From the NCBI GenBank assembly GCA_018902385.1, contig JABSSW010000009.1:682001-746000 (forward strand): a stretch of 64,000 bases of DNA, read 5' to 3'. Source of the DNA: Physcia stellaris (taxonomy: Eukaryota; Ascomycota; Lecanoromycetes; Caliciales; Physciaceae). The notes below the pieces were generated by a model. That model was not told the DNA's origin and ran no database searches. It saw only the letters and a program-made list of their open reading frames with translations. Position 1 is the stretch's first letter. Each line of letters begins with the position of its first letter. A program made the translations under genes and the position numbers. Positions 1 through 64,000 of the stretch are shown here, in pieces.

Positions 1-1710
1 ATGTGAAATTTACGACGTGATGAAAATTTCAGAAACGCGTTGAATCGTGTCAAAAACACGTTTTTGAAATTTAAAATTTCGTATTACAATTCATCGTCGT
101 GTTGATGAAAAAGACATCGTGTAAAAAAAATGAAAATGATGAAAAAAAGTTAAAAAATAGAAAAAAAACGAAAAGTTAAACGACGAAACGAAATCAATTT
201 CGTCATATTTTCAATTTCAACATCACAATTTCACGATCGTGAAACAATTTTGCGCATAATGAGAACAATTGTTTGAATCACTAAATCACTCATTCATTTA
301 AACGACTAATCGAATGAAATTTTGAAACAAAATTTTCGATTTGTGTACGATTAAAAGTCGTAAATGATCGATCAATTCGACGTCGTTTCATATATTTTAT
401 TTTCAACAATAATCGAGCAACAAAAATATGTTTTTGTTATCACATCTAGAATTTCGTATATTTGCGAAAAAAACTCATTTGATTTCATATCTCGTATCAT
501 GATTAACGTTATCAACAAAACGTCGATTTAATGCATGCATCTTTGCTTTTGTACAATTTAAATTTCTCAATATCTAAACAATAGATTTGTTCGTATATTT
601 TTTGCATTTTTTTCGAGATTTTTGCATCTCTGACGTATAAACAAGAACAAACAGTTTACAATTTCGTGAACAAAGACAATTTACGAAAACGAATTTTCAA
701 CATCGAAACATGCGAATGATAAATAAAATAAAAATGAAAAAGAAATTGAAAATGTATTTTTCGATTTTTTTTTTTCAGATTTCGCGTTTCATTCGTATCG
801 TTTGATTGTTGAAAAAATTTGATATGAATTACAAAATGATGTTTTACAATCGCGAGAAGAGCATGATTGTCTCAAAAAATTCAAAAAAATTCAAAATCAA
901 ACAACATTGCAAAAGAATTTCTTTGCAATTTCGTATATAACGAAAAATACAATGAAATCGACACACAACATAATTATTTTCGAAACAAAAATTCAATTGT
1001 GTTCAATTTCATTTTAAATCACAATTTCATTTCATTATTTCTCGTTTTCATCGTTTGATTCGACATTTTTTATTTGAATGTTCGAAAACGATGTTTTCGT
1101 CAACGTTTCATACATTTTTTTTGTTTGATTTTCTCGATCAACACAGTTTTTAGCATTTTTTTTTCGTTTTCATTCAAAAACGTTTGATATTTTCTTTTAT
1201 AAATCAAAAAAATGAATTTTTTTCAAATTTTTTTAAAAAACACATTTACAATTCTTTTTGCGACGCGAAAGCGACGCGATCTTGAAATTCAAATTGTAAA
1301 TGTTTTTGTAAAACGAAAACTCGAAATTTCTGTTTTTTCAATTGATGCGAAAACAACGATTTGAAACTCGATAGAATCGAATCGTTCGATTTCGAAATTT
1401 TCAAATTCGAAATCGTCGAAATTGTCGTCGTGTTCAAAATGAGTTTTTGTGTTCATATTCATAAATTCGTTTTCATTTTGAAACAAAAATAATGATTCAT
1501 TTTTGTCGACATTGAAATCGATTTTCTGCAATCGCTCGCGATTTGTTGTAAATTGATTGATGAACAATTTTTGACGATTTGATTGTCGTTGCGAAAAACA
1601 CGTTTCGAGACTCGATAATGTTGTTTTTATAACATTGATACGAGTTCGCGTGTCTTTGTCATGCACAAAAAAATTTTTAATTTTAAAAAAATCGAAAACA
1701 TCATTTTTGC
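1..1710. other. AT-rich island, left of the retrotransposon
   Basis: This stretch is strongly AT-rich and has no convincing gene. C is seen mostly before A or G, and CpC and GpG are nearly absent, as in the neighbouring retrotransposon, so it has probably been through the same mutational process. Open frames at 867-1058 (+) and 1289-1666 (-) encode low-complexity Asn/Phe/Lys/Glu-rich peptides that I cannot assign to any family. It is most likely decayed transposon DNA older than the Gypsy insertion at 1716. Confidence 0.7.
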
Positions 1711-1715
1711 GATCG
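1711..1715. repeat. Target-site duplication, left copy
   Basis: GATCG sits directly before the 5' LTR. The same five bases follow the 3' LTR at 11582-11586. A 5-bp duplication is usual for Ty3/Gypsy integration. The match fixes the element ends at TG (1716) and CA (11581). Confidence 0.75.
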
Positions 1716-1859
1716 TGATACGAACACAGATAATTGTTTGATGATTGCTAGCTCGCGCTAGACTGATTAACTGTACTTAAGAAAATTTCTACTTTAGTTA
1801 GCAATTCAATTCACTTACATTCATTGATATCGATTCTTAATAATTGACTATCTTTAGCA
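1716..1859 (+). repeat. 5' LTR (144 bp)
   Basis: It starts TGATACGAACACAG and ends TTTAGCA. It aligns without gaps to 11438-11581 and differs at 19 positions, all C/T or G/A. All 8 CpA and 4 CpG dinucleotides of this copy are kept in the 3' copy. Start and end were chosen by TG...CA ends and the flanking GATCG duplication. Confidence 0.9.
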
Positions 1860-2054
1860 AATGATAGCATCATAAATTCGATTTGTATTACGTATTTGAC
1901 ATCATTGATTGTCGATCGAATACGTCGTTTTACATCAGATCGAGCTTGTCAACAGTCAAACGCATTGTTTCAGCAACTTTATCAGTTTGACAAATCATTG
2001 TCAATTGTCAACTCTAGATCGTCGACTTAATTGTCGTGAAAAATCAATTTATTC

Positions 2055-4630
2055 ATGAATTCGACACGTCATTCACAGTCGAATGAGTTGACAAAACGTT
2101 CGAATCATAACGTGCGCGTTTATCAATTTCAATATTTCGTTATCGAAAAGTTTGAGACAAAGAAAGTTTTCGTCGTTTCGATTTTACAAAACAATTTAAA
2201 CAACAAAGTTGTTTTTCAAAAATCTTTCGCAAATTTCAATTCAGACAACTTTACATCAACAATTTCGTTCTCAAATCAACAATCGATTTTTATTTAGTTT
2301 ACGACTTTTCATTTTGTCAATTCTTTTCGAATTTGCTAAGTGACGAATCACGTCAAACGAATTTATCGCTCGAATTTTTATTTTAACGTTTGTTTCTTTT
2401 AGCGTTTGTTTTTTCGAAAAGTTTCGTCATTTGTTTTAGACAGTTTTTCGCTCATCTTGTTTATCTATTTTTGTTACGTTCATTTCATTGCATTTTGTTG
2501 TCATCGCTTGACGCAATATTTGTTTTAATTGACAAATCATTGTAATATATCAACTTGTCATTACATGACAAACATTTTTAGCTAAACAATCAAATTGATT
2601 TCGTTTGATATTTCGATTTCGCGTATTTCAATTCAATCGATGAGCAAAGAAATCGTCGTCATTGCGTGACATTTTCATGAATTTGAATTAGCAAATCATT
2701 CGTTGACAAAAATTTTATCAAAGAAAATCATTCAGACAGTGATAATTTTTGTAAATATCAATTTTCGATCAGCAAGATCGTCAACAATTCGAAAAATCAA
2801 AATAGCGTCAATCGAATTTTTAGAATATTCGTCAAAGTGAATTATCAACATTGTTATTTTTAAAGCGATCGCTTCACGATTCTTTAAAAAAATCGAAAAG
2901 TACAAGCAGACATTTGTCTATCAAAATTTTCAATTTAGACAAGAAATCGAAACATTTGACGACAGTTCGACATTTAATGATATTTCAATCATTTCGAATC
3001 GTAAAACAGTTGTATTTCAGATTATCGTTTCACGTATAAAAAGTCGATTTCGATACGAAAACGATATTTTCGTAATCGGACGAAATCAAACTCACGTTAG
3101 AATTTTTCGTGTTTCAAACTATTCATTTATTATCGATTCAGACAATCGTTTTATTATCGATAATCAACAAGTCAACAACAATTTGTTTATCGATAACAAT
3201 TCGACTATTACACGCGAAACGTCAATCGAGAAAATCATATACGATCAATTCATAAAATTTAATTCAATAATTGTCGTCATGAATTCAATTTTTCAAACAA
3301 TTATCACGATTGTCGTTAATGTCGTCGTTATTCAGACTACCGAAGATATTAGAGCAAAAATACGTCAAAAAATGCAACAAATCAATCAGCGAAATCAGCA
3401 AAAATCAGTTGAATCATTCGATTCATTCGATTCATCTGAAAATGACAATGATGACAATGACAATAATCAATTTCAGTCGAAACATTTAAGTTTTTTCGAT
3501 TCGTTTCATGACGACAAATCTGTAATTATCGATGCAGTTATGAAATTTACTAACGAGAACATCGTTTTTCGTGACGTTCATTTGTTCATGATTAGAACAA
3601 GAAATTTCGCTGTTATCAAAGACGAAGACATCGTACGTCGCAATCTTTTTCAATGTTTAAAGAATGACGTTTTGAATTGATATACGTCACTTTTTACAGA
3701 CATGAAAAAGAATTTTTGTTACTAAATCAAATCTTAAATCAGTGAAAAAAGTATTTAGTAAAAGAATTTCGGAAATCGTCAGCTAAAGTCATGAAAAAAC
3801 TCGTCAAAAAATCATACAATATGACGAATGCACAACATGAACGTGAATCTAGAAAATACGCGCAAAAAATAATTCGATTAAACAAGTCAATTGAATTGTC
3901 AATATTCAATCAATTATTACAAATCTGAAACGAACTCGACGTTGATTTTCAGTTACACGTCAATAAATCTATCAATGACATCAAATTGAGTGATTTTTTA
4001 CGAGACTTGAATGATCGAAAACACTCATGATGAAAATTGATTAACAAGCAATTTTTCGAATAGACTGATCGACGAAAAATCAATGTCAAAAATAAAGACA
4101 TTCGCGAGTAACGAGAAAATAAACAATCACAACGTGACATATCGAAAATAAATTATCGCGATCGCGATCAATCAAATGTCGAATATGACGACAATGTTGC
4201 TGATGAATATATTCAAAACGATTATTTTCGATTTGACATTCAATCAACTTTCATTTTTGCTCAATTTTCGAATTTCGTATCGCAGAACAATTATGTTTCG
4301 CAAAATTATGCTCAAATTTGAAATCAAAATCGTGCTTACATGCAACAGCAACAGTCAGCAAGTCAATTTTCAAACGTACAGCAACAGCAATCGGTTTTGT
4401 CAGTTTTTTCATCACGCAAACAATTGACAACTGATTTTTCGAATCAAAATCAACGAAATCAGCAAAGAAAAAACGCGTCAAATTCGAATCGTCGATCATT
4501 TGTATTTTTTAACGTCAACGCTCGCTCGTTTCAATCAATGTATCATAGCGTCAACGTCGACGACGTTGACGTCAACGATGAGAACGTCTATTATGATGAC
4601 AAAGCAATAAACGATATTACTTTCGTTTGA
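2055..4630 (+). pseudogene. gag-like region of the Gypsy relic (broken)
   Basis: Several blocks on the + strand (2055-2297, 2851-3039, 3183-3680, 4176-4427, 4340-4630) encode very polar, Asn/Gln/Ser/Lys-rich peptides between the 5' LTR and the protease, where gag belongs. The longest (3183-3680) has an acidic Asp/Asn cluster around residues 80-100. The 4340-4630 block is Gln/Ser/Asn-rich. No CCHC knuckle is visible here; a C2HC finger follows at 4803-4860. Assignment to gag rests on position, since the sequence is too mutated for direct recognition. Blocks 3183-3680 and 4340-4630 both end in TGA. Confidence 0.55.
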
Positions 4631-4693
4631 CACATTGTCGCGAAACGTCTTGCTGTTATCGAGAAAAATCAAAATCAATCTGAATTTGTCTTT

Positions 4694-5605
4694 TTGAACG
4701 ATTTAATCTTTCATTACGATTCGATGATTATGAACGCGTCGAAATTCTCATCTGACATTGACGAATCAAACGTTAATCACGTAATTTTTTCTGATTACAC
4801 GTGTCGAATGTGCAAGATTGATTTTTATTTCAACAACAAACTACATCGTCACGTTCGTATTTGTCGCAAAAAACGTGTCAATAATTTGTCGATTATTGAG
4901 TCAATGAACGCTTTTCACAAACATTCAATCGATGACAAAGTATTATCGATCGTCGAGTTTACAGTTATCATTATTTTCGACGTCGATTTCAATTTTCGTA
5001 AATGACATTATGTTAAACTAGAAGTCAGTCACAATTTGAATGACAAATTAATCAAGATTTGCGCGAATATCGACTGTATTATGTTTTTGATTGACAGAAA
5101 ATATTTATTGAAAATTAAATTCAATGTCACAATTCACAAAACAAAGCAGTCGATTCGAATACATGACATCGACGACAAGCTACATGACAACTCAAAATAT
5201 ACAAAGCTGAATTTTTACGTTGTCGATACGTTATCAAATCAATCATCAATTATAATTCATTTTCGTCGTGAAATTCACTTAGTGAATGATTTGAAAATTC
5301 ACGTTTTGCTCGATGTCGATATTTTAAAACTCGAGCAAATAATACTTGACATGAACAAACGTACTATCATTTTTCTCGTTTGTAACAATTTGACAACTTT
5401 CATGAAATTGATTTTCAAAAATCAACGCATTGTGCGAACAATAAAATCAATTAACAAAATCATTATATTTTCGCATATTTGTTTAATTGTATTTATCAAA
5501 ATACGCGATCAAAATCTGTCAGCAAATAGAAATTACAATTTCGAATTTAAACAAAATTTTCAGCAATTAGAATTCGAAAATGATTTTTTTCAATCACATT
5601 ATTGA
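4694..5605 (+). pseudogene. C2HC finger and retropepsin region of the Gypsy relic
   Basis: Block 4694-5005 contains C-x2-C-x12-H-x3-C (CRMC ... NNKLHRHVRIC), the finger that precedes the protease in many fungal Gypsy elements. Block 5036-5605 matches the aspartic protease region of the same elements, with recognisable stretches such as REIHLVNDLKIHVLLDVDIL. The catalytic D-T/S-G triad is not intact: the expected site reads roughly CIMFLIDRKY, with Gly lost. Both blocks end at TGA. Beyond 5,580 the reading moves to another frame through a T-run (5582-5588). It is non-functional. Confidence 0.75.
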
Positions 5606-7478
5606 TGTTCATTTCGTCGTCGTACAAATACGAAACGTTATCAATAAATCAATAATTTTGTCAAAGCATGCAAAAATTGACATGCTACGCGACTTCGAGA
5701 AAAAAGATTGTTATCATGTCTTTCTTGACGATCGACATTTAGCAATCGTCTCGTCACGTAATTGGACGAAAACGTTACGTAATGTAATCATGATGAATTT
5801 AATCGACGTTTTCGCTGATTTTATTACGTTTAACATTTTTTCGACTATCATTTTTATGCAAGTCAATTCGTCAGCTAGTTCAGTATTTGATATATCGATA
5901 TTCGAAACTATTGTGTCATTTATTTCGTTGGAAATCGTCATGTCAAACGAAATTATCGTTTTTGACGATTCGTCTGTTTACAATCGACTTTTCACGATAA
6001 CGAAAATTTATTTCGAAATCTGACGTGACATCGACGACACGATCAACGTGTTCGAAAAACAATGAATGTTTATATTTACTCTATTTAACGCTAAGTCGAA
6101 AATCAACAAAATGTATTCATTTAGTTCGAAAAATAAGAAAGTAGTCGACAAAAAGTTCGATCGATTACATAAAGAAAACAAAATAACGTGAATTAATCAG
6201 TCTATTTCGTACGATTATTCAGTTTTCGTAATATGACGTATTGTCAACGAGCAACGCAAGAATCGCGTTGTAATAAATATTCGTGAACTAAATAAAATCT
6301 CGATGTTCGACGTTTATTTCATGTCGTTACAATCAGACATTCTGTCAGCAATTATCGATTGCTCGTACATATCGATGATGAATTGTGTCGATTTCTTTCA
6401 TCAGTGATTAGTACGAATGATGAATAAACACAAATTGACAGTGATCAGTCATCGAGACAGCGAACAATGAAACGTAACTGTCATGAATTATCGCAATTCT
6501 TTTGTCTACGTTCAACGACAAATCGATTCGATTTTACGAAAATATCGACATTTTGCTAAAACGTATGTAGACGACATAGTAATATTTTCGAACTCGCTAA
6601 AAAAACATTTACGACACTTGAATCAAATTTTCGCTTTTTTCAAGCGCATGAACATAATTTTCAAAATTAACAAAATTTTTCTTGATTATTCTATCATATC
6701 ATTGCTAAATCAACGAATCGATAATTTGAAATTGATTATCGCGACGAATAAACTTGAGACTATTTTCGTTTTAATCTTCTCTCAAACTCTTAAACAGTTG
6801 AAAATTTATCTAAACAAAATCGAATGATTGCGTCAATACGTATCATATTATGCTCAGAAAGCGTTGTCATTACAAAAACGTAAAACTCGTCTGTTACGTC
6901 ATGCATTTAACAAAAAACGATCTCGTCAACAACATAATCGACGTATTTCAATCGATGATTCGTCGTCGATCGAAATAAACGTCTTTAATCAACTACAAAA
7001 CGTTTTTAATCGATCAACGTTTCTGATTCATTTCGACAAAATTAAAATTCTGTATATCGACGTGAACGTCAACAAAAAACGCGACTTTGACATTATGATT
7101 TATCACGTTAAATTTAAGAACGAACAGAAAATAATGATTATCAGCATTTCGCTCAAGCGAACGAACGTCGAATTCATTATGTTTTTAAACAAGATATTAT
7201 CGTCAACAAAATCTCGTTACTGATCAACGAAACTGAAAATGACATCACTAATATGATTTGTTCGTAAATTTCGCTTGATGATCATGAGCAATCAACATTC
7301 AATTGTCATTTACATCGATCACGTCGCAAATTCGACTATTGTCAATCAAATTAAATTGACATTCAACAATGTGAATAAATTGAATTTCAAATTAATAAGA
7401 ATCAACATTTATCTTTTCAGTTTCGTCTCAGAATTTTTCATAAAGTCGAAAAGTTTAATATCGTATCAAACGTTTTAA
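5580..7478 (+). pseudogene. Reverse transcriptase / RNase H region of the Gypsy relic
   Basis: The reading contains a protease-RT linker (5580-6023), the RT palm and fingers (about 6,030-6,830) and RNase H (about 6,830-7,478). The active-site box YVDDIVIFS is intact near 6,570. Upstream, RKNRVVINIRELNK, LQSDI and FFHQ are typical RT boxes, as is YVQRQID after them. TGA codons at 6405-6407 (after FFHQ) and 6825-6827 (before LRQYVSYYAQKA) stand where relatives have Trp. RNase H ends with a recognisable NIVSNVLSRL segment, read in another frame after a one-base shift near 7,420. It is inactive. Confidence 0.88.
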
Positions 7479-7489
7479 GTCGACTTTCA

Positions 7490-9034
7490 ATCGTACGTCA
7501 CTTCAATTCAAATACAAAAATCGATAATCTTGATTTGAAAACTTATCATTTTCACATCGATAAATCAGATTTCAACGAAAATTCGATACGAATTACGTTA
7601 ATCGAAATGTCATCGAACTTTCGCAAGAAACTCATTATCGAATATCAGAAAAACGCTAACTGAAAAGTCATTTTCGATTTGTTGAAGCGTTTCGTCAACG
7701 ACGACGTTAAAAATCGATTATCGAACAAGAAATCGACGATTATCGAAAAAATGTCAAGCGCGAAATCATTCACGATCATTTTCACGTCGACATTTTTTAA
7801 CGAAAACGAAATCACAGAAATCGTCATTTTTGTGTCGTTTACAGCGTTTGTTTCGTCGTCGAATAAAATCACGATGTCAAATAAAAAATCATTTTCGAAT
7901 TCAACATATTTGATTTCTGAAATCGATTTTCAATTTATCGACGATCTTATTTATTATGTAAAAAACGATCAATCTAAATTATGCATATCGGAAAATAATA
8001 TACACGACGTGCTCAAGTTAACACATGACGACAATTTTCATGTCGATCATTATCGAGTTTACAATCGACTAAAAACAATTTACGTACGACGACTTTTCAG
8101 ACGATTAATCAATTACATTCGTCATTGCTTTTCGTGTCAACTGAATCAAATTAAACGACATAAATTCTATGAAAAACTAGCATCGATAAGTATTTTCAAC
8201 ATGTTTTATCATACGATATCGATTGATTTTGTACTGATTCTATTTAAACAAAATCACGAATTCGATTGTTTCATGTTCGTTATTGACAAATTCACTCGAA
8301 AAACATTATTGATTCAGGAAAAAAGCACATGATCAATCGACGAATGAACAAACGTTTTGATCGATCGATTGTTGCTGACAAACTGAAATATTTCAACAAA
8401 GATCATCTTCGATCGAGATCGAAAATTCTGTTTCGATTTTTGACGAGTCATGTTCAAACGTTTAAACATTAATTTATTTATGAGCACGATTTATCACTCA
8501 CAAACGAACGATCAATCGAAACGTACAAATCAAACAATGAAAATTGCGTTTCGATTTTTTATTATCGTCAATTTCAATATGAGTTGAGTGAACGCGTTGT
8601 CAATTTTGCAATTCAGTTTGAACAACAATGTACATGCAATCATCGAAAAGTTTTTCAATCAAATCGTTATCGATTTTCAATTCAGAAAAATTATGATCGC
8701 GATAATCGTGTCATTTGCTTTACGACAATCGTCAAACACGATTATTTCAATCGCTAAATCGAAATTCGAGAAAAATCGCTTTGTTTTTCAAAAAAAAATT
8801 GACGAGATCATCGTCTTCGCGACAGCAAAAATTAAAATTTTTTATGACAAGCGTCATCAACATTTGAAATTTAATTTCGAAAATAAAGCGTATTTTCGTT
8901 TGTATCACGAATACTTTTTTTCGTCTCAAATCAATGTTAAATTGTTTAATCAAAGAATCGAATCGTTTCTGATAAAACGCAAAATAGAAAAATTTGTTTA
9001 CGAATTGAATTTGTCGTTCAAATGACAAATTCAT
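7490..9034 (+). pseudogene. Integrase region of the Gypsy relic
   Basis: The N-terminal zinc domain is visible (THDDNFHVDHYRVYNRL, then IRHCFSCQLNQIKRH, an HHCC pattern). The catalytic core follows: SIDFVLILF (first Asp), FMFVIDKFTRKTLLI, and across stops DRDRKF and YHSQTNDQSKRTNQ, corresponding to the second Asp region and the YHPQTDGQSER box with Pro and Gly lost. TGA at 8330-8332 and 8345-8347 replace two conserved Trp codons. The C-terminal part runs to 9025. The block between 7,490 and 7,679 continues the same frame with one TGA. It is inactive. Confidence 0.88.
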
Positions 9035-9039
9035 TCAAT

Positions 9040-9490
9040 CATATTCATCATGCAACTGAAATCGACGTCAAAAGACGTCGATTTTTATAATCGATTTCGT
9101 TCGAATCATTTCGACGTCGTCGAAATGAAAAACACATTTAACATTTTTTGAAAAAAGTTTTACGAAATAAAAAAGCTGATGAAAAAAAAAAATCGAAAGT
9201 ACGACAAAATCAAAATAGTGAAATATTTGATAAAGTGATTAAATTATGAATTTGAATTTGATGAATGAAAATCATTGTCAACTTTAACGAATTTCATGAC
9301 ATTGATGAAAAATTACGAGAAATTCAATTCTCAATCAATCACATCAGTTTCAAACACGATTCGCGTTATCGATTTTATATCATCGATTTTTAACAATTCA
9401 GAACGCAAACGAGATAAATTCAGCAAAATTATCGTCGAAAATCAGCAAAAGCGCAAAAGAAATCGACTCAAAAAAATCAACGCATTTTGA
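9040..9490 (+). pseudogene. C-terminal chromodomain of the integrase (degenerate)
   Basis: Read in the integrase frame, the sequence gives KIVKYLIK, a stop, LNYEFEFDE, a stop, KSLSTLTNFMTLMKNYEKF. This matches the chromodomain of fungal chromoviruses, where relatives have Trp at both stops (KW.GY...DEW). The stops are TGA at 9236-9238 and 9266-9268, so both are explained by TGG to TGA. Chromodomains of this type direct integration to marked chromatin. The reading ends at TGA 9488-9490 after a basic Lys/Arg tail. Confidence 0.75.
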
Positions 9491-10151
9491 ATAAATGCGT
9501 ACGTTGATTTCGTCGACGAGTAAATTTTATCATCATCGTGATTTAGATATTATTAAACAATCTCGCTCAATATTTTAGCGTTTCGCTTAATAGACATTGT
9601 CGCGTCGTTAATCGAATATCGCAAATTTTCACTTTGAATTTTCATTTTGAATTTTCATTTCGAATTATCATTTCTATTTTTTATTTTCGTTTTGCTCGTC
9701 GTTAAGATTGACTTATCGTTATTCAACATGATTACATTCAGTTTTCAACATCGTCAAATGCATTTCTTAGTTAATTTTAATTGAAACGCGTCAATCGTTT
9801 TCGAAATTGCAAAAATGCTTCACGATCGATTTGTACATCAAGCATTTTCCGAATACGATCTTTATAATGTGCGTTCATTCAATGAAAATTCAATTTGATT
9901 GAATGTTTTGTCAAAAAAGAATAATATTTTTCGACGATCTTCTTTGAATCGTGAAAAACAAATACGACATTTTCAACAAAGTCAAAAAACAGCGTTTTCC
10001 GATTGACTTTGTTAACAAAAAAAAAATTCATGATAATCGTTCGCATAAAAAAAAAATCGTCAAATACAATGACGACGCAAAAACGTGATATTATCGTCAG
10101 ACGTTTATTCAAAGCGACGATTCATATATCTTGTGAAAAAATGAAAACGAA
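9491..10151 (+). other. Non-coding section inside the Gypsy relic, with a short tandem repeat
   Basis: No recognisable domain. A 14-bp unit of the type TTTGAATTTTCATT is repeated about three times between 9634 and 9673. The minus-strand open frame 9879-10112 is not supported by any family. Confidence 0.6.
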
Positions 10152-11290
10152 ATGACATATGATAATTTATCGAAAAATCAACGTGATATCATGACAAAAT
10201 TGTCAATTGCAATGCAAAATAACAATGATTTTATCGTTGTTGAATTCAACGATGCATTAATCATAAATTTTGATAACACGTTTGATTTCGACTCAATCAA
10301 CTTTGCAAATTTCAATATTGTTTTTGCTATCGTCAATAGCAGCAAGACAAAGCAAGCATTTTCAATCGTCAATAACAACAAAACAAAATCGATATTCTCA
10401 ATCGTCGCTAGCAAGAACGACGTCGATGATGAAAACTCAATGTCGACGAGCAAAATCGACAAAATTCAGAAAAAAGACGAATTACGAAACGTGTCAATGC
10501 ATTCAAGCGACGCAAACAAACTCATCTATTGATTCGCGATTTGATGAATGACGAAACTCTTGAAAATGAAATTTTGATAAAAAAACCGACAAGCAATCAA
10601 GAAAAATCGAAAAAATCGAAAAAGTTTGACAGCGACGAAAACGTTGATAACGCGCAAATCAACAAAAAAATAATGTTCGAAAAAAGCATGAAGTCAATCG
10701 ACATTGACAAGACAATTGACAAAAACATCAAAATTGATTTCATCAAAACGTTCAAGTCGAAAAAAAATGAGAACAGCGAGAACAAAACAATTGACAAAAC
10801 AATTGACAAGAGCATCAAAATTGACTTCAACAAGACGTTCAAGTCGAAAAAAAATGAAAACAGCGACGAATTGCTCACTGATATTCAATTGAGCAAATTT
10901 CGATATCATGATTTTTTGCTCAGCGAAAAACTAAAAAACGTCGAAATTTTTTTGAATTTCGCACGAAAATTCGACAATCAAATTTTTGAACTATTTCAAC
11001 GCATCGAGATCATTCTAACAGATTTCGATGAATGTACGATATCAACTGTTGAAAAAATCGCAATCGACGAGTTTATCGAGACGTATCGAATCTGTCGAAA
11101 TCAAAAAGCGAAAATGAAAATCACATTGATCAACAAGCGTTCTGACTTAATCAAATTGATAATTCAACATATCGACTCAACGATCAAAAATGTTGAACGC
11201 AATTTTTTAAACGTCTGTTACGTCGTCGTTCGCGAAAAGCGTTTTCGATCGAACATTAACATCGAACATGATATTTTCAAAAAATATTGA
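10152..11290 (+). pseudogene. Extra ORF region between chromodomain and 3' LTR
   Basis: Two overlapping open frames (10152-10532 and 10529-11290, different frames) on the element's strand encode Lys/Asp/Asn/Ser-rich, probably disordered peptides with no recognised domain. Both end in TGA. The second is 253 codons long, unusually long for such AT-rich DNA, and contains an imperfect 29-residue tandem duplication built on KIDF.KTFKSKKNEN. The C-terminal 130 residues are less repetitive and look globular. It could be an additional element-encoded protein or captured sequence. Ordinary start codons are not obvious: the second frame opens at TTG, with an in-frame ATG a few codons on. Confidence 0.45.
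10714..10866 (+). repeat. 87-bp-period tandem duplication
   Basis: Copies at about 10714-10779 and 10801-10866 are nearly identical over 66 bp (AATTGACAAAAACATCAAAA versus AATTGACAAGAGCATCAAAA at their starts). The 87-bp period keeps the 10529-11290 frame (29 codons). Confidence 0.85.
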
Positions 11291-11437
11291 GCAAAATATG
11301 AATGAGCAAAACGCTGACGCTGAAACTTATACATCGTTAGCAAAATGATCACGAAAAGTTAAATGCTGAATATGAGACACAGACAAAGTGAACATGAAAT
11401 CAGCGTGAGCGTTGAGTTTTTTCTCGTTGCGAAATGT

Positions 11438-11581
11438 TGATACGAACACAGATAATTGCTTGATGATTGCTAATTCGCGCTAGATTGACTAGCTGTATTT
11501 AAGGAAATTTCTATTCTAATTAACAATTCAATTCACTTACACTCATTGATATCGATTCTTAGTAGTTGATTATTTCTAACA
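11438..11581 (+). repeat. 3' LTR (144 bp)
   Basis: Direct repeat of 1716-1859, same length, no indels. The 19 differences are all transitions. It ends TTTCTAACA and is followed by GATCG. The three bases before it (TGT at 11435-11437) are not matched before the 5' LTR, which places the LTR start at 11438. Confidence 0.9.
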
Positions 11582-11586
11582 GATCG
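11582..11586. repeat. Target-site duplication, right copy
   Basis: GATCG, identical to 1711-1715, immediately after the 3' LTR. Confidence 0.75.
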
Positions 11587-14500
11587 CAAACGATATTTGA
11601 ATGTCAATTGAATTTAAAATCGAATCAAATCAAATACAAATTTGAAATTGAAAAATTGCATATTCAACGAACATTGATTTTTTTTATGTATGTACGTGCA
11701 GTTGTCGCACGTTTCAAATTGATTTCTGATTTGACGACATAAACGAAAAATCAATTGAATTTGATTTTGTTCAGTTTGAACGCAACGAATGCACGTTTGA
11801 ATTGCATTTCGATCAATCGTTTAAAAATTTGTTAAACGATCGATTTTTTTTCAAAAAAAAAACATGTTTATTTGAATAATCAAAACGTCGAATTGTTGCG
11901 ATTGATGAATGTTGTCGAAATCAATGCGATTGATGAAATGCAAAAAAACGATGTGTTTGTCGAAAACATTCGTGAGTTGCAATCGTTTCATTAATGTTAT
12001 GCGAATTTTGAATTGCAATATCATCATTGTCAATCAAATTATCATGATGATTTCAAAATTCAATTCACGACGTCGAAATCAACGTCGATGACATCGTCAT
12101 CGAACACGTTTGAATACACATTAAAAATTGCATATAATTTCGAATATCAATGATACATTTACAAATGATCAAAAAATTCGCGTTGCGCGACATGATTGTG
12201 ATATTAAAACGAAAAAAAAAATCGAAATTCAAATAAATAAAAATGATTTTGCAAACGACGTTAATGATAAATATGTGTTGATGAATGATTTTCACATCAA
12301 AACAATAGAATTATCGAATTCACAAAAACAGACAATATCGTTATACATTCGTAGTTTCGAAAAACAATAGTAAACAATATTCGATGAAATATGCAAATTT
12401 AATTTATATTTTTGTACAATTAATCTATATTGACAGATAGTTCTATTTACAACGAATTTTCTATCATTTGATTCGAATATGTCACGTGAAAACGAGTATT
12501 TTCGACGACGACGATGCTCGAAATGTCAATGATTAAAATCACGCAAAATTAAAAATCAATTTTTCGAATTCGTCATGAGAACAACGATATTGACACAATC
12601 AAATCGTTTCGAATAGAAATAGCAAACATTATTTGAATTGATGAACGATTGTGTACGTTTGTACAATTCATTTGTATCGACAAATAATTGTATGTTTGAA
12701 ACGTTGATAACAATCGTATCATTTTCGCTGTGCGAAATCGAATATTTTTCACGAAAACGATATTCAAAAAAACAATGACTAATATTTGATAAAAATTCAA
12801 AATGTTTAATTTTCAAACATCAATACAATGTCAAACAATATCGTCGAAATCACATCGTTTCGTATAAAAACAACAAACATTATTCGATCGAATAAACGAT
12901 TTTGTGTTTTTGTACAATTCATTTTTGTTGACAAATAGTTTTATTTCAAAAACATTGTTTATTTTTTGATTGTTTTCGTTGAACGATAACGAATGATTTC
13001 ACGAATATCAAAAACTGAATAGTTGCGAAAAATGATAAATTCACGATTTCGAACGAGAACATGATCACAATACAAAAACAACATGATTTTTAAATTCAAT
13101 GAAAATTGTTTTTAGTTTATTTCGAATCTGCTCGTGAACAAAATTTTCTATTTATATTATCGTTTATAGCAAATAAAAAAATCGAATCGATGCAAATTGC
13201 GAGAATTGCGATTGAAACATTGATTGTTGATTTTCATTTTTTTCTATCGTGAAAAATGAAAACGAAAAAAATTTGTTGATTGCGAAATTTTTTGCGATTG
13301 TGATTTTGATTTCATCGTCAACGAAACGTTAAACGTTAAAACGACTTTCTTTTTGCGTTTTTTGATATTTTTTTTTTCGATCGACACATTTTTGCTAATC
13401 AATCAAATTTCTCGTTGCTTTTTATGTTCTCGAATAAATTTTTCAATTTCAATTTTTTTTTCATTCGATGACTCGACAATTTTGTTTTTTTGCGAGTTTT
13501 CGCGTCAAAATCAACTCGTCATGCTATTCAAATTTCGTTGTTTGATTTTTTTTGATTTCGAAAATCGATACACATATTCACAATTTCATTTTGATACAAT
13601 TTTCTATTGAATCAATTTTTGCAATATCGCAACAGAGCATTTCGATTTGTCAAAAATTCGACGAATTGAATGATAATTCGCAAAAATCGATCAAAAAATA
13701 TGATCGATTCGAACATGAAAATATGAAAACTCGCATATATTTCTCGAGTTTTTTCATTTTTTCATAAAATCAATTTCTTTGTAAAATACGCATGAAAGAC
13801 AATGTCGAATTTTTTGAACTCGAAATAAAATCGATGTTTCGAAATATGATTCGAAATGCAAAATGAACAGCACATCGCGAATTTGATTAGTTTGTTTTTT
13901 TCATATTCGACGTAGATTTCGTCGTCGTATCGTTTTAATTCGCACAATTTATTGCAAAAAAAATTGATTAATTCGATGTATGTCGATATTTGTTTTTGAC
14001 GTTGTTGCGCATTGCGAGCAAACTTCGTCGTTTTGTTCATTGATTTGATTCGAGAATCAACAACGTTGCTTTGATCGAATTTATATTCGCTATCGTTTTG
14101 CTCGAATATGTAAATTTTCAGCAATGAATTTCGATTTTCTTTATTTTTTTTGATTTTCGATAGATCGATTTTGTCACAAATTCATCGAGAAATCAACAAA
14201 TAACAAAATTCAAAAAAAATTTGACGAGCGTTTCGATTTTTTTTTTGAATCAAAACGTGTTTGTTTTTAGAAATCATTCAATTACAAATGATTTTGATAT
14301 TTGAATTATTCGCGTTCAATTTATATGTTTCGTTAACGATCAAAAATCGAATTGATAAATCAAATTCAAAGAAATTCGTTTGATTCGATTTCTCGAACGT
14401 ATCAACAATTTTCTTTTTGTCGTTATCAATCATGTTCGCATGATACGTTGCTATTCAACGTTTGACGACGAAAAAATAATGTCATTCGAAAAATCAAACG

Positions 14501-14967
14501 TTGATTGCAAATTGAACGAAATTTTGAATGTTCGATTTATTGTCGAAATAGAAAATCGTTTTGAAAATGTTATAAAAATCAATCGTATGAATCGAAAAGA
14601 AACGACGAAAATTTTCGAATTCGTTTTGATTGTTTTCGATAAATATAATATGCATATTGATTTTCGATTTATCGATAAAAATTTTGATTATTCGACAATT
14701 TTCGAAGTCAACGTTTTTTTTCACGACGATCAGCGTATCTTTATTCAAAATAGCGAAAATGTCAAAATATGACACATTCGAAAAAAATCGATTTTTGAAC
14801 ACATGAAACTCGTTGAATTTTAAACGAAAATTTCGTCAATCATCAATCAAATGCAATTCATTTACGATCACAATTGTCAAACGTTCTCGAAATTTCGATT
14901 TTTTGCAAATGTTCTCATTGAATTCGATCGAGAATATGTATTCGAAATTGATAAACATTGTTCATTG
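11587..14967. other. AT-rich island, right of the retrotransposon
   Basis: AT-rich, with the same C-before-A/G bias as the left flank. Open frames at 12128-12370 (+), 13353-13610 (+), 13762-14124 (-) and 14380-14772 (+) encode Asn/Ile/Phe/Lys-rich peptides that I cannot place. The 14380-14772 product (130 aa) and the 13762-14124 product (120 aa) are the least low-complexity and may be relics of real genes or transposon proteins. No LTRs or terminal repeats were recognised here. Confidence 0.6.
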
Positions 14968-15405
14968 TCAACAAAAGTTTTGACAATCGATTGAAAATTT
15001 CGTATCATGAATGTACATTTCGACAACAATTTTTTGACGATTCAATTTGAATTTATGATTTTTATCATAGACGAAAAATCGAATTCGAGAAAATTTATTG
15101 ATTTTTTCGTATTGTTGTTTCGCAATGAATTTCAAAGACATCATTATCAACACGATGTTCGTATTGCGAGAATGTAACAAAAACAACATGTTGAAAATCA
15201 AATTTTTGTCGAAATTGATTTTCGTTATCAAAATTAAAAATTTTTGAAACACGCAACGACATGTATGATTTTTATTTGTTTTTTTTTTTTTGAAATCGAA
15301 TATTTCAAAAATACGAATAGCAATTTGATTTAAAATCATGTTTTCGAATTTCGTATTATTTGAAATCGAAAAAATTTTTGTTGAAAAATTGTGTTCATTC
15401 GTCAA
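14968..15405 (-). pseudogene. Possible RecQ/DEAD-like helicase relic
   Basis: The 145-aa reading includes NKNHTCRCVFQKFLILITKI, then DKNLIFNMLFLLHSRNTN and IVLIMMSLKFIAKQQYEKIN. This resembles the start of RecQ-like helicase domains in fungal repeats: a Walker A region (TG.GKSLIF) followed by IV..PL..L..DQ. The Gly and Ser of the P-loop would be lost (..FDKN..), as expected from G-to-A changes. It ends in TGA. The match is from memory and the sequence is heavily mutated, so the call is tentative; a random low-complexity frame is the alternative. Confidence 0.35.
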
Positions 15406-15734
15406 AAATTTCGTTCATTTTGTTTCATTATCATAATCATTTTCATTTGATTTTTGTACATAAAAAATCGAAATTCACAAATCGCGATCGTGCGTATCAT
15501 TCGAAAATGTTGTATTCACGTTGAATGTTGTCAATGAATTTCATTGATTGAATGTAAAAATTCGAAAATTATGAAATGAATTGATCGTTTCAACAAACGT
15601 GTCGATGTTTATTGTGATATCGTGAAATCGTTTAAAAAATCGAGACGCGAAAATCATGATATATATCAAAAAAATCGATAATATTAAACATAAAATGAAA
15701 TTTTTTGATCAATTGCGCATTCGAGAATTGTTTT

Positions 15735-16150
15735 AAAATGATGATTTTGAAAATGAAACGAAATTTGTTTTCATTTTGTTTGCGATTCGTCAATTTCAAC
15801 AATCACGTTTTTTTAAAAAATATTTTTTGTGAAATTTTGTAATTCGATATCGAAATAATGATATTTTCGTTTTCAATTACTTGTAAATCGCGTGAAATGT
15901 TCAATAATGAATTGAACAAACGATTGAATTTGATGATTTATGATTTTGAAAATGTGACGAAATATGTTTGTCGCGTTGTTTTTTCGAATTTCGCAATTGA
16001 ATTGAACAACAATCACAATGTATTATGAAATTATTTCGTTAAAGCGTTGTAATTCGATATCGAATTAGCGATTTTTTCGTTTTCGATTAATTGTATTCGA
16101 CGTGAAATGTTCAAGAATGAATTTCGCAAAATGCTGAATTTGAATGATGA
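15735..16150 (+). repeat. 210-bp tandem duplication at the island edge
   Basis: A segment starting GTAATTCGATATCGAA at 15839 recurs at 16049 (GTAATTCGATATCGAAT). Similarity continues on both sides, for example CGTGAAATGTTCAA shortly after each copy and ATGATTTTGAAAATG before the first matching a similar stretch before the second. The period is 210 bp, with two diverged copies. The second copy ends close to the compositional boundary at about 16,160. Confidence 0.7.
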
Positions 16151-16160
16151 CGCGAAAATA

Positions 16161-16480
16161 AATACGGCTGTTTATTCGATTCTGAGTCCAAACGTGTAGA
16201 TAAGATGTCCGAGCTCTGACGACGCTATCGGCTACACGGCCCGAGACAAGAAAATGTCGAGTTGAGTGTCGGAGTACCCCACTAGCCCCACCTAGGCTTT
16301 AGCGTCGTTGCCCTGACTCAAGCCCAAGTCTTGGCAGTGTTTGTTTGCTCTTCAGCGCTTCGCCATCCTGGCATATATCCTCTCGTGCGATTCCAACGGA
16401 TATGAATATGCGAGAAGTATTGACGCGAAAAAAGCCAGAGTAGAAGACTCTGAGCTGTGACCCCGGAGGCTTTGCCCGCA
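16161..16480. other. Island boundary and short LTR-like relic upstream of the RanGTP-binding gene
   Basis: AT-rich DNA ends at about 16,160 and normal composition starts within a few bases. At 16206-16249 lies a G/C-rich segment whose last 21 bases (16229-16249, beginning CGGCTACACGGCCCGAG) are identical to 46941-46961 in the Trm7/Mak5 promoter. The preceding AAGATG.CCGAGC also matches. It is probably a fragment of a dispersed LTR. The rest should hold the promoter of the gene starting at 16481. Confidence 0.55.
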
Positions 16481-18971
16481 ATGGATATTCTTCTGGGCAA
16501 AGTCACCCAGCAGGCTATGAATTATGCTATTAGGTATCTAAAAGTGTTCATCGATGGTATCTTAATTTTCGCTGCTGATAGTACAGATCCGGTATAACAA
16601 TTACTGCTGGTTACGCTATTCGGCAGTCTTCAAGACTGCTCAAGGTAATCAAGGCACAGCTCGAGAGTAGTCTAGTCCTAATCTATGCGTAGACTGTCGA
16701 AGGTAGCGAGAAAGAGGAGCTACAAGACTTACAACAGCGACTGAACAGCAAGATCAGGGTTCGTATATGCTACCTTGACATTATACGCTCCACCACACCT
16801 GTAGCAATGGGATCTGGAACATGTCTACACGTGTCTCCTCCCTCATTGTTTGACTTTTCATTCTGAGACTCTTCTGACTTCTTTTGGTAGATCATATCTC
16901 CTGCTATTGATATGATAGAACTGATGTACGTAATATTTTTATAGACCTCTTAGAACTCTGTTCTAATCCCTTTCTCAGTTCTGCTCGGGGCAATACCTCT
17001 TTAGAGTCTGCTGTTTCTCTTACGAAAACTCTCCGCTGGGAGATACAATCCCTTGGGCAGCGTCTTGCGGCGGCGGCAAACGCCGAGGAGCTATCGCAGC
17101 GCGGAAGCTCAAAGGCGCAGAACAAACTTCAAAACCAGGCCGAGCTGAAGCGGATCATAATCGCAATCCGCAAACTGCTTAGTCAAATAGAGGACGCTGT
17201 TCCTCTCATAAACCTCGCTATTACAGCTTCGGGAGCCAGTCTATCATCAACTTTACCTTCTACCGTCTCTCCCTCCAGGCTGCTGCAGGCTAGCACCTTC
17301 CTGACAGCCGGGGATGCCCAGTATGGCATACCGCCTTTCCGACCTGTACAAATCGGACCAGGTTTCACCCTCTCGATGTACATGCTTTTTCTTGGACATG
17401 TCAGACCTCAGAATGAGGATGACGTAAGGCAGAGCACGTGGAAGGAAGTGATCCATAAAGCGCACGTCAAATTGATGAGAGTACCAATAGATGCAATATA
17501 CCAATCGCCAGGGTCTCAAAAGCCAAAACTCATCAGAAGCACTGATGGCAGTGATCATCGCCATGGTCAAGCTACTGAGGGCTACTTTCCGGATCAGCTT
17601 GACGGAGAAGGAAAAGCCGACGAGTATGCTTACCAATTGGTAATCATCGAAGATCTTGATGACGATCGTGTGCACACGTTTGACGATGATGAGGAACAAC
17701 CTGGACCGTGTGAAGAGGTAGAGCTTGCCGGGATTCGGGAAGCTATACCTATTCACGAGCTGTCCAAGATCTTCTACGCCGACACGGGTAAGATACTCAA
17801 TATTGGAAACGAAGGAGAGACAAACAGCCCAGTTTTATTGCTCAAACGCGACCTCAATGCTGTGCCCCCTCGGCGTATGATGGAACGTTATAGCGAAGAA
17901 GGCACAGAAGTACTTCATGGCAGCAACTTGAACGGGCCGGAAGCGTCATCGGCAAATGGCGACCATGAAAGTGCATCTCAGCTTATCTTGAGCCAAAATG
18001 AACAACAAGAATCTCCTCCGGCCTCAGAAACCTCGCAAGCTAAAGCCCTGATTTCTGCACCGAACCCCTGGCGTCTTCCAGCAGATCTCGACCCTGAATG
18101 GATTGCCTTCGAGGTGTATGCGGAATCACCAGACTCGGACGCTGAGTCCGAGGCCGAGACGTCCACCACCCAGCCCCCCAGAAAGCCATCCCGCACGCCG
18201 TCTCTCGACGCACAAGCAACGAGCGCCTTCTCCCGCCTTCAGCTGGCGAGCTCATCACCTCCATCACCCTATCGTCCTGCTAGCCCCGCTTACAGCCAAA
18301 CATCCACACAACCCCGCCTCCCAGCAATCCAGACCTCGCTCTCCCTTCTTGAGACTATCCTTCGCCTCCTGTCTCTACAGCAATTCCAACAACTGCCGCA
18401 CCTCTCCATTCCAGACGAGCTCCTCACTTTCTTCCTCTCTGAATCTGCATCTACGGGCTCAGACGGCGAGGATCGAAAGCGATTACGCAATGAAGCGCGG
18501 CGGCGCGTAGGCTTCGATCCATACGACGAAAGCCCCGTGAAGAGGCGCGGAGAGGAATACCAGTACCAGCGGCCGCAGAATGGAGATGGCTGGAGCAGCA
18601 GCGAGGGCTACGATGACTATGGAAATGGGAGTCCATCCCCTGCCGTTGCAGCGTACGAGGGCTACGGGATTCCAATCCGCTTTGATGAAGGCTATGAAAC
18701 CCATCCCTGGGGTAGCCGATCGCCAGCGCCAAGAGCTTCGCCTTCGCCGAAGACACCACCTCTGCTGCTGAAGGGGCAATCACCTAGAAGCTCGGCGGGT
18801 AGTAATAGCTCGCCTCTGAGATGGGCTGGACATAGAGCGATGGCAGGAGATAGGGAGGCGGGAAAGAGGGGGAGCCCGCTTGCGAGGCCAGCTACGGGGA
18901 GATCGGATGAGGGATTGGGGACGAGTCCTGGGAGTCCAGGAAAGGTAGAGGGTGAAGACGAAAAGAGATAG
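16481..18971 (+). CDS. RanGTP-binding protein (Yrb30-like)
   Basis: Five exons: 16481-16533, 16587-16644, 16693-16758, 16891-16925, 16979-18971 (2,205 nt, 734 aa). The start MDILLGKVTQQAMNYAIR, then SGITITAGYAIRQSSRLLK, and the run from ARGNTSLESAVSLTKTLRW to DPEWIAFEVYAE match the fungal Ran-binding family that includes yeast Yrb30, which binds Ran-GTP and takes part in nucleocytoplasmic transport. Conserved blocks include WKEVIHKAHVKLMRVP, YQLVIIEDLDDDRVHTFDDD and SPVLLLKRDLNAVPPRRMMER. The C-terminal 300 residues are Ser/Pro-rich and probably disordered. Splice sites were chosen because each restores the conserved reading. The first exon lies only about 320 bp from the AT-rich island, yet the gene shows no RIP-like damage. 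Confidence 0.85.
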
Positions 18972-19616
18972 CTCAGTGCCAATAAGTGGAGAGGAGAAAT
19001 GAGCTTTGGTTGTCACGAGCTGATGCTGGTTACGGCCTGTTGAACCAGGAGCGGCCCTTGGAGTCCGGATGTGGAATTAGATACCCAAATGTTGTTGCTT
19101 AGAATCGATTAATGCTCCTCCTCCTAACGTCGATGTGACTAAGAGCCTTATTCCTCAGTTGAAGACCTACATGCTGGACTGGTTTCTTTGCTCTCGAACC
19201 GCCAGTCATATCTCTCAGCTGTCATAATGCCTACGAGAGTGTTGAGCCAGACACTCTCCTGTAAAACTACTGTGCTAATTCGACAAACGCTCATAGGGTA
19301 CGTCAAGGTGTTTGCAGAACAACCGTTCCCCACCTGCGGCTATCATAAAGGATACAGGTGACTTGAGTCTTCCCCCTTTTCCCCCACTCCACAAAATCAG
19401 GCTTTTCCAACCAGTGACCACCGAAAGGCAGTAAATCCACCTTCATCGAAAAAACAGTCATCCTCCTTCCAAAAAGCCCAGTCATTGGAAGAGACAAATA
19501 GTATCCAACCGAGTACAGACCGCCAACACGAACCCTCGAGCGGGCATCTGGATTACTTTAATAACAGAGAAAACCGCTTCCCGAGGAAAGTTGTGGAACT
19601 GGGCTCTTTTTCCCCC
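18972..19616. other. Spacer between the RanGTP-binding gene and the BTB relic
   Basis: No supported gene. Minus-strand frames at 19148-19333 and 19303-19497 lack recognisable domains. The left part should hold the 3' end of the RanGTP-binding transcript. Confidence 0.6.
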
Positions 19617-20400
19617 TCAGGTGTCCGATTCGTGAGAAAATCCGACGGGCCCTCTCTTTGCTATCAAACACAAAACATTGCTTTCCAAGGAATCGCCAAT
19701 CAGCGAGCATAGCAGCCACACCACCTGATAGATGCTCTCAGTAAGCTTCCGTGAGCGGCGACGTTGTTCGTCTACCCAATTATAGATGGCTTCGAATATG
19801 TCCTCTTTGAAAGTGCGGCTTACGAGCATATGTTCATGAAGAGTGCTTAGAATAGCATTAGAACGCCAGTCTCTGCTGGCGGCATCGCTGCTCATCAAGC
19901 TGACCATACCCTATTTGGCTACAAGATTTTGAAGCTGAGACGGTTGAAGGATCGGATGGTCTAAATGTAGCGTACCTGCCGGGAGCTGAAGGTGTAGCCT
20001 TTTTGCATGTTGTCTTGAAACTTCTTCAGAGCTAGCTTTTGCAAGGCTGGGATTTTGAGGTTCTTATAATCGTTGATGTAGAATAAGGAGATATAAATAT
20101 CTAGGCCAGACATTCCCCTAATGTTGTTCCACAGGTCGCCGGGTAGAGCATCGGTCAAACCAGAGTACAGCCATTGCACCACGAGCTCGAAGGTCTCATG
20201 AGACTTGAGGTGCGTTACTAGATGATCAGCAAAGCCGTGTTGCGTATTCTACTCCTTTCAATGGTGTCAAGACGAGCTCTAAAGTTGGAAGAGTAGCGAC
20301 AAAGCAAAGCCTTGTGAATGTACCAACGCTGCGCGTCGTTTGGTAGAGTTGCTACAACGATCTCAGTATTGGTGAGACTGCTTGAGCATCGTCGGTCACG
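19617..20400 (-). pseudogene. BTB/POZ-domain protein, probably decayed
   Basis: Minus-strand pieces make up a fungal BTB protein. About 20400-20250 reads TEIVVATLPNDAQRWYIHKA and LLCRYSSNFRARLD. About 20250-19976 reads HETFELVVQWLYSG, then YISLFYINDYKNLKIPALQK and FQDNMQKGYTFSSRQ. After an intron (19911-19975, GTACGC...ATAG) exon 19910-19617 continues with TFKEDIFEAIYNWVDEQ. Pieces one and two are in different frames, joined at about 20245-20265 with no room for an intron, and no start codon in frame is visible upstream before a stop. This points to a frameshifted pseudogene. A sequencing indel plus an unseen first exon is the alternative. BTB proteins of this size are numerous and fast-evolving in filamentous fungi. 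Confidence 0.55.
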
Positions 20401-21242
20401 ACAAGAGAACGGAGGACGATGTCACAAGATACCTACAGAGCAAGTTCATGAGCAGTACGCCCAAGTCGAGCTATTTTGCAAGGCGTTGCGCGTTGTAATG
20501 TGTTATCAACCTATAATCTTTCGAGCTGAGGACTAGGTAGCTTTTACATGCTTGGAGGTTCTTCCTACGAGACAGAATGAATGAAGACAGAAAATAGAAA
20601 GCTATGTGTTGGAGCAGGGTTATACGACGCTTTAGAATATGACAAAATGGTTCACCAGGGCTAGGCCCAAATGCATTGCAATCTTTTCGTGTACACAAAA
20701 CGCAATCCATTCGGTTAGGAACCATCTGCATCAGCATCGGAGAGCTGAGAGATTACAATGACATACTGGGCATGGGTACAATATATATTAAGATCTAATT
20801 CTGCCTGAGCTTGTGCATGTGGCAAAGAGGGAAAATCAGTGGACGATTAGTAGGCATCAGTCGACAACAGAGCCTAGTTCTTGGAGAATATGGGGAACAT
20901 AATCCACTTATTGGTTGACCCCAGATTCCAACGTAACCTCGTACCACACCTTACAAGGGGGCTTTGATAGCTGCAGGCGCCTGTGCCAACCTGCTTTTCA
21001 ACAATTCAGTATGCACACATCCGGGGGCAAGAAGCAAACCAAAGTTTCAATTCACTGACAATTCCCAGTATCAAATGATGCCTCAGATGGCGGATGAACG
21101 CGAACTCTATCTTGAAACTGTTCCGCACAAGAATTTTGAGTCAGTACAAGTTCCAATGCTAAACAGCAGATCTCGAGCCGAGGAAAACCCTTGGTTAGGA
21201 TTCATAAGTCACAACTTGCAATGCTTCACCTGCGTGACCGCT
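20401..21242. other. Spacer without a supported gene
   Basis: Frames at 20318-20536 (+), 20471-20737 (-) and 20964-21380 (+) have no recognised domain; the last overlaps the 3' exon of the SPF30-like gene. The 3' end of that gene's transcript should lie just left of 21243. Confidence 0.55.
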
Positions 21243-22244
21243 TCAATATCCTTCCTCTTCCGCGCCTTGCTGGTAGATGTGGCGACTTCTCGAAGGGTCC
21301 TTCCGCATCTGTTGCCCCGAACCCGTGAAACCCACTGCGTACGGATTAGCACGTTTGAAAAGCGTAGAAGATTCACATAACATACCCCTCGCGTTTACGC
21401 CATCGGGTGTTCGAAACATGCTCTCCTTCTTTGCTGCCTTACCTGTTTTGCCCTTCGAGGAAAAGTCCTGCCATTTACTCTTCCCAGCCTCAAGCTCTTT
21501 GTTGGCTTTGACTTTTCGAGGCACTTTGGCCGGTCTCGTTGGCCCATCGCTGACTTTGCTGGGTTCCTTCTTAGCTTGGCTTGCAAGGTCAGGATTTATG
21601 TCCGCTGCCGCGGATATAACATTTGACTTGGCAGGTAACGTTGGTGTAGTCGGAGTGCCTGGCGTACCATCAGCCTTACGCTTTCTTGAATCGCTAGAAA
21701 TCGGCTTGATGTCGTGAGCAGATAATGTCTCTGTGTTCGAATATGATTTGAAGGTCACATGGTAGACAGGTTTGCTAGATGATCCGGTAATAGAAGTGAT
21801 TCGTGCTGGGTAGAACGACTTGTCGCCAGACACCCATTTGGCTAGAACATTATCGTTCACAGAGAAGGAGGTCGGTCCTTGGGGTTCTTCGGCAGGGCTC
21901 AACGGTGTTGCCGGTTTTCTGTATCCCGCCTGGAAAGCCGGGTGGTTTTCCTTGGACCACTTCTCTTTCACAAGAGGTGGAGATGGCTTGCTAGCCGGTG
22001 CTGATGCTGATGCGGGCTTTAGCTCTGCGATCGCGGTCTCGGTAAGGGTAATGACTTCTTCAAGTTCCGATTTGAGGTTTTGCAGCTCAGCATTCTCTGG
22101 GTCTGCTTGGAGACTGGACTGTACATTTTCGAGCTAGGTAAAGATGTCTGTAAGTGTGATGTCGCGATACAGAACAAACAGGCTGCTTACCTGGAGCTTG
22201 TACTCCTTCACTTCCACTTCTAGTACGGCAACCTCGTTGCTCAT
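21243..22244 (-). CDS. SPF30/SMNDC1-like Tudor-domain splicing factor
   Basis: Exons 22244-22191, 22133-21386 and 21334-21243 (894 nt, 297 aa). The N-terminus (MSNEVAVLEVEVKEYKLQ, then NAELQNLKSELEEVITL) is a short coiled coil. A single Tudor domain at about residues 110-165 reads FSVNDNVLAKWVSGDKSFYP ... YHVTFKSYSNTETL. The tail is basic and ends near FTGSGQQMRKDPSRSRHIYQ. SPF30 proteins bind symmetrically dimethylated arginine on Sm proteins and act in spliceosome assembly in the nucleus. The last intron (21335-21385) is 51 nt, a multiple of three and free of stops, so retention would insert 17 residues. The gene diverges from the AP-1-like factor. Confidence 0.82.
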
Positions 22245-23130
22245 AATCGCCAGCAGCTGACAGACGGACTCCCACCGAAGGTTTAATGCGTTTGTCTGAA
22301 GTAAGAAAACTAGGTGAATCGGATCTTTGCAGCGCGCAAAAAGAGTCACTAGAGAAAAGTAGAGTAGAGTAGAGAAAGAGTAAGTCGGCAGGCGGGCCGA
22401 CGATAGTATGATAGGGCGATATTGCCGCTAGCATTATCGTTCAAGGCGGGGTAATGCTAGGCCGAGACGCAGGCTGATTATCAATCAAACTTTGCGACTC
22501 ATACACCTCCCCTCAACCACCCAACCCCACGACGAAAGCGCTACCTAGTACTCCGTACCTGGCCTATGAAAACAGGCTGGAAAGATTGGAATTGTGAGAC
22601 CGGACCCTTGCTTCAAACGACCCCAGACTATCGCAGCAACCGTCCCACGCAGCTACTCCTCATCCCAGTATCAGACAGCTGCAATTGCGCCATTAATGCC
22701 ATCATTGGTCTAGAAGAGCTCTAGCCCAGTCCTGGTGGTTGCAGTCGAATCACTGTTCCTTGTCTCGGCTTTATCAGATCGATAGCTCCACGTGTTATCG
22801 CGAAAGAGTCGGTGTGCTTGGACCAGATCCTCGTCGGAAGCTTCAGGAGGAAGCGGCCTTGTCGATCCAGACTTGTTTCTCTGCCGCAGTCAAGCGTCAC
22901 TATCTGACTTCCTCAGCCCTCCTCTTTGCCTCATCACCCTTTTCTCCGCCCGAATTCGCTTTCGCATGTTCAACGATCGAGGTGACATCAAGCTGATCCC
23001 ACTGCTTAATCGCTGAGGGAATAGAAGGGATTTTCCACCGCGGGGCTATTCAATCCGCTCCTATCGATACCTAAGGATTTCAGGCAGACGCTTTTCCAGT
23101 CTCTCTAGCCCACGCTGCAGGGTTTCCTCT
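22245..23130. promoter_or_regulatory. Divergent spacer between SPF30-like and AP-1-like genes
   Basis: 886 bp separate the two start codons and should hold both promoters and a long 5' leader of the AP-1-like gene. Short + strand frames (for example 22739-22996) could act as upstream ORFs but cannot be told from chance. No binding site was assigned. Confidence 0.5.
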
Positions 23131-25392
23131 ATGAGTACTTCCTCAACGGCCACATCTGTTCCTGGTCTCTTCTTGACCGATAACGAGCAATCGCTCCTCC
23201 GGGCTGCTCTTTCTTCGAATACCCAATCCGGCCAACCGAGACTTAAGTCCTCTTCAAAGAGGCCTTCCATTGAGGCATCTGGCTCTGAGCAAGCATCAAC
23301 CACACCAGATCATCGACAACGCTTGGCCGCAATGGGGTCCTATGGCTCGGACGTGCTTCAGTCGCCGGACCAGGAGACGCCAAGTTCAGGCCCATTTGAC
23401 GCACTGGAGCATGACACGAGTCCTTTGCTGGATTTTGATCTGGAAGACGGCAGCTTTGATTGGGACAATAGTGGGATGATCGGCGACTTGCCAGGAGTCC
23501 CCAATATAGATGACACGGAACATCATGACAAGAGAAAGAAATCGACAGACGAAGATGAAGGAATCGAAGGAAGCGGAAAGCGACGAGAAGGAGAAGAGAA
23601 AGGATCGGCACGCAAGCCAGGGAGAAAGCCATTGACTGGAGAGCCGACTACCGTAAGCTATCTCTCACTAGTCAACCTGAAGGGAGACTGATATTTCAAC
23701 AATCAGAAGCGCAAAGCTCAAAATCGAGCTGCACAACGTGCTTTCCGCGAGAGGAAGGAACGCCATCTCAAGGATCTAGAAATGAAAGTTGAGGATCTTG
23801 AGAAAGCGTCTGAGTCTACCAATCATGAAAATGGACGTCTTCGAGCTCAAGTCGAACGACTTAACACTGAAGTTAAGGAATACCGGAAACGTCTTTCGTT
23901 GACTGCGCCAGGCATTGGTCGGTCACCTCCAACAGCTAGTCCTATCCCATACAACAGCTATGCTGCCAGCAACAATGACTTTCAATTTGCTTTTCCCAAA
24001 TTCGGAGACTTACCTGGGTCTATCTTTGGGAGCAACGGTTCGCTTGCAAAAGTGCCTTCTCCCACAACCCGTTCAAACCCATCATTTGACCGCGGATCGA
24101 GTAGCAGTGTTCCCAGCTTGGCCAGGGCGTCTTCATCACGGTCTCCATCCACAAAGTCACCCGTGAGCGTCAATGGGAACAGCGGATCATCATCCACTGG
24201 TCCTAATTTATATCAATCTCCCATTCAGGCGCTTAGTGGTGGCAGCATGAACGAGCTGAATGGGCTGTTCAGTCCCTCAATCCTTGAATCAGCTAGTCGT
24301 AACTCTGCAAAGGACTACGGTTTTTCCGATACCGCACCATCGGCCCCCGCTGCGCCTAGAAAGTCTTCAAGTACTGATAGCTACAAATCTCTAGCTAATA
24401 CCCCAAACTTCAATGCCAACTCAACACGCTCGCCATCCGCATCGTCGATGTCGCACGGCGGTCAAGGCTCTTCATGCGGGACCACCCCCGAGCCTTCTGC
24501 TGACTCTCCTGGACATCGGAAGCAAAGCGAAGGTATACTGAACACTATAAACGAGGAGAGCGCTCCGACATCTATCCCAGGTAAGAAGAGGTTCTGCAAT
24601 GATTGGGCCAAAGCCTGCAGCAATATCGCAAACCCCATTCCCCGACGATGTTCTGTTCTAACAGTTTCTCAGCCTCGTCTTCTTTGGTGAAGTCGCCTGA
24701 CCCTACGAATAACAACGCGGGTTTCGACAATACCGCCGGGTTCGACTGGATGGCGCAACAAAACGGCGGCCAATTCGATCCTGTTCTTTTCAACGACTAC
24801 AGAGATCCGCAAGATAACATCATGAATGGAGATTTCGGGGATTTCTTCAACGATGCATTCTTGACGCAAGATTTTGAAAGCCCATTCAATACAGGCGAAG
24901 CACTGAGCGACCCGCTACAGCAACCGCCAGCAGCTCCTACCGCGACTACTACGACAGCGTCCACCAAACCGGATCTGATGAAGGAGGTCGAAGCTGCGCA
25001 GAATGCGAATGACGACCCTGAGGTCGTGCCGGCGGAGAAGCCCTCTTTCATCAACTGTGATAAATTGTGGTCAGTCAACCCATCTCGCTATATGCCTCCC
25101 TCATCCATTCCATATCTGTTGCTCTACTCCGCTTTCACACGGACTTCACGCCATTCTGTTAGCGGCAAAGTTCCGTAACTGATGCTGACTTCATTCATGT
25201 AGGGAACGCGTGCAAGCTTCGGAGAAGGTCTCATCTGGCGAGGTCGACATGGATGACCTGTGCTCGCAACTCAAACGGAAGGCCAAGTGCACTGTGACAG
25301 GGGCGGTCATTGATACGGCGGATCTGGACAAAATACTGGGACCGATTTCACCTCAGCAAAGGGATAAGGCGTTTATGAAACCATTCATCTGA
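23131..25392 (+). CDS. AP-1-like bZIP transcription factor (Yap1/Pap1 family)
   Basis: Exons 23131-23652, 23707-24580, 24673-25069 and 25203-25392 (1,983 nt, 660 aa). The bZIP begins at residue 175: KRKAQNRAAQRAFRERKERH is the Yap-type basic region, followed by a leucine zipper. Near the C-terminus come DWMAQQNGGQFDPVLFNDYR, GDFGDFFNDAF and the c-CRD (INCDKLW ... DDLCSQLKRKAKC). These factors move to the nucleus on oxidation of Cys in n-CRD and c-CRD and switch on antioxidant genes. Oddity: the n-CRD (FCNDWAKACSNIANPIP, 24591-24641) lies within a segment that must be removed to keep frame. GTAAGA at 24581 and TTTCTCAG ending at 24672 bound a 92-nt intron. Read through, translation stops at TGA 24688-24690. 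Either this is alternative splicing or there is a small indel after the n-CRD. Confidence 0.85.
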
Positions 25393-26161
25393 GTCAATCT
25401 ATCCGAGAGGAAATTGAAGCACACCAAATATGGGCATCAGATAGCCGTTTGCTGAGGTTTTTGATCAATAAACGATGAGTAGAGAAAGAAGACGTGAGAA
25501 TTATGGACAAAGCATGGAGTTGATGTGCGAGTGTTCGATAGGAAGAAGGCAAAACAGGAATGGCTATCCTGCTACACCACAATCAGCTGTTAGGACTTGA
25601 ATAGAATAAACAGCATCTTTTGGTGGTTACTTCGATGAATGAAATCCTTGACTCTTCTCTGAATCAGCTTTGGAGTCGAAGGATCTAACGCTTGTGAGAG
25701 AGGCTACGGATACTTGGAGAGGTGGAAAGAAGATGATCGCATGGATCAATGTTCGTGAGCAAGACTTAGGTAAGATGCTCATCTAGCATGGAAGGTGTAT
25801 AATCATGGCAATCGGTATTTTCAGGGTGAGTAGAATGAGGTACCGTACAAAGACCAAGACATTTGAGCTGAAAGCGCGCCAAATTGTAATGAAAGGCAGG
25901 GCGAGTGGGGCAAGGCAAAATTAGACTTACATTCGAGTGAGTGACATGAATATAATCAAGAACGAGCGGCATAATGGATAATGCTGCCTCCAGTGTTTGC
26001 AGTCTCGAGCAGTCATTTCTCCTTCTTGTGCGTCTAGTCCAGCTACTAGCTCATGAGCTTACCTTTAGGTAGCTTAACTGTCGCTTAAGCGAGATAACGA
26101 TAAGTTGTGAGATATTTTTCTTGACCGTGCAAAGCGTTCAAGACACCCCTCAGAGTACATA
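25393..26161. other. Spacer between AP-1-like and importin genes
   Basis: No supported gene. It should carry the 3' end of the AP-1-like transcript and the promoter of the importin gene. Short minus-strand frames have no recognisable features. Confidence 0.55.
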
Positions 26162-29100
26162 ATGGCCCCGATGGATACGCAAAAGTTCTTTGCCACCTTC
26201 AAAGAGGTCTTGGCACGTATGTTTCTTCTCCAGTACTGGATAGTATCGATTGCACGCTAACCTGTGGCCTACACAGCGGACACTGAGCGCGTCAAGGCTG
26301 CCACTGAAAACCTTCGCACAAACTTCTACCCTCTGCCAGAATCTCTCATCGTCCTCATTCAACTTCTCGTCTCGGATCAGGCCCCACCTCTAAGACAATT
26401 AGCCGCTACCCAGGCCGCAAGGCTCGTACCCAAGCACTGGAAGAACATTGCGGATGATCAAAAGCCACAAATCCGTCAAAAGCTACTCGAGCGTACTCTA
26501 TATGAGGAAGAGAAATTGGTGCGACATGCAGCATCGCGTGTCATCGCTGCCATAGCACGACTGGATTTCGAAAACTCCGAATGGCTCGACCTGTTCGACA
26601 TCTTGCTGCGCGCTGGGGCAGACTCAAACGCTCTTCCACGGCAAGTCGCGACATATGTACTGTTCTCGGTGGTGGACTCTGCTGGGGAGACAACGATCCA
26701 TAAATTCAAGGATATGTTGGAGCTGTTTAGTAAAACAATTCATGACCCCGAAAGTGCTGAGGTGCGCATTAACACAATGCTGACGCTCAGCCGAATTGCC
26801 GTTATACTGGACGCCGAGCATAATGAGGAATCGCTGCAATCCATACAAAATGCTATTCCACACATGGTTGGAGTTCTCAAGCAAGCCGTCGACGCAAAGG
26901 ACGAGGAAAATACCACACAAACATTCGAGGTTTTCCAGACATTGTTAACTTGTGACTCGGCTGTTCTAAATAAACACTTCGGCGACCTCGTCCATTTCAT
27001 GATCCAGCTAGCCTCAAGTACCGAAGTCATGGAAGACGCACGAACGCAAGCTCTCAGCCTTTTGATGCAATGCGTGAGGTTTCGGAAGCTCAAAATCCAG
27101 GGTCTGAGGGTGGGTGAAGCGATGACCAAGATGTGCTTGGAGATCGCCACGGAGCTGGGTGACGCGGACGATGATGACGACGAAATTACTACGCCTAGGT
27201 CGGCCCTCGGTCTACTTGACGTATTGGCTAGCAACCTGCCACCTAGTCAGGTTGTAGTTCCATTGCTCAAATCGCTGAATCCATACATAACTAGCAACAA
27301 CCCCGATCGGAGACAGGCCGGCATCCTTTCTCTAGGCATGTGCGTTGAGGGTGCGCCTGACTTCATGACTACTCAATTCAATGCGGTCTTCCCTGTAGTC
27401 ATTAGCCTTCTTGCGGATAATGAGGAGAAAGTCAGACGAGATACACTGGAATGCGTGATAAGGCTTGGTGAAGACTTAGCGGAGGAGCTTGCCAAAGAGC
27501 ATAAGACCCTCATGCCAGCACTTGTCAAGATTCTGGATGCCGCGATTGACACTACTGAGGGACCCGATGATACAAAAGGCCTTTCTACTATCAGGTCTAG
27601 TTGCAATGCTATCGACTCGTTGCTCGAAGGCATGGAAGAGTCGGATGTCGCTGACTACCTGCCCGAGCTTTATCCTCGGATGAAGCGACTCTTTTCCCAT
27701 CCTGACTTGAAGGTGAAGACGGCAGCGATCGGAGCTGTGGGTACAATGGCACAATGTTCAAAAGATGCTTTCCTGCCCTATCTTGAACAAAGTATGAACT
27801 CTTTACAGGAATATGTTCAGATCAAAGACAGCTCAGACGAGCTTGATGTGCGATGCATAACTTGCGACTCAATGGGACAAATAGCACTTGCAGTAGGCGC
27901 TAAACCTTTCCAACGCTACGTTCAACCTCTGATGTCCGCCACTGAGGAGGCCATGCACCTCGATCACCCCAAACTCAAGGAGACAAGCTTCCTTTTCTGG
28001 GGTAACATGGCCAAAGTATATGGAACCGAATTCAAGCCCTTCCTTGCGGGTATTTTGAAATGTCTCTTCGAAAGCATTGAATCGGAGGAATCCGAGCTCG
28101 AAGTCGAACTCGGTCAGCACGCCGCAGACCTAGCTGGTAAGGAGGTCACAATAGGCGGTAAGAAAGTCAAAATAGCTGCCATGAGCGAGGATGAGATTCT
28201 CGAAGCGAGCCAAATCGAGGATCTCGAAGAGATGGAGGACGACTGGGATGACGATGACGATGACTTCACTGCTCTCAATGCCGTTGCAGAGGAGAAGGAG
28301 ATTGCGGTTGAAATTCTTGGAGATATCATGACTCACGCCACTCGCGATTGCGTTCCATATATGGAGAAGACGATCGAGACTCTCGTCCCGTTGATATCCC
28401 ACGATTTCGAAGGTGTCCGCCGAGCCACAGTATCCACACTTTTCCGTGCTTATGCCGCAGTCTGGGAACTCCAGCCAGAAGAGCAACGAAAATGGAAAGC
28501 CGGGTTACCACTGCAGGTACAGCCCACGGGCGAGCTCCAAAAGCTAGGCGAGATCATCATGACCGCTACTCTAGCTTTGTGGCCGGAAGAAGAAGATAGG
28601 TGTGTCCCCCCATTTTGCGTGATTTCATCTCTCGCCATATTATATGATGACACACATGTCGTTAATCCCAGCTCACTCAGAAGTACCTCTGGTACCATTT
28701 GATGAGAAAACGAAATAATCTGTCCTGATCAATATTCAATCCTGTCCTTCCTTCCCTTTATTTTCCCCTGCTTCTACTACAACAACAGCTGACGTTTTCT
28801 CTTCCCTACATCAGAAGCGTAGTCACCGACCTCCACCGCTCCCTTGCCGCCGCCCTCAAAGCCACCGGCCCTGCTCTCCTCGCCATGGATCCCACCGCAC
28901 TAAAGCCACTTACAGAGACCCTCGTCACAGTCCTCCAAAAGAAGCACCCGTGCCAAGAAGACTTCATGTCCGGTGAAACCGCCTCTGACGCCTCCGACAT
29001 CGATCCCGAGGAGAGTGCCGAATACGACTGGCTCATCGTTGACACGGCGCTGGACTGCGTCACGGCCCTCGCCATCTCCCTCGGCCCCACCTTCGCACAG

Positions 29101-29873
29101 TTGTTCAAGATCTTCGAGAAGCCAGTCCTGAAGTTCGCAAGCAGTACCCTCAGCATCGAGCGCTCCACCGCCGTTGGTGTTCTCGCGGAACTGATTCGCG
29201 GGATGGGCACCGCTGTCACGCCTTCTACGGACCGCCTTTACAAGATTCTCATCCACCGTCTCAGCGACGAGGACGCGGAAGCGAAGTCAAACGCCGCGTT
29301 CGGTATCGGGCTGTTGGTAGAGAACACCGAAGACGCGAAAATGGCGCAGCATTTCCCGGAGATACTTCGAAAACTGGAGCCGCTGTTGCAAACGGAGGAG
29401 AAGCGCTGCTGCGATAATGCGGCCGGGTGTGTCTCCAGGATGATTATGAAGAGCCAGGGAAATATGCCGCTTGAGGCGGTCGTGCCCGCGTTGGTGGATA
29501 TCTTGCCGTTGAAGGAGGATTGGGAGGAGAATGAAGCTGTTTGGGGTTGTTTGGTTGGGCTTTGTAAGTCTCCCATTGCCTTTTTACCTACCTCCTTCTT
29601 TCTGCGTCTCTCTCCTCGAAACGTTTACAGAAAGCGAAGATAGCGAGTAGATGAATTATGCTAATATCCCACACAGATTCAACAAGCAACCCCACCCTGA
29701 TCTCCCTCACCCCACAGCTCCTCCCGATACTGGAATCAGTCCTCAGCCCACCGGAGGAACAGATCAACGACGCTACCCGCGAAAAACTAACGCAGATGGT
29801 CAAATTCATCGCGAGTAAACACCCTCGAGAGGTTGGTGGCTACCAGAAACTGGTCGCGGTGGCGCGATCATAA
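26162..29873 (+). CDS. Importin-beta family karyopherin (Kap123/importin-4 type)
   Basis: Exons 26162-26216, 26277-28599, 28815-29563 and 29677-29873 (3,324 nt, 1,107 aa, close to the roughly 1,110 of yeast Kap123). The N-terminal importin-beta segment reads DTERVKAATENLRTNFYPLP and PLRQLAATQAARLVPKHW. HEAT repeats fill the rest. Two acidic loops are seen, GDADDDDDEI near residue 314 and EMEDDWDDDDDDF near residue 670, a usual feature for binding basic cargo. Kap123-type carriers import ribosomal proteins and histones H3/H4 through the nuclear pore and release them on Ran-GTP binding. Each splice junction restores conserved text, for example EEDRSVVTDLHRSLAAAL and GLYSTSNPTL. The last codon is Ser before TAA. 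Confidence 0.92.
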
Positions 29874-30603
29874 CTAAATGGGTCAGAAGATTGTGTCCTG
29901 TGTCGAAGGGAGATCGGGCCAGATGGCATATCATGGCGGGGCGCTTAGGTCACGACTTGATGAGGATAATGACAGCATGAGCGACACGCATGTAGGAGGG
30001 ACTGGGTAGATGGGGGTAAAAGTTCGGTTGATTTGAACGAGATACCAAGGAGCGCGCAAATAGAATGGATGGATCTGGGAGTTCGCATTATTGTGCAGAA
30101 TCGCGTGTCTTGCATGATGAGTGAAAGCCGTTACCTACACGAGTAGTTCATAGAGGTTGGGTCTACAAACGAACAACATGAATCTTACGATTATGAAGAG
30201 AAAATTGAGAAAACTACCCATGGTGACCCTGAGGTGTGTTCGCGTGCAATTACTGGGATGTACCCTAGTAGCAGGTCGTCGATCTCAGAGCTACGTTTCC
30301 CCGACCTTGGGGAAAGTAGAAACAAGACGAAGAGTTCTTCATCTCACACCCGTCTGATTTTTCCCAAGGCCAAATACCCCATCCTCGCTCCAATTCGGTG
30401 AACTTACTCCCACAATACTTTACGAGTAAACACACAACGCACCACAGCAGTCAAGAATCTACACAAAAGACCCCAATGCTAGTGTTTATGATGCTGCTAG
30501 ATTGATGTACTTTTACAGATTGCAGTCTATACCTATACACCTCACGCTACCTCTCGGGGTAAGCAGAAAGAGTGGAACGCTATTCTGCTTACCCCAAGCC
30601 TTA
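29874..30603. other. Convergent spacer between importin and NPC1 genes
   Basis: Both flanking genes end here, so it holds two 3' untranslated regions and terminators. No gene is supported. The + strand frame 30157-30357 has no recognisable feature. Confidence 0.6.
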
Positions 30604-33600
30604 CTAATCATCGGAATCGTATTCATCCTCAGGCAACATAGCTCGGTAGCGCCTGGAGTTCAAATCGTCTTCTAGCCCGCCATCGGAGTCGGGGTCTACG
30701 TAGCCTGTTGTAAGGTCAGTATTTTTCTTTTTCATATCCTTTATCCGCTTTTTGAAACTCCCGCGGGGAGTAGGTAACGGAGAAAAAAAGAGGTAAAAGA
30801 AAAGGGAAGAAAAGAGAGGCAAAGGAAAAAGACGAAGGAAGAAGACGAAGGAAGAAGAAAAAGGGAAAGAAAAGACCCACCCTCGCCCCCAACCAAACTC
30901 AGCGCCACGGGCAAAAACACCAACGCATGCACCGCCGCCAACACAACCAAACTCAGCCAGATGCGGAAGTAATACACCTCGAAGATCTTGCTCCGCGTGA
31001 ACGCGAGCACGCTGACGCCGAGGAACTTAGTCACCGTGATGCCGCTGAACACGCTCGCGCCCACATTGACCAGCGCGGCCCACGCCCGCGCGTCCCGGCC
31101 CCTGACCCTGAATCTCGAGGAGGCCTTTTCGAGGAGGGGTTTTGAGGGGAAGGTGAATGCGCGGGCGATGTGCGCGCAGAACTCGACGGCGATGCCGACG
31201 CAGATGACGAGGTTGACGAGGGAGATGGCGTTCAGGGAGACGTGGAAGAGGGCCATTGCGCCCAGGACGTCGGCGACGATCATGGCTACTGTGAGCGTGA
31301 TGACGAGGCCGGTGGCGAAGGAGCCGAGGAGGATGGAGGTCAGGAGCAGGATTATGGCGAGGGCGGAGCCGAGGAGGGTTCCTGTCAGACGTGCGATGGT
31401 GGCGTATTGGTCGAAGAAGATGTAGAATTTGGAGTATGGGAAGACGGAGATGTTCTGGGCGCGGGAGATGGAGTCCGCGATGCGGCGCGCGGAGGCGTAG
31501 GCAGAGATGAATGCGTGCTGGCTTCGGAGCGGAGTATGGGAGGTGCGGAAGTGGGATGCGATGGGGTTTGAGACCTGGGAGGGATCGATGACGAGGGCGT
31601 TGCTGTAGGGGGCTTTGCCGCCAAAGGGGCAGTCTTCGTTGGTCGAGGCGGAAATCCATTTCTTGAGGTAGTGTGTGAACTCCGAGCAGGTGGGCATGCC
31701 ATACAGGGTGATGTTCCAAGGTGGCTCGCGGTCTACAAAGCAGGTTTGGCCGTTTTCTTTGCAGCATTCCTCGTTTGTGGGATTCAGCCAGGTAAAGAAG
31801 TCGTCGATCCAGCTGGCTGTAGAGCCGGTTATGTAGGATATGTCTGGGCGCTTGGATTCCTGCTCGAGTATGTTCGCTAATGAGAAGGAATGGCAGGTTG
31901 TGAAGCGGCCGCATAGCTCTTGCTGGTGCTGACGTTGGGTGACATCTAGGTCTTTGACCACAAAGTAGACAGGGGGGCCGGTGTTGAAGTACTCGTCTAG
32001 ATCGTTGAAGTATGGTATAAGGTAGGAACCCCTTGGAAACGCAATTCTTTGATCCAAACCAAGCGCGACTTCCGGGATCAATGCCAGGCCTGCGGTAAAG
32101 AGGCCTAGGAATCCAACCATAACGGCTACCTTAACTCTTCGGTCAAGAAGCGCAGGTGCATAGTATTTACGGATGAACCTCTGCAAAGAACCTTCGTCTT
32201 CGTACCCATAGCTTCCACCCGTGTTCACGTTGGCAGGATCCGCTCGCTTGACTTTGATGAATGGGAAACAATCAGCACGACTGCTCTCGACTCTTCTCTG
32301 GTTCAAGGCGAGGACCGATACAAACATTGTGACTTGCAACAATGCGTTGATGAGCACAGCACCAGCGGCATAGGCTGCGAAGTTTTTCACAGCCGGCATA
32401 CCCACAGCAGCACCGAGGGCGAAAGCAATTGTCTCCGTCGAGGCTGACAACAAGATGCTGGGTCCCATCCTTCCCAACGCTTTTGCGATACGTGTCTCCA
32501 CATCGTCGTCAGAATGACTTATGTTGACCCGTTCGAATTCGTGAACGATCAGGAAGATATTATCTACACCGACAGCTAGAACCAAAAAAGGTATGACTTC
32601 AGCAATGATCAAGGTAACCTTGATACCAGCAGCAGAGAATAGTCCGACGGAGGCCGACACCGACATCAGAACAATAACAATGCCAATTATACCAAGTGTA
32701 AATTTCGATTGTACCAACGCATTTGCTGGGTTATGCAGAATCGATCTGACCGTGAGAGTAGTAGATCCTAGTGCCAGGGATGCGTAGAGAAACATAATAA
32801 TGTAGCTGATCACTACGATCTTGGCGTCTGTGTTGGTGCTCTGGTTGAGCTCGTTCTCGAGGCTGATCTCGGTCGAATAAGATAGTCGAAGGCCTCTTTC
32901 CTTCGCTTCTTGAGCCGCATCATGCAACACACCGATGAGGCTCTCCTCCCAATCTATGGCGCGTGCTTCTCCTTCCGAACCTTCAATGTCGTTATTTACG
33001 ACCCAAGTGACGAGGAGTGCCTCTGCACTGAGTGGGTTCTCGTCTTGTATTCCACCGAGGACCATACCTGGTTGTAAAGGCTGCTGAAACGCTGGCAAGC
33101 AGTCCTGGCTTCCAGGTTGTTCAGTGCAGTGCTTCAACTGGCCTTCCCACGTGTCTCTATTAACGCCAGAAAATGACCCGCCAAAGTAGCCTGTTAAAGA
33201 TTGGACCACACATGCCGCTCCGGTGGGATTGAAACAGACATCGCTCAGTGTGACCCCGTTGCCCAAAGATTTCATACGCTGTACTCGGCCTTCGACATCA
33301 GACCACCATGCCAGGGTGTCATAGCTTAGAACTGTTCCTGGACCAGAACCATGCGTATCGTTGACAAGGAAGGCTTGCTCGGCCCGATAAAAGGGACCAA
33401 AGTTTTGGTCGAAGAATTCCTTTTCTTTGGCCGCGGCTGATGATGGACTGACCCAGAGTCGAACAGGATTTGTCTCAACTTCGAAATTAATCCATCCGAC
33501 GCTGAGCACAATCACAACCAAAAGACTAACTCCAATGGTGATCAAAGGATATCTGGCACATTTCCTGCCAAGCTCGCTGAATGCATTGTCAAATGCACTG

Positions 33601-34688
33601 TTTAAGCGGTAGTACCGTTGCGGACGGTCAAGCATCCCAGCGTTGTGTACTGTATCGCCCTCGTCCTCGTCGTCACTGAGAGCAGCATCTTGCAACAACT
33701 GTAGTCTCTCGCTTTTGCGCTGATTGTGCTTCTGATAAGCGACATGACCTGAGACTGCGGTCACAAGCAAGAGTAAGAAGACGCCATATATTAAGATCAC
33801 TGAAAAAGACAGGCATGGCAATAGCCCCACATGGCAAGAATCTTGTTCGGTCACCTTTGGCAACTCCGGACAGACGGCCGGACAGTCGACACAGGCACAG
33901 CGATATGCTTCGTCCGAGTCATTGCACGCTTTCGGTTTAAGATCCGCTGCCACAATGCCGTCGTGCTCAAGACCGTATGGCCGAGGAAAGTTGATTTGAA
34001 AAGGGCTTCCAAGGAACTTCTTGTCACCTAGAAATTTGAGAAATGTGATGTAATTCTTTGCTCCCCCACCAATAAAGTCCATAGCTTTACCTCCAGTGGC
34101 GCCGAACTTCACGTCCTTGCAACTATCATAGAAGCCTTTGCCAGAGCTATTGGACCATATGTTGTCCAACTCTGTCACAATGAGCTTCTGGGAAGAAGAG
34201 GTTGTAGTAGCGGTCACGTTGACGAACAGCGACTGATCAGGCGAGCAAGTGAAGGTACAGAAGAGGTTGAAAAATTGGTCTTGCAAGCTGGGCATGCAGA
34301 AATGATGGACTCTGCCCGTTTCAGATTGGTGCTTAAAGCATCCAGCTATACAAGGGTTAGCAATGTATCCAGCAATATCTGCCCGTTTACGTGCCTGGTC
34401 TTTGTCACAGCAAACGTCGCTATCTTTCCAATCTTCTCCACACAGCCCAACAAGCTTTTCTCGGACATCTTTTGTTGGCGTTTCCGCAAGACTGTTGTCA
34501 GGACATGGCAGCTCGCCACCGAAGAATGACTGTTTCCCGCATTGCCCTTTGAGAGCACATCGACCAGCTTCATGCTTGACTGTCCAGTTCCCGTCATTTG
34601 CAGCATCGATAATCTGGATAGACAAGAGTGCAACGAAAGCCCAAGCCAGGAGCCGTCGAGGCCATGCGAGACACAGCGTGCCCGCCAT
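30604..34688 (-). CDS. Niemann-Pick type C1-like sterol transporter (Ncr1)
   Basis: Exons 34688-30881 and 30704-30604 (3,909 nt, 1,302 aa). An N-terminal signal peptide (about residues 1-29) leads into the Cys-rich sterol-binding domain (RCALKGQCGKQSFFGGELPC, DVCCDKDQ, CTFTCSPDQS). A first membrane helix follows near residue 300. The sterol-sensing domain lies at about 625-800 (SYIIMFLYASLALG, then AVGVDNIFLIVHEFER). A second permease half closes the protein (INFP-like loop, then LVNLVICVGIAVEFCAHIAR). It works in the vacuolar membrane, moving sterols from lumen to membrane together with Npc2. The final exon adds an acidic tail ending DEYDSDD. The single intron (30705-30880) is unusually long for the window and its 5' two-thirds is almost pure pyrimidine on the coding strand. 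Confidence 0.94.
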
Positions 34689-35493
34689 CGTTGTGTGGTT
34701 GCGCCCTAACGCTGCTAGGGCTCGTGGACCTCCAGCATCCGATATAGATCCCAGGCTGCTCTAGTTGGACCGAAAGCCTCCTATGTTTGCGAAACCCAAA
34801 AATCACCGTATTCAAGTGGAAAGTGACAAGAAGGATCCGTTGTTGGGTGATGCCCAAGTAGCTAAGCGCTCAAGAAATCCAAAAATGGTCGCATAAACAA
34901 TGTGCTCTTGGAGAAAAAAGTAGATTTTGTGGATAAGTCAGCCTTTTGAAGCAGGAACTTCCTGTCTTTCATGCGACAGAACAAGGTCTAAAGATCGGAT
35001 GTTGACGTGTTTGGACCTTGAAGGCAACAGCTCATGGACCAGGGGAGTCAGGGTCCATATGCGCCAAGTCACGCCGATCACGTCGACGGACCGAGCCAAG
35101 CCTCGGCAACCAAAATCCGGGGTAAAGAGCCTCAGAGCCTCATTCATCCTAAGGACTGCCAGGCGAAGGTATAAGGGGACCTTGATTACGATGCTCTTGC
35201 TTTCAGCTTTCCAGTCCCCTCCATCTTTGAGCATTTTAAACGTCCCCAACTAGCTAGATACAAATTATCCATCATACGCCTTAGAATGCTCGGTAGCTCT
35301 ATTATCATCTCGCTCAGATGATGTGCAAAGCTCTATCATTACATTCCAGACCCCGCTCGCACGCAAAGCAAGCACATGATCCTCTAGCTCAAGGAAACCT
35401 AGTAAAACACGGGCTTTTCGATGTCTCGAGGAAAGCCAAAGAAACAAGGGACAAACCTGCCATGGACTGCTACGAGCATCTTCATTCGCGCCC
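34689..35493. promoter_or_regulatory. Spacer holding the NPC1 promoter
   Basis: 805 bp between the NPC1 start (right to left transcription) and the end of the DUF2433 gene. It should carry the NPC1 promoter and the 3' end of the next gene. The + frame 34927-35253 and minus frame 34938-35249 are mutual shadows without a known domain. Confidence 0.5.
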
Positions 35494-38056
35494 CTAGGAC
35501 TTTTCGGTCGAGGCAGGGGCAGCTGGAGTAGTCGGTGTGCTTGCCGCGGCGTTCGACGTTGATGGTGCTCCGTCCTCGCCGCCCGACTTGCCAGGTGCGC
35601 CTCGACCACGCCCTCGGCCTCCACGGCCGCCTCGGTCTCGTCCACCTCGATCACCACGACCTCCAAAGCCCCCCCGTCCCCGACCGCCTTCACTGTCACT
35701 GGCACCGCTCGCGTATCCAGGGCGAGCCCCAGTATTGTTAGCTCCGCCACGGTTGCTTCCTTGCCAGGCACCAGCGCCTCCAGTCCCTTGAGCGCCTTGA
35801 TTATCGCGATTGAAGCTGGCGTTGTTCCGAGGACCGCGAGGGTCGAACCATTTGACATTTGGCTTACGGGGTTGACCTGGGGGCGGGTTGCCCTGGCTTC
35901 GCCTATGTTCCATAGGCTGTCGGTCCAAGGCTGCTTTGGCTTCCTCATGCGTGCCGAAATGTACTACATGATTCGACTTGCCGTACTTCTCGATTCGGGT
36001 GATCTTCCATTTATCTTCATCAGGGAAGACATCACGTACTGCCTCCTCAGACTCTAGATTGTGAATGAATAAGCCAGTGCTAGGTTTATTCTCTACGGAA
36101 GGTGATGCCGGTTTGTTGGCTGAAGGCGGGGCCTTTTCCGTAGTCGTACCGTTTCGTGCATCATTTGACTGTGTTTGTACGGCGGGCTTGCTAGGTGCGG
36201 CCGAGCCTGGAGTTTGTGGCTGAGGGGTCGCCGGCTTGACATTTGAGGCCGCGCTTGCTGTGGGTGATGGACCAGTACGGGAGGGGCCAGTAGAAGCTTT
36301 CTCCTGCGGATTTTGTGCAGGCTGTTGCGGCTGTTGCTGCTTCTGTTGAGCAGGCGGCTGTTGGCTCCGTGGCGGCTGATTGGGTTGTTGGTTCTGATTC
36401 AGTTGCTGACTTGTTTGTGTAGAGGGAGCAACTGGCTGACGAGTTTGGCCAGCCCCAACGGGAAGCCCGGCATTACCGCCTTGCATTACAGCATTCGTGG
36501 GTGTAGGCTGAGCTGGAGATTGAATAGATTGAGTGACTCCTGGCTTGCCACCAGTACCGCGATGAGCAAAGTTGAAGCCTTGGGCACGCATCTCCGTTCC
36601 GATGCGTCCAGCGTCAACCTCCAATACTAGATATCCGAAGGCTGCGTCAGCAAGGTTGAAGTTCCACATATTCTTGAACGCGCTCTCATCTACCACCCCT
36701 CCTGAACCCTGTCCTTGATGCGGGACCGGTCCGCCGAACGGATTTCCACCATTAGCAATAGTTGGCATTTTGTTAACAATGTCTAGCGCATTGTTGAGCA
36801 GCGTCTGTTGTGCTTCGTTTTGAGCAACTGCAGGCTCGACTTCACTCTTAACAGTTTCCCAGACATCGTTGAAAGAAGCCTTCGAAGCAGCAAGCTTGCC
36901 TCGGTAATGATCCAATGTAGGATTTACACTGAATTCGTTGTAGGAGCTACCATACCGAAAGTGAAGACCTGCTGAAACCGAAAAGTCTGCTTTGAGTGTT
37001 ACCGATAGCTGATTCAATAGACCTTCTCGGGCTGGCGAAGCATGTGTGACAAACATCCGGGTCTCGGTGGGATCGTAGACACGGTTAGCAGTGTCCACGA
37101 GTTCGCCCATCTGAAGAAGAGTTGTCCACATCGTGCCTTGACCTCCAGCTATTGTAGTTCGGCCCTCCCCATTATCGAAAAGCTTGTGCATTACCACAGC
37201 ACCACCCAAGCCGAGAAGACGAAGCTTAATTCCACCCACGTCTAACAGTCTCGAACTGGCCTCATCAATTATGTGTAGATTGTTGACCTTGTATTCTCCA
37301 GAGCGAAACTTCTCCAGCACGCGGACGTCCTCGCAAGCGCCCCAGACCGTATAGACAGGAACATCGAGAGTGTACTTTTTGTCTATGAACATTGATAGCT
37401 CCGAGAGAGCTAATTGATTGCCTGGAAAACGCTGCTGAATTTTACCTTGTGCAGGAGAGCTGGTGGCGATGGCATCTTTAATCTGCGCCGAGAGTAGGGG
37501 TGAATACTGGGCCACGTGCTTCAGGGTTCTGCGAGCAACGTCAGCGATTGTAGAGGTACAAAACCGAAGGTGGAGATCCACATACTTGTCTGCAATTCGG
37601 TCAAGAGAGCTGTCATCATAGAAGCCAAAATCCCCAGTATGGATGATGTGGTCGGCTCGAGCTTGCTTCGCAAGGTCGTTTAGAGATTTGAGATTGCCTG
37701 TGAAAGGCAACAGTGAGTCCGGTTTCCCATCCACAGGTATGAGTCTCAATCTGCATACCTCGAACGTCAGCTACACACAGGATGCGAACGCCTCCGGACT
37801 GGATCACGCGGTTGTTTGACCATGCATTAGATCCATTGCTAGGTGTTGGACCTGAGCCTGGCCCACTGCCGGCGCCATTAGGCATATGAGCTTGATTGTA
37901 TGATTGATAACGAGGTGGTTGCTAACGATAGAGTCAGACTTCACTTCCAGCTACCCTGACAGAGAACAGAAAGAGGATAGTGGCAGGATCAGAAGCTTGA
38001 TAGGCAAGCGCGGCATGTTACAACTGTAGGAACTCTCCCGCACTTACAGTAGCCAT
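35494..38056 (-). CDS. DUF2433 calcineurin-like phosphoesterase-fold protein with RGG tail
   Basis: Exons 38056-38048 (only MAT), 37921-37759, 37697-37586 and 37528-35494 (2,319 nt, 772 aa). Residues 50-330 form the fungal DUF2433 region with a phosphoesterase-like layout: ILCVADVRGNLKSL, ADHIIHTGDFGFYDD, VYTVWGACEDV and FVTHASPAREGLLNQ. The metal-ligand positions are not canonical: D-x-R in place of D-x-H, and GACED where GNHE is expected. Catalysis is therefore doubtful. A Gln/Pro/Asn-rich linker follows, then an RRM-like segment (TGLFIHNLESEEAVRDVFP, SNHVVHFGTHEEAKAALD) and an Arg/Gly-rich tail (GGRGRGGFGGRGDRGGRDRG). RNA binding is likely by inference. The nine-base first exon was chosen because it supplies the only suitable ATG (ATGGCTACT|GTAAGT). 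Confidence 0.82.
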
Positions 38057-38617
38057 GGGGTGGGTATGTGGACCGCTTGTGAAACGGGAGTACTATCTAT
38101 CAAGATGGGAGCAGAAAAGGATGAGAGTGGGTTAAAGGAGTGGTAATCGTACAACCAGCTGAGAGGTCCAGCGGTATGTCTGGTGTGAAGTAAGCGGTAG
38201 GGGTTTTGAAGGTGTGGTGTTGCTGCTCGGAATTGTAAAAGATGAAGATGATTAAGATTTTTGGTTCTGCCAAGACCACTAGCTGGGGTGGGGTTAGCCA
38301 TATTCTGCACTCAGGGGTCACTGGCGCGTTTTCCCTGTGAGTGGTGGGTGGCCAGCACATCCACCTTATCGACGGGATGTCCATTCGAAAAGCTTTCAGA
38401 TTGACGATCATCTGGAAGCACCGAACAAACTTCTAAACAAACTTCGCGAATTACTGTACTATATCATTTGTCCAACAACTCAGCAGAAGGGATATCATTG
38501 TCCCGATTCCACGATTAAACCAGGCTATCTACTCGTGGCGATCTGTAGTGAGTGGTTATGATCGGCAAGCACGTCGCCTCGTATACATGGTGAGCCACTC
38601 ATGGTCACTTGTTGAAA

Positions 38618-38841
38618 GACTCTTTTGCCCCGGACAGAATTGAGTGCGCATTGGAAACAGGAATCACTTATCAAATCACGTTTACCCGTCTTTGGATTTC
38701 AGAAAGTAATCTTATATGAATGGAGTTCTAGAGTGATCGCATTTCCGAATTCGAGCTATGGTTGGTTCATTCGATTTGGATGGATGACTGCGATCATCTG
38801 AGATGAGACCCGCACTCAATTCTGTCCGGGGCGAGTGAGTC
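38618..38841. repeat. Inverted-repeat element, MITE-like
   Basis: A perfect 22-bp inverted repeat (38627-38648 and 38811-38832; left arm GCCCCGGACAGAATTGAG...) encloses 162 bp. Symmetrical outer GACTC/GAGTC pairs at 38618-38622 and 38837-38841 extend it to 31 bp with a 4-bp unmatched or partly matched spacer. Size and structure suit a small non-autonomous DNA element. No target duplication is obvious and no ORF is inside. Confidence 0.6.
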
Positions 38842-39470
38842 GCGCTATGTATCTCCCATCTCTTGTACCAAGGTAATTCAGAATTCCCACTTTGGTCCTC
38901 ACATAACAAGACGAGTAGGTCATCATTTACAATACGATGCAATGTTTATGTTTTCTTCTGATTCTGAAGAATTTCGATCTCCATAGCTTTTCTCTTTCTC
39001 GATATCCGGCTTTTTCTCACTAGGTACCGAGTCTACGGTATGCCTATAGATCCTCTTCTTGTCATTGTAATTATGCAGCCTTAGTCACAACCAGACGAAA
39101 AGGCCTCTGTCACCGAAATGTCATCATTTCAAGCACTCATCCCTGCGTGTATATTTCGTCTTGGTCTGTGTGAGAACATGCCCTGAACAAACACAAATAG
39201 TGATTGAATGCAAGAGCTGACCAAAACGGTTCAGATGTGTCAAGAGGCTTCTGAGCTCAACGAACATTATTCCTATGTAATTCCTATCATTAAGTCCTCA
39301 AGTCAGTAATTTCTGAGCTAGACTCGAATCGATTTATTGTATGTCAATCTATAAATTCCACGTTTAGATGGATGTGCTACTTCTTGTTTTGCCTATGATC
39401 TGACCTTGAAGCGCTGACTGACTATATAGTGTCAGTCGAACGAAATATCTCTAATATGTGAATGTTACAC

Positions 39471-39620
39471 TTTCTACACAGCTTAAATGACCCTTCACAT
39501 ATGATTTTTCCTAGGAACGTAATTGTAAAACGCAAAACCTCTACTCCGTGGCTGTTTTATTTTCTACACAAAATATATGACTCTTCACATATGACTTATT
39601 AATGGGATGTAATTGTGAAT
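39471..39620 (+). repeat. Direct repeat pair, 90-bp period
   Basis: TTTCTACACA at 39471 and 39561 is followed in both copies by AAATGAC/ATATGAC, CTTCACATATGA and GTAATTGT. The two copies of about 60 bp have diverged by roughly a quarter. Confidence 0.65.
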
Positions 39621-39889
39621 TATCACTATAAGAGTCCTAGTTATGAGCAACTCCATGATGATGACGCTTTTCGAGATGCGCCTCCTATATCTTCTACCAC
39701 TTCTGTTATTTTCTCCTATAAAAGGTCTCGAAGAACCACTTCTTTTGAATCTCCATAAGCTCTCTCGATCAGCCATACTTAGCAATTCAAACCAAGTTCA
39801 TCACCAAACAGGACTGTCACCAGATCTTATCGAAGAAGCACGTCTACCTATCTTTAGCATTTCAGGCCTCGACTTCCTATATCTTCGCC

Positions 39890-40839
39890 ATGAATAGCCT
39901 GCCATTTGATGCTGAACTCCCCAAGAACCACTCGCTCGAGCACATCTACAGACCCATATCAGAACCCATTCAAGACACAGGGTGCAACAATGGCGACATA
40001 GTTGTCGTAAGACGTGTTCGGGATAATCTCAAATGCGTCGAGAAGCGTTTTAGGTGGACAAATATAGAAAATGGCAACGCGAGATTCGAGATACTCATGC
40101 TGCGGGCTTGCAAGCATCGAAATATTGTCGACTACGTCGATGCATTCGTTGACTGTCACGAGATGCCTCCACGCGCCTCGGTTTTCATGCAATATGCAGA
40201 CCTTGAAAATCTAGAAGACTTCTATAAGTCGCGACGAGCTGCACAAAAGCCACCGTTCGCGGAAATCGCTATGTGGAGCCTCTTCGCGCAGCTGGTGAAT
40301 GCTGTAGGGTATCTTCAGCATGGAATCAAGAAGGCAACTTCCGCCGACTCCTCCGAGCGCCGAAAAAGCCCTGGGTGGGTTGGCATAGTTCATCGAGATA
40401 TGTAGGTCTACCTCCTTCTCGAGAATGTCCATGACTTTTGACGCTCGATAGTAAACCAGCAAACATTTTTCTTCGAAAGAATGCCGGTGCGCCTTTTCCG
40501 ACTGCGCTTCTGGGGGACTTTGGACAAGCTATCCGCGATGACAACCAGCATTGGATACGTGAAATAATGGTCGGTGATCCTGCTTGGTCTCTTCCCGAGT
40601 TCCCCAACTATGACTGGGAAAGCGATGTCTGGAGCATAGGGGTTACCATGCAAGCAGCTTGTGCCATGAGAAGCTTCACCTCGCTTCGCACGGGAACCCA
40701 AGACGCTCTAGGAACGTGCGAGCATTTCTCGGACACTCTGAACCGAGTGATGCTATCCACACTGCGTGTCCGTCGGCGAGATCGGCCCAATATGAGGGAA
40801 CTTGCCGGGAAAGTAGGCTCTGAGGCAAGACGTGGCTAG
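39890..40839 (+). CDS. Small serine/threonine protein kinase-like protein
   Basis: Exons 39890-40401 and 40452-40839 (900 nt, 299 aa). The kinase fold is recognisable: beta-3 Lys in CVEKRF (K52), alpha-C Glu in FEILML (E67), HRNIVDYVDAF, the catalytic loop VHRDIKPANIFL (completed across the intron, AT|T giving Ile), LLGDFG (D193) and PE in WSLPEFP, then SDVWSIG. The Gly-rich loop is not clear, and the domain starts close to the N-terminus, so the N-lobe is short. Layout is nearest to NEK/NIMA-like or similar fungal-specific kinases. All main catalytic residues are present, so activity is possible. Substrate is unknown. Confidence 0.72.
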
Positions 40840-41209
40840 GCGGCAGGTTCACGGCAGGCTAGAAGCGCAAGGCAGACGGTGTATGCATGATAGACTAAGG
40901 TATTTCACTTGTGTCTGAGGGCTGCCTTTCCGTAGCCTGACACCGATAGCACTTCTTTCGAAGGGAAGAAGACTTTTTGCCTGCAATGTTATTTAAATAT
41001 CGAGGATATCATTGATAGCCACGCCCACCCGAATGCTCTGTACTTCAAAGTTCTCTTGAGGTGGTAACAGAGTACCAGTCTCGGACGCAGGGGGCACATC
41101 GCTCGGCAGTGGTGAAAATAAGCGAGATCACGTGCCCTACTTCGAATATCCCGTCTTGAACCGTACCGTTAAATAATCATAATCCTCGATCACCTCGCAT
41201 GATCCAACG
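40840..41209. other. Short spacer
   Basis: 370 bp, no gene seen. Probably the 3' end of the kinase transcript and the former promoter of the GNAT pseudogene. Confidence 0.55.
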
Positions 41210-41748
41210 ATGACAACTCCAACCCCACCCTTCACCCGCACCCGCCCAGGCTACCTCATCTCCAGCGATCCCGCCCTCCTCGCCCTCCCCGCCATCTCCG
41301 CCGCCTTCGCCTCCCCCATGCTATACTGGTGCAAACCGCTCCCCCACCCACCCTGCACACCGCGCTCTCAAACTCCCTCAACCTAGGCCTCTACACCGAC
41401 CCCTCTCCCCCATCCCCACAGCCCTCCTCCCCACAACGCAAACAGATCGGCCTCGCGCGCCTGATCACAGACCGCGTCACCTTCGCCTGACTCACGGATG
41501 TGTACGTGCTACCTGAGTACCAAGACCTGGAGCTGGGGAAGTGGCTGGTGCGCTGTGTGGATGAGGTGCTGAGCGGGATGGGAGATTTGAGGAGGGCGAT
41601 GCTGATTACGGGGGAGGGAGGGCCCGAGGGGTTTTATGAGCGGGAGTTGGGGATGGGGAGGTGTGGAGTGCTGAGTGGGGGGGCGGTGATTATGAATCGG
41701 GATGGGGAGGGGGTTGTGGAAAGGGTGGAGGGGCGTGGGGAGGCTTGA
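41210..41748 (+). pseudogene. GNAT-family acetyltransferase, broken
   Basis: From ATG 41210 the reading gives MTTPTPPFTRTRPGYLISSD and SPMLYWCKPLP, typical of a fungal GNAT protein, then falls out of frame in the C-rich stretch 41338-41355. One missing base there would restore TLHTALSNSLNLGLYTD. The restored frame continues RKQIGLARLITDRVTFA, meets TGA at 41488-41490, then goes on with LTDVYVLPEYQDLELGKWLV (the acetyl-CoA-binding beta4-alpha3 region, normally Q/RxxGxG/A) and FYERELGM. Two independent lesions argue for a pseudogene rather than a sequencing slip. The Q-x-x-G-x-G motif is also altered (DLELGKW). Confidence 0.7.
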
Positions 41749-42391
41749 GGGTGGGGGTTGGGGAGATTGGGGAGGAGGGAGTTGGTGGTAGGGGTTTGGG
41801 GTTTGAGAGAGTATCTCCAGGGTGCTGGTACAGGTCGCAAATTACTACAGGGAGTGCGTTTTACGAGCAGCGTTTCGTCAGGTTCCAGGAATTTGGCACC
41901 AGAGACTTTACTCAAAGGTCGCCAGGCACGAGTACAACATCTGCTGGCCTAGTGAGTTGCCTAGATTTCCTTGACATTCTCGGCTGCAGTCTCCAAGCAG
42001 CCTTAGGATTCATCATGAGCTGCACATTTTTGAATTTGGGTTGAAAAGTCCGTAGACCGGACAGGTGATGCGAAGGGATACTGACAAAGATGGTCACAGA
42101 TACCATCAAAAATTGAGACAGGGACAAGTAACATGTGAAAATTTCAGGAAATGCTCTTTCAGATACTTTCTTACTAGACAAAGAGTGGATGAAGTCGGAA
42201 CAAGCTTTTAGGCTGTGGCTATAGTGGTCGTCTTGGTGAGGTCTTATGACATTTCTTGATACATTGAGCTGGTCCCCTTCCAAAGCTATTAGTCGATTGA
42301 CTACTGAGTGCTAGACCTCTTGACTCAATTAAGATTTCGTCCCATCACCTAAGGTTCTCTGTAACTCTGAAAGCGAAGTCGAACGGCGTAG
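41749..42391. other. Spacer after the GNAT pseudogene
   Basis: Strongly G-rich on the + strand at its left end (41749-41830), continuing the bias of the pseudogene. No gene supported. Confidence 0.5.
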
Positions 42392-43216
42392 CTACAGGCG
42401 CCATGGTGGGCTTATGTACTCTAATGATCCTTCCTTATCTCTCCGATTCCAATCACCACCATCCACAATCAAACGATACCCCTTTTCAGAGCCATGTCTA
42501 TCGAGAACGAGCCCGTGACGTCTACTGTCGAGGACCGCCTTGGAGTCTTTGAGGATGCCCGTTTTCCTGTAGGCCGAGACAGTATGGAATTTACTATCGA
42601 TCCACATCGTTTGTTGCGCACCCCTGGCTCTCATCACACCCTTGCAAAGTGCAATCATTTGATTCTCTTGTTCCAACATTTCTCTATCCCACAGCTTTTT
42701 CCAGAGTAACTCGGCATCCTCCATTATCCAGAACGTCGTTCCCTTGAACCTGACCTCAAGATGTGGAAAATGGGCAACACCACTCGACAACCCGATCATG
42801 AGCGAGCGCTTCAGTGGAACTCGAATGAGAAGCTCTAGCTTCTTCACCATCTGTCGTGTTGGTATCCGGAGATTGTGGAGCCACCGCGACGCAATCCAAT
42901 AAGATTGCGCCTGCAGCATCTCATTGGCAACCATAAAGAACGTATTTGTGGCGTAAAGAATATGAGTAGTCTCCAAGCTGACTTGCTTGCACACGCGCAT
43001 CAAGCTGGTGGCCTCAGAAGGTAATCGAGATCCTATAGAGCCTTCTGGAATCACTTTCTTTGAGAGCGGGCCAGATGTGAGGTGGATGTGTTTGTTTACT
43101 GGGAAGTAGTACTCGTAGATCAACCGTCGCACATCGTAGGGTAAGCTGAGTAGATGCGGTTTTGTCATGGTGGAATGCAGCATGTTGCACAGCTGGTTGA
43201 AATTTGTTCGCGACAT
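42392..43216 (-). CDS. Fungal F-box-like / DUF7730-type protein, paralogue 1
   Basis: A single exon of 274 codons starting at a true ATG (43216). HLLSLPYDVRRLIYEYYFP and LMRVCKQVSLETTHILYATN are the hallmark of a large fungal family annotated as 2EXR or DUF7730: an F-box-like helical start, then a conserved CRQ/CKQ..xE...LYxxNxF block. The C-terminal half has no recognised domain. Function is unknown; family members are often species-specific and expanded. A related gene lies 0.5 kb to the right on the same strand. Confidence 0.65.
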   Translation of the reverse strand: MSRTNFNQLCNMLHSTMTKPHLLSLPYDVRRLIYEYYFPVNKHIHLTSGPLSKKVIPEGSIGSRLPSEATSLMRVCKQVSLETTHILYATNTFFMVANEMLQAQSYWIASRWLHNLRIPTRQMVKKLELLIRVPLKRSLMIGLSSGVAHFPHLEVRFKGTTFWIMEDAELLWKKLWDREMLEQENQMIALCKGVMRARGAQQTMWIDSKFHTVSAYRKTGILKDSKAVLDSRRHGLVLDRHGSEKGYRLIVDGGDWNRRDKEGSLEYISPPWRL

Positions 43217-43708
43217 CTTGACTGTTATATTTCAGCCTTCTGTTCCAGCCTTGAGAGTTTAAATGCTATCGAATGTAGATAAGAGACCAAGAATAGAGGC
43301 AATTGAAAGCAACTTATTGATGTCATGAGTGATAAGGCAAGTGATGTGAGTTTAATGGCTAGCCACAACACGAATGACCACAACACAGGCTTCATAAGGT
43401 CCTGCATGCCATGGGTTACCGCTTCTCCACTAGGCTGAGATACAAGTTTAGGATGTATGGCATGGCCGGGGACCAAAGTCAGGAGATGATAGTGCTCATT
43501 TTGTTATTTTTTCTATTCAAGCCAGTGAAAACCCGTCTTTGGACTTCACGTGATACCTCGAATCCTAAGAGCTTTCACTAAGGTAGCACCGGTCACTGTC
43601 CCCGTTTCCTCTCTTTTCAAGCTGGCTATGTTCTCTGAGCCCCGTGCAGGCCGCTTTGACATGTTAGTGCGTATTACTTGCATCTTTTCTTTGGTCTACC
43701 AGGAGACT
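43217..43708. other. Spacer between the two F-box-like paralogues
   Basis: 492 bp. No gene supported. It should hold the promoter of paralogue 1 and the 3' end of paralogue 2. Confidence 0.5.
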
Positions 43709-44380
43709 TCAGTCTCTAAGCCACTGATATATTTTACGCAAATTTTGATCTGGTGCGAGTATCTCGAGCGCGGGGATTTCACGCTGTAAAGCCCGACTTA
43801 GCCCATCAAAGTCTGACCCTACGCCTTGAATTTGCCACAGATCACGATCATTCGAGCCCCGAGCCCGTAGTATCAGCTTGCACGCGTCGACTATGTGGTC
43901 ATTCTCTACTCGGCGGTCCCATCCCTCGCCTTTATTCGACGAATAAATCCGAATCTTTAGATTCTGCAATTCGGAAATTACTCTTGCCGTCTTCTCGATA
44001 GCAAATCCCGCCCCCCACGCAAGGCGCGGACCTAATACTAACTCCACTTTCGTAGGCATTCGCATGGTAGATTGGCGGAAGTCGGGTAGAAAGTGGTCTG
44101 AACGTCGGTTCATAAAGCGCGCAGAGAATAGGTCTTCTCCTGGTTGTACGACAAAGCGATTGGTACCGTAGAACAGCTCAGTTATCTCGTCGTTGAGTTG
44201 GCGGCAAGTGAGCATCAGACCATGACCACCATCCCGTGGATGGCCCTGGTTAAAGCTTCTGGCAGTGCTGGAAGTTTCATATTCCAATTGAGAATTATCG
44301 TAGCTCAATTTTGTCAGATACACGGCTTTGTTCATAACGAAAAAGTGGCTGTAGATCTGATGACGAATGTCATACTCCAC
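43709..44380 (-). CDS. Fungal F-box-like / DUF7730-type protein, paralogue 2 (5' end unresolved)
   Basis: The reading contains EYDIRHQIYSHFFVMNKAVY, GLMLTCRQLNDEITELFYGT NRF and a C-terminal part ending IYQWLRD, the same family plan as the gene at 42392. The frame is open upstream to about 44,420 (PASLLTVEYDIRHQ) but no ATG occurs there before a TGA. The first in-frame ATG is at 44335, inside the conserved block. Either a short upstream exon supplies the start or the gene has lost it. The tandem arrangement suggests local duplication. Confidence 0.55.
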   Translation of the reverse strand: MEYDIRHQIYSHFFVMNKAVYLTKLSYDNSQLEYETSSTARSFNQGHPRDGGHGLMLTCRQLNDEITELFYGTNRFVVQPGEDLFSARFMNRRSDHFLPDFRQSTMRMPTKVELVLGPRLAWGAGFAIEKTARVISELQNLKIRIYSSNKGEGWDRRVENDHIVDACKLILRARGSNDRDLWQIQGVGSDFDGLSRALQREIPALEILAPDQNLRKIYQWLRD

Positions 44381-45681
44381 CGTGAGAAGCGAGGCTGGGA
44401 GACTGTCATAATTAGTGGAAGTTCAATGGAGCTTCGCTGACAATGTATGGTCGCCAAGACCATCGCGATGGAGGCGGGAAAAAGAGGAATCTCGTCGTCG
44501 CAGAGAGTGTAGTAGCCCAGTAGGAGTCAAGAGAAAATGTTTCCAACAGGCAAGTAAGGGGAAATGTGGCAGACTTTCGTGTAAAACTCACAGGTCAGGA
44601 ACATGCTTCCCCACATCATGTAGCGTGAGTCCTGCTCTCGTGCAGAGTGCCCGTGTTTCCTCTTGATTACTACTCACGGGTCCCCATCGGAAATCGAGTC
44701 CTCCAGATAGGATCTTGAAAGTTTCAAGAACCTCTTCATTTGTTTGTCCCTGTGGCTGGTCATCTTTCATGGAGGCATCTTTCGTAGATACGGTGTCAGA
44801 GATTCGACATTCAGTTACAAGTTGGGCTGCGGTCTGCTCATGTCAATAGGTGTGCTGAGCTCTTATGTAGGGGACCCCCTTACTGCTGAGAAGATAACTA
44901 TACCAAGGCCACGTGCTGCACTATAGAACACGAAGAGAGGTCGTTTAACAAATTTTGCATCCCCAGCCATGGGCTGAGGCCCAAAATCTGTATTTGGCTC
45001 CATCGGCTATCTCAATAATGCGGAAGTACACCGATAGTATGTGTGGTAACAGGAGGGAAAGGGAGCCGTTGTTGTGGTAGATCGCATACATAGTCATATT
45101 ACACAAGAGGGTGATCTGTGAATTAGAACCCTGAAACCATTTGGAACAGTATCACTTTAACACTCCGCAGTGAGGAGACTACTATTTCATCGTCAGTCAG
45201 GGAACAAAAAAATTGTCAGGATCATTTCTATGTTGCCCGCTTTGCTGTAGGCGTAATTCAGAACAGCTACATGAGAGTGGTGAGATTAAAGTCTGTTCTG
45301 ACGATGTTGAACATCAACCTTGGAGCCTCTGTAAGAGGCGTTGACGTTCGGGTGGCTCTTGGAACCCAAGTAAAACTTTAGTTGTATTGAAGTATGGGGT
45401 CGCAAATGATAGTATCAGTCTGTCGATCATGACCGCAGCAGAATCAGAAAGCCAATAGCTCGATGTTCTGGAACAAGGACCTGGTGTACATTGGTTGTAT
45501 CATGATAATCATTTCTCTTTGCGCCTGGTCCAAGAACTGCGCAGAGCCCCGCGAATGGCGCGAAAACATTCATCGTAGCTGTCTATCACTCGGGTGAGGC
45601 ACTAATTTCTTGGAAGACATGCCTTCACGCTGCTGGTATTCTGGCATTACTTCTTCCATCCTAGTGGTGTTTGCGATATGC
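44381..45681. other. Spacer without a supported gene
   Basis: 1.3 kb. A 60-codon minus-strand frame at 44588-44770 starts with ATG but has no known domain. It could be an upstream exon of paralogue 2 or noise. The right end holds the 3' region of the Trm7 gene. Confidence 0.5.
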
Positions 45682-46815
45682 TCATGTTGGGGGCTTGCTT
45701 GTCTTTCCATATAGTCCGCCTTGTTGTCGACGTAACTCGAGCGCGCGTTTGTACGGCGGTGCTGTTGGCGGCTGTACAGGATCCAGGCTTACCCTGTCCT
45801 TTGGTAGATAATATGTTGCATCTGAATCGAATGCAGATAAGTCTCCACAGGCAACGAATGGTGCTATCCAACGATTATCATCCTCCTCGTCTGACTCGAA
45901 CTCAAGTACAGTTACGCCGTCATCTCGAATTGTACGTCGTTGGCGATCGACGAACCCTTGGGTATCTTTCGATCGGTCGGTTTCGTTTCTTTTCGGTAGC
46001 TCAGCACTTCGTCCTATTGGCCTCTCAGGATCGATTTTGTAGCCTTTCGGCAGGTTAAACCCTTCGGAGACTACAAAAGCTTCCAGACTGCTGGCTCTTG
46101 AGCTTCGCGGCTTCGCGCAATGCACCGTCTTGAAGAAACATCTTAGTTGAGCATAGATAAGATCGACATCTTTCGCCCTGAAGATTTTGGCTACAAATTT
46201 CCCGCCCGGTCTCAATACTCTCAATGCCAGATTAAGTGCCGCGAATAATAGCTGGGCCTGCACGTAGATGTCTAGATCGTGTAAGCCTGTAACATCAGGA
46301 GCTCCATCACTGATGACGAGATCTACGGGGTGACTTCCGTCAGATGTTCTAGGATCGTAGGTATCTGGGTCTAGAGCTTGAAGTATTTTTGGGATAGTCA
46401 AAGGATTGGTGATGTCTGCCTTGATGGTCGTAATCCCTTCCAAAGTCGACATCGGCTGAAGGTCAACTGCAACAATTTTAACGCCTTGTCGAGGCTTGAG
46501 AAGGCCTTCTTCTTCTGCCTGGTGGGGACCTTCATCTTGCTCCAGACCGGCAGCTTCGGCAACGATTTTCCGCTCCTTTCGCTGTTTTTCTTCCCAAGCT
46601 CGTCTGCCAAAACTCTCCCCCTTGACCAAAACTCTTGATAGAACTTGACTCCAGCTTCCAGGTGCTGCACATAGATCTACAACCCGCGTGACACCATCGA
46701 ATAGATTGAATTGTTCGTCAATCTGGATCAATTTGAATGCTGAGCGGGCACGCCACCCCTGCTCTTTTGCAAGACGATAATATGCATCACGTTTGTCCTT
46801 CGATGACTTACCCAT
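45682..46815 (-). CDS. tRNA 2'-O-methyltransferase Trm7 (FtsJ family)
   Basis: A single exon of 377 codons. The start MGKSSKDKRDAYYRLAKEQG is typical of Trm7. FtsJ/RrmJ motifs follow: RSAFKL with the first catalytic Lys, VVDLCAAPGSWSQVLS (SAM site), VDLVISDGAPDVTG with the catalytic Asp, GGKFVAKIFR with the second Lys, and SLEAFVV with the Glu, completing the K-D-K-E set. The enzyme methylates ribose at positions 32 and 34 of the anticodon loop of several cytosolic tRNAs, with partner proteins Trm732 and Trm734. An insert of about 50 residues after VLVKGES is rich in Glu/Lys, common in filamentous fungi. It is divergent from Mak5, with 252 bp between the starts. Confidence 0.93.
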   Translation of the reverse strand: MGKSSKDKRDAYYRLAKEQGWRARSAFKLIQIDEQFNLFDGVTRVVDLCAAPGSWSQVLSRVLVKGESFGRRAWEEKQRKERKIVAEAAGLEQDEGPHQAEEEGLLKPRQGVKIVAVDLQPMSTLEGITTIKADITNPLTIPKILQALDPDTYDPRTSDGSHPVDLVISDGAPDVTGLHDLDIYVQAQLLFAALNLALRVLRPGGKFVAKIFRAKDVDLIYAQLRCFFKTVHCAKPRSSRASSLEAFVVSEGFNLPKGYKIDPERPIGRSAELPKRNETDRSKDTQGFVDRQRRTIRDDGVTVLEFESDEEDDNRWIAPFVACGDLSAFDSDATYYLPKDRVSLDPVQPPTAPPYKRALELRRQQGGLYGKTSKPPT

Positions 46816-47067
46816 CGAATATGCCGAACATCCACGCGGATGATATCAGTTATAGAAGTGACGGCATCAAAACGAGGTCCTCAGTGCGTTTGTCTCTGCT
46901 ACCCAGACCCCTGGAAAGATGCCCGAGCCCGGTGACCCTTCGGCTACACGGCCCGAGACAACAGTGCATCGTAAATGCATTGAATCAGCCCTAAGGGTCT
47001 TGGCATGAATTTAATTAGTACCCTGAAATTTCTGACTTGGCACAGAATGCGCCCTTGTAACCTCGGA
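46816..47067. promoter_or_regulatory. Bidirectional promoter region of Trm7 and Mak5, with an LTR-like fragment
   Basis: 252 bp between divergent start codons. It includes 46916-46961, whose last 21 bases (46941-46961, CGGCTACACGGCCCGAG...) are identical to 16229-16249 upstream of the RanGTP-binding gene. This is likely a fragment of a dispersed element now sitting in a shared promoter. Confidence 0.55.
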
Positions 47068-49503
47068 ATGGCTCCGATCACTGGCAAAAGATCCAGGGGG
47101 AACACATTGGAGGTACCGAAAAAGCGCCAGCGGGTTGAAGGTGTTCTGAAGACGAAAACCAAGCCAAGCATCAATGCCTTGGACTCGCTTCGTTGGAAGC
47201 AAGTCACTTTGCCTGACCGGCTCGAGGATGCGGAAGGCTTCTTTGGCCTTGAAGAGGTTGAGGATGTGGATGTTGTGAGAGATACCCAATCTGGTAGAAT
47301 AGAATTCAGGGTGGGTAGGACTCACTGCATACCCCGGTCGGTGAGGAGACGCTAATCGTCAATAGAGTACTCTTGACGAACAAAGCCGAGGATCGGCGGA
47401 GCTCCCAGTCCATATCAAGCATACAGGCAATGGTAATGACGAGAGTGAAGACGAGTGGGATGGCTTTGAGAGCTCGGTAACTAGTAATTCCAAAGCTGGC
47501 ACGTCTTCACAAGCAGCGAAGGGATTATCGTCTCGAGACCATCCCAAGGAATCGAGCAAATCCAAGAAGGCAAAGCAGAAAATCAATGGTGCTGTCGAAA
47601 TCGGAGGAGACCAAGAACTTGGGAAGAGCACCTTCGAAGCTCTAAATAAGGAGGTAGCTGGGGAAGCCGACGGTGAGCATTGGGGAGGTATTTATCTGAG
47701 TAGTGTAGGAGATTGACGTCGGGTAGTTTCCGCTTGGAGCTCTCTGGGTCTGTCCTCTCACACGACATCATCTCTTTCGCGACTCGGATTTTCAAACCCG
47801 ACACCAATTCAGAGTACGGCGATTCCGGAAATTCTGAATGGCCACGATGTCATTGGCAAGGCGTCTACTGGCTCTGGCAAAACCCTAGCCTTTGGCATTC
47901 CAATACTTGAACATTACTTGGACACGTATAAGGGAGGCTTGTTCAAGTCGAAAGCCAACGGACCAAAGATTCCTACTGCCCTGGTTCTGTCACCCACTCG
48001 AGAGCTCGCGCATCAGCTGTCTGCGCATCTGACAGATCTGTGCTCACATGATGGACGTGAAAGCCCTCGAATAGTGACTCTTACAGGAGGACTCTCGATG
48101 CACAAGCAGCAACGCCTGCTTCACGATGCAGATATTATCATTGGAACACCGGGGCGATTATGGGAAGTGATTAGCGGGAGCACAGGCTTGATCAAGTCAC
48201 TAAAGCAGATTCGGTACTTGGTAGTAGATGAAGCAGATCGGCTGCTCAGCGAAGGCCATTTCAAGGAAGTCGAGGAGATTCTCAATGCATTAGATCGAGA
48301 AATGGCGAACGAGGATGGCGAAAGAAGTGATGCAGAAGAAAAACCAAAAGCTCAGAGGCAGACATTAGTGTTTTCTGCAACTTTTCAGAGAGATCTTCAG
48401 CAGAAACTTGCAGGCAAAGGTAAGCCGTTCGGGAGCGATCTCATGGACAAGCAAGAGTCCATGGAGTACTTGTTAAAAAAGCTCAACTTCCGAGACGAAA
48501 AGCCCAAATTCATTGATGTTGATCCTGTTTCTCAGATGGCACGAGGATTAAAGGAGGGCATTGTGGAATGCGCTGGCTTGGAAAAGGTATCCACTTTCTC
48601 TCCCCCTATCTTCCGTCCCTGGCCTATATCTAAGTATCGCAGGACCTCTACCTCTACGCGCTCCTTCTCCATAACCCCTCCATCCGTACCTTAGTCTTCA
48701 CCAACTCCATCCCCTCTGTTCGCCGCTTAACCTCCCTCCTCCAAACTCTCTCCGTTCCTGCGCACGCACTCCACTCGCAAATGCCGCAAAAGGCCCGCCT
48801 CCGTTCCGTTGAGCGTTTTTCATCCCCCACAGATCCCGGCTCGATACTCATAGCAACAGACGTTGCAGCTCGCGGGCTCGACATCCCATCCATCCAACTA
48901 GTCCTACATTATCATGTTCCGCGAGCGGCAGATATGTACGTGCATCGATCTGGGAGGACAGCGCGCGCCGAGAAGTCCGGGTCAAGCATCTTACTTTGCG
49001 CGCCCGAGGAAGTTCAAGGCGTAAGGCGATTGGTGGCGAAGGTGCATGCCCGCCACGCGGTGATTGATAACAAGAACTTCTTCCTCCGAAGTATCGAGCT
49101 TGACCGTCGTGTCGTCTCTCGCCTCAAAGCCCGCGTTACACTTGCGAAAAAGATCTCCGACTCCTTGCTCGCAAAGGAGAAGAAGGGCAGCGAAGATAGC
49201 TGGCTGAAATCCGCAGCTGAAGACCTAGGGGTCGAGTATGACAGCGAGGAATTCGCGGAAAATGAGAGGAAGGGAAAGGGAAGAGGGGCGGGAAGGAAGA
49301 AGGCCGAAAAGGAGGCTAGGGGATTGACGAGGGCGGAGGTGGGTGCGTTAAGAGCGGAGCTGAGAGAGATGTTGGGGAAGCGGGTTAATGTGGGGGTTAG
49401 TGAGAGGTATTTGACGGCTGGAGGTGTGGACGTCGATGATCTGCTGGAAGGTAGTAAGGGGGATTTTCTGGGCAGATTAGATGGTGGGATGGAGCTGTTC
49501 TGA
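47068..49503 (+). CDS. DEAD-box ATP-dependent RNA helicase Mak5
   Basis: Exons 47068-47310, 47366-47672, 47727-48586 and 48643-49503 (2,271 nt, 756 aa). The N-terminal 190 residues are charged. Then come VSAWSSLGLS and the Q motif (GFSNPTPIQ), motif I ASTGSGKT (near 228), PTRELAHQ, TPGRLWE, motif II VVDEADRLL (near 348), SAT, and in the second RecA domain LVFTNS, ATDVAARGLDIP and HRSGRTAR. A basic tail follows. The long insert after SAT and the tail are Mak5-like. Mak5 acts in the nucleolus in 60S subunit assembly. The start was set at 47068 (MAPITGKRSRG) rather than the earlier in-frame ATG, to fit the family. The 54-nt introns at 47311-47365 and 47673-47726 were chosen by frame and conserved text (EADVSAW). 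Confidence 0.9.
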
Positions 49504-49871
49504 TCATTGCGGAATGATAGGTAGGAAGATACTTACAAAAAGTCACGGACAGCTAAGTACAATAATCTCCTTATATCATACGAAGATCTTCTCGTTGCTC
49601 TTCATAAACAAACCTCAAATAAAGATCCGCTGCAGCCTCTCTACCCACATTAATATCCAAATGCCACAAATATTTCTCCTCAAAAATAATGGACTCTATG
49701 GGAGGGCCCAATGAGTGCACTCACTCAGCCACTGAGGCCTTGCAGACCGCGACTCGAGGCCCTTACTGCTATCTCATCGCTTCGATAGGTTTCTTGCCGA
49801 GTTACGATTGGGAAAGTCAAAAACAAAAATATGTCTCTTGTTGTCAAACAACCTGTTTGACCCCGAAGAAC

Positions 49872-49936
49872 AATACCAGGATTCGAACAGCTGACTGTTC
49901 TAGGGTTTCAACCCACCCAGCCGGTTAAGGTATCCA
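49872..49936 (-). repeat. tRNA-like relic 1
   Basis: Read on the minus strand: ACCTTAACC, then GGGTTGAAACCC, then a B-box-like GTTCGAATCC. A partial acceptor pairing (ATACC with GGTAT) is possible, but the T-stem does not pair, so this is not a working tRNA gene. Confidence 0.45.
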
Positions 49937-50949
49937 CCCCCCATGAGGTAAATCGCATCTTGTAATTCGGTGAACCGAGACCCACGGGAATCTGTCCACG
50001 GACAAGATAAACAACGTTGTGGTATTTTCGTATATATTAACAACTCAATCCATTAAGGGCGGGCATTATAGTTCCAGCGAATGCAATGGATCCTACCCAG
50101 CGGACTCAATAGTGAATTCTGTCTGGCAAACTGCTGATCGATTGTCCACAAAAATAGGATGAAGCTGCGGATGCGATTCACATACTTATCCTAGGATCTA
50201 CGTGATGATTCCTAGACTATCGTCACCCTTCAGTTTGAAAGACTGATATCATGTTCTAAATCTAGCCGTTCAGCCCTCCTTTACCTGTGTGTAGGATAGC
50301 CGGGTGCTGGGTTTAAAAGACTACTGACAAGGACATGTCCTCTTACTAATAGGTGTTAGCACTCTACATTTCTCGGCCTATCGGTTCACGTGAAGATGTG
50401 AAGAACGATAGAAGGAGTAAGCCGGATACCAGTACTACTAATTGTAATGGCTCAGAGACTGGCACGGTTAATATGTGAGGATGCAAAAAATCTCTACGAT
50501 GGGTAGTCGAAGACTCGAAACCGGATGCTCGTGAGGAGATCATCAATCGGATTCCGCCGACATCACGAAGGATGATTCAAACGGAACTTAATGGATCGTT
50601 GCGAAGCCCATAAGGATTCAATTTGATCTATGCTTGAGTGCTCTCTCTGCGGCCAAGACTCTGGATTGTCCCTTCATGACCGATGGACCAAAATCATTGT
50701 TCTCAATCAATCAATGGATTGTGAGAGTGTTCCATTAGTCGAGGGCTTGGAAAGAATGCAATCAGTGCTGGGACGGTTCCAAGTTTTGCCAGCTTGCAAT
50801 AGGTCAGCAGAGGTGATAACCACGTATTCCCACTGCCCAGCTCATTCTCGACCTTTCCGAAGAAAAAATCCTCCAGACATTCAGGGAAAAATTTGATGGA
50901 GATCAGCCCAGTATCTAAACCTCGGGCATGACTCCGAATTTTCGTTACG

Positions 50950-51082
50950 ACTTTCATGGTCTCGAACTGGCACCCTCACAGCCCACAATGGAGGTTCAAC
51001 CCGTGCGAAACTAAGGTTTTCCCTCCCCATTTTTAACATTCAGAGCACGGCAGAAGTCTCTAACCACTGCACCAAGCAGCGA
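50950..51082 (-). repeat. tRNA-like relic 2 (SINE-like, with A box)
   Basis: The minus strand has an A-box-like TTGGTGCAGTGGTTAGAG near 51078, then CCTTAGTTTCGCACGGGTTGAA, split here by its own length, and a B-box-like AGTTCGAGACC near 50960. The A-B distance is about 105 nt, too long for a plain tRNA. It is probably a Pol III-derived repeat. Confidence 0.45.
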
Positions 51083-51588
51083 TAGATAATCGTCTGGGTC
51101 TTATTTGCGTAAATCATGAGGAAGCAGTTTTTCTTTCAGCAAATGAGATGACGGACGAGATCAACATCACCAAGTTGAAGATATCGCTCCAGCTGTGAAA
51201 AGCAGACCGCCTGCGTGTCGCGCAAGAATGCATCCGTGGGTATCCGCTCTGCAAAAGACTATCTAAGACATCGATATTGACGTGGATGGGAACCACTTGG
51301 ACAAATAGTCCTCTCATAAGCAGACAAGTAGCTATTAGGAAATATATGTCTACTCAGTAAAAACGCACTGTGCAATGTGCCTTATCCTTAGTAGTCGAAT
51401 GCTCTCACAGCAATCGTACACACCCCTCACAAATCCACTCCCTTCCCTCCCCCCTTCCTCAAAAAAACCCCCAAAAGATTGAGATCAACCCACCCCATCA
51501 TGCGGGTTGAGGTATCACTCCCTTCACGTACAAAGGGCAGGACGTAATCGAAGGATCATTATCATGAAAAGAACAGTGAACAATCTCG

Positions 51589-51653
51589 GACTCGAACTCT
51601 GTCCCCCGGATCCCACTAGTTTTAGCTTCAACCCGTGCGAGACTTAGGTTTAG
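51589..51653 (-). repeat. tRNA-like relic 3
   Basis: Minus strand: CCTAAGTCTCGCACGGGTTG then AAGC, a variable stretch, and GTTCGAGTCC. Same order of blocks as relics 1, 2 and 4. Confidence 0.45.
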
Positions 51654-51904
51654 GCTTTTTGGTAAATCGTGTTTCTGATTCTACACTAGCTGCTGGCGCT
51701 ATGTGCGCTATCGGTAATTTCGATATTTGGTTATTAGCAAAAATATATAGATTGTTGTAGTGAATGTTTTATGAGCTTATGCACTATGCTGGTGCCTGGG
51801 TGCATGTTGATGCCTTAAGCCTTAGAGAAAATACGGAATCGCAAGGCAGCTAAGGACACCGAGGCCTGAAGAAAAAAGCCAAAGAAATGTTTGAGCGGAC
51901 GGCT

Positions 51905-51971
51905 CCGCGATTTGAACCCTCAGTATCTATGGGACTAGCTTCAACCCGTCTTGCCGATGACTTAGGTATCC
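51905..51971 (-). repeat. tRNA-like relic 4
   Basis: Minus strand: GGATACCTAAGTC, GACGGGTTGAAGCTAGT, then GGGTTCAAATC. GCGGA at the 5' side can pair with TCCGC just beyond the 3' side. The D-arm does not fit a standard A box. Confidence 0.45.
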
Positions 51972-52130
51972 GCTGAAGATCGAAAAGCAACGGCTGGCAC
52001 GGTATTCCTCTAACGACCCACCGAGGGCCACCCCAGCATTCGGCATCGGATTTGCTTGTTCTCATAATCAAAAGCACCCATCTCTCGCCTTTCTCAGACG
52101 TGCAGTACCCTCAAGGACTATGTAACTCCC

Positions 52131-53652
52131 CTAATCCAACCCCTTTCTCCCACCCTCAAAAGCCTCAACATCATACTCCCCCGGATACTCATCCACCAAT
52201 CTCCTCAACTCCCCCATGTGCCTCTCCGCCTCTTCCGTCACCTCCTCATAAACATCCGTAAACATCTGCCTCAACCTCGGCTTCTTCTCCTTCTCCGCCT
52301 CGCTGAACGCCTTCAGCACCTCCTTCCTCACCGAGCTCCTCATCTCCCTCTCTTTCTCCTCATCCCAAATCCCCTTCGCTTCCATCCACTTCCGCAACCG
52401 CGTGATCGGATTGTCCCGCCTCTTCCAATCCTCCACCTCCACTCTGGCGCGGTACGCGAAGCTGTCGTCGCTCGTGCTGTGGTGCGAGACGCGGTAACTC
52501 ATCGCTTCGATCAGGATCGGTTTGCCGCCGTCTTGGAGCGCCATTTCGCGGGCTTTCTTGGTGACTTCGCGCACGGCGAAGATGTCGTTGCCGTCGACGC
52601 GGATGGTGTCGATGCCGTAGCCTACTCCGCGGCTCGCGATGCCGTCGCCACGGTATTGCTCTAGTGTGGGCGTGGAGATGGCGTAGCCGTTGTTGCGGCA
52701 GATGAAGACGATGGGGCAGGAACGTGTCGCTGCGATGTTGAGCGCGGCATGGAAGTCGCCCTCGCTGGCTGCGCCTTCGCCGAAATAGCAAACGCATATC
52801 CTCGGTGTTATATTGGGGTTTTGGAGTGATTGGATCTTGAGAGCGTAGGCGGCACCGGCTGCTTGTGGGATTTGGGTCGCGAGGGGGAGGAAATGGTGTG
52901 GATGTTGAGTTTGGAGCTGCCGTAGTGGACGGGCATGTTGCGGCCTTTGCCGCTGTCTTTACAGTTGGCGAAGAGCTGGTTCATGAAGTTGGAGAGGGTG
53001 AAGCCGCGCTGTTGAAAGACGCCCGTTTCGCGGTATTGGGCGAAAATTACGTCTGAAGGTATGAGTGCTGAGGCGGAACCGATAGCTATGCCTTCCTCGC
53101 CGGCTGAGACCTTGTTTGTATCAATGGCCTGCGCTAATGGATGCTGGCATTTGGACATACCATGTAGAAGCTTAAGCGACCTTGCCTTTGAGCGTCGAAC
53201 ATGATCAGGTCCATTATACTGACTATTACACTGGAAGCCCCGGTCAGCTCTTATAGCTGTAGTCCAGGCTAGGAGGTCTTATACCCGTCAACATGTTTTT
53301 GTACCACGTCAAGACCTCCTCATCGGTAACATCAGGGGGCTCTCGATCCTTGTCAACAATGACACCGTCCGAGTCCATGACTCTGTAGGTCGGGATTGCT
53401 GGATGGGTAGAGGGCCGCTCGAAGGACATGTTGGTGGTGAACTTGCTGTTGACAGCACCCGGGAAGTGTACACTAGGATCTTATCAACATACATCGTCAA
53501 TTACTTAAATCAATGGCTTACTGGTCTGAGCCTGGCCTCTGAGAGACCGAGCTCCATCTTATGCTCTGGCGGAGGTATTGAAGCGCACCAAGACGTAGAA
53601 TGTGTTTTCGGCCACTAAAAGTTGAGAAAGCCTTCGAAATTCCCCGTAACAT
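52131..53652 (-). CDS. Branched-chain 2-oxo acid dehydrogenase E1 alpha subunit, with one-base frameshift
   Basis: Exons 53652-53522, 53472-53285, 53222-53161 and 53110-52131. The start MLRGISKAFSTFSGRKHILR is Arg/Ser-rich, as in mitochondrial presequences. Then come VHFPGAVNSKF, TYRVMDSDGVI, SIMDLIMFDAQRQGRLSFYM, VSAGEEGIAIGSASAL, YRETGVFQQRGFTLSNFMNQ and the thiamine-diphosphate motif GEGAASEGDFHAALN...CRNNGYAIST, then the phosphorylation loop YRVSHHSTSDDSFAYR. E1 decarboxylates the keto acids of Leu, Ile and Val in the mitochondrial matrix. The exons total 1,361 nt, one base short of a full frame. Frame is lost in the C5 run at 52882-52886 (coding TCCTCCCCCTCGCG); six C would fit the family's SSPLATQIPQ. 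This is a homopolymer error or a recent lesion, since the rest is well conserved. Confidence 0.88.
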
Positions 53653-53993
53653 GATGCTATCGTTCAATCATTCTCGTTGGGCCCGGGAGAGCAGATGGTA
53701 AAGAGGGAACTGGACAAGGGTGATGGCTGATAATGGCATTCAGCCTTATCGGCTAGCATCGGCATATCCCGTTACCGCGACGAGTCCGAAAGCAGTGTCG
53801 TCGCTTTCCCAGGCATGGCTGTGTCAAGCCTTGATGACATGCAATTAAAATATTTTGTAGGATACTATTGTGAAGAATTGAAGCGCGCTCAATCCCCATC
53901 GTCCACATCTTTTGGAGGTATGCAATCGCTGTAAGCTGAGCCAGAAACACCAACGCTATGCATTTTTCACCAGCTGTTCACCCAATTATGCCG
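53653..53993. other. Short spacer between BCKDH E1 alpha and Coq5
   Basis: 341 bp, head of one minus-strand gene and tail of the next. It should contain the E1 alpha promoter. Nothing specific seen. Confidence 0.5.
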
Positions 53994-55057
53994 TCAAACA
54001 ATGGGCTTTATCCCCTTATGTATACATGCTATTCCTCCCATCAGATCTTCCCACCCTCCTCCTTCCCCTCCCTCTTCTCTTTCTGCCCCGGTGTCTCTTG
54101 GCACGATAAATCCTGCCTGCCTTATCAACCCCTCAAACTCCCTCTGACTTGGGAATCGCTCAATACTCTCCACAAGATATTGATAGCTATCCCTGTCACC
54201 CGCGACCAATTGTCCAATAAGTGGTATCGCCCCAAAACTCCATCTTTTGTAGAAAGCGTTCAGCAGCGGGTTCCCCACCTTGCTGAACTCTAAGCACGCA
54301 AAAACGCCGCCCGGCTTCAGCACGCGATGTGCCTCGCGCAGCGTGTTTGGGATAGAAGTAAAATTCCTGATGCCAAAGGCGACGGTATAGAGATCGATAC
54401 TGGAGCTTTCGATGGCGGAGAGGTCTTCCGCATTAGCCTCGAGGTAGTCTATGCGATCGCTATTTGCGTAGGCGGTTTGCGCGATTCGTTTTCGGCCTTC
54501 TGAGAGCATCTGAGGGTTGATGTCGCTGATTGTGACGCTGGTATGACGATCATTATTGACTAGGGTAGCATGATCGAGGAGCCGAAGGGCAATGTCGCCG
54601 GTACCCCCTGCAATGTCGAGAATCTTTTGGGCTTGAGGAGAGGGATTCGAAGAGGAAGCGATAGAAGAAGGACGAATACCGGGGTTGATGGAGCGTACGA
54701 AGCGATCTTTCCAGAGACGGTGGGTATAGAGGGACATCAGGTCATTCATGGTGTCATAATTGGCAGCAACTGAAGAGAAGACGGCACCAACTGTAGGTCG
54801 AGAGTTTTAGCAGGTATATTCCGATCATTGTCCCGATTTTGAAGGATGAGAAACGAAGGGTTACCTCTGGATGCTTTTTGTGATTCCTCAACGGTCTCGA
54901 AACCAAAGTGAGTGGTCTTTGCATCATGAGCTTGGGTTTGGGATTGGGCTTGCGCAAGTCGTAGGGAGCAGGAGAAACAGCGATAAGACTGGCTTGGGGA
55001 TTGGCTCAATCTAGTTGTGGGACAGGAGGAAGTCCTCCAAACTCGTGGTAAAGACAT
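53994..55057 (-). CDS. Coq5, mitochondrial ubiquinone C-methyltransferase
   Basis: Exons 55057-54865 and 54790-53994 (990 nt, 329 aa). The first 40 residues are Arg/Ser-rich without acidic residues until AHDAKTTHFGFETV, a mitochondrial presequence followed by the conserved start. The methyltransferase core has SSVAANYDTMNDLMSLYTHR LWK, the SAM loop ILDIAGGTGDIALRLLDH, SDINPQMLSEGRKR, TVAFGIRNFT and HRVLKPGGVFACLEFSK, the UbiE/Coq5 signatures. It methylates the ring of the benzoquinol intermediate in coenzyme Q synthesis as part of the CoQ synthome on the inner membrane. The tail is Glu/Gly-rich (REEGGEGGGWEDL). The single intron (54791-54864) restores KASRVGAVFSS. Confidence 0.93.
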
Positions 55058-55640
55058 GATCTGAACTCAAGAGTTATCATAAAGAAAATACTACAGTACG
55101 TAATTTGGACATGACTTGGAGGCTTCGGGTAGGGCTTAGCATCAGATGTGGGGTACCGGGAAGATCCGTCGGGTCCATAAACCTTTGACTCCGCTTTGAG
55201 CCTCGTCTCCGCATGGATGATCTACTTTAAACGATCTACCATCATGTCCTCGTTCTATTGATAGCGACTGCTCACTTGGCCCAAAGCATACGTACCCTTG
55301 TCCGCTAGATTTAACCTTCAAATAGACGAAGTACATCTCAGTATCAACTTGGAAGATTCTACATGGTCCCGTAACGCCCATGATCCTTATCCGGGAATAC
55401 AAAGCGTCTTCTGAATTCGTGATTCGTGTATGGAAAACTCATCTACAAACGAATCTGGACCAGAGACAGTGAGGTGTAGCAAACAGAAGCAGATCTCGTC
55501 CAAGCAATGCGATTTCGCCTTCATTAGTAAGTGCTTATAGTCTGCTGCTTCTGTCCAAAACTGTGGGCGATCTGCCAACTCCAGCTGCAATCCCCGTCTC
55601 AAGTGCAATCTGTACCAAGGTCTTCTCACTAAGACCGCCC
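55058..55640. other. Spacer between Coq5 and the RBR ligase
   Basis: It should hold the Coq5 promoter and the 3' end of the RBR gene. A minus-strand frame from an ATG near 55382 begins MGVTG but lacks the GKS of a P-loop, and I do not call it a gene. Confidence 0.5.
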
Positions 55641-57007
55641 CTAAAGCCTGTTGCGTTTGCACCGCGCACAAGCTCTAAGTCTGCAATGCGGGCACTCAAA
55701 GATGAATTCCCTAAGCCAATGTGCGCATTCCTCACAGCGAGCAGCTTCACGAATGAAGGTCCAGCGTCCTGGATGCGTACAGTCGTGCTGGTTTCGAAGG
55801 TCGTTTGCAATTTGCTCTACGCGTTCCTGGCGAGCAACAGGAGCTACAGGGAAAGCGCCCGGCATAGGATGACGATCAGCGACTTGACCCGCACGTTCGT
55901 AGAGCCGTCCTTCGTCAAACTGTGCACATTCACAGTGCTTCCAGCGCTCACCACAGACGTAGCAGAATTCGTATCCACAGCGGCACCTGTAGATTAAGAG
56001 ACGTTCAGCCCTCACTAGCAGGTTTCGTTCAAGAGAATCCCGACTTACGTTATGTGATTGCAGCCTGTCCGAAGCTCAACCATATTCCTGCATGAGGAAC
56101 AGCGTTGCCACCCTTCTATTTGTGACAACTCTAAGACTTCTTCCGCGTTATCATCGACTGGGCAGTCTGCATCGTGTGCTGGCTTCTTGCAAAGCACACA
56201 CGTTCGTCTACCGCACTGTGGCATAGGGCATGTCCCGAAAGCGCCATTGACATAGCCTGGCTCAATAAATGTTGCACAAGCAGGACTATAGCAGTAGGTC
56301 CGGTTTGGCGTACCGTACTCGATAGCTTTACGCTCGATTCGTGCCGCCAGATCACGTCCCAGAAAATGGTGCACTAAGGAAATAGGGATGTTTTGACGAC
56401 AGCACCTGGGAGGAAACAAGGTTTCGTCATTCGTGGCGCCCTCAAAAAGGCGTATGGTACACCTGCGGCAGTAATGATCTGAGCAAGGCATCTGGACCAC
56501 TTCAGTCTCTTCATTGCAAGCTACACACTCACGCCAGTAGGTCGGATTCTTTCTATGTCGGCTGGCCGCTAATGAAGAGCTTTCGGCAACGACACTCGTA
56601 GGGGCTGTATTGTTATTGTTGCCATCCTCGTCGTTAGCATTGAGTGCGCTATAAAGTGATAAAGCGTCATCATCGGCCTTGAGGTTCAATAGGAACGGGA
56701 TAGACTCTGCTACCTGACCGCTCAAGTGGCACGCCATTTCTCGATCTGCAGCTGCACAGCGTTCCTCTCCATGTAGAATCACGATACTCGCTCCATCATC
56801 CTGTACAGCACGACCTATGCTGTGTGCCATACGGATATCCGCAAGTTCGACAATTGTTCGCTCAAATTCTTGCTGCTGAATTTGAAGCGCCAATTCTTCA
56901 TCAGAGAGCTCCTGTGTGTCGGGGCCTTTACCCTTGCTCTTGGAAAGCTGCTCGTTGAGATCTTGTAGTTGTAGTCCAACAATCATTTCGTCAATCATTG
57001 TATCCAT
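55641..57007 (-). CDS. RBR-type (RING-IBR-RING2) E3 ubiquitin ligase
   Basis: Exons 57007-56049 and 55986-55641 (1,305 nt, 434 aa). The N-terminal half is helical, with a Gln-rich stretch. RING1 is CVACNEE...CSDHYCRRC...CC. The IBR has CYSPACATFIE...CPMPQCGRRTCVLCKKPAHD..C. RING2 is CSSCRNMVELRTGCNHITC, continuing RCGYEFCYVC across the intron; the Cys in TGCNH is at the place of the catalytic Cys of parkin/HHARI. It takes ubiquitin as a thioester from an E2 and passes it to a substrate; the substrate is unknown. After RING2 a Cys-rich tail (CEECAHWLREFIFECPHCRL RACARCKR) could bind another zinc. The frame is open 17 codons further upstream but without ATG, so Met at 57007 (MDTMIDEMIVGLQLQDL) is taken as the start. 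Confidence 0.85.
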
Positions 57008-58977
57008 CTTTTGGGTTAAGTAGTAATTCAAAGCAGCATGAACAAGGTTTGAGCCCACAATGAAGAGAAGTGAAATGTTTTTTTTTCCAGGTCAAGGAGG
57101 GCGACTCGCCTTAAGATAAGCCGCAGCAAGGGGTGAGAAACCCGCAAACGCGAGCTGCATCGGCTTAATGCAGAAGTGACAGGTGGTTTTTGATTCCGCA
57201 GGCTGGACTGCTACGAGAGCAAGAAATATGTTGTAGCGCTGCTAATATGATTGCAACTAAGCCACCAGAGAAACATGCCATGGAAGCTACGATTTGAATA
57301 TTCCATAACAACCGTGTGCGAAAAAGCTCCTAAATCCGACAAATCTGGAGAAGTGGTAGCTCGTGCAGAATGCAGATTTGTGGGATCTGCTGATATATAT
57401 GAAAGGACCAGGTATCATAATCTCAAAGTGTGCCCTACTATCGCTTTCATTCGCGAAGTTTAAAGCAAGGACGGTTGGTGTACGTATCATGCCAACTCAG
57501 AACATGGATACTCGTTTATACGGACTAAATCTGTAAATTTGGGCGATTTACCATACCGGTACCTCAGATTTGTCTCAATTATGTTCTCCGGAATTATCCG
57601 CATCCTCTGACTTTCTTGGCAATCGGACGTCCGAGCCTGTGCATTAAAGGCAACCGAAGACTTCGTCAATATAGCACACCAGTTCTGTGTAGGTAGATTA
57701 GCCACCAGAAACTGACAAGTGATGCTTAGCATCTCTGGTTGTTGCATTTTATCCCTCCCCGCACTCAGTGAAGTCGTCTGTACTTACTCTTTGGGAGGAG
57801 TTGGGACTCGGCCCACATGGAGTCCCCTTTGGTGAAGTTCCAATCCCGAAAACCTTGATGTGCCTATTAACAATAGCCAATTTCGTCCAGGAGCCTTTCA
57901 TGCTTAGAGTCAGAGATCTCATATGTAGGCCATCGAAACTTTGGGAGCAGTGATTGTCGCTACAGACCAGACAACTTGATATTGAACGGAGTCACAGCTT
58001 CGCTTTGGAAGCATATCATACTTTATCACATTATGGTCCGAGTCCTGAGCAATGTCGTATTGCTGATGATGTCGATATTGAGAAGTCCTTTTGCTAGCTA
58101 AATACGATCTGCCGCTTCAGTCAGGCAAGGCATCTGGCCCTGGATTGGAACTGGAGGCTGCCATCCTCGTCAGCGAGATCACTGGCCTGCTTTAGCTGAG
58201 CTTTCTCCCTCCGTCGGAGTCTCTAAGTTGCATGATGACGCATGACGAGACTCAGAGAAGACGTCCCACTTAAATGGGTGACTCCAGTCCAGTTCCAATC
58301 ATCTAATGATCTCGTTTGATGGTTTGTTTCCATATTGTTCCTGTGGGTAAAGACATACCCTACCCCAGAGGCCGTGGCCCGTAAAGCATAAGCACTTAAG
58401 CAAATTTCCGTATGGACGCTGTGTTAATCACCAGAGATGCTTACTCCAGAAGGTTACTCGCCGTAAACCAAGACACCAAGGGACCAGACTGCCCTTGGTT
58501 TCGCTCGGGCATTTCCTCGTATAATGCTACAGCTTTACTAAGCATTATCGGCACTCCTAGCTGACAGCTTAAGCCGTAGCAATCCTTGTTAGTGTGACTG
58601 TCTCAGGAGCTTTCTTGTCTCCGTTCTTCTCGAACACTGGATAAGACGAGGAGAGAACCCTCGGAAGTTTACTCGTTGCGGAAGAAGACCCTGAAGCGCG
58701 AGCCATGGCCCGCCCGAACGGCCGCTAGCAGCGCACCTCACGTCACCGCCAAGACCTCAAATACCTGCTTCACGGTCCAACCAATTTCAAGACGCGGTTG
58801 CACAATCACATGTCGTGAAGCAACTCCCAACACATCAGTCACCCATTAAACTCACCCATTAAAGTACTATTCCCCCCATTCCAACCAAAACCCCATCAAC
58901 GTTTCTCCCCTCTCCCAATACACCCACCAACTCAAGAACCCAAAACCACCCCCAACATCAACAACAAACAAAAAACC
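57008..58977. other. Long spacer between RBR ligase and the small membrane protein gene
   Basis: Almost 2 kb with no supported gene. Frames at 57251-57463 (+), 57487-57747 (-) and 57768-57953 (+) show no known domain. The last 120 bp before 58978 are C/A-rich (58,850-58,977), a common look for the 5' leader of a well-expressed fungal gene. Confidence 0.55.
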
Positions 58978-59346
58978 ATGGCCAACGCAACCGACTCCCT
59001 AACCTCCCTCCTCACCTCCATCCTCGACATCTTCCGCTCCATCATCGAGACTTTATTCCACACGATCCAGACCGTCTTCGCGACGGCGCAGAACCTGATT
59101 TCTTCGACTGTTGATCTGGCTGGTGGGGTGGTGCAGTTTGTTTTGAGTATGTTCCCCCCCCTCTCACTTGTGCTGGTACATCCAACGAAAGAGAAAGTGA
59201 AAGAGGGATTTCATGAAAGAAGAAGTACACGCTGACGCGAACTAGGCAATGTGGTCATCATTGGGGTCCTCATCGCGGCGTATGTCGGGTATACGGCGTA
59301 TAAGCAGAAGAACCAGCCGGGGAGCATCTCGAAGAAGAGGGCTTGA
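58978..59346 (+). CDS. Small conserved-type membrane protein, unknown function
   Basis: Exons 58978-59146 and 59246-59346 (270 nt, 89 aa). The start MANATDSLTSLLTSILDIF leads into an amphipathic stretch (RSIIETLFHTIQTVFATAQN), then a short hydrophobic part (STVDLAGGVVQFVLS). Across the intron a clear membrane helix follows (NVVIIGVLIAAYVGYTAY) with a basic tail KQKNQPGSISKKRA. The C-terminal KKRA and single helix suggest a tail-anchored or single-pass protein, perhaps of the ER, by inference. The intron (59147-59245) has GTATGT and CTAG; splicing A|GC restores frame. ATG context is good (AAACCATGGCC). Confidence 0.68.
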
Positions 59347-59806
59347 GCGGGGCGAGATGTTATTCGGCAAGCAGGGGAAGTGGGGGAGGTGACTTGGTGG
59401 TTGTGTACGATAAAGCTGGCGAGATACCCTAGGTGTTATTTCATTGAAAGCGGGGTTCTGATTCGGAGATTGTTGTTTCCTTTCGGTTTTGGGGGTTCTG
59501 ATGGATGGAGGTTGTGGAGAGACAATTGTTTGTGAAAAGGTTGATCGTAAATTCTATGTCAACGACATGAAGGTATCTTGCACGGACTAGCTTCCATGCA
59601 CCTATCCCACGCGACTTCACACTGTAGTTCGAAATTCGGTAGGAGGTTGAAAGTATTGCTGAATCATCAATGATATGCCACACCCATTTTATATACGGAA
59701 AAAATCTATGAACATCAAGCCGCCATGCAAGAAGAGAAATCCAAATCGTCAATCGTGAGCCATTTCATCCCACTCGTAACAGAGGCCGCTTGCCTTTCTC
59801 CCAATG
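59347..59806. other. Convergent spacer
   Basis: 460 bp between the ends of the small membrane protein and copper-fist genes; 3' regions of both. No gene supported. Confidence 0.55.
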
Positions 59807-61335
59807 TCACCTGCTCCAGTCGTTGGCAGTCACACCTATTGAGTTATACGATGCATCTTCCGCCGAGAACGGGACACCCCATAAGGGATCATTGTCTTCC
59901 GTCGGCGTCGGCAGGGAAAGCTCCCCCATAGCCTGCGTAGGCGGCAGCTGATTTCCAGGATGAGCAAGCTTTTGAGCATCCTGGACTGTGATTCCGTGCT
60001 TGGTGAATTTCTCCGGATCAATCTTGTCGGCGAAGCTGGGCCCTTCGAAGCTCACCGGAGATGCAGTCGTGTTCTTTGCGTTTTCCAGGAAAGTATCAAT
60101 GTCCAGGCTTTCGGGATTTCCATTCGATGACATCGACGTCGCCGGCATGCTCATGTACGAGGAGGCGGAGCTCAAGCGATACGGATTCGTGTCGGCTGCG
60201 TCTGATGGCGTCGACACAGCCTGAGATTGCCTCATGACCGAGGCCACGTAGTCCCCAACATCTGAGACCTCGTCTGAGGAAGAGGCTGTCAAAGCGGGTT
60301 GTGCCACATTGCTGTGATCGAAACTGGCATATGATGGTGGCACACTATATCGAGACATAGCTCCATTATCGAGTGGAAGGTCCATAGCTGACCAGGCTGC
60401 TGTAGGCATCGACAAACCTGCAGACAATAATGGTCCGTCATCTGGCGCAGAATAGTATTGCTCAAACCCACCAGAGGACGGATAGCCGTAGTCGTCCCCT
60501 AAAGGAGGAGAAGTGCTGCTCATTGTGCTGTTATATGGAGGATAAGGTAGGTCTAGTGGAGGGAGATCCGCATTGAGCTCATTGTATCGCATTGCACTCG
60601 GCTCAGGAGACCCATGCTCAGACCTCACTCGCCTCACATCTTGCTGTGCACTTGAAATGGATTCTGAAAGCTGCGAGTGCGAAGATTCGGGCTTCCTCGG
60701 CAACGGGAGGCTATCGACGGACTTGTGGGCAAGGTCGTGATTGCCGCTTATGCTATGAGGGATCGGGATTTTGTAGGGCATTCCAGAGTCGTGCGCGGCA
60801 TGGTTATGCTTGTGGACTGGCTTGTGGTGGTGATTCTTGAAAATTGTAAGAGAGTTCTCGGAGTGATTAGTCGAAAGCATAGGCTTGCGAGATAACATGT
60901 GAGTGCGATCACCAAGGTCAAGCTCCAAGACGGGGTCAAGGTGTTCTTTCTTCAAGGCGCAGGTGCACCGCGCGCCATGAGTGCAGCAACAACTTCTAGA
61001 TTCTGGTCCTTTGATATCGGGTAGCCCATGGGCATGTGACCCCAGATCATGTAATAGGTCATTCTCGTGGTGTTCGTCCTTTCCATGCGGTTTCTCCCCA
61101 CATTCGCACTTGACGTGGGAAGCTCGGGCCCTGCGGAGGCCTCTACAATGGGGGCATTGTGATACGGGGCGGCCTTTCTTGTTGATATGCGTAAGAGGTC
61201 GCTCTTCTTGTCATCAGCTTACTGTAACCATGAAGGTGGACGGTTCTGGTGCAACATACCTGAATGCTGACAGTTGCTGACTCGGTGGCCTCTCACACAA
61301 GCCTCGCAGGCATATTTCTCGCCGTCAATCAACAT
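59807..61335 (-). CDS. Copper-fist transcription factor (Mac1/Cuf1/Ace1 family)
   Basis: Exons 61335-61260 and 61203-59807 (1,473 nt, 490 aa). The copper-fist domain is at the N-terminus: MLIDGEKYACEACVRGHRVS then NCQHSERPLTHINKKGRPVS and QCPHCRGLRRARASH, with C-x2-C-x8-C-x-H zinc ligands and the K-G-R-P DNA-binding hook. A His/Cys-rich stretch follows (VKCECGEKPHGKDEHHEND, then SCCCTHGARCTCALKKEHLD), able to bind Cu(I). The remainder is Ser/Pro-rich, ending NDWSR. Such factors sense copper and control uptake or detoxification genes. The splice acceptor (AAG before AGCGACC) was chosen from three nearby AGs because it gives HSERPL, the family length. A later AG would break frame. Confidence 0.88.
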
Positions 61336-62888
61336 CCTGGCACGTCCAATATCTCAACTGCTGGGCAAACTGGGTTTGGTTATATGCGTGAATGGTGGTT
61401 ACCGGTGTCGTTGGTTGAGTATGGGCGGATCACTGCTCGGGGCAGGAGCTTCATAGAGTGGAGCGCAATTGAACGATGCAGATGCCGCGTCGGTGATGGA
61501 TGGGATTTTTTAGGGATAATGCTTTGCGATGGGTATAGTATTCGAAACGAAACCGAACGCCTTTCTTGCTTGCGAAACTGTAGACTGGATCCCCGGACGC
61601 CTTACTTGGATGGGTAACAAACGAGCTCAGCCTCGCACCGAACGGCGCTGGCCAGATCAGGTTTGATGACCAGACCGGTGGTGGAGTTGCACTCAATCGT
61701 GGGAAGGAAGATGTGAAAGGAAAGGAAAGGGAAGTGAGAGAGGCAGGTGGGAGGCAAGTGGGAGGCACAGTGGGGTTTTGTTGTGGGCGCGGGAGTGGGC
61801 TGGCGCAGTCAGACAACCCTGAACTGCAGATTATGAGCAGAGGTCGGAGCAGTAGAATGCCTTGTGATGGAGCGGAATGCAGGTTGATGTGTACACGGTG
61901 TTTTGACTTGCGACAAGACGCATTCATACGAGTGCCGCAGTCTAGAGAGGATGGTTCTGTCTTCTTGCACCTCTTGGCTACCTTCATACGCGACGCCAGC
62001 TTGCATAGGAAGATGCAAATGCACAACATCCCACGTCAAGGGGACGATCACATGGGGGATGAGAGATGGGGGTGCCATTCCCGACTCATGTCTCTTCCCC
62101 AGTTTTTTCTCGGAGAATTTCACGTTGTGATCGGACAGCGCCCCAGTGTAAGTGGCACCAGCTGTCAAAGCCCAAGAATAGCCCTGCAGAGATCCGGCTC
62201 GTCCTGACTATCTCCATGACCCAAGACGGAAAGCTTCGAGAATGGCCAAACGATTGAAGCAGCAGATAATTGGCAGTCGACGCATGTCAAGATCATCGCT
62301 TGTGTTGCTTGAAACGAGGATATCGAGTCGAACAGCGGCTATGTCAGCCTTAGCGGTGTGGCGGCGTGTCAGCGATGGAGGGAAAATCCCTCAATGCTTC
62401 GCCTATCGTGGTCTGACATCAATCAATCTGTTACAGCTGTTGTGCATTCGGAGTCCAGATCCCAAGATTCTCAAATCTTGTCGAAATGGTCATGGCATTG
62501 GATACCAGGACCGTCCGAAATGTGAGATGGAAATCCCAAGCGCTGGTGGGGTCGGAGGAACGATGCGGGGCAGGTTGCTCGATCTAGCAGCTCTAAGCGT
62601 CCACTTGACTGGATTCCGCACCCTTTCGCAGCGTAAACGGAACATCATCCTCCAGTAGTTACCTGATATTCCGATATTTTACCAGATAAGACGAAGGATG
62701 GAGGAATAAGAGTAAAAAGCAAGTTCAAAAGTACTTGGCTGTACCAGGATTTTGGGTACGGTCCGTCATACGTTATCTCAACCCTAATCTGCTGCCCTAA
62801 CGAACTTCGAGTACTTTAGTTCTAGTGCATGTGAATATTTGTGTGCGAAAAGTTACGGTACTGCCATGCTTGCTTGACAAGGACCGAT
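61336..62888. promoter_or_regulatory. Divergent spacer between copper-fist and Bfr2 genes
   Basis: 1.55 kb between divergent starts, containing the promoters of both. No supported gene. Longer frames at 61451-62029 (-) and 61713-62207 (+) overlap each other and show no domain. Confidence 0.5.
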
Positions 62889-64000
62889 ATGCCAAAGCAG
62901 AAGGCGCCAAAGTCTTGGGCTGAACAGCTCGCCGATTTAGATGATCCAGCGCCGAAGGGTAGAGTCCCAAATCGCTGTGACATGCTGGAGGCTAATATTT
63001 CCAGACGTGGACCCTGAACAACATGGCGATGCGTTTGAGCAAGACGATAGCTCGAGCGTTGAAAGTACGCATCAAGAGGCAAGGGAGCACTACGAAGTCG
63101 TGGGGTATGTCAATGATGCTGCGAGTGGGTGCGACCGGTCCTTTATTTTTACTGATTATCTTAGGAAGAGTCAAATCCGTGAACCTGAGCAGTTGACATT
63201 AGGAGATGAGTACACTGGCTCGCGGATAAGTCGGGATGCTCTGCTCGGGGACGAGAGTGACGATGATCCGTTTGCTCGGAAAAGCGACGAGGAAGGATCC
63301 TTTGCTCACGATCAGGAGTCTACAGTTTCGGATGACGAGATGACAGAGCAGGCCACTGGCGGAAGCTCGGAGATCGGCCGCGAAGGTGAAGCAATCGAGG
63401 GGTTCGAGGATGATAGATTCACAGCGGCTGGGTTTAGGATTCATAATAACCTAGCAAATGGCGATTCCTCCGAGCATACAAAATCAGCATCGCAGGCATC
63501 GGATGGAGCCATGGAAACTCCCACTAACCGCGCAGACGGACAACTCTCACTTTCATCAGAAGACGAAGAGGATGAAGATATTGCGATGGATGATACATCT
63601 GTCTCAGACTCCGAAACAACATCCTCCTCCAGCGAAGCCCCCAGCCTTGACGGCGCAAGTCAGCCAAAGCAATCCGCCCAACGTGCCGAACTTCGGAAAA
63701 TGATGGCCGAATCCCAGCGTGCCATTGTCTCCAATCTCTCTGCAACAGCCAAAGCCGACGCTGCCAAAGGTAAAGCCATCAAGAAGCAGCGGTCCACATT
63801 CGACAGCCTCCTTAACACGCGGATAAGACTTCAGAAAGCATTAATCGCTACGAATTCCTTGACGGTGACCAGCAATGAAGGCGTAGACACCAAAGCCATA
63901 GAGGCAGCAGAACAAGCAGCTCTCAACCTCTGGAATACTATTGACTCTCTCCGCCGTTCCCTTCCTGGATCAACTTCCTCTCCACCGAGCACCCCAATCA
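62889..64000 (+). CDS. Bfr2/AATF (Traube) ribosome-biogenesis protein, 3' end beyond window
   Basis: Exons 62889-62958, 63005-63104 and 63165 to the window end. The start MPKQKAPKSWAEQLADLDDP is characteristic. Then come DVDPEQHGDAFEQDDSSSVE, REHYEVVGKSQIREPE, GDEYTGSRISRDALLGDESD and long Asp/Glu/Ser-rich stretches. The AATF leucine-zipper region begins near SQRAIVSNLSATAKADAAKG and KKQRSTFDSLLNTRIRLQKA. Bfr2 is a nucleolar component of the early 90S pre-ribosome, needed for 18S rRNA processing. Introns of 46 and 60 nt were placed by frame (AAG G|AC GTG GAC and GTG GG|G AAG AGT). The AATF C-terminal domain lies outside the window. Confidence 0.9.

What the first reader, a model, noticed from the sequence alone, without database searches (positions are those of the whole stretch)
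1716..11581. RIP-like mutation that hits CpT (and CpC) instead of CpA
The two 144-bp LTRs were identical at insertion, so their differences show what mutated. I aligned them by eye: 19 differences (5' LTR positions 1737, 1751, 1752, 1763, 1767, 1770, 1776, 1782, 1792, 1794, 1797, 1801, 1820, 1840, 1843, 1848, 1852, 1854, 1857), all transitions, no indels. At each site the unmutated base is C before T or G after A in 18 cases, and G after G once. None is in CpA/TpG or CpG. All 8 CpA and 4 CpG sites are shared by both copies. Classical RIP in ascomycetes prefers CpA. Other preferences have been reported in a few fungi, so novelty must be checked, but this is a clean C-before-pyrimidine signature and implies a mutator (RID/DIM-2-like or other deaminase route) with altered specificity.
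Basis: partly seen in the sequence, partly recalled or inferred. Interest (0 to 1): 0.88.

Follow-up and report, generated by a model that had tools for sequence, protein, structure and literature searches.

The report
Repeat mutation at CpC and CpT
In the genome of a lichen-forming fungus, transposons have been wrecked by C-to-T mutation almost only where the C stands before C or T, the reverse of the usual fungal preference for C before A, so standard screens for this genome defence would miss it.

Summary
The window lies in the lichen fungus Physcia stellaris. All 19 LTR differences are transitions, 18 at CpT and one at CpC. In eight within-element LTR pairs, 129 of 139 transitions are at CpC or CpT. 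Across 12 copies the share of C sites differing is CpC 96%, CpT 74%, CpA 7%, CpG 5%. In 146 AT-rich 1-kb windows CpC is nearly gone (.0012 per base against .120 in gene DNA), CpT falls to 28%, CpA and CpG stay close to gene DNA. The order is CpC > CpT >> CpA, CpG; two published orders put CpC last. Of 286 stops in 150 reverse-transcriptase matches, 250 are TGA, the stop this specificity makes. Standard RIP indices flag 0 of 146 windows by the composite index. Best reading: RIP-like mutation of repeats by a RID-family methyltransferase homologue with altered 3' specificity. RID-type, DmtA-type and DIM-2-like genes are present; which acts, and when, is not shown.

The parts
1716..11581 (+). Ty3-type LTR retrotransposon, heavily mutated at CpC and CpT
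   Evidence: LTR pair; weak RVT_1, RT_RNaseH and Integrase_H2C2 matches, all just under the curated cut-offs, in frames scanned with X at stops; copies elsewhere in the assembly
1716..1859 (+). 5' LTR, 144 bp
11438..11581 (+). 3' LTR, 144 bp
1711..1715 (.). target-site duplication GATCG, left
   Evidence: read
11582..11586 (.). target-site duplication GATCG, right
   Evidence: read
5571..7475 (+). pol frame, 635 codons with 0 TAA, 0 TAG and 9 TGA; reverse transcriptase and RNase H
7379..9520 (+). pol frame, 714 codons with 0 TAA, 0 TAG and 11 TGA; integrase
1..16150 (.). AT-rich block in which CpC is almost absent; right edge between about 16,100 and 16,200
12300..14300 (.). stretch of a second repeat in the same block, with seven other long copies at 88-93% identity and one short match at 79%
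17001..64000 (.). gene DNA, CpC, CpT, CpA and CpG all near expectation; comparison region

Best explanation
RIP-like, repeat-directed C-to-T mutation with its 3' specificity changed to pyrimidine. Cytosines on both strands of transposons become T when the next base is C (fastest) or T (several times slower); C before A or G is nearly spared. Shown: the signature, its recurrence in the copies sampled, its absence from the gene DNA sampled, the sharp edge in this window. Shown in part: targeting of repeats. Inferred: that it happens in the sexual cycle as RIP does, and that a RID-family cytosine methyltransferase homologue (the RID-type gene on C5 or the DmtA-type gene on C6) carries the altered specificity.
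For: LTR pairs 129 CpY to 10 CpR. Twelve copies: CpC 676/702, CpT 17020/22859, CpA 2499/37734, CpG 1867/40019 of C sites differ. CpC .0012 against .120 and CpT .038 against .135 per base, CpA and CpG nearly unchanged. Unmutated relative L053 against L034: CpC 20/20, CpT 4/8, CpA 0/17, CpG 0/18 changed. Unmutated pair L050/L051 shows no such bias. Mutated stretch repeated, gene control single copy. TGA is 250 of 286 stops in RVT_1 matches and 147 of 150 in integrase zinc-domain matches. RID-type, DmtA-type and DIM-2-like genes with methyltransferase domains present.
Against: L050 and L051, 95% identical over 3.28 kb, are not mutated, so not every repeat is hit. 33 TAA and 3 TAG among the RVT_1 stops, CpA 6/52 and CpG 2/35 changed in L053 against L046, and two short comparisons of L054 with little bias mean a weak CpR activity or background is not excluded. 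No cross, methylation data or gene disruption; no relatives' DNA; AT-rich regions fetched were chosen mostly as copies of this element.
Confidence: 0.72

Rival explanations
1. Slow decay after methylation: a DIM-2-like enzyme keeps repeats methylated at CpC and CpT and 5-methylcytosine deaminates over time, without a RIP-type burst.
For: A DIM-2-like gene is present, best solved matches 9bap and 9baq; intermediate copies exist (L037, L054).
Against: Near-extinction of CpC in 93 of 146 windows down to zero and every one of eight LTR pairs already 8-16% diverged suggest a strong, repeated process; but rate was not measured, so this is not excluded.
Confidence: 0.2
2. A cytosine deaminase of APOBEC or AID kind, acting on single-stranded DNA or cDNA.
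For: C-to-T bias on retroelements.
Against: The base after C decides, the base before C hardly matters (ACT .75, GCT .67, TCT .78 differing); both strands are hit. That deaminases of this kind read the 5' base is recalled.
Confidence: 0.04
3. UV-type mutation at dipyrimidines.
For: CpC and CpT are dipyrimidines.
Against: TpC is also one, yet TpC density is unchanged (.147 against .148) and TCA and TCG remain abundant; gene DNA is untouched.
Confidence: 0.01
4. Sequencing or assembly artefact, such as modified bases misread by Nanopore.
For: The assembly rests partly on Nanopore reads.
Against: It also uses Illumina reads at about 30x. Copies differ from one another at CpT sites, intermediate copies exist, and five homologous proteins from other (ENA) records hold 2 Pro and 1 Gly in 1,097 residues. 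Raw reads were not seen.
Confidence: 0.02

Closest known systems
RIP of Neurospora crassa (RID-dependent)
   Same: C-to-T on both strands of repeated DNA, AT-rich blocks, gene DNA spared, RID-family gene in the genome.
   Different: N. crassa order is CpA>CpT>CpG>CpC (passage); here CpC>CpT with CpA and CpG nearly spared.
RIP of Trichoderma reesei
   Same: C-to-T in duplicated sequence.
   Different: CpA and CpG lead, CpC is last (passage).
CpT-biased RIP of Magnaporthe oryzae, Botrytis cinerea, Sclerotinia sclerotiorum and some Colletotrichum truncatum families
   Same: CpT is a main target.
   Different: In the first three a CpA signature was found as well and no CpC signature is mentioned in the passages seen. 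The C. truncatum CpT families have (CpA+TpG)/(ApC+GpT) of 0.08-0.12, so CpA is depleted there; here that index is 1.2-1.4.
RIP of the lichen fungus Cladonia rangiformis
   Same: Lecanoromycete, strong RIP, RID and DIM-2 homologues, sharp compartments (passages).
   Different: Context not given in the passages seen. Its mutated DNA peaks near 16% GC, lower than the floor of about 20% that retained CpA and CpG impose here, so its specificity probably differs (inference).
CpG-type mutation in basidiomycetes (Microbotryum, Rhizoctonia AG8)
   Same: C-to-T with a 3' context.
   Different: CpG is the target there (passages); CpG is kept here, observed/expected 2.9.

Membership tests
Repeat-induced point mutation (RIP) | C-to-T and G-to-A transitions on both strands | tested here: met
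   24,578 transitions to 3,338 transversions in 79 alignments; CpT and ApG both depleted in four copies
Repeat-induced point mutation (RIP) | acts on repeated DNA and spares single-copy DNA | tested here: inconclusive
   mutated stretch has seven other long copies, gene stretch is single copy, but L050/L051 are an unmutated repeat pair
Repeat-induced point mutation (RIP) | CpA preference (usual, not strictly defining) | tested here: not met
   CpA 7% of sites differ against CpC 96% and CpT 74%; composite RIP index positive in 0 of 146 AT-rich windows
Repeat-induced point mutation (RIP) | RID-family methyltransferase homologue in the genome | tested here: met
   C5 and C6 genes, PF00145 matches, motif PPCQ; RID and DmtA labels rest on hit names and recall, no Neurospora RID was in the tree
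Repeat-induced point mutation (RIP) | occurs before meiosis and depends on RID | not testable with these tools
   needs crosses and gene removal
CpG methylation-deamination | CpG depletion in repeats | tested here: not met
   CpG .122 per base in AT-rich against .112 in gene windows
UV-type dipyrimidine mutation | loss of C in TpC as well | tested here: not met
   TpC .147 against .148 per base

The most novel reading that the evidence does not exclude
A RID-family enzyme in Physciaceae has had its 3' base preference inverted from CpA to CpY, CpC first: a distinct CpY-RIP. Its one route to a stop is Trp TGG to TGA, it strips Pro, Gly and Trp from transposon proteins, and CpA-based indices cannot see it, so surveys may have scored whole lichen clades as weak or negative. 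The DmtA-type paralogue may be the enzyme that took over.
Probability: 0.5. Interest if true: 0.9.

Novelty: new variant of a known kind. Interest (0 to 1): 0.8.

Why it matters
A 2025 survey of 1,239 fungal species concluded that RIP-like defences share a preference for CpA (section 9 of PMC12543289). This genome is a strong counter-example. From the published GC of 43.32% and the means, about a third of the assembly could be mutated (0.32; an inference, since the sample was not random), yet the composite index finds none of 146 sampled AT-rich windows. It would be a natural specificity switch in a small enzyme family, making the residues that read the 3' base testable. It also gives cheap detectors: CpC loss, (TpT+ApA)/(CpT+ApG), and long frames without Pro, Gly and Trp.

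Tried and rejected
Deaminase, UV-type, CpG decay and artefact readings were weighed and set low (see rivals). HP1 by PF01393: no match, but the controls rang nowhere, so it says nothing. rRNA pseudogenes as a directional test: not completed; the unmutated relative L053 served instead. The catalytic-loop string FFSDAHT as a specificity switch: in 92 of 243 retrieved proteins, Alectoria and Usnea among those read, so not special to Physcia and no proof without their DNA. The C118 LTR pair may not be one element; without it the count is 108 CpY to 5 CpR. The pairwise counts reuse the same copies and are not independent, and 2,394 C/T differences whose next base also differed were left out of its fractions. 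In one search, L053 was tried against 11 loci and aligned with 2, L054 against 5 and aligned with 2. The RVT_1 and integrase tallies cover 150 listed rows, 150 scored of 527 and of 658 candidates; TAA and TAG, and all integrase counts, were read off by eye. The rve search gave 14 weaker matches, 2 with TGA and none with TAA or TAG. No relatives' DNA could be searched. No structure was predicted. Clutterbuck 2011 (recalled) was not looked up and may bear on novelty.
Full report
What was checked. The element is flanked by the 5-bp repeat GATCG (read).

Where it is. The window is C9:682001-746000 of an assembly of 43.97 Mb in 147 contigs. A methyltransferase on C5 is 99% identical to Physcia stellaris G7Y79_00005g016670, whose contig has exactly the length of C5. 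The published contig N50, 586.07 kb, matches the length of C28. The host is therefore the lichen-forming fungus P. stellaris. The results section of its genome paper does not mention RIP (section read); its other sections were seen as passages only.

The signature. On both strands of window 1-15900, CpC is 12 counts (observed/expected 0.02), CpT 0.40, CpA 1.22, CpG 2.90; in 17001-64000 they are .95, 1.08, 1.09 and .88. Over 244 1-kb windows from the window and 20 fetched regions, GC is bimodal: 146 below .36, 95 above .42, 3 between. Per base, AT-rich against gene windows: CpC .0012/.120, CpT .038/.135, CpA .123/.134, CpG .122/.112, TpC .147/.148, TpT .328/.132; 93 of 146 hold no CpC. So nearly all lost GC is CpC and CpT. 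Most regions were fetched because they hold copies of this element, so this is not a random sample. The edge of the block lies between about 16,100 and 16,200.

Alignments. In eight within-element LTR pairs 139 transitions fall 118 CpT, 11 CpC, 5 CpA, 5 CpG, with 5 transversions; shared C sites are 81 CpT, 136 CpA, 70 CpG, both strands counted. The 10 CpR changes are of the order of the transversions. In 79 alignments of 12 copies, C sites differing are CpC 676/702, CpT 17020/22859, CpA 2499/37734, CpG 1867/40019. The CpA and CpG part may hold older divergence between source elements; weak CpA activity is not excluded. The base before C matters little.

Direction and control. Unmutated L053 (C76) against a mutated stretch of L034 (one 123-column alignment): CpC 20 of 20 turned to T, CpT 4 of 8, CpA 0 of 17, CpG 0 of 18; against L046: CpC 36/40, CpT 26/49, CpA 6/52, CpG 2/35. 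L054 against L033 and L034, short and diverged alignments, shows little bias: CpC 4, CpT 7, CpA 3, CpG 2, and CpC 1, CpT 3, CpA 2, CpG 2. The unmutated pair L050/L051, 95% identical, has C/T differences spread over contexts: CpC 27, CpT 34, CpA 20, CpG 29, both directions summed, so the bias is not the ordinary mutation of this genome. L054 (C25) may be an early stage: CpC .073-.085 with CpT .115-.122 in four of five 600-base windows, though its original composition is unknown. A simulation from gene DNA brackets the CpC:CpT rate ratio between 2 and 8, near 4.

Consequence for proteins. If CpA and CpG are spared, CAA, CAG and CGA do not become stops; TGG does, through GpG, as TGA. In the element the frames 5571-7475 and 7379-9520 hold 635 and 714 codons with no TAA or TAG and 9 and 11 TGA (these are the longest such runs in their frames), and four frames of 2,239 residues hold 0 Pro, 1 Gly, 1 Trp. 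Across the assembly, 150 RVT_1 matches hold 250 TGA, 33 TAA, 3 TAG; 150 listed integrase zinc-domain matches hold 147 TGA, 2 TAA, 1 TAG. The 36 TAA and TAG stand against strict exclusivity. A search with one stop-free piece found five proteins from ENA records, with 2 Pro and 1 Gly in 1,097 residues but His and Gln kept. The query is itself stripped of Pro and Gly, which favours such hits. Hosts are unknown.

Repeats. Window 12300-14300 has seven other long copies at 88-93% and one short match at 79%; gene stretch 26261-28261 has none. L050/L051 show that some repeats are unmutated; new, protected or domesticated copies are all possible.

Machinery. PF00145 finds three genes. C5: a 932-aa protein in the database, PPCQFFSDAHT, placed with lichen RID-type proteins. 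C6: about 512 aa after two GT-AG introns, PPCQSFSPAQS, joined to Eurotiomycete DmtA-type proteins (support 95/76 at that fork). C3: 1118-aa frame, DIM-2-like, best solved matches 9bap and 9baq. The labels rest on hit names and recall; no Neurospora RID was in the tree. Which gene acts is not shown.

Literature. RIPCAL: CpA dominant in Stagonospora with CpT in some classes, doubtful whether CpT is RIP (passages). Amselem 2015: CpA, CpT and CpG signatures; the CpT species also show CpA (passages). Anisogramma: CpA and CpT (passages). N. crassa CpA>CpT>CpG>CpC; T. reesei CpA and CpG first, CpC last (passage). Colletotrichum truncatum: CpA or CpT by family, CpA depleted in both (passages). Van Wyk 2021: CpT to TpT dominant in alignments of RIP-capable fungi (passage), which tempers the novelty of CpT alone. 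The 2025 survey: shared CpA preference (section 9 read). The ten searches listed no paper whose title or abstract start tells of CpC-led or CpA-sparing RIP; most listed papers were not opened and subscription papers are not held.

Detection gap. With product >1.1, substrate <=0.9 and composite >0, my settings, the 146 AT-rich windows score 0, 1 and 0 positive.

Verdict. Observation confirmed, interpretation supported and sharpened: a new variant of RIP-like mutation, with enzyme and timing inferred.

Noticed in passing
L050 (G000:C5 near 1165082) and L051 (G000:C12 near 58872): Two integrase-bearing elements, 95% identical over 3.28 kb with long open frames, carry no CpY depletion: repeats that escaped.
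   Followed up: partly
L030:2904-4559 (G000:C6): A second class-I methyltransferase gene, DmtA-type, intact after two introns; its closest relatives found include Heterodermia (P0128).
   Followed up: partly
P0239 (protein): A retroelement protein from another record has no Pro and no Gly in 334 aa, and its six Trp stand at the TGA positions of this element; perhaps TGA was read as Trp by the gene caller.
   Followed up: partly
L054 (G000:C25 near 270443): An element with CpC reduced but CpT near normal and 2 TGA in its integrase match: a possible early stage of the process.
   Followed up: partly
window 12300-14300: A second repeat in the same AT-rich block, with seven other long copies; the block looks like nested transposons.
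   Followed up: partly
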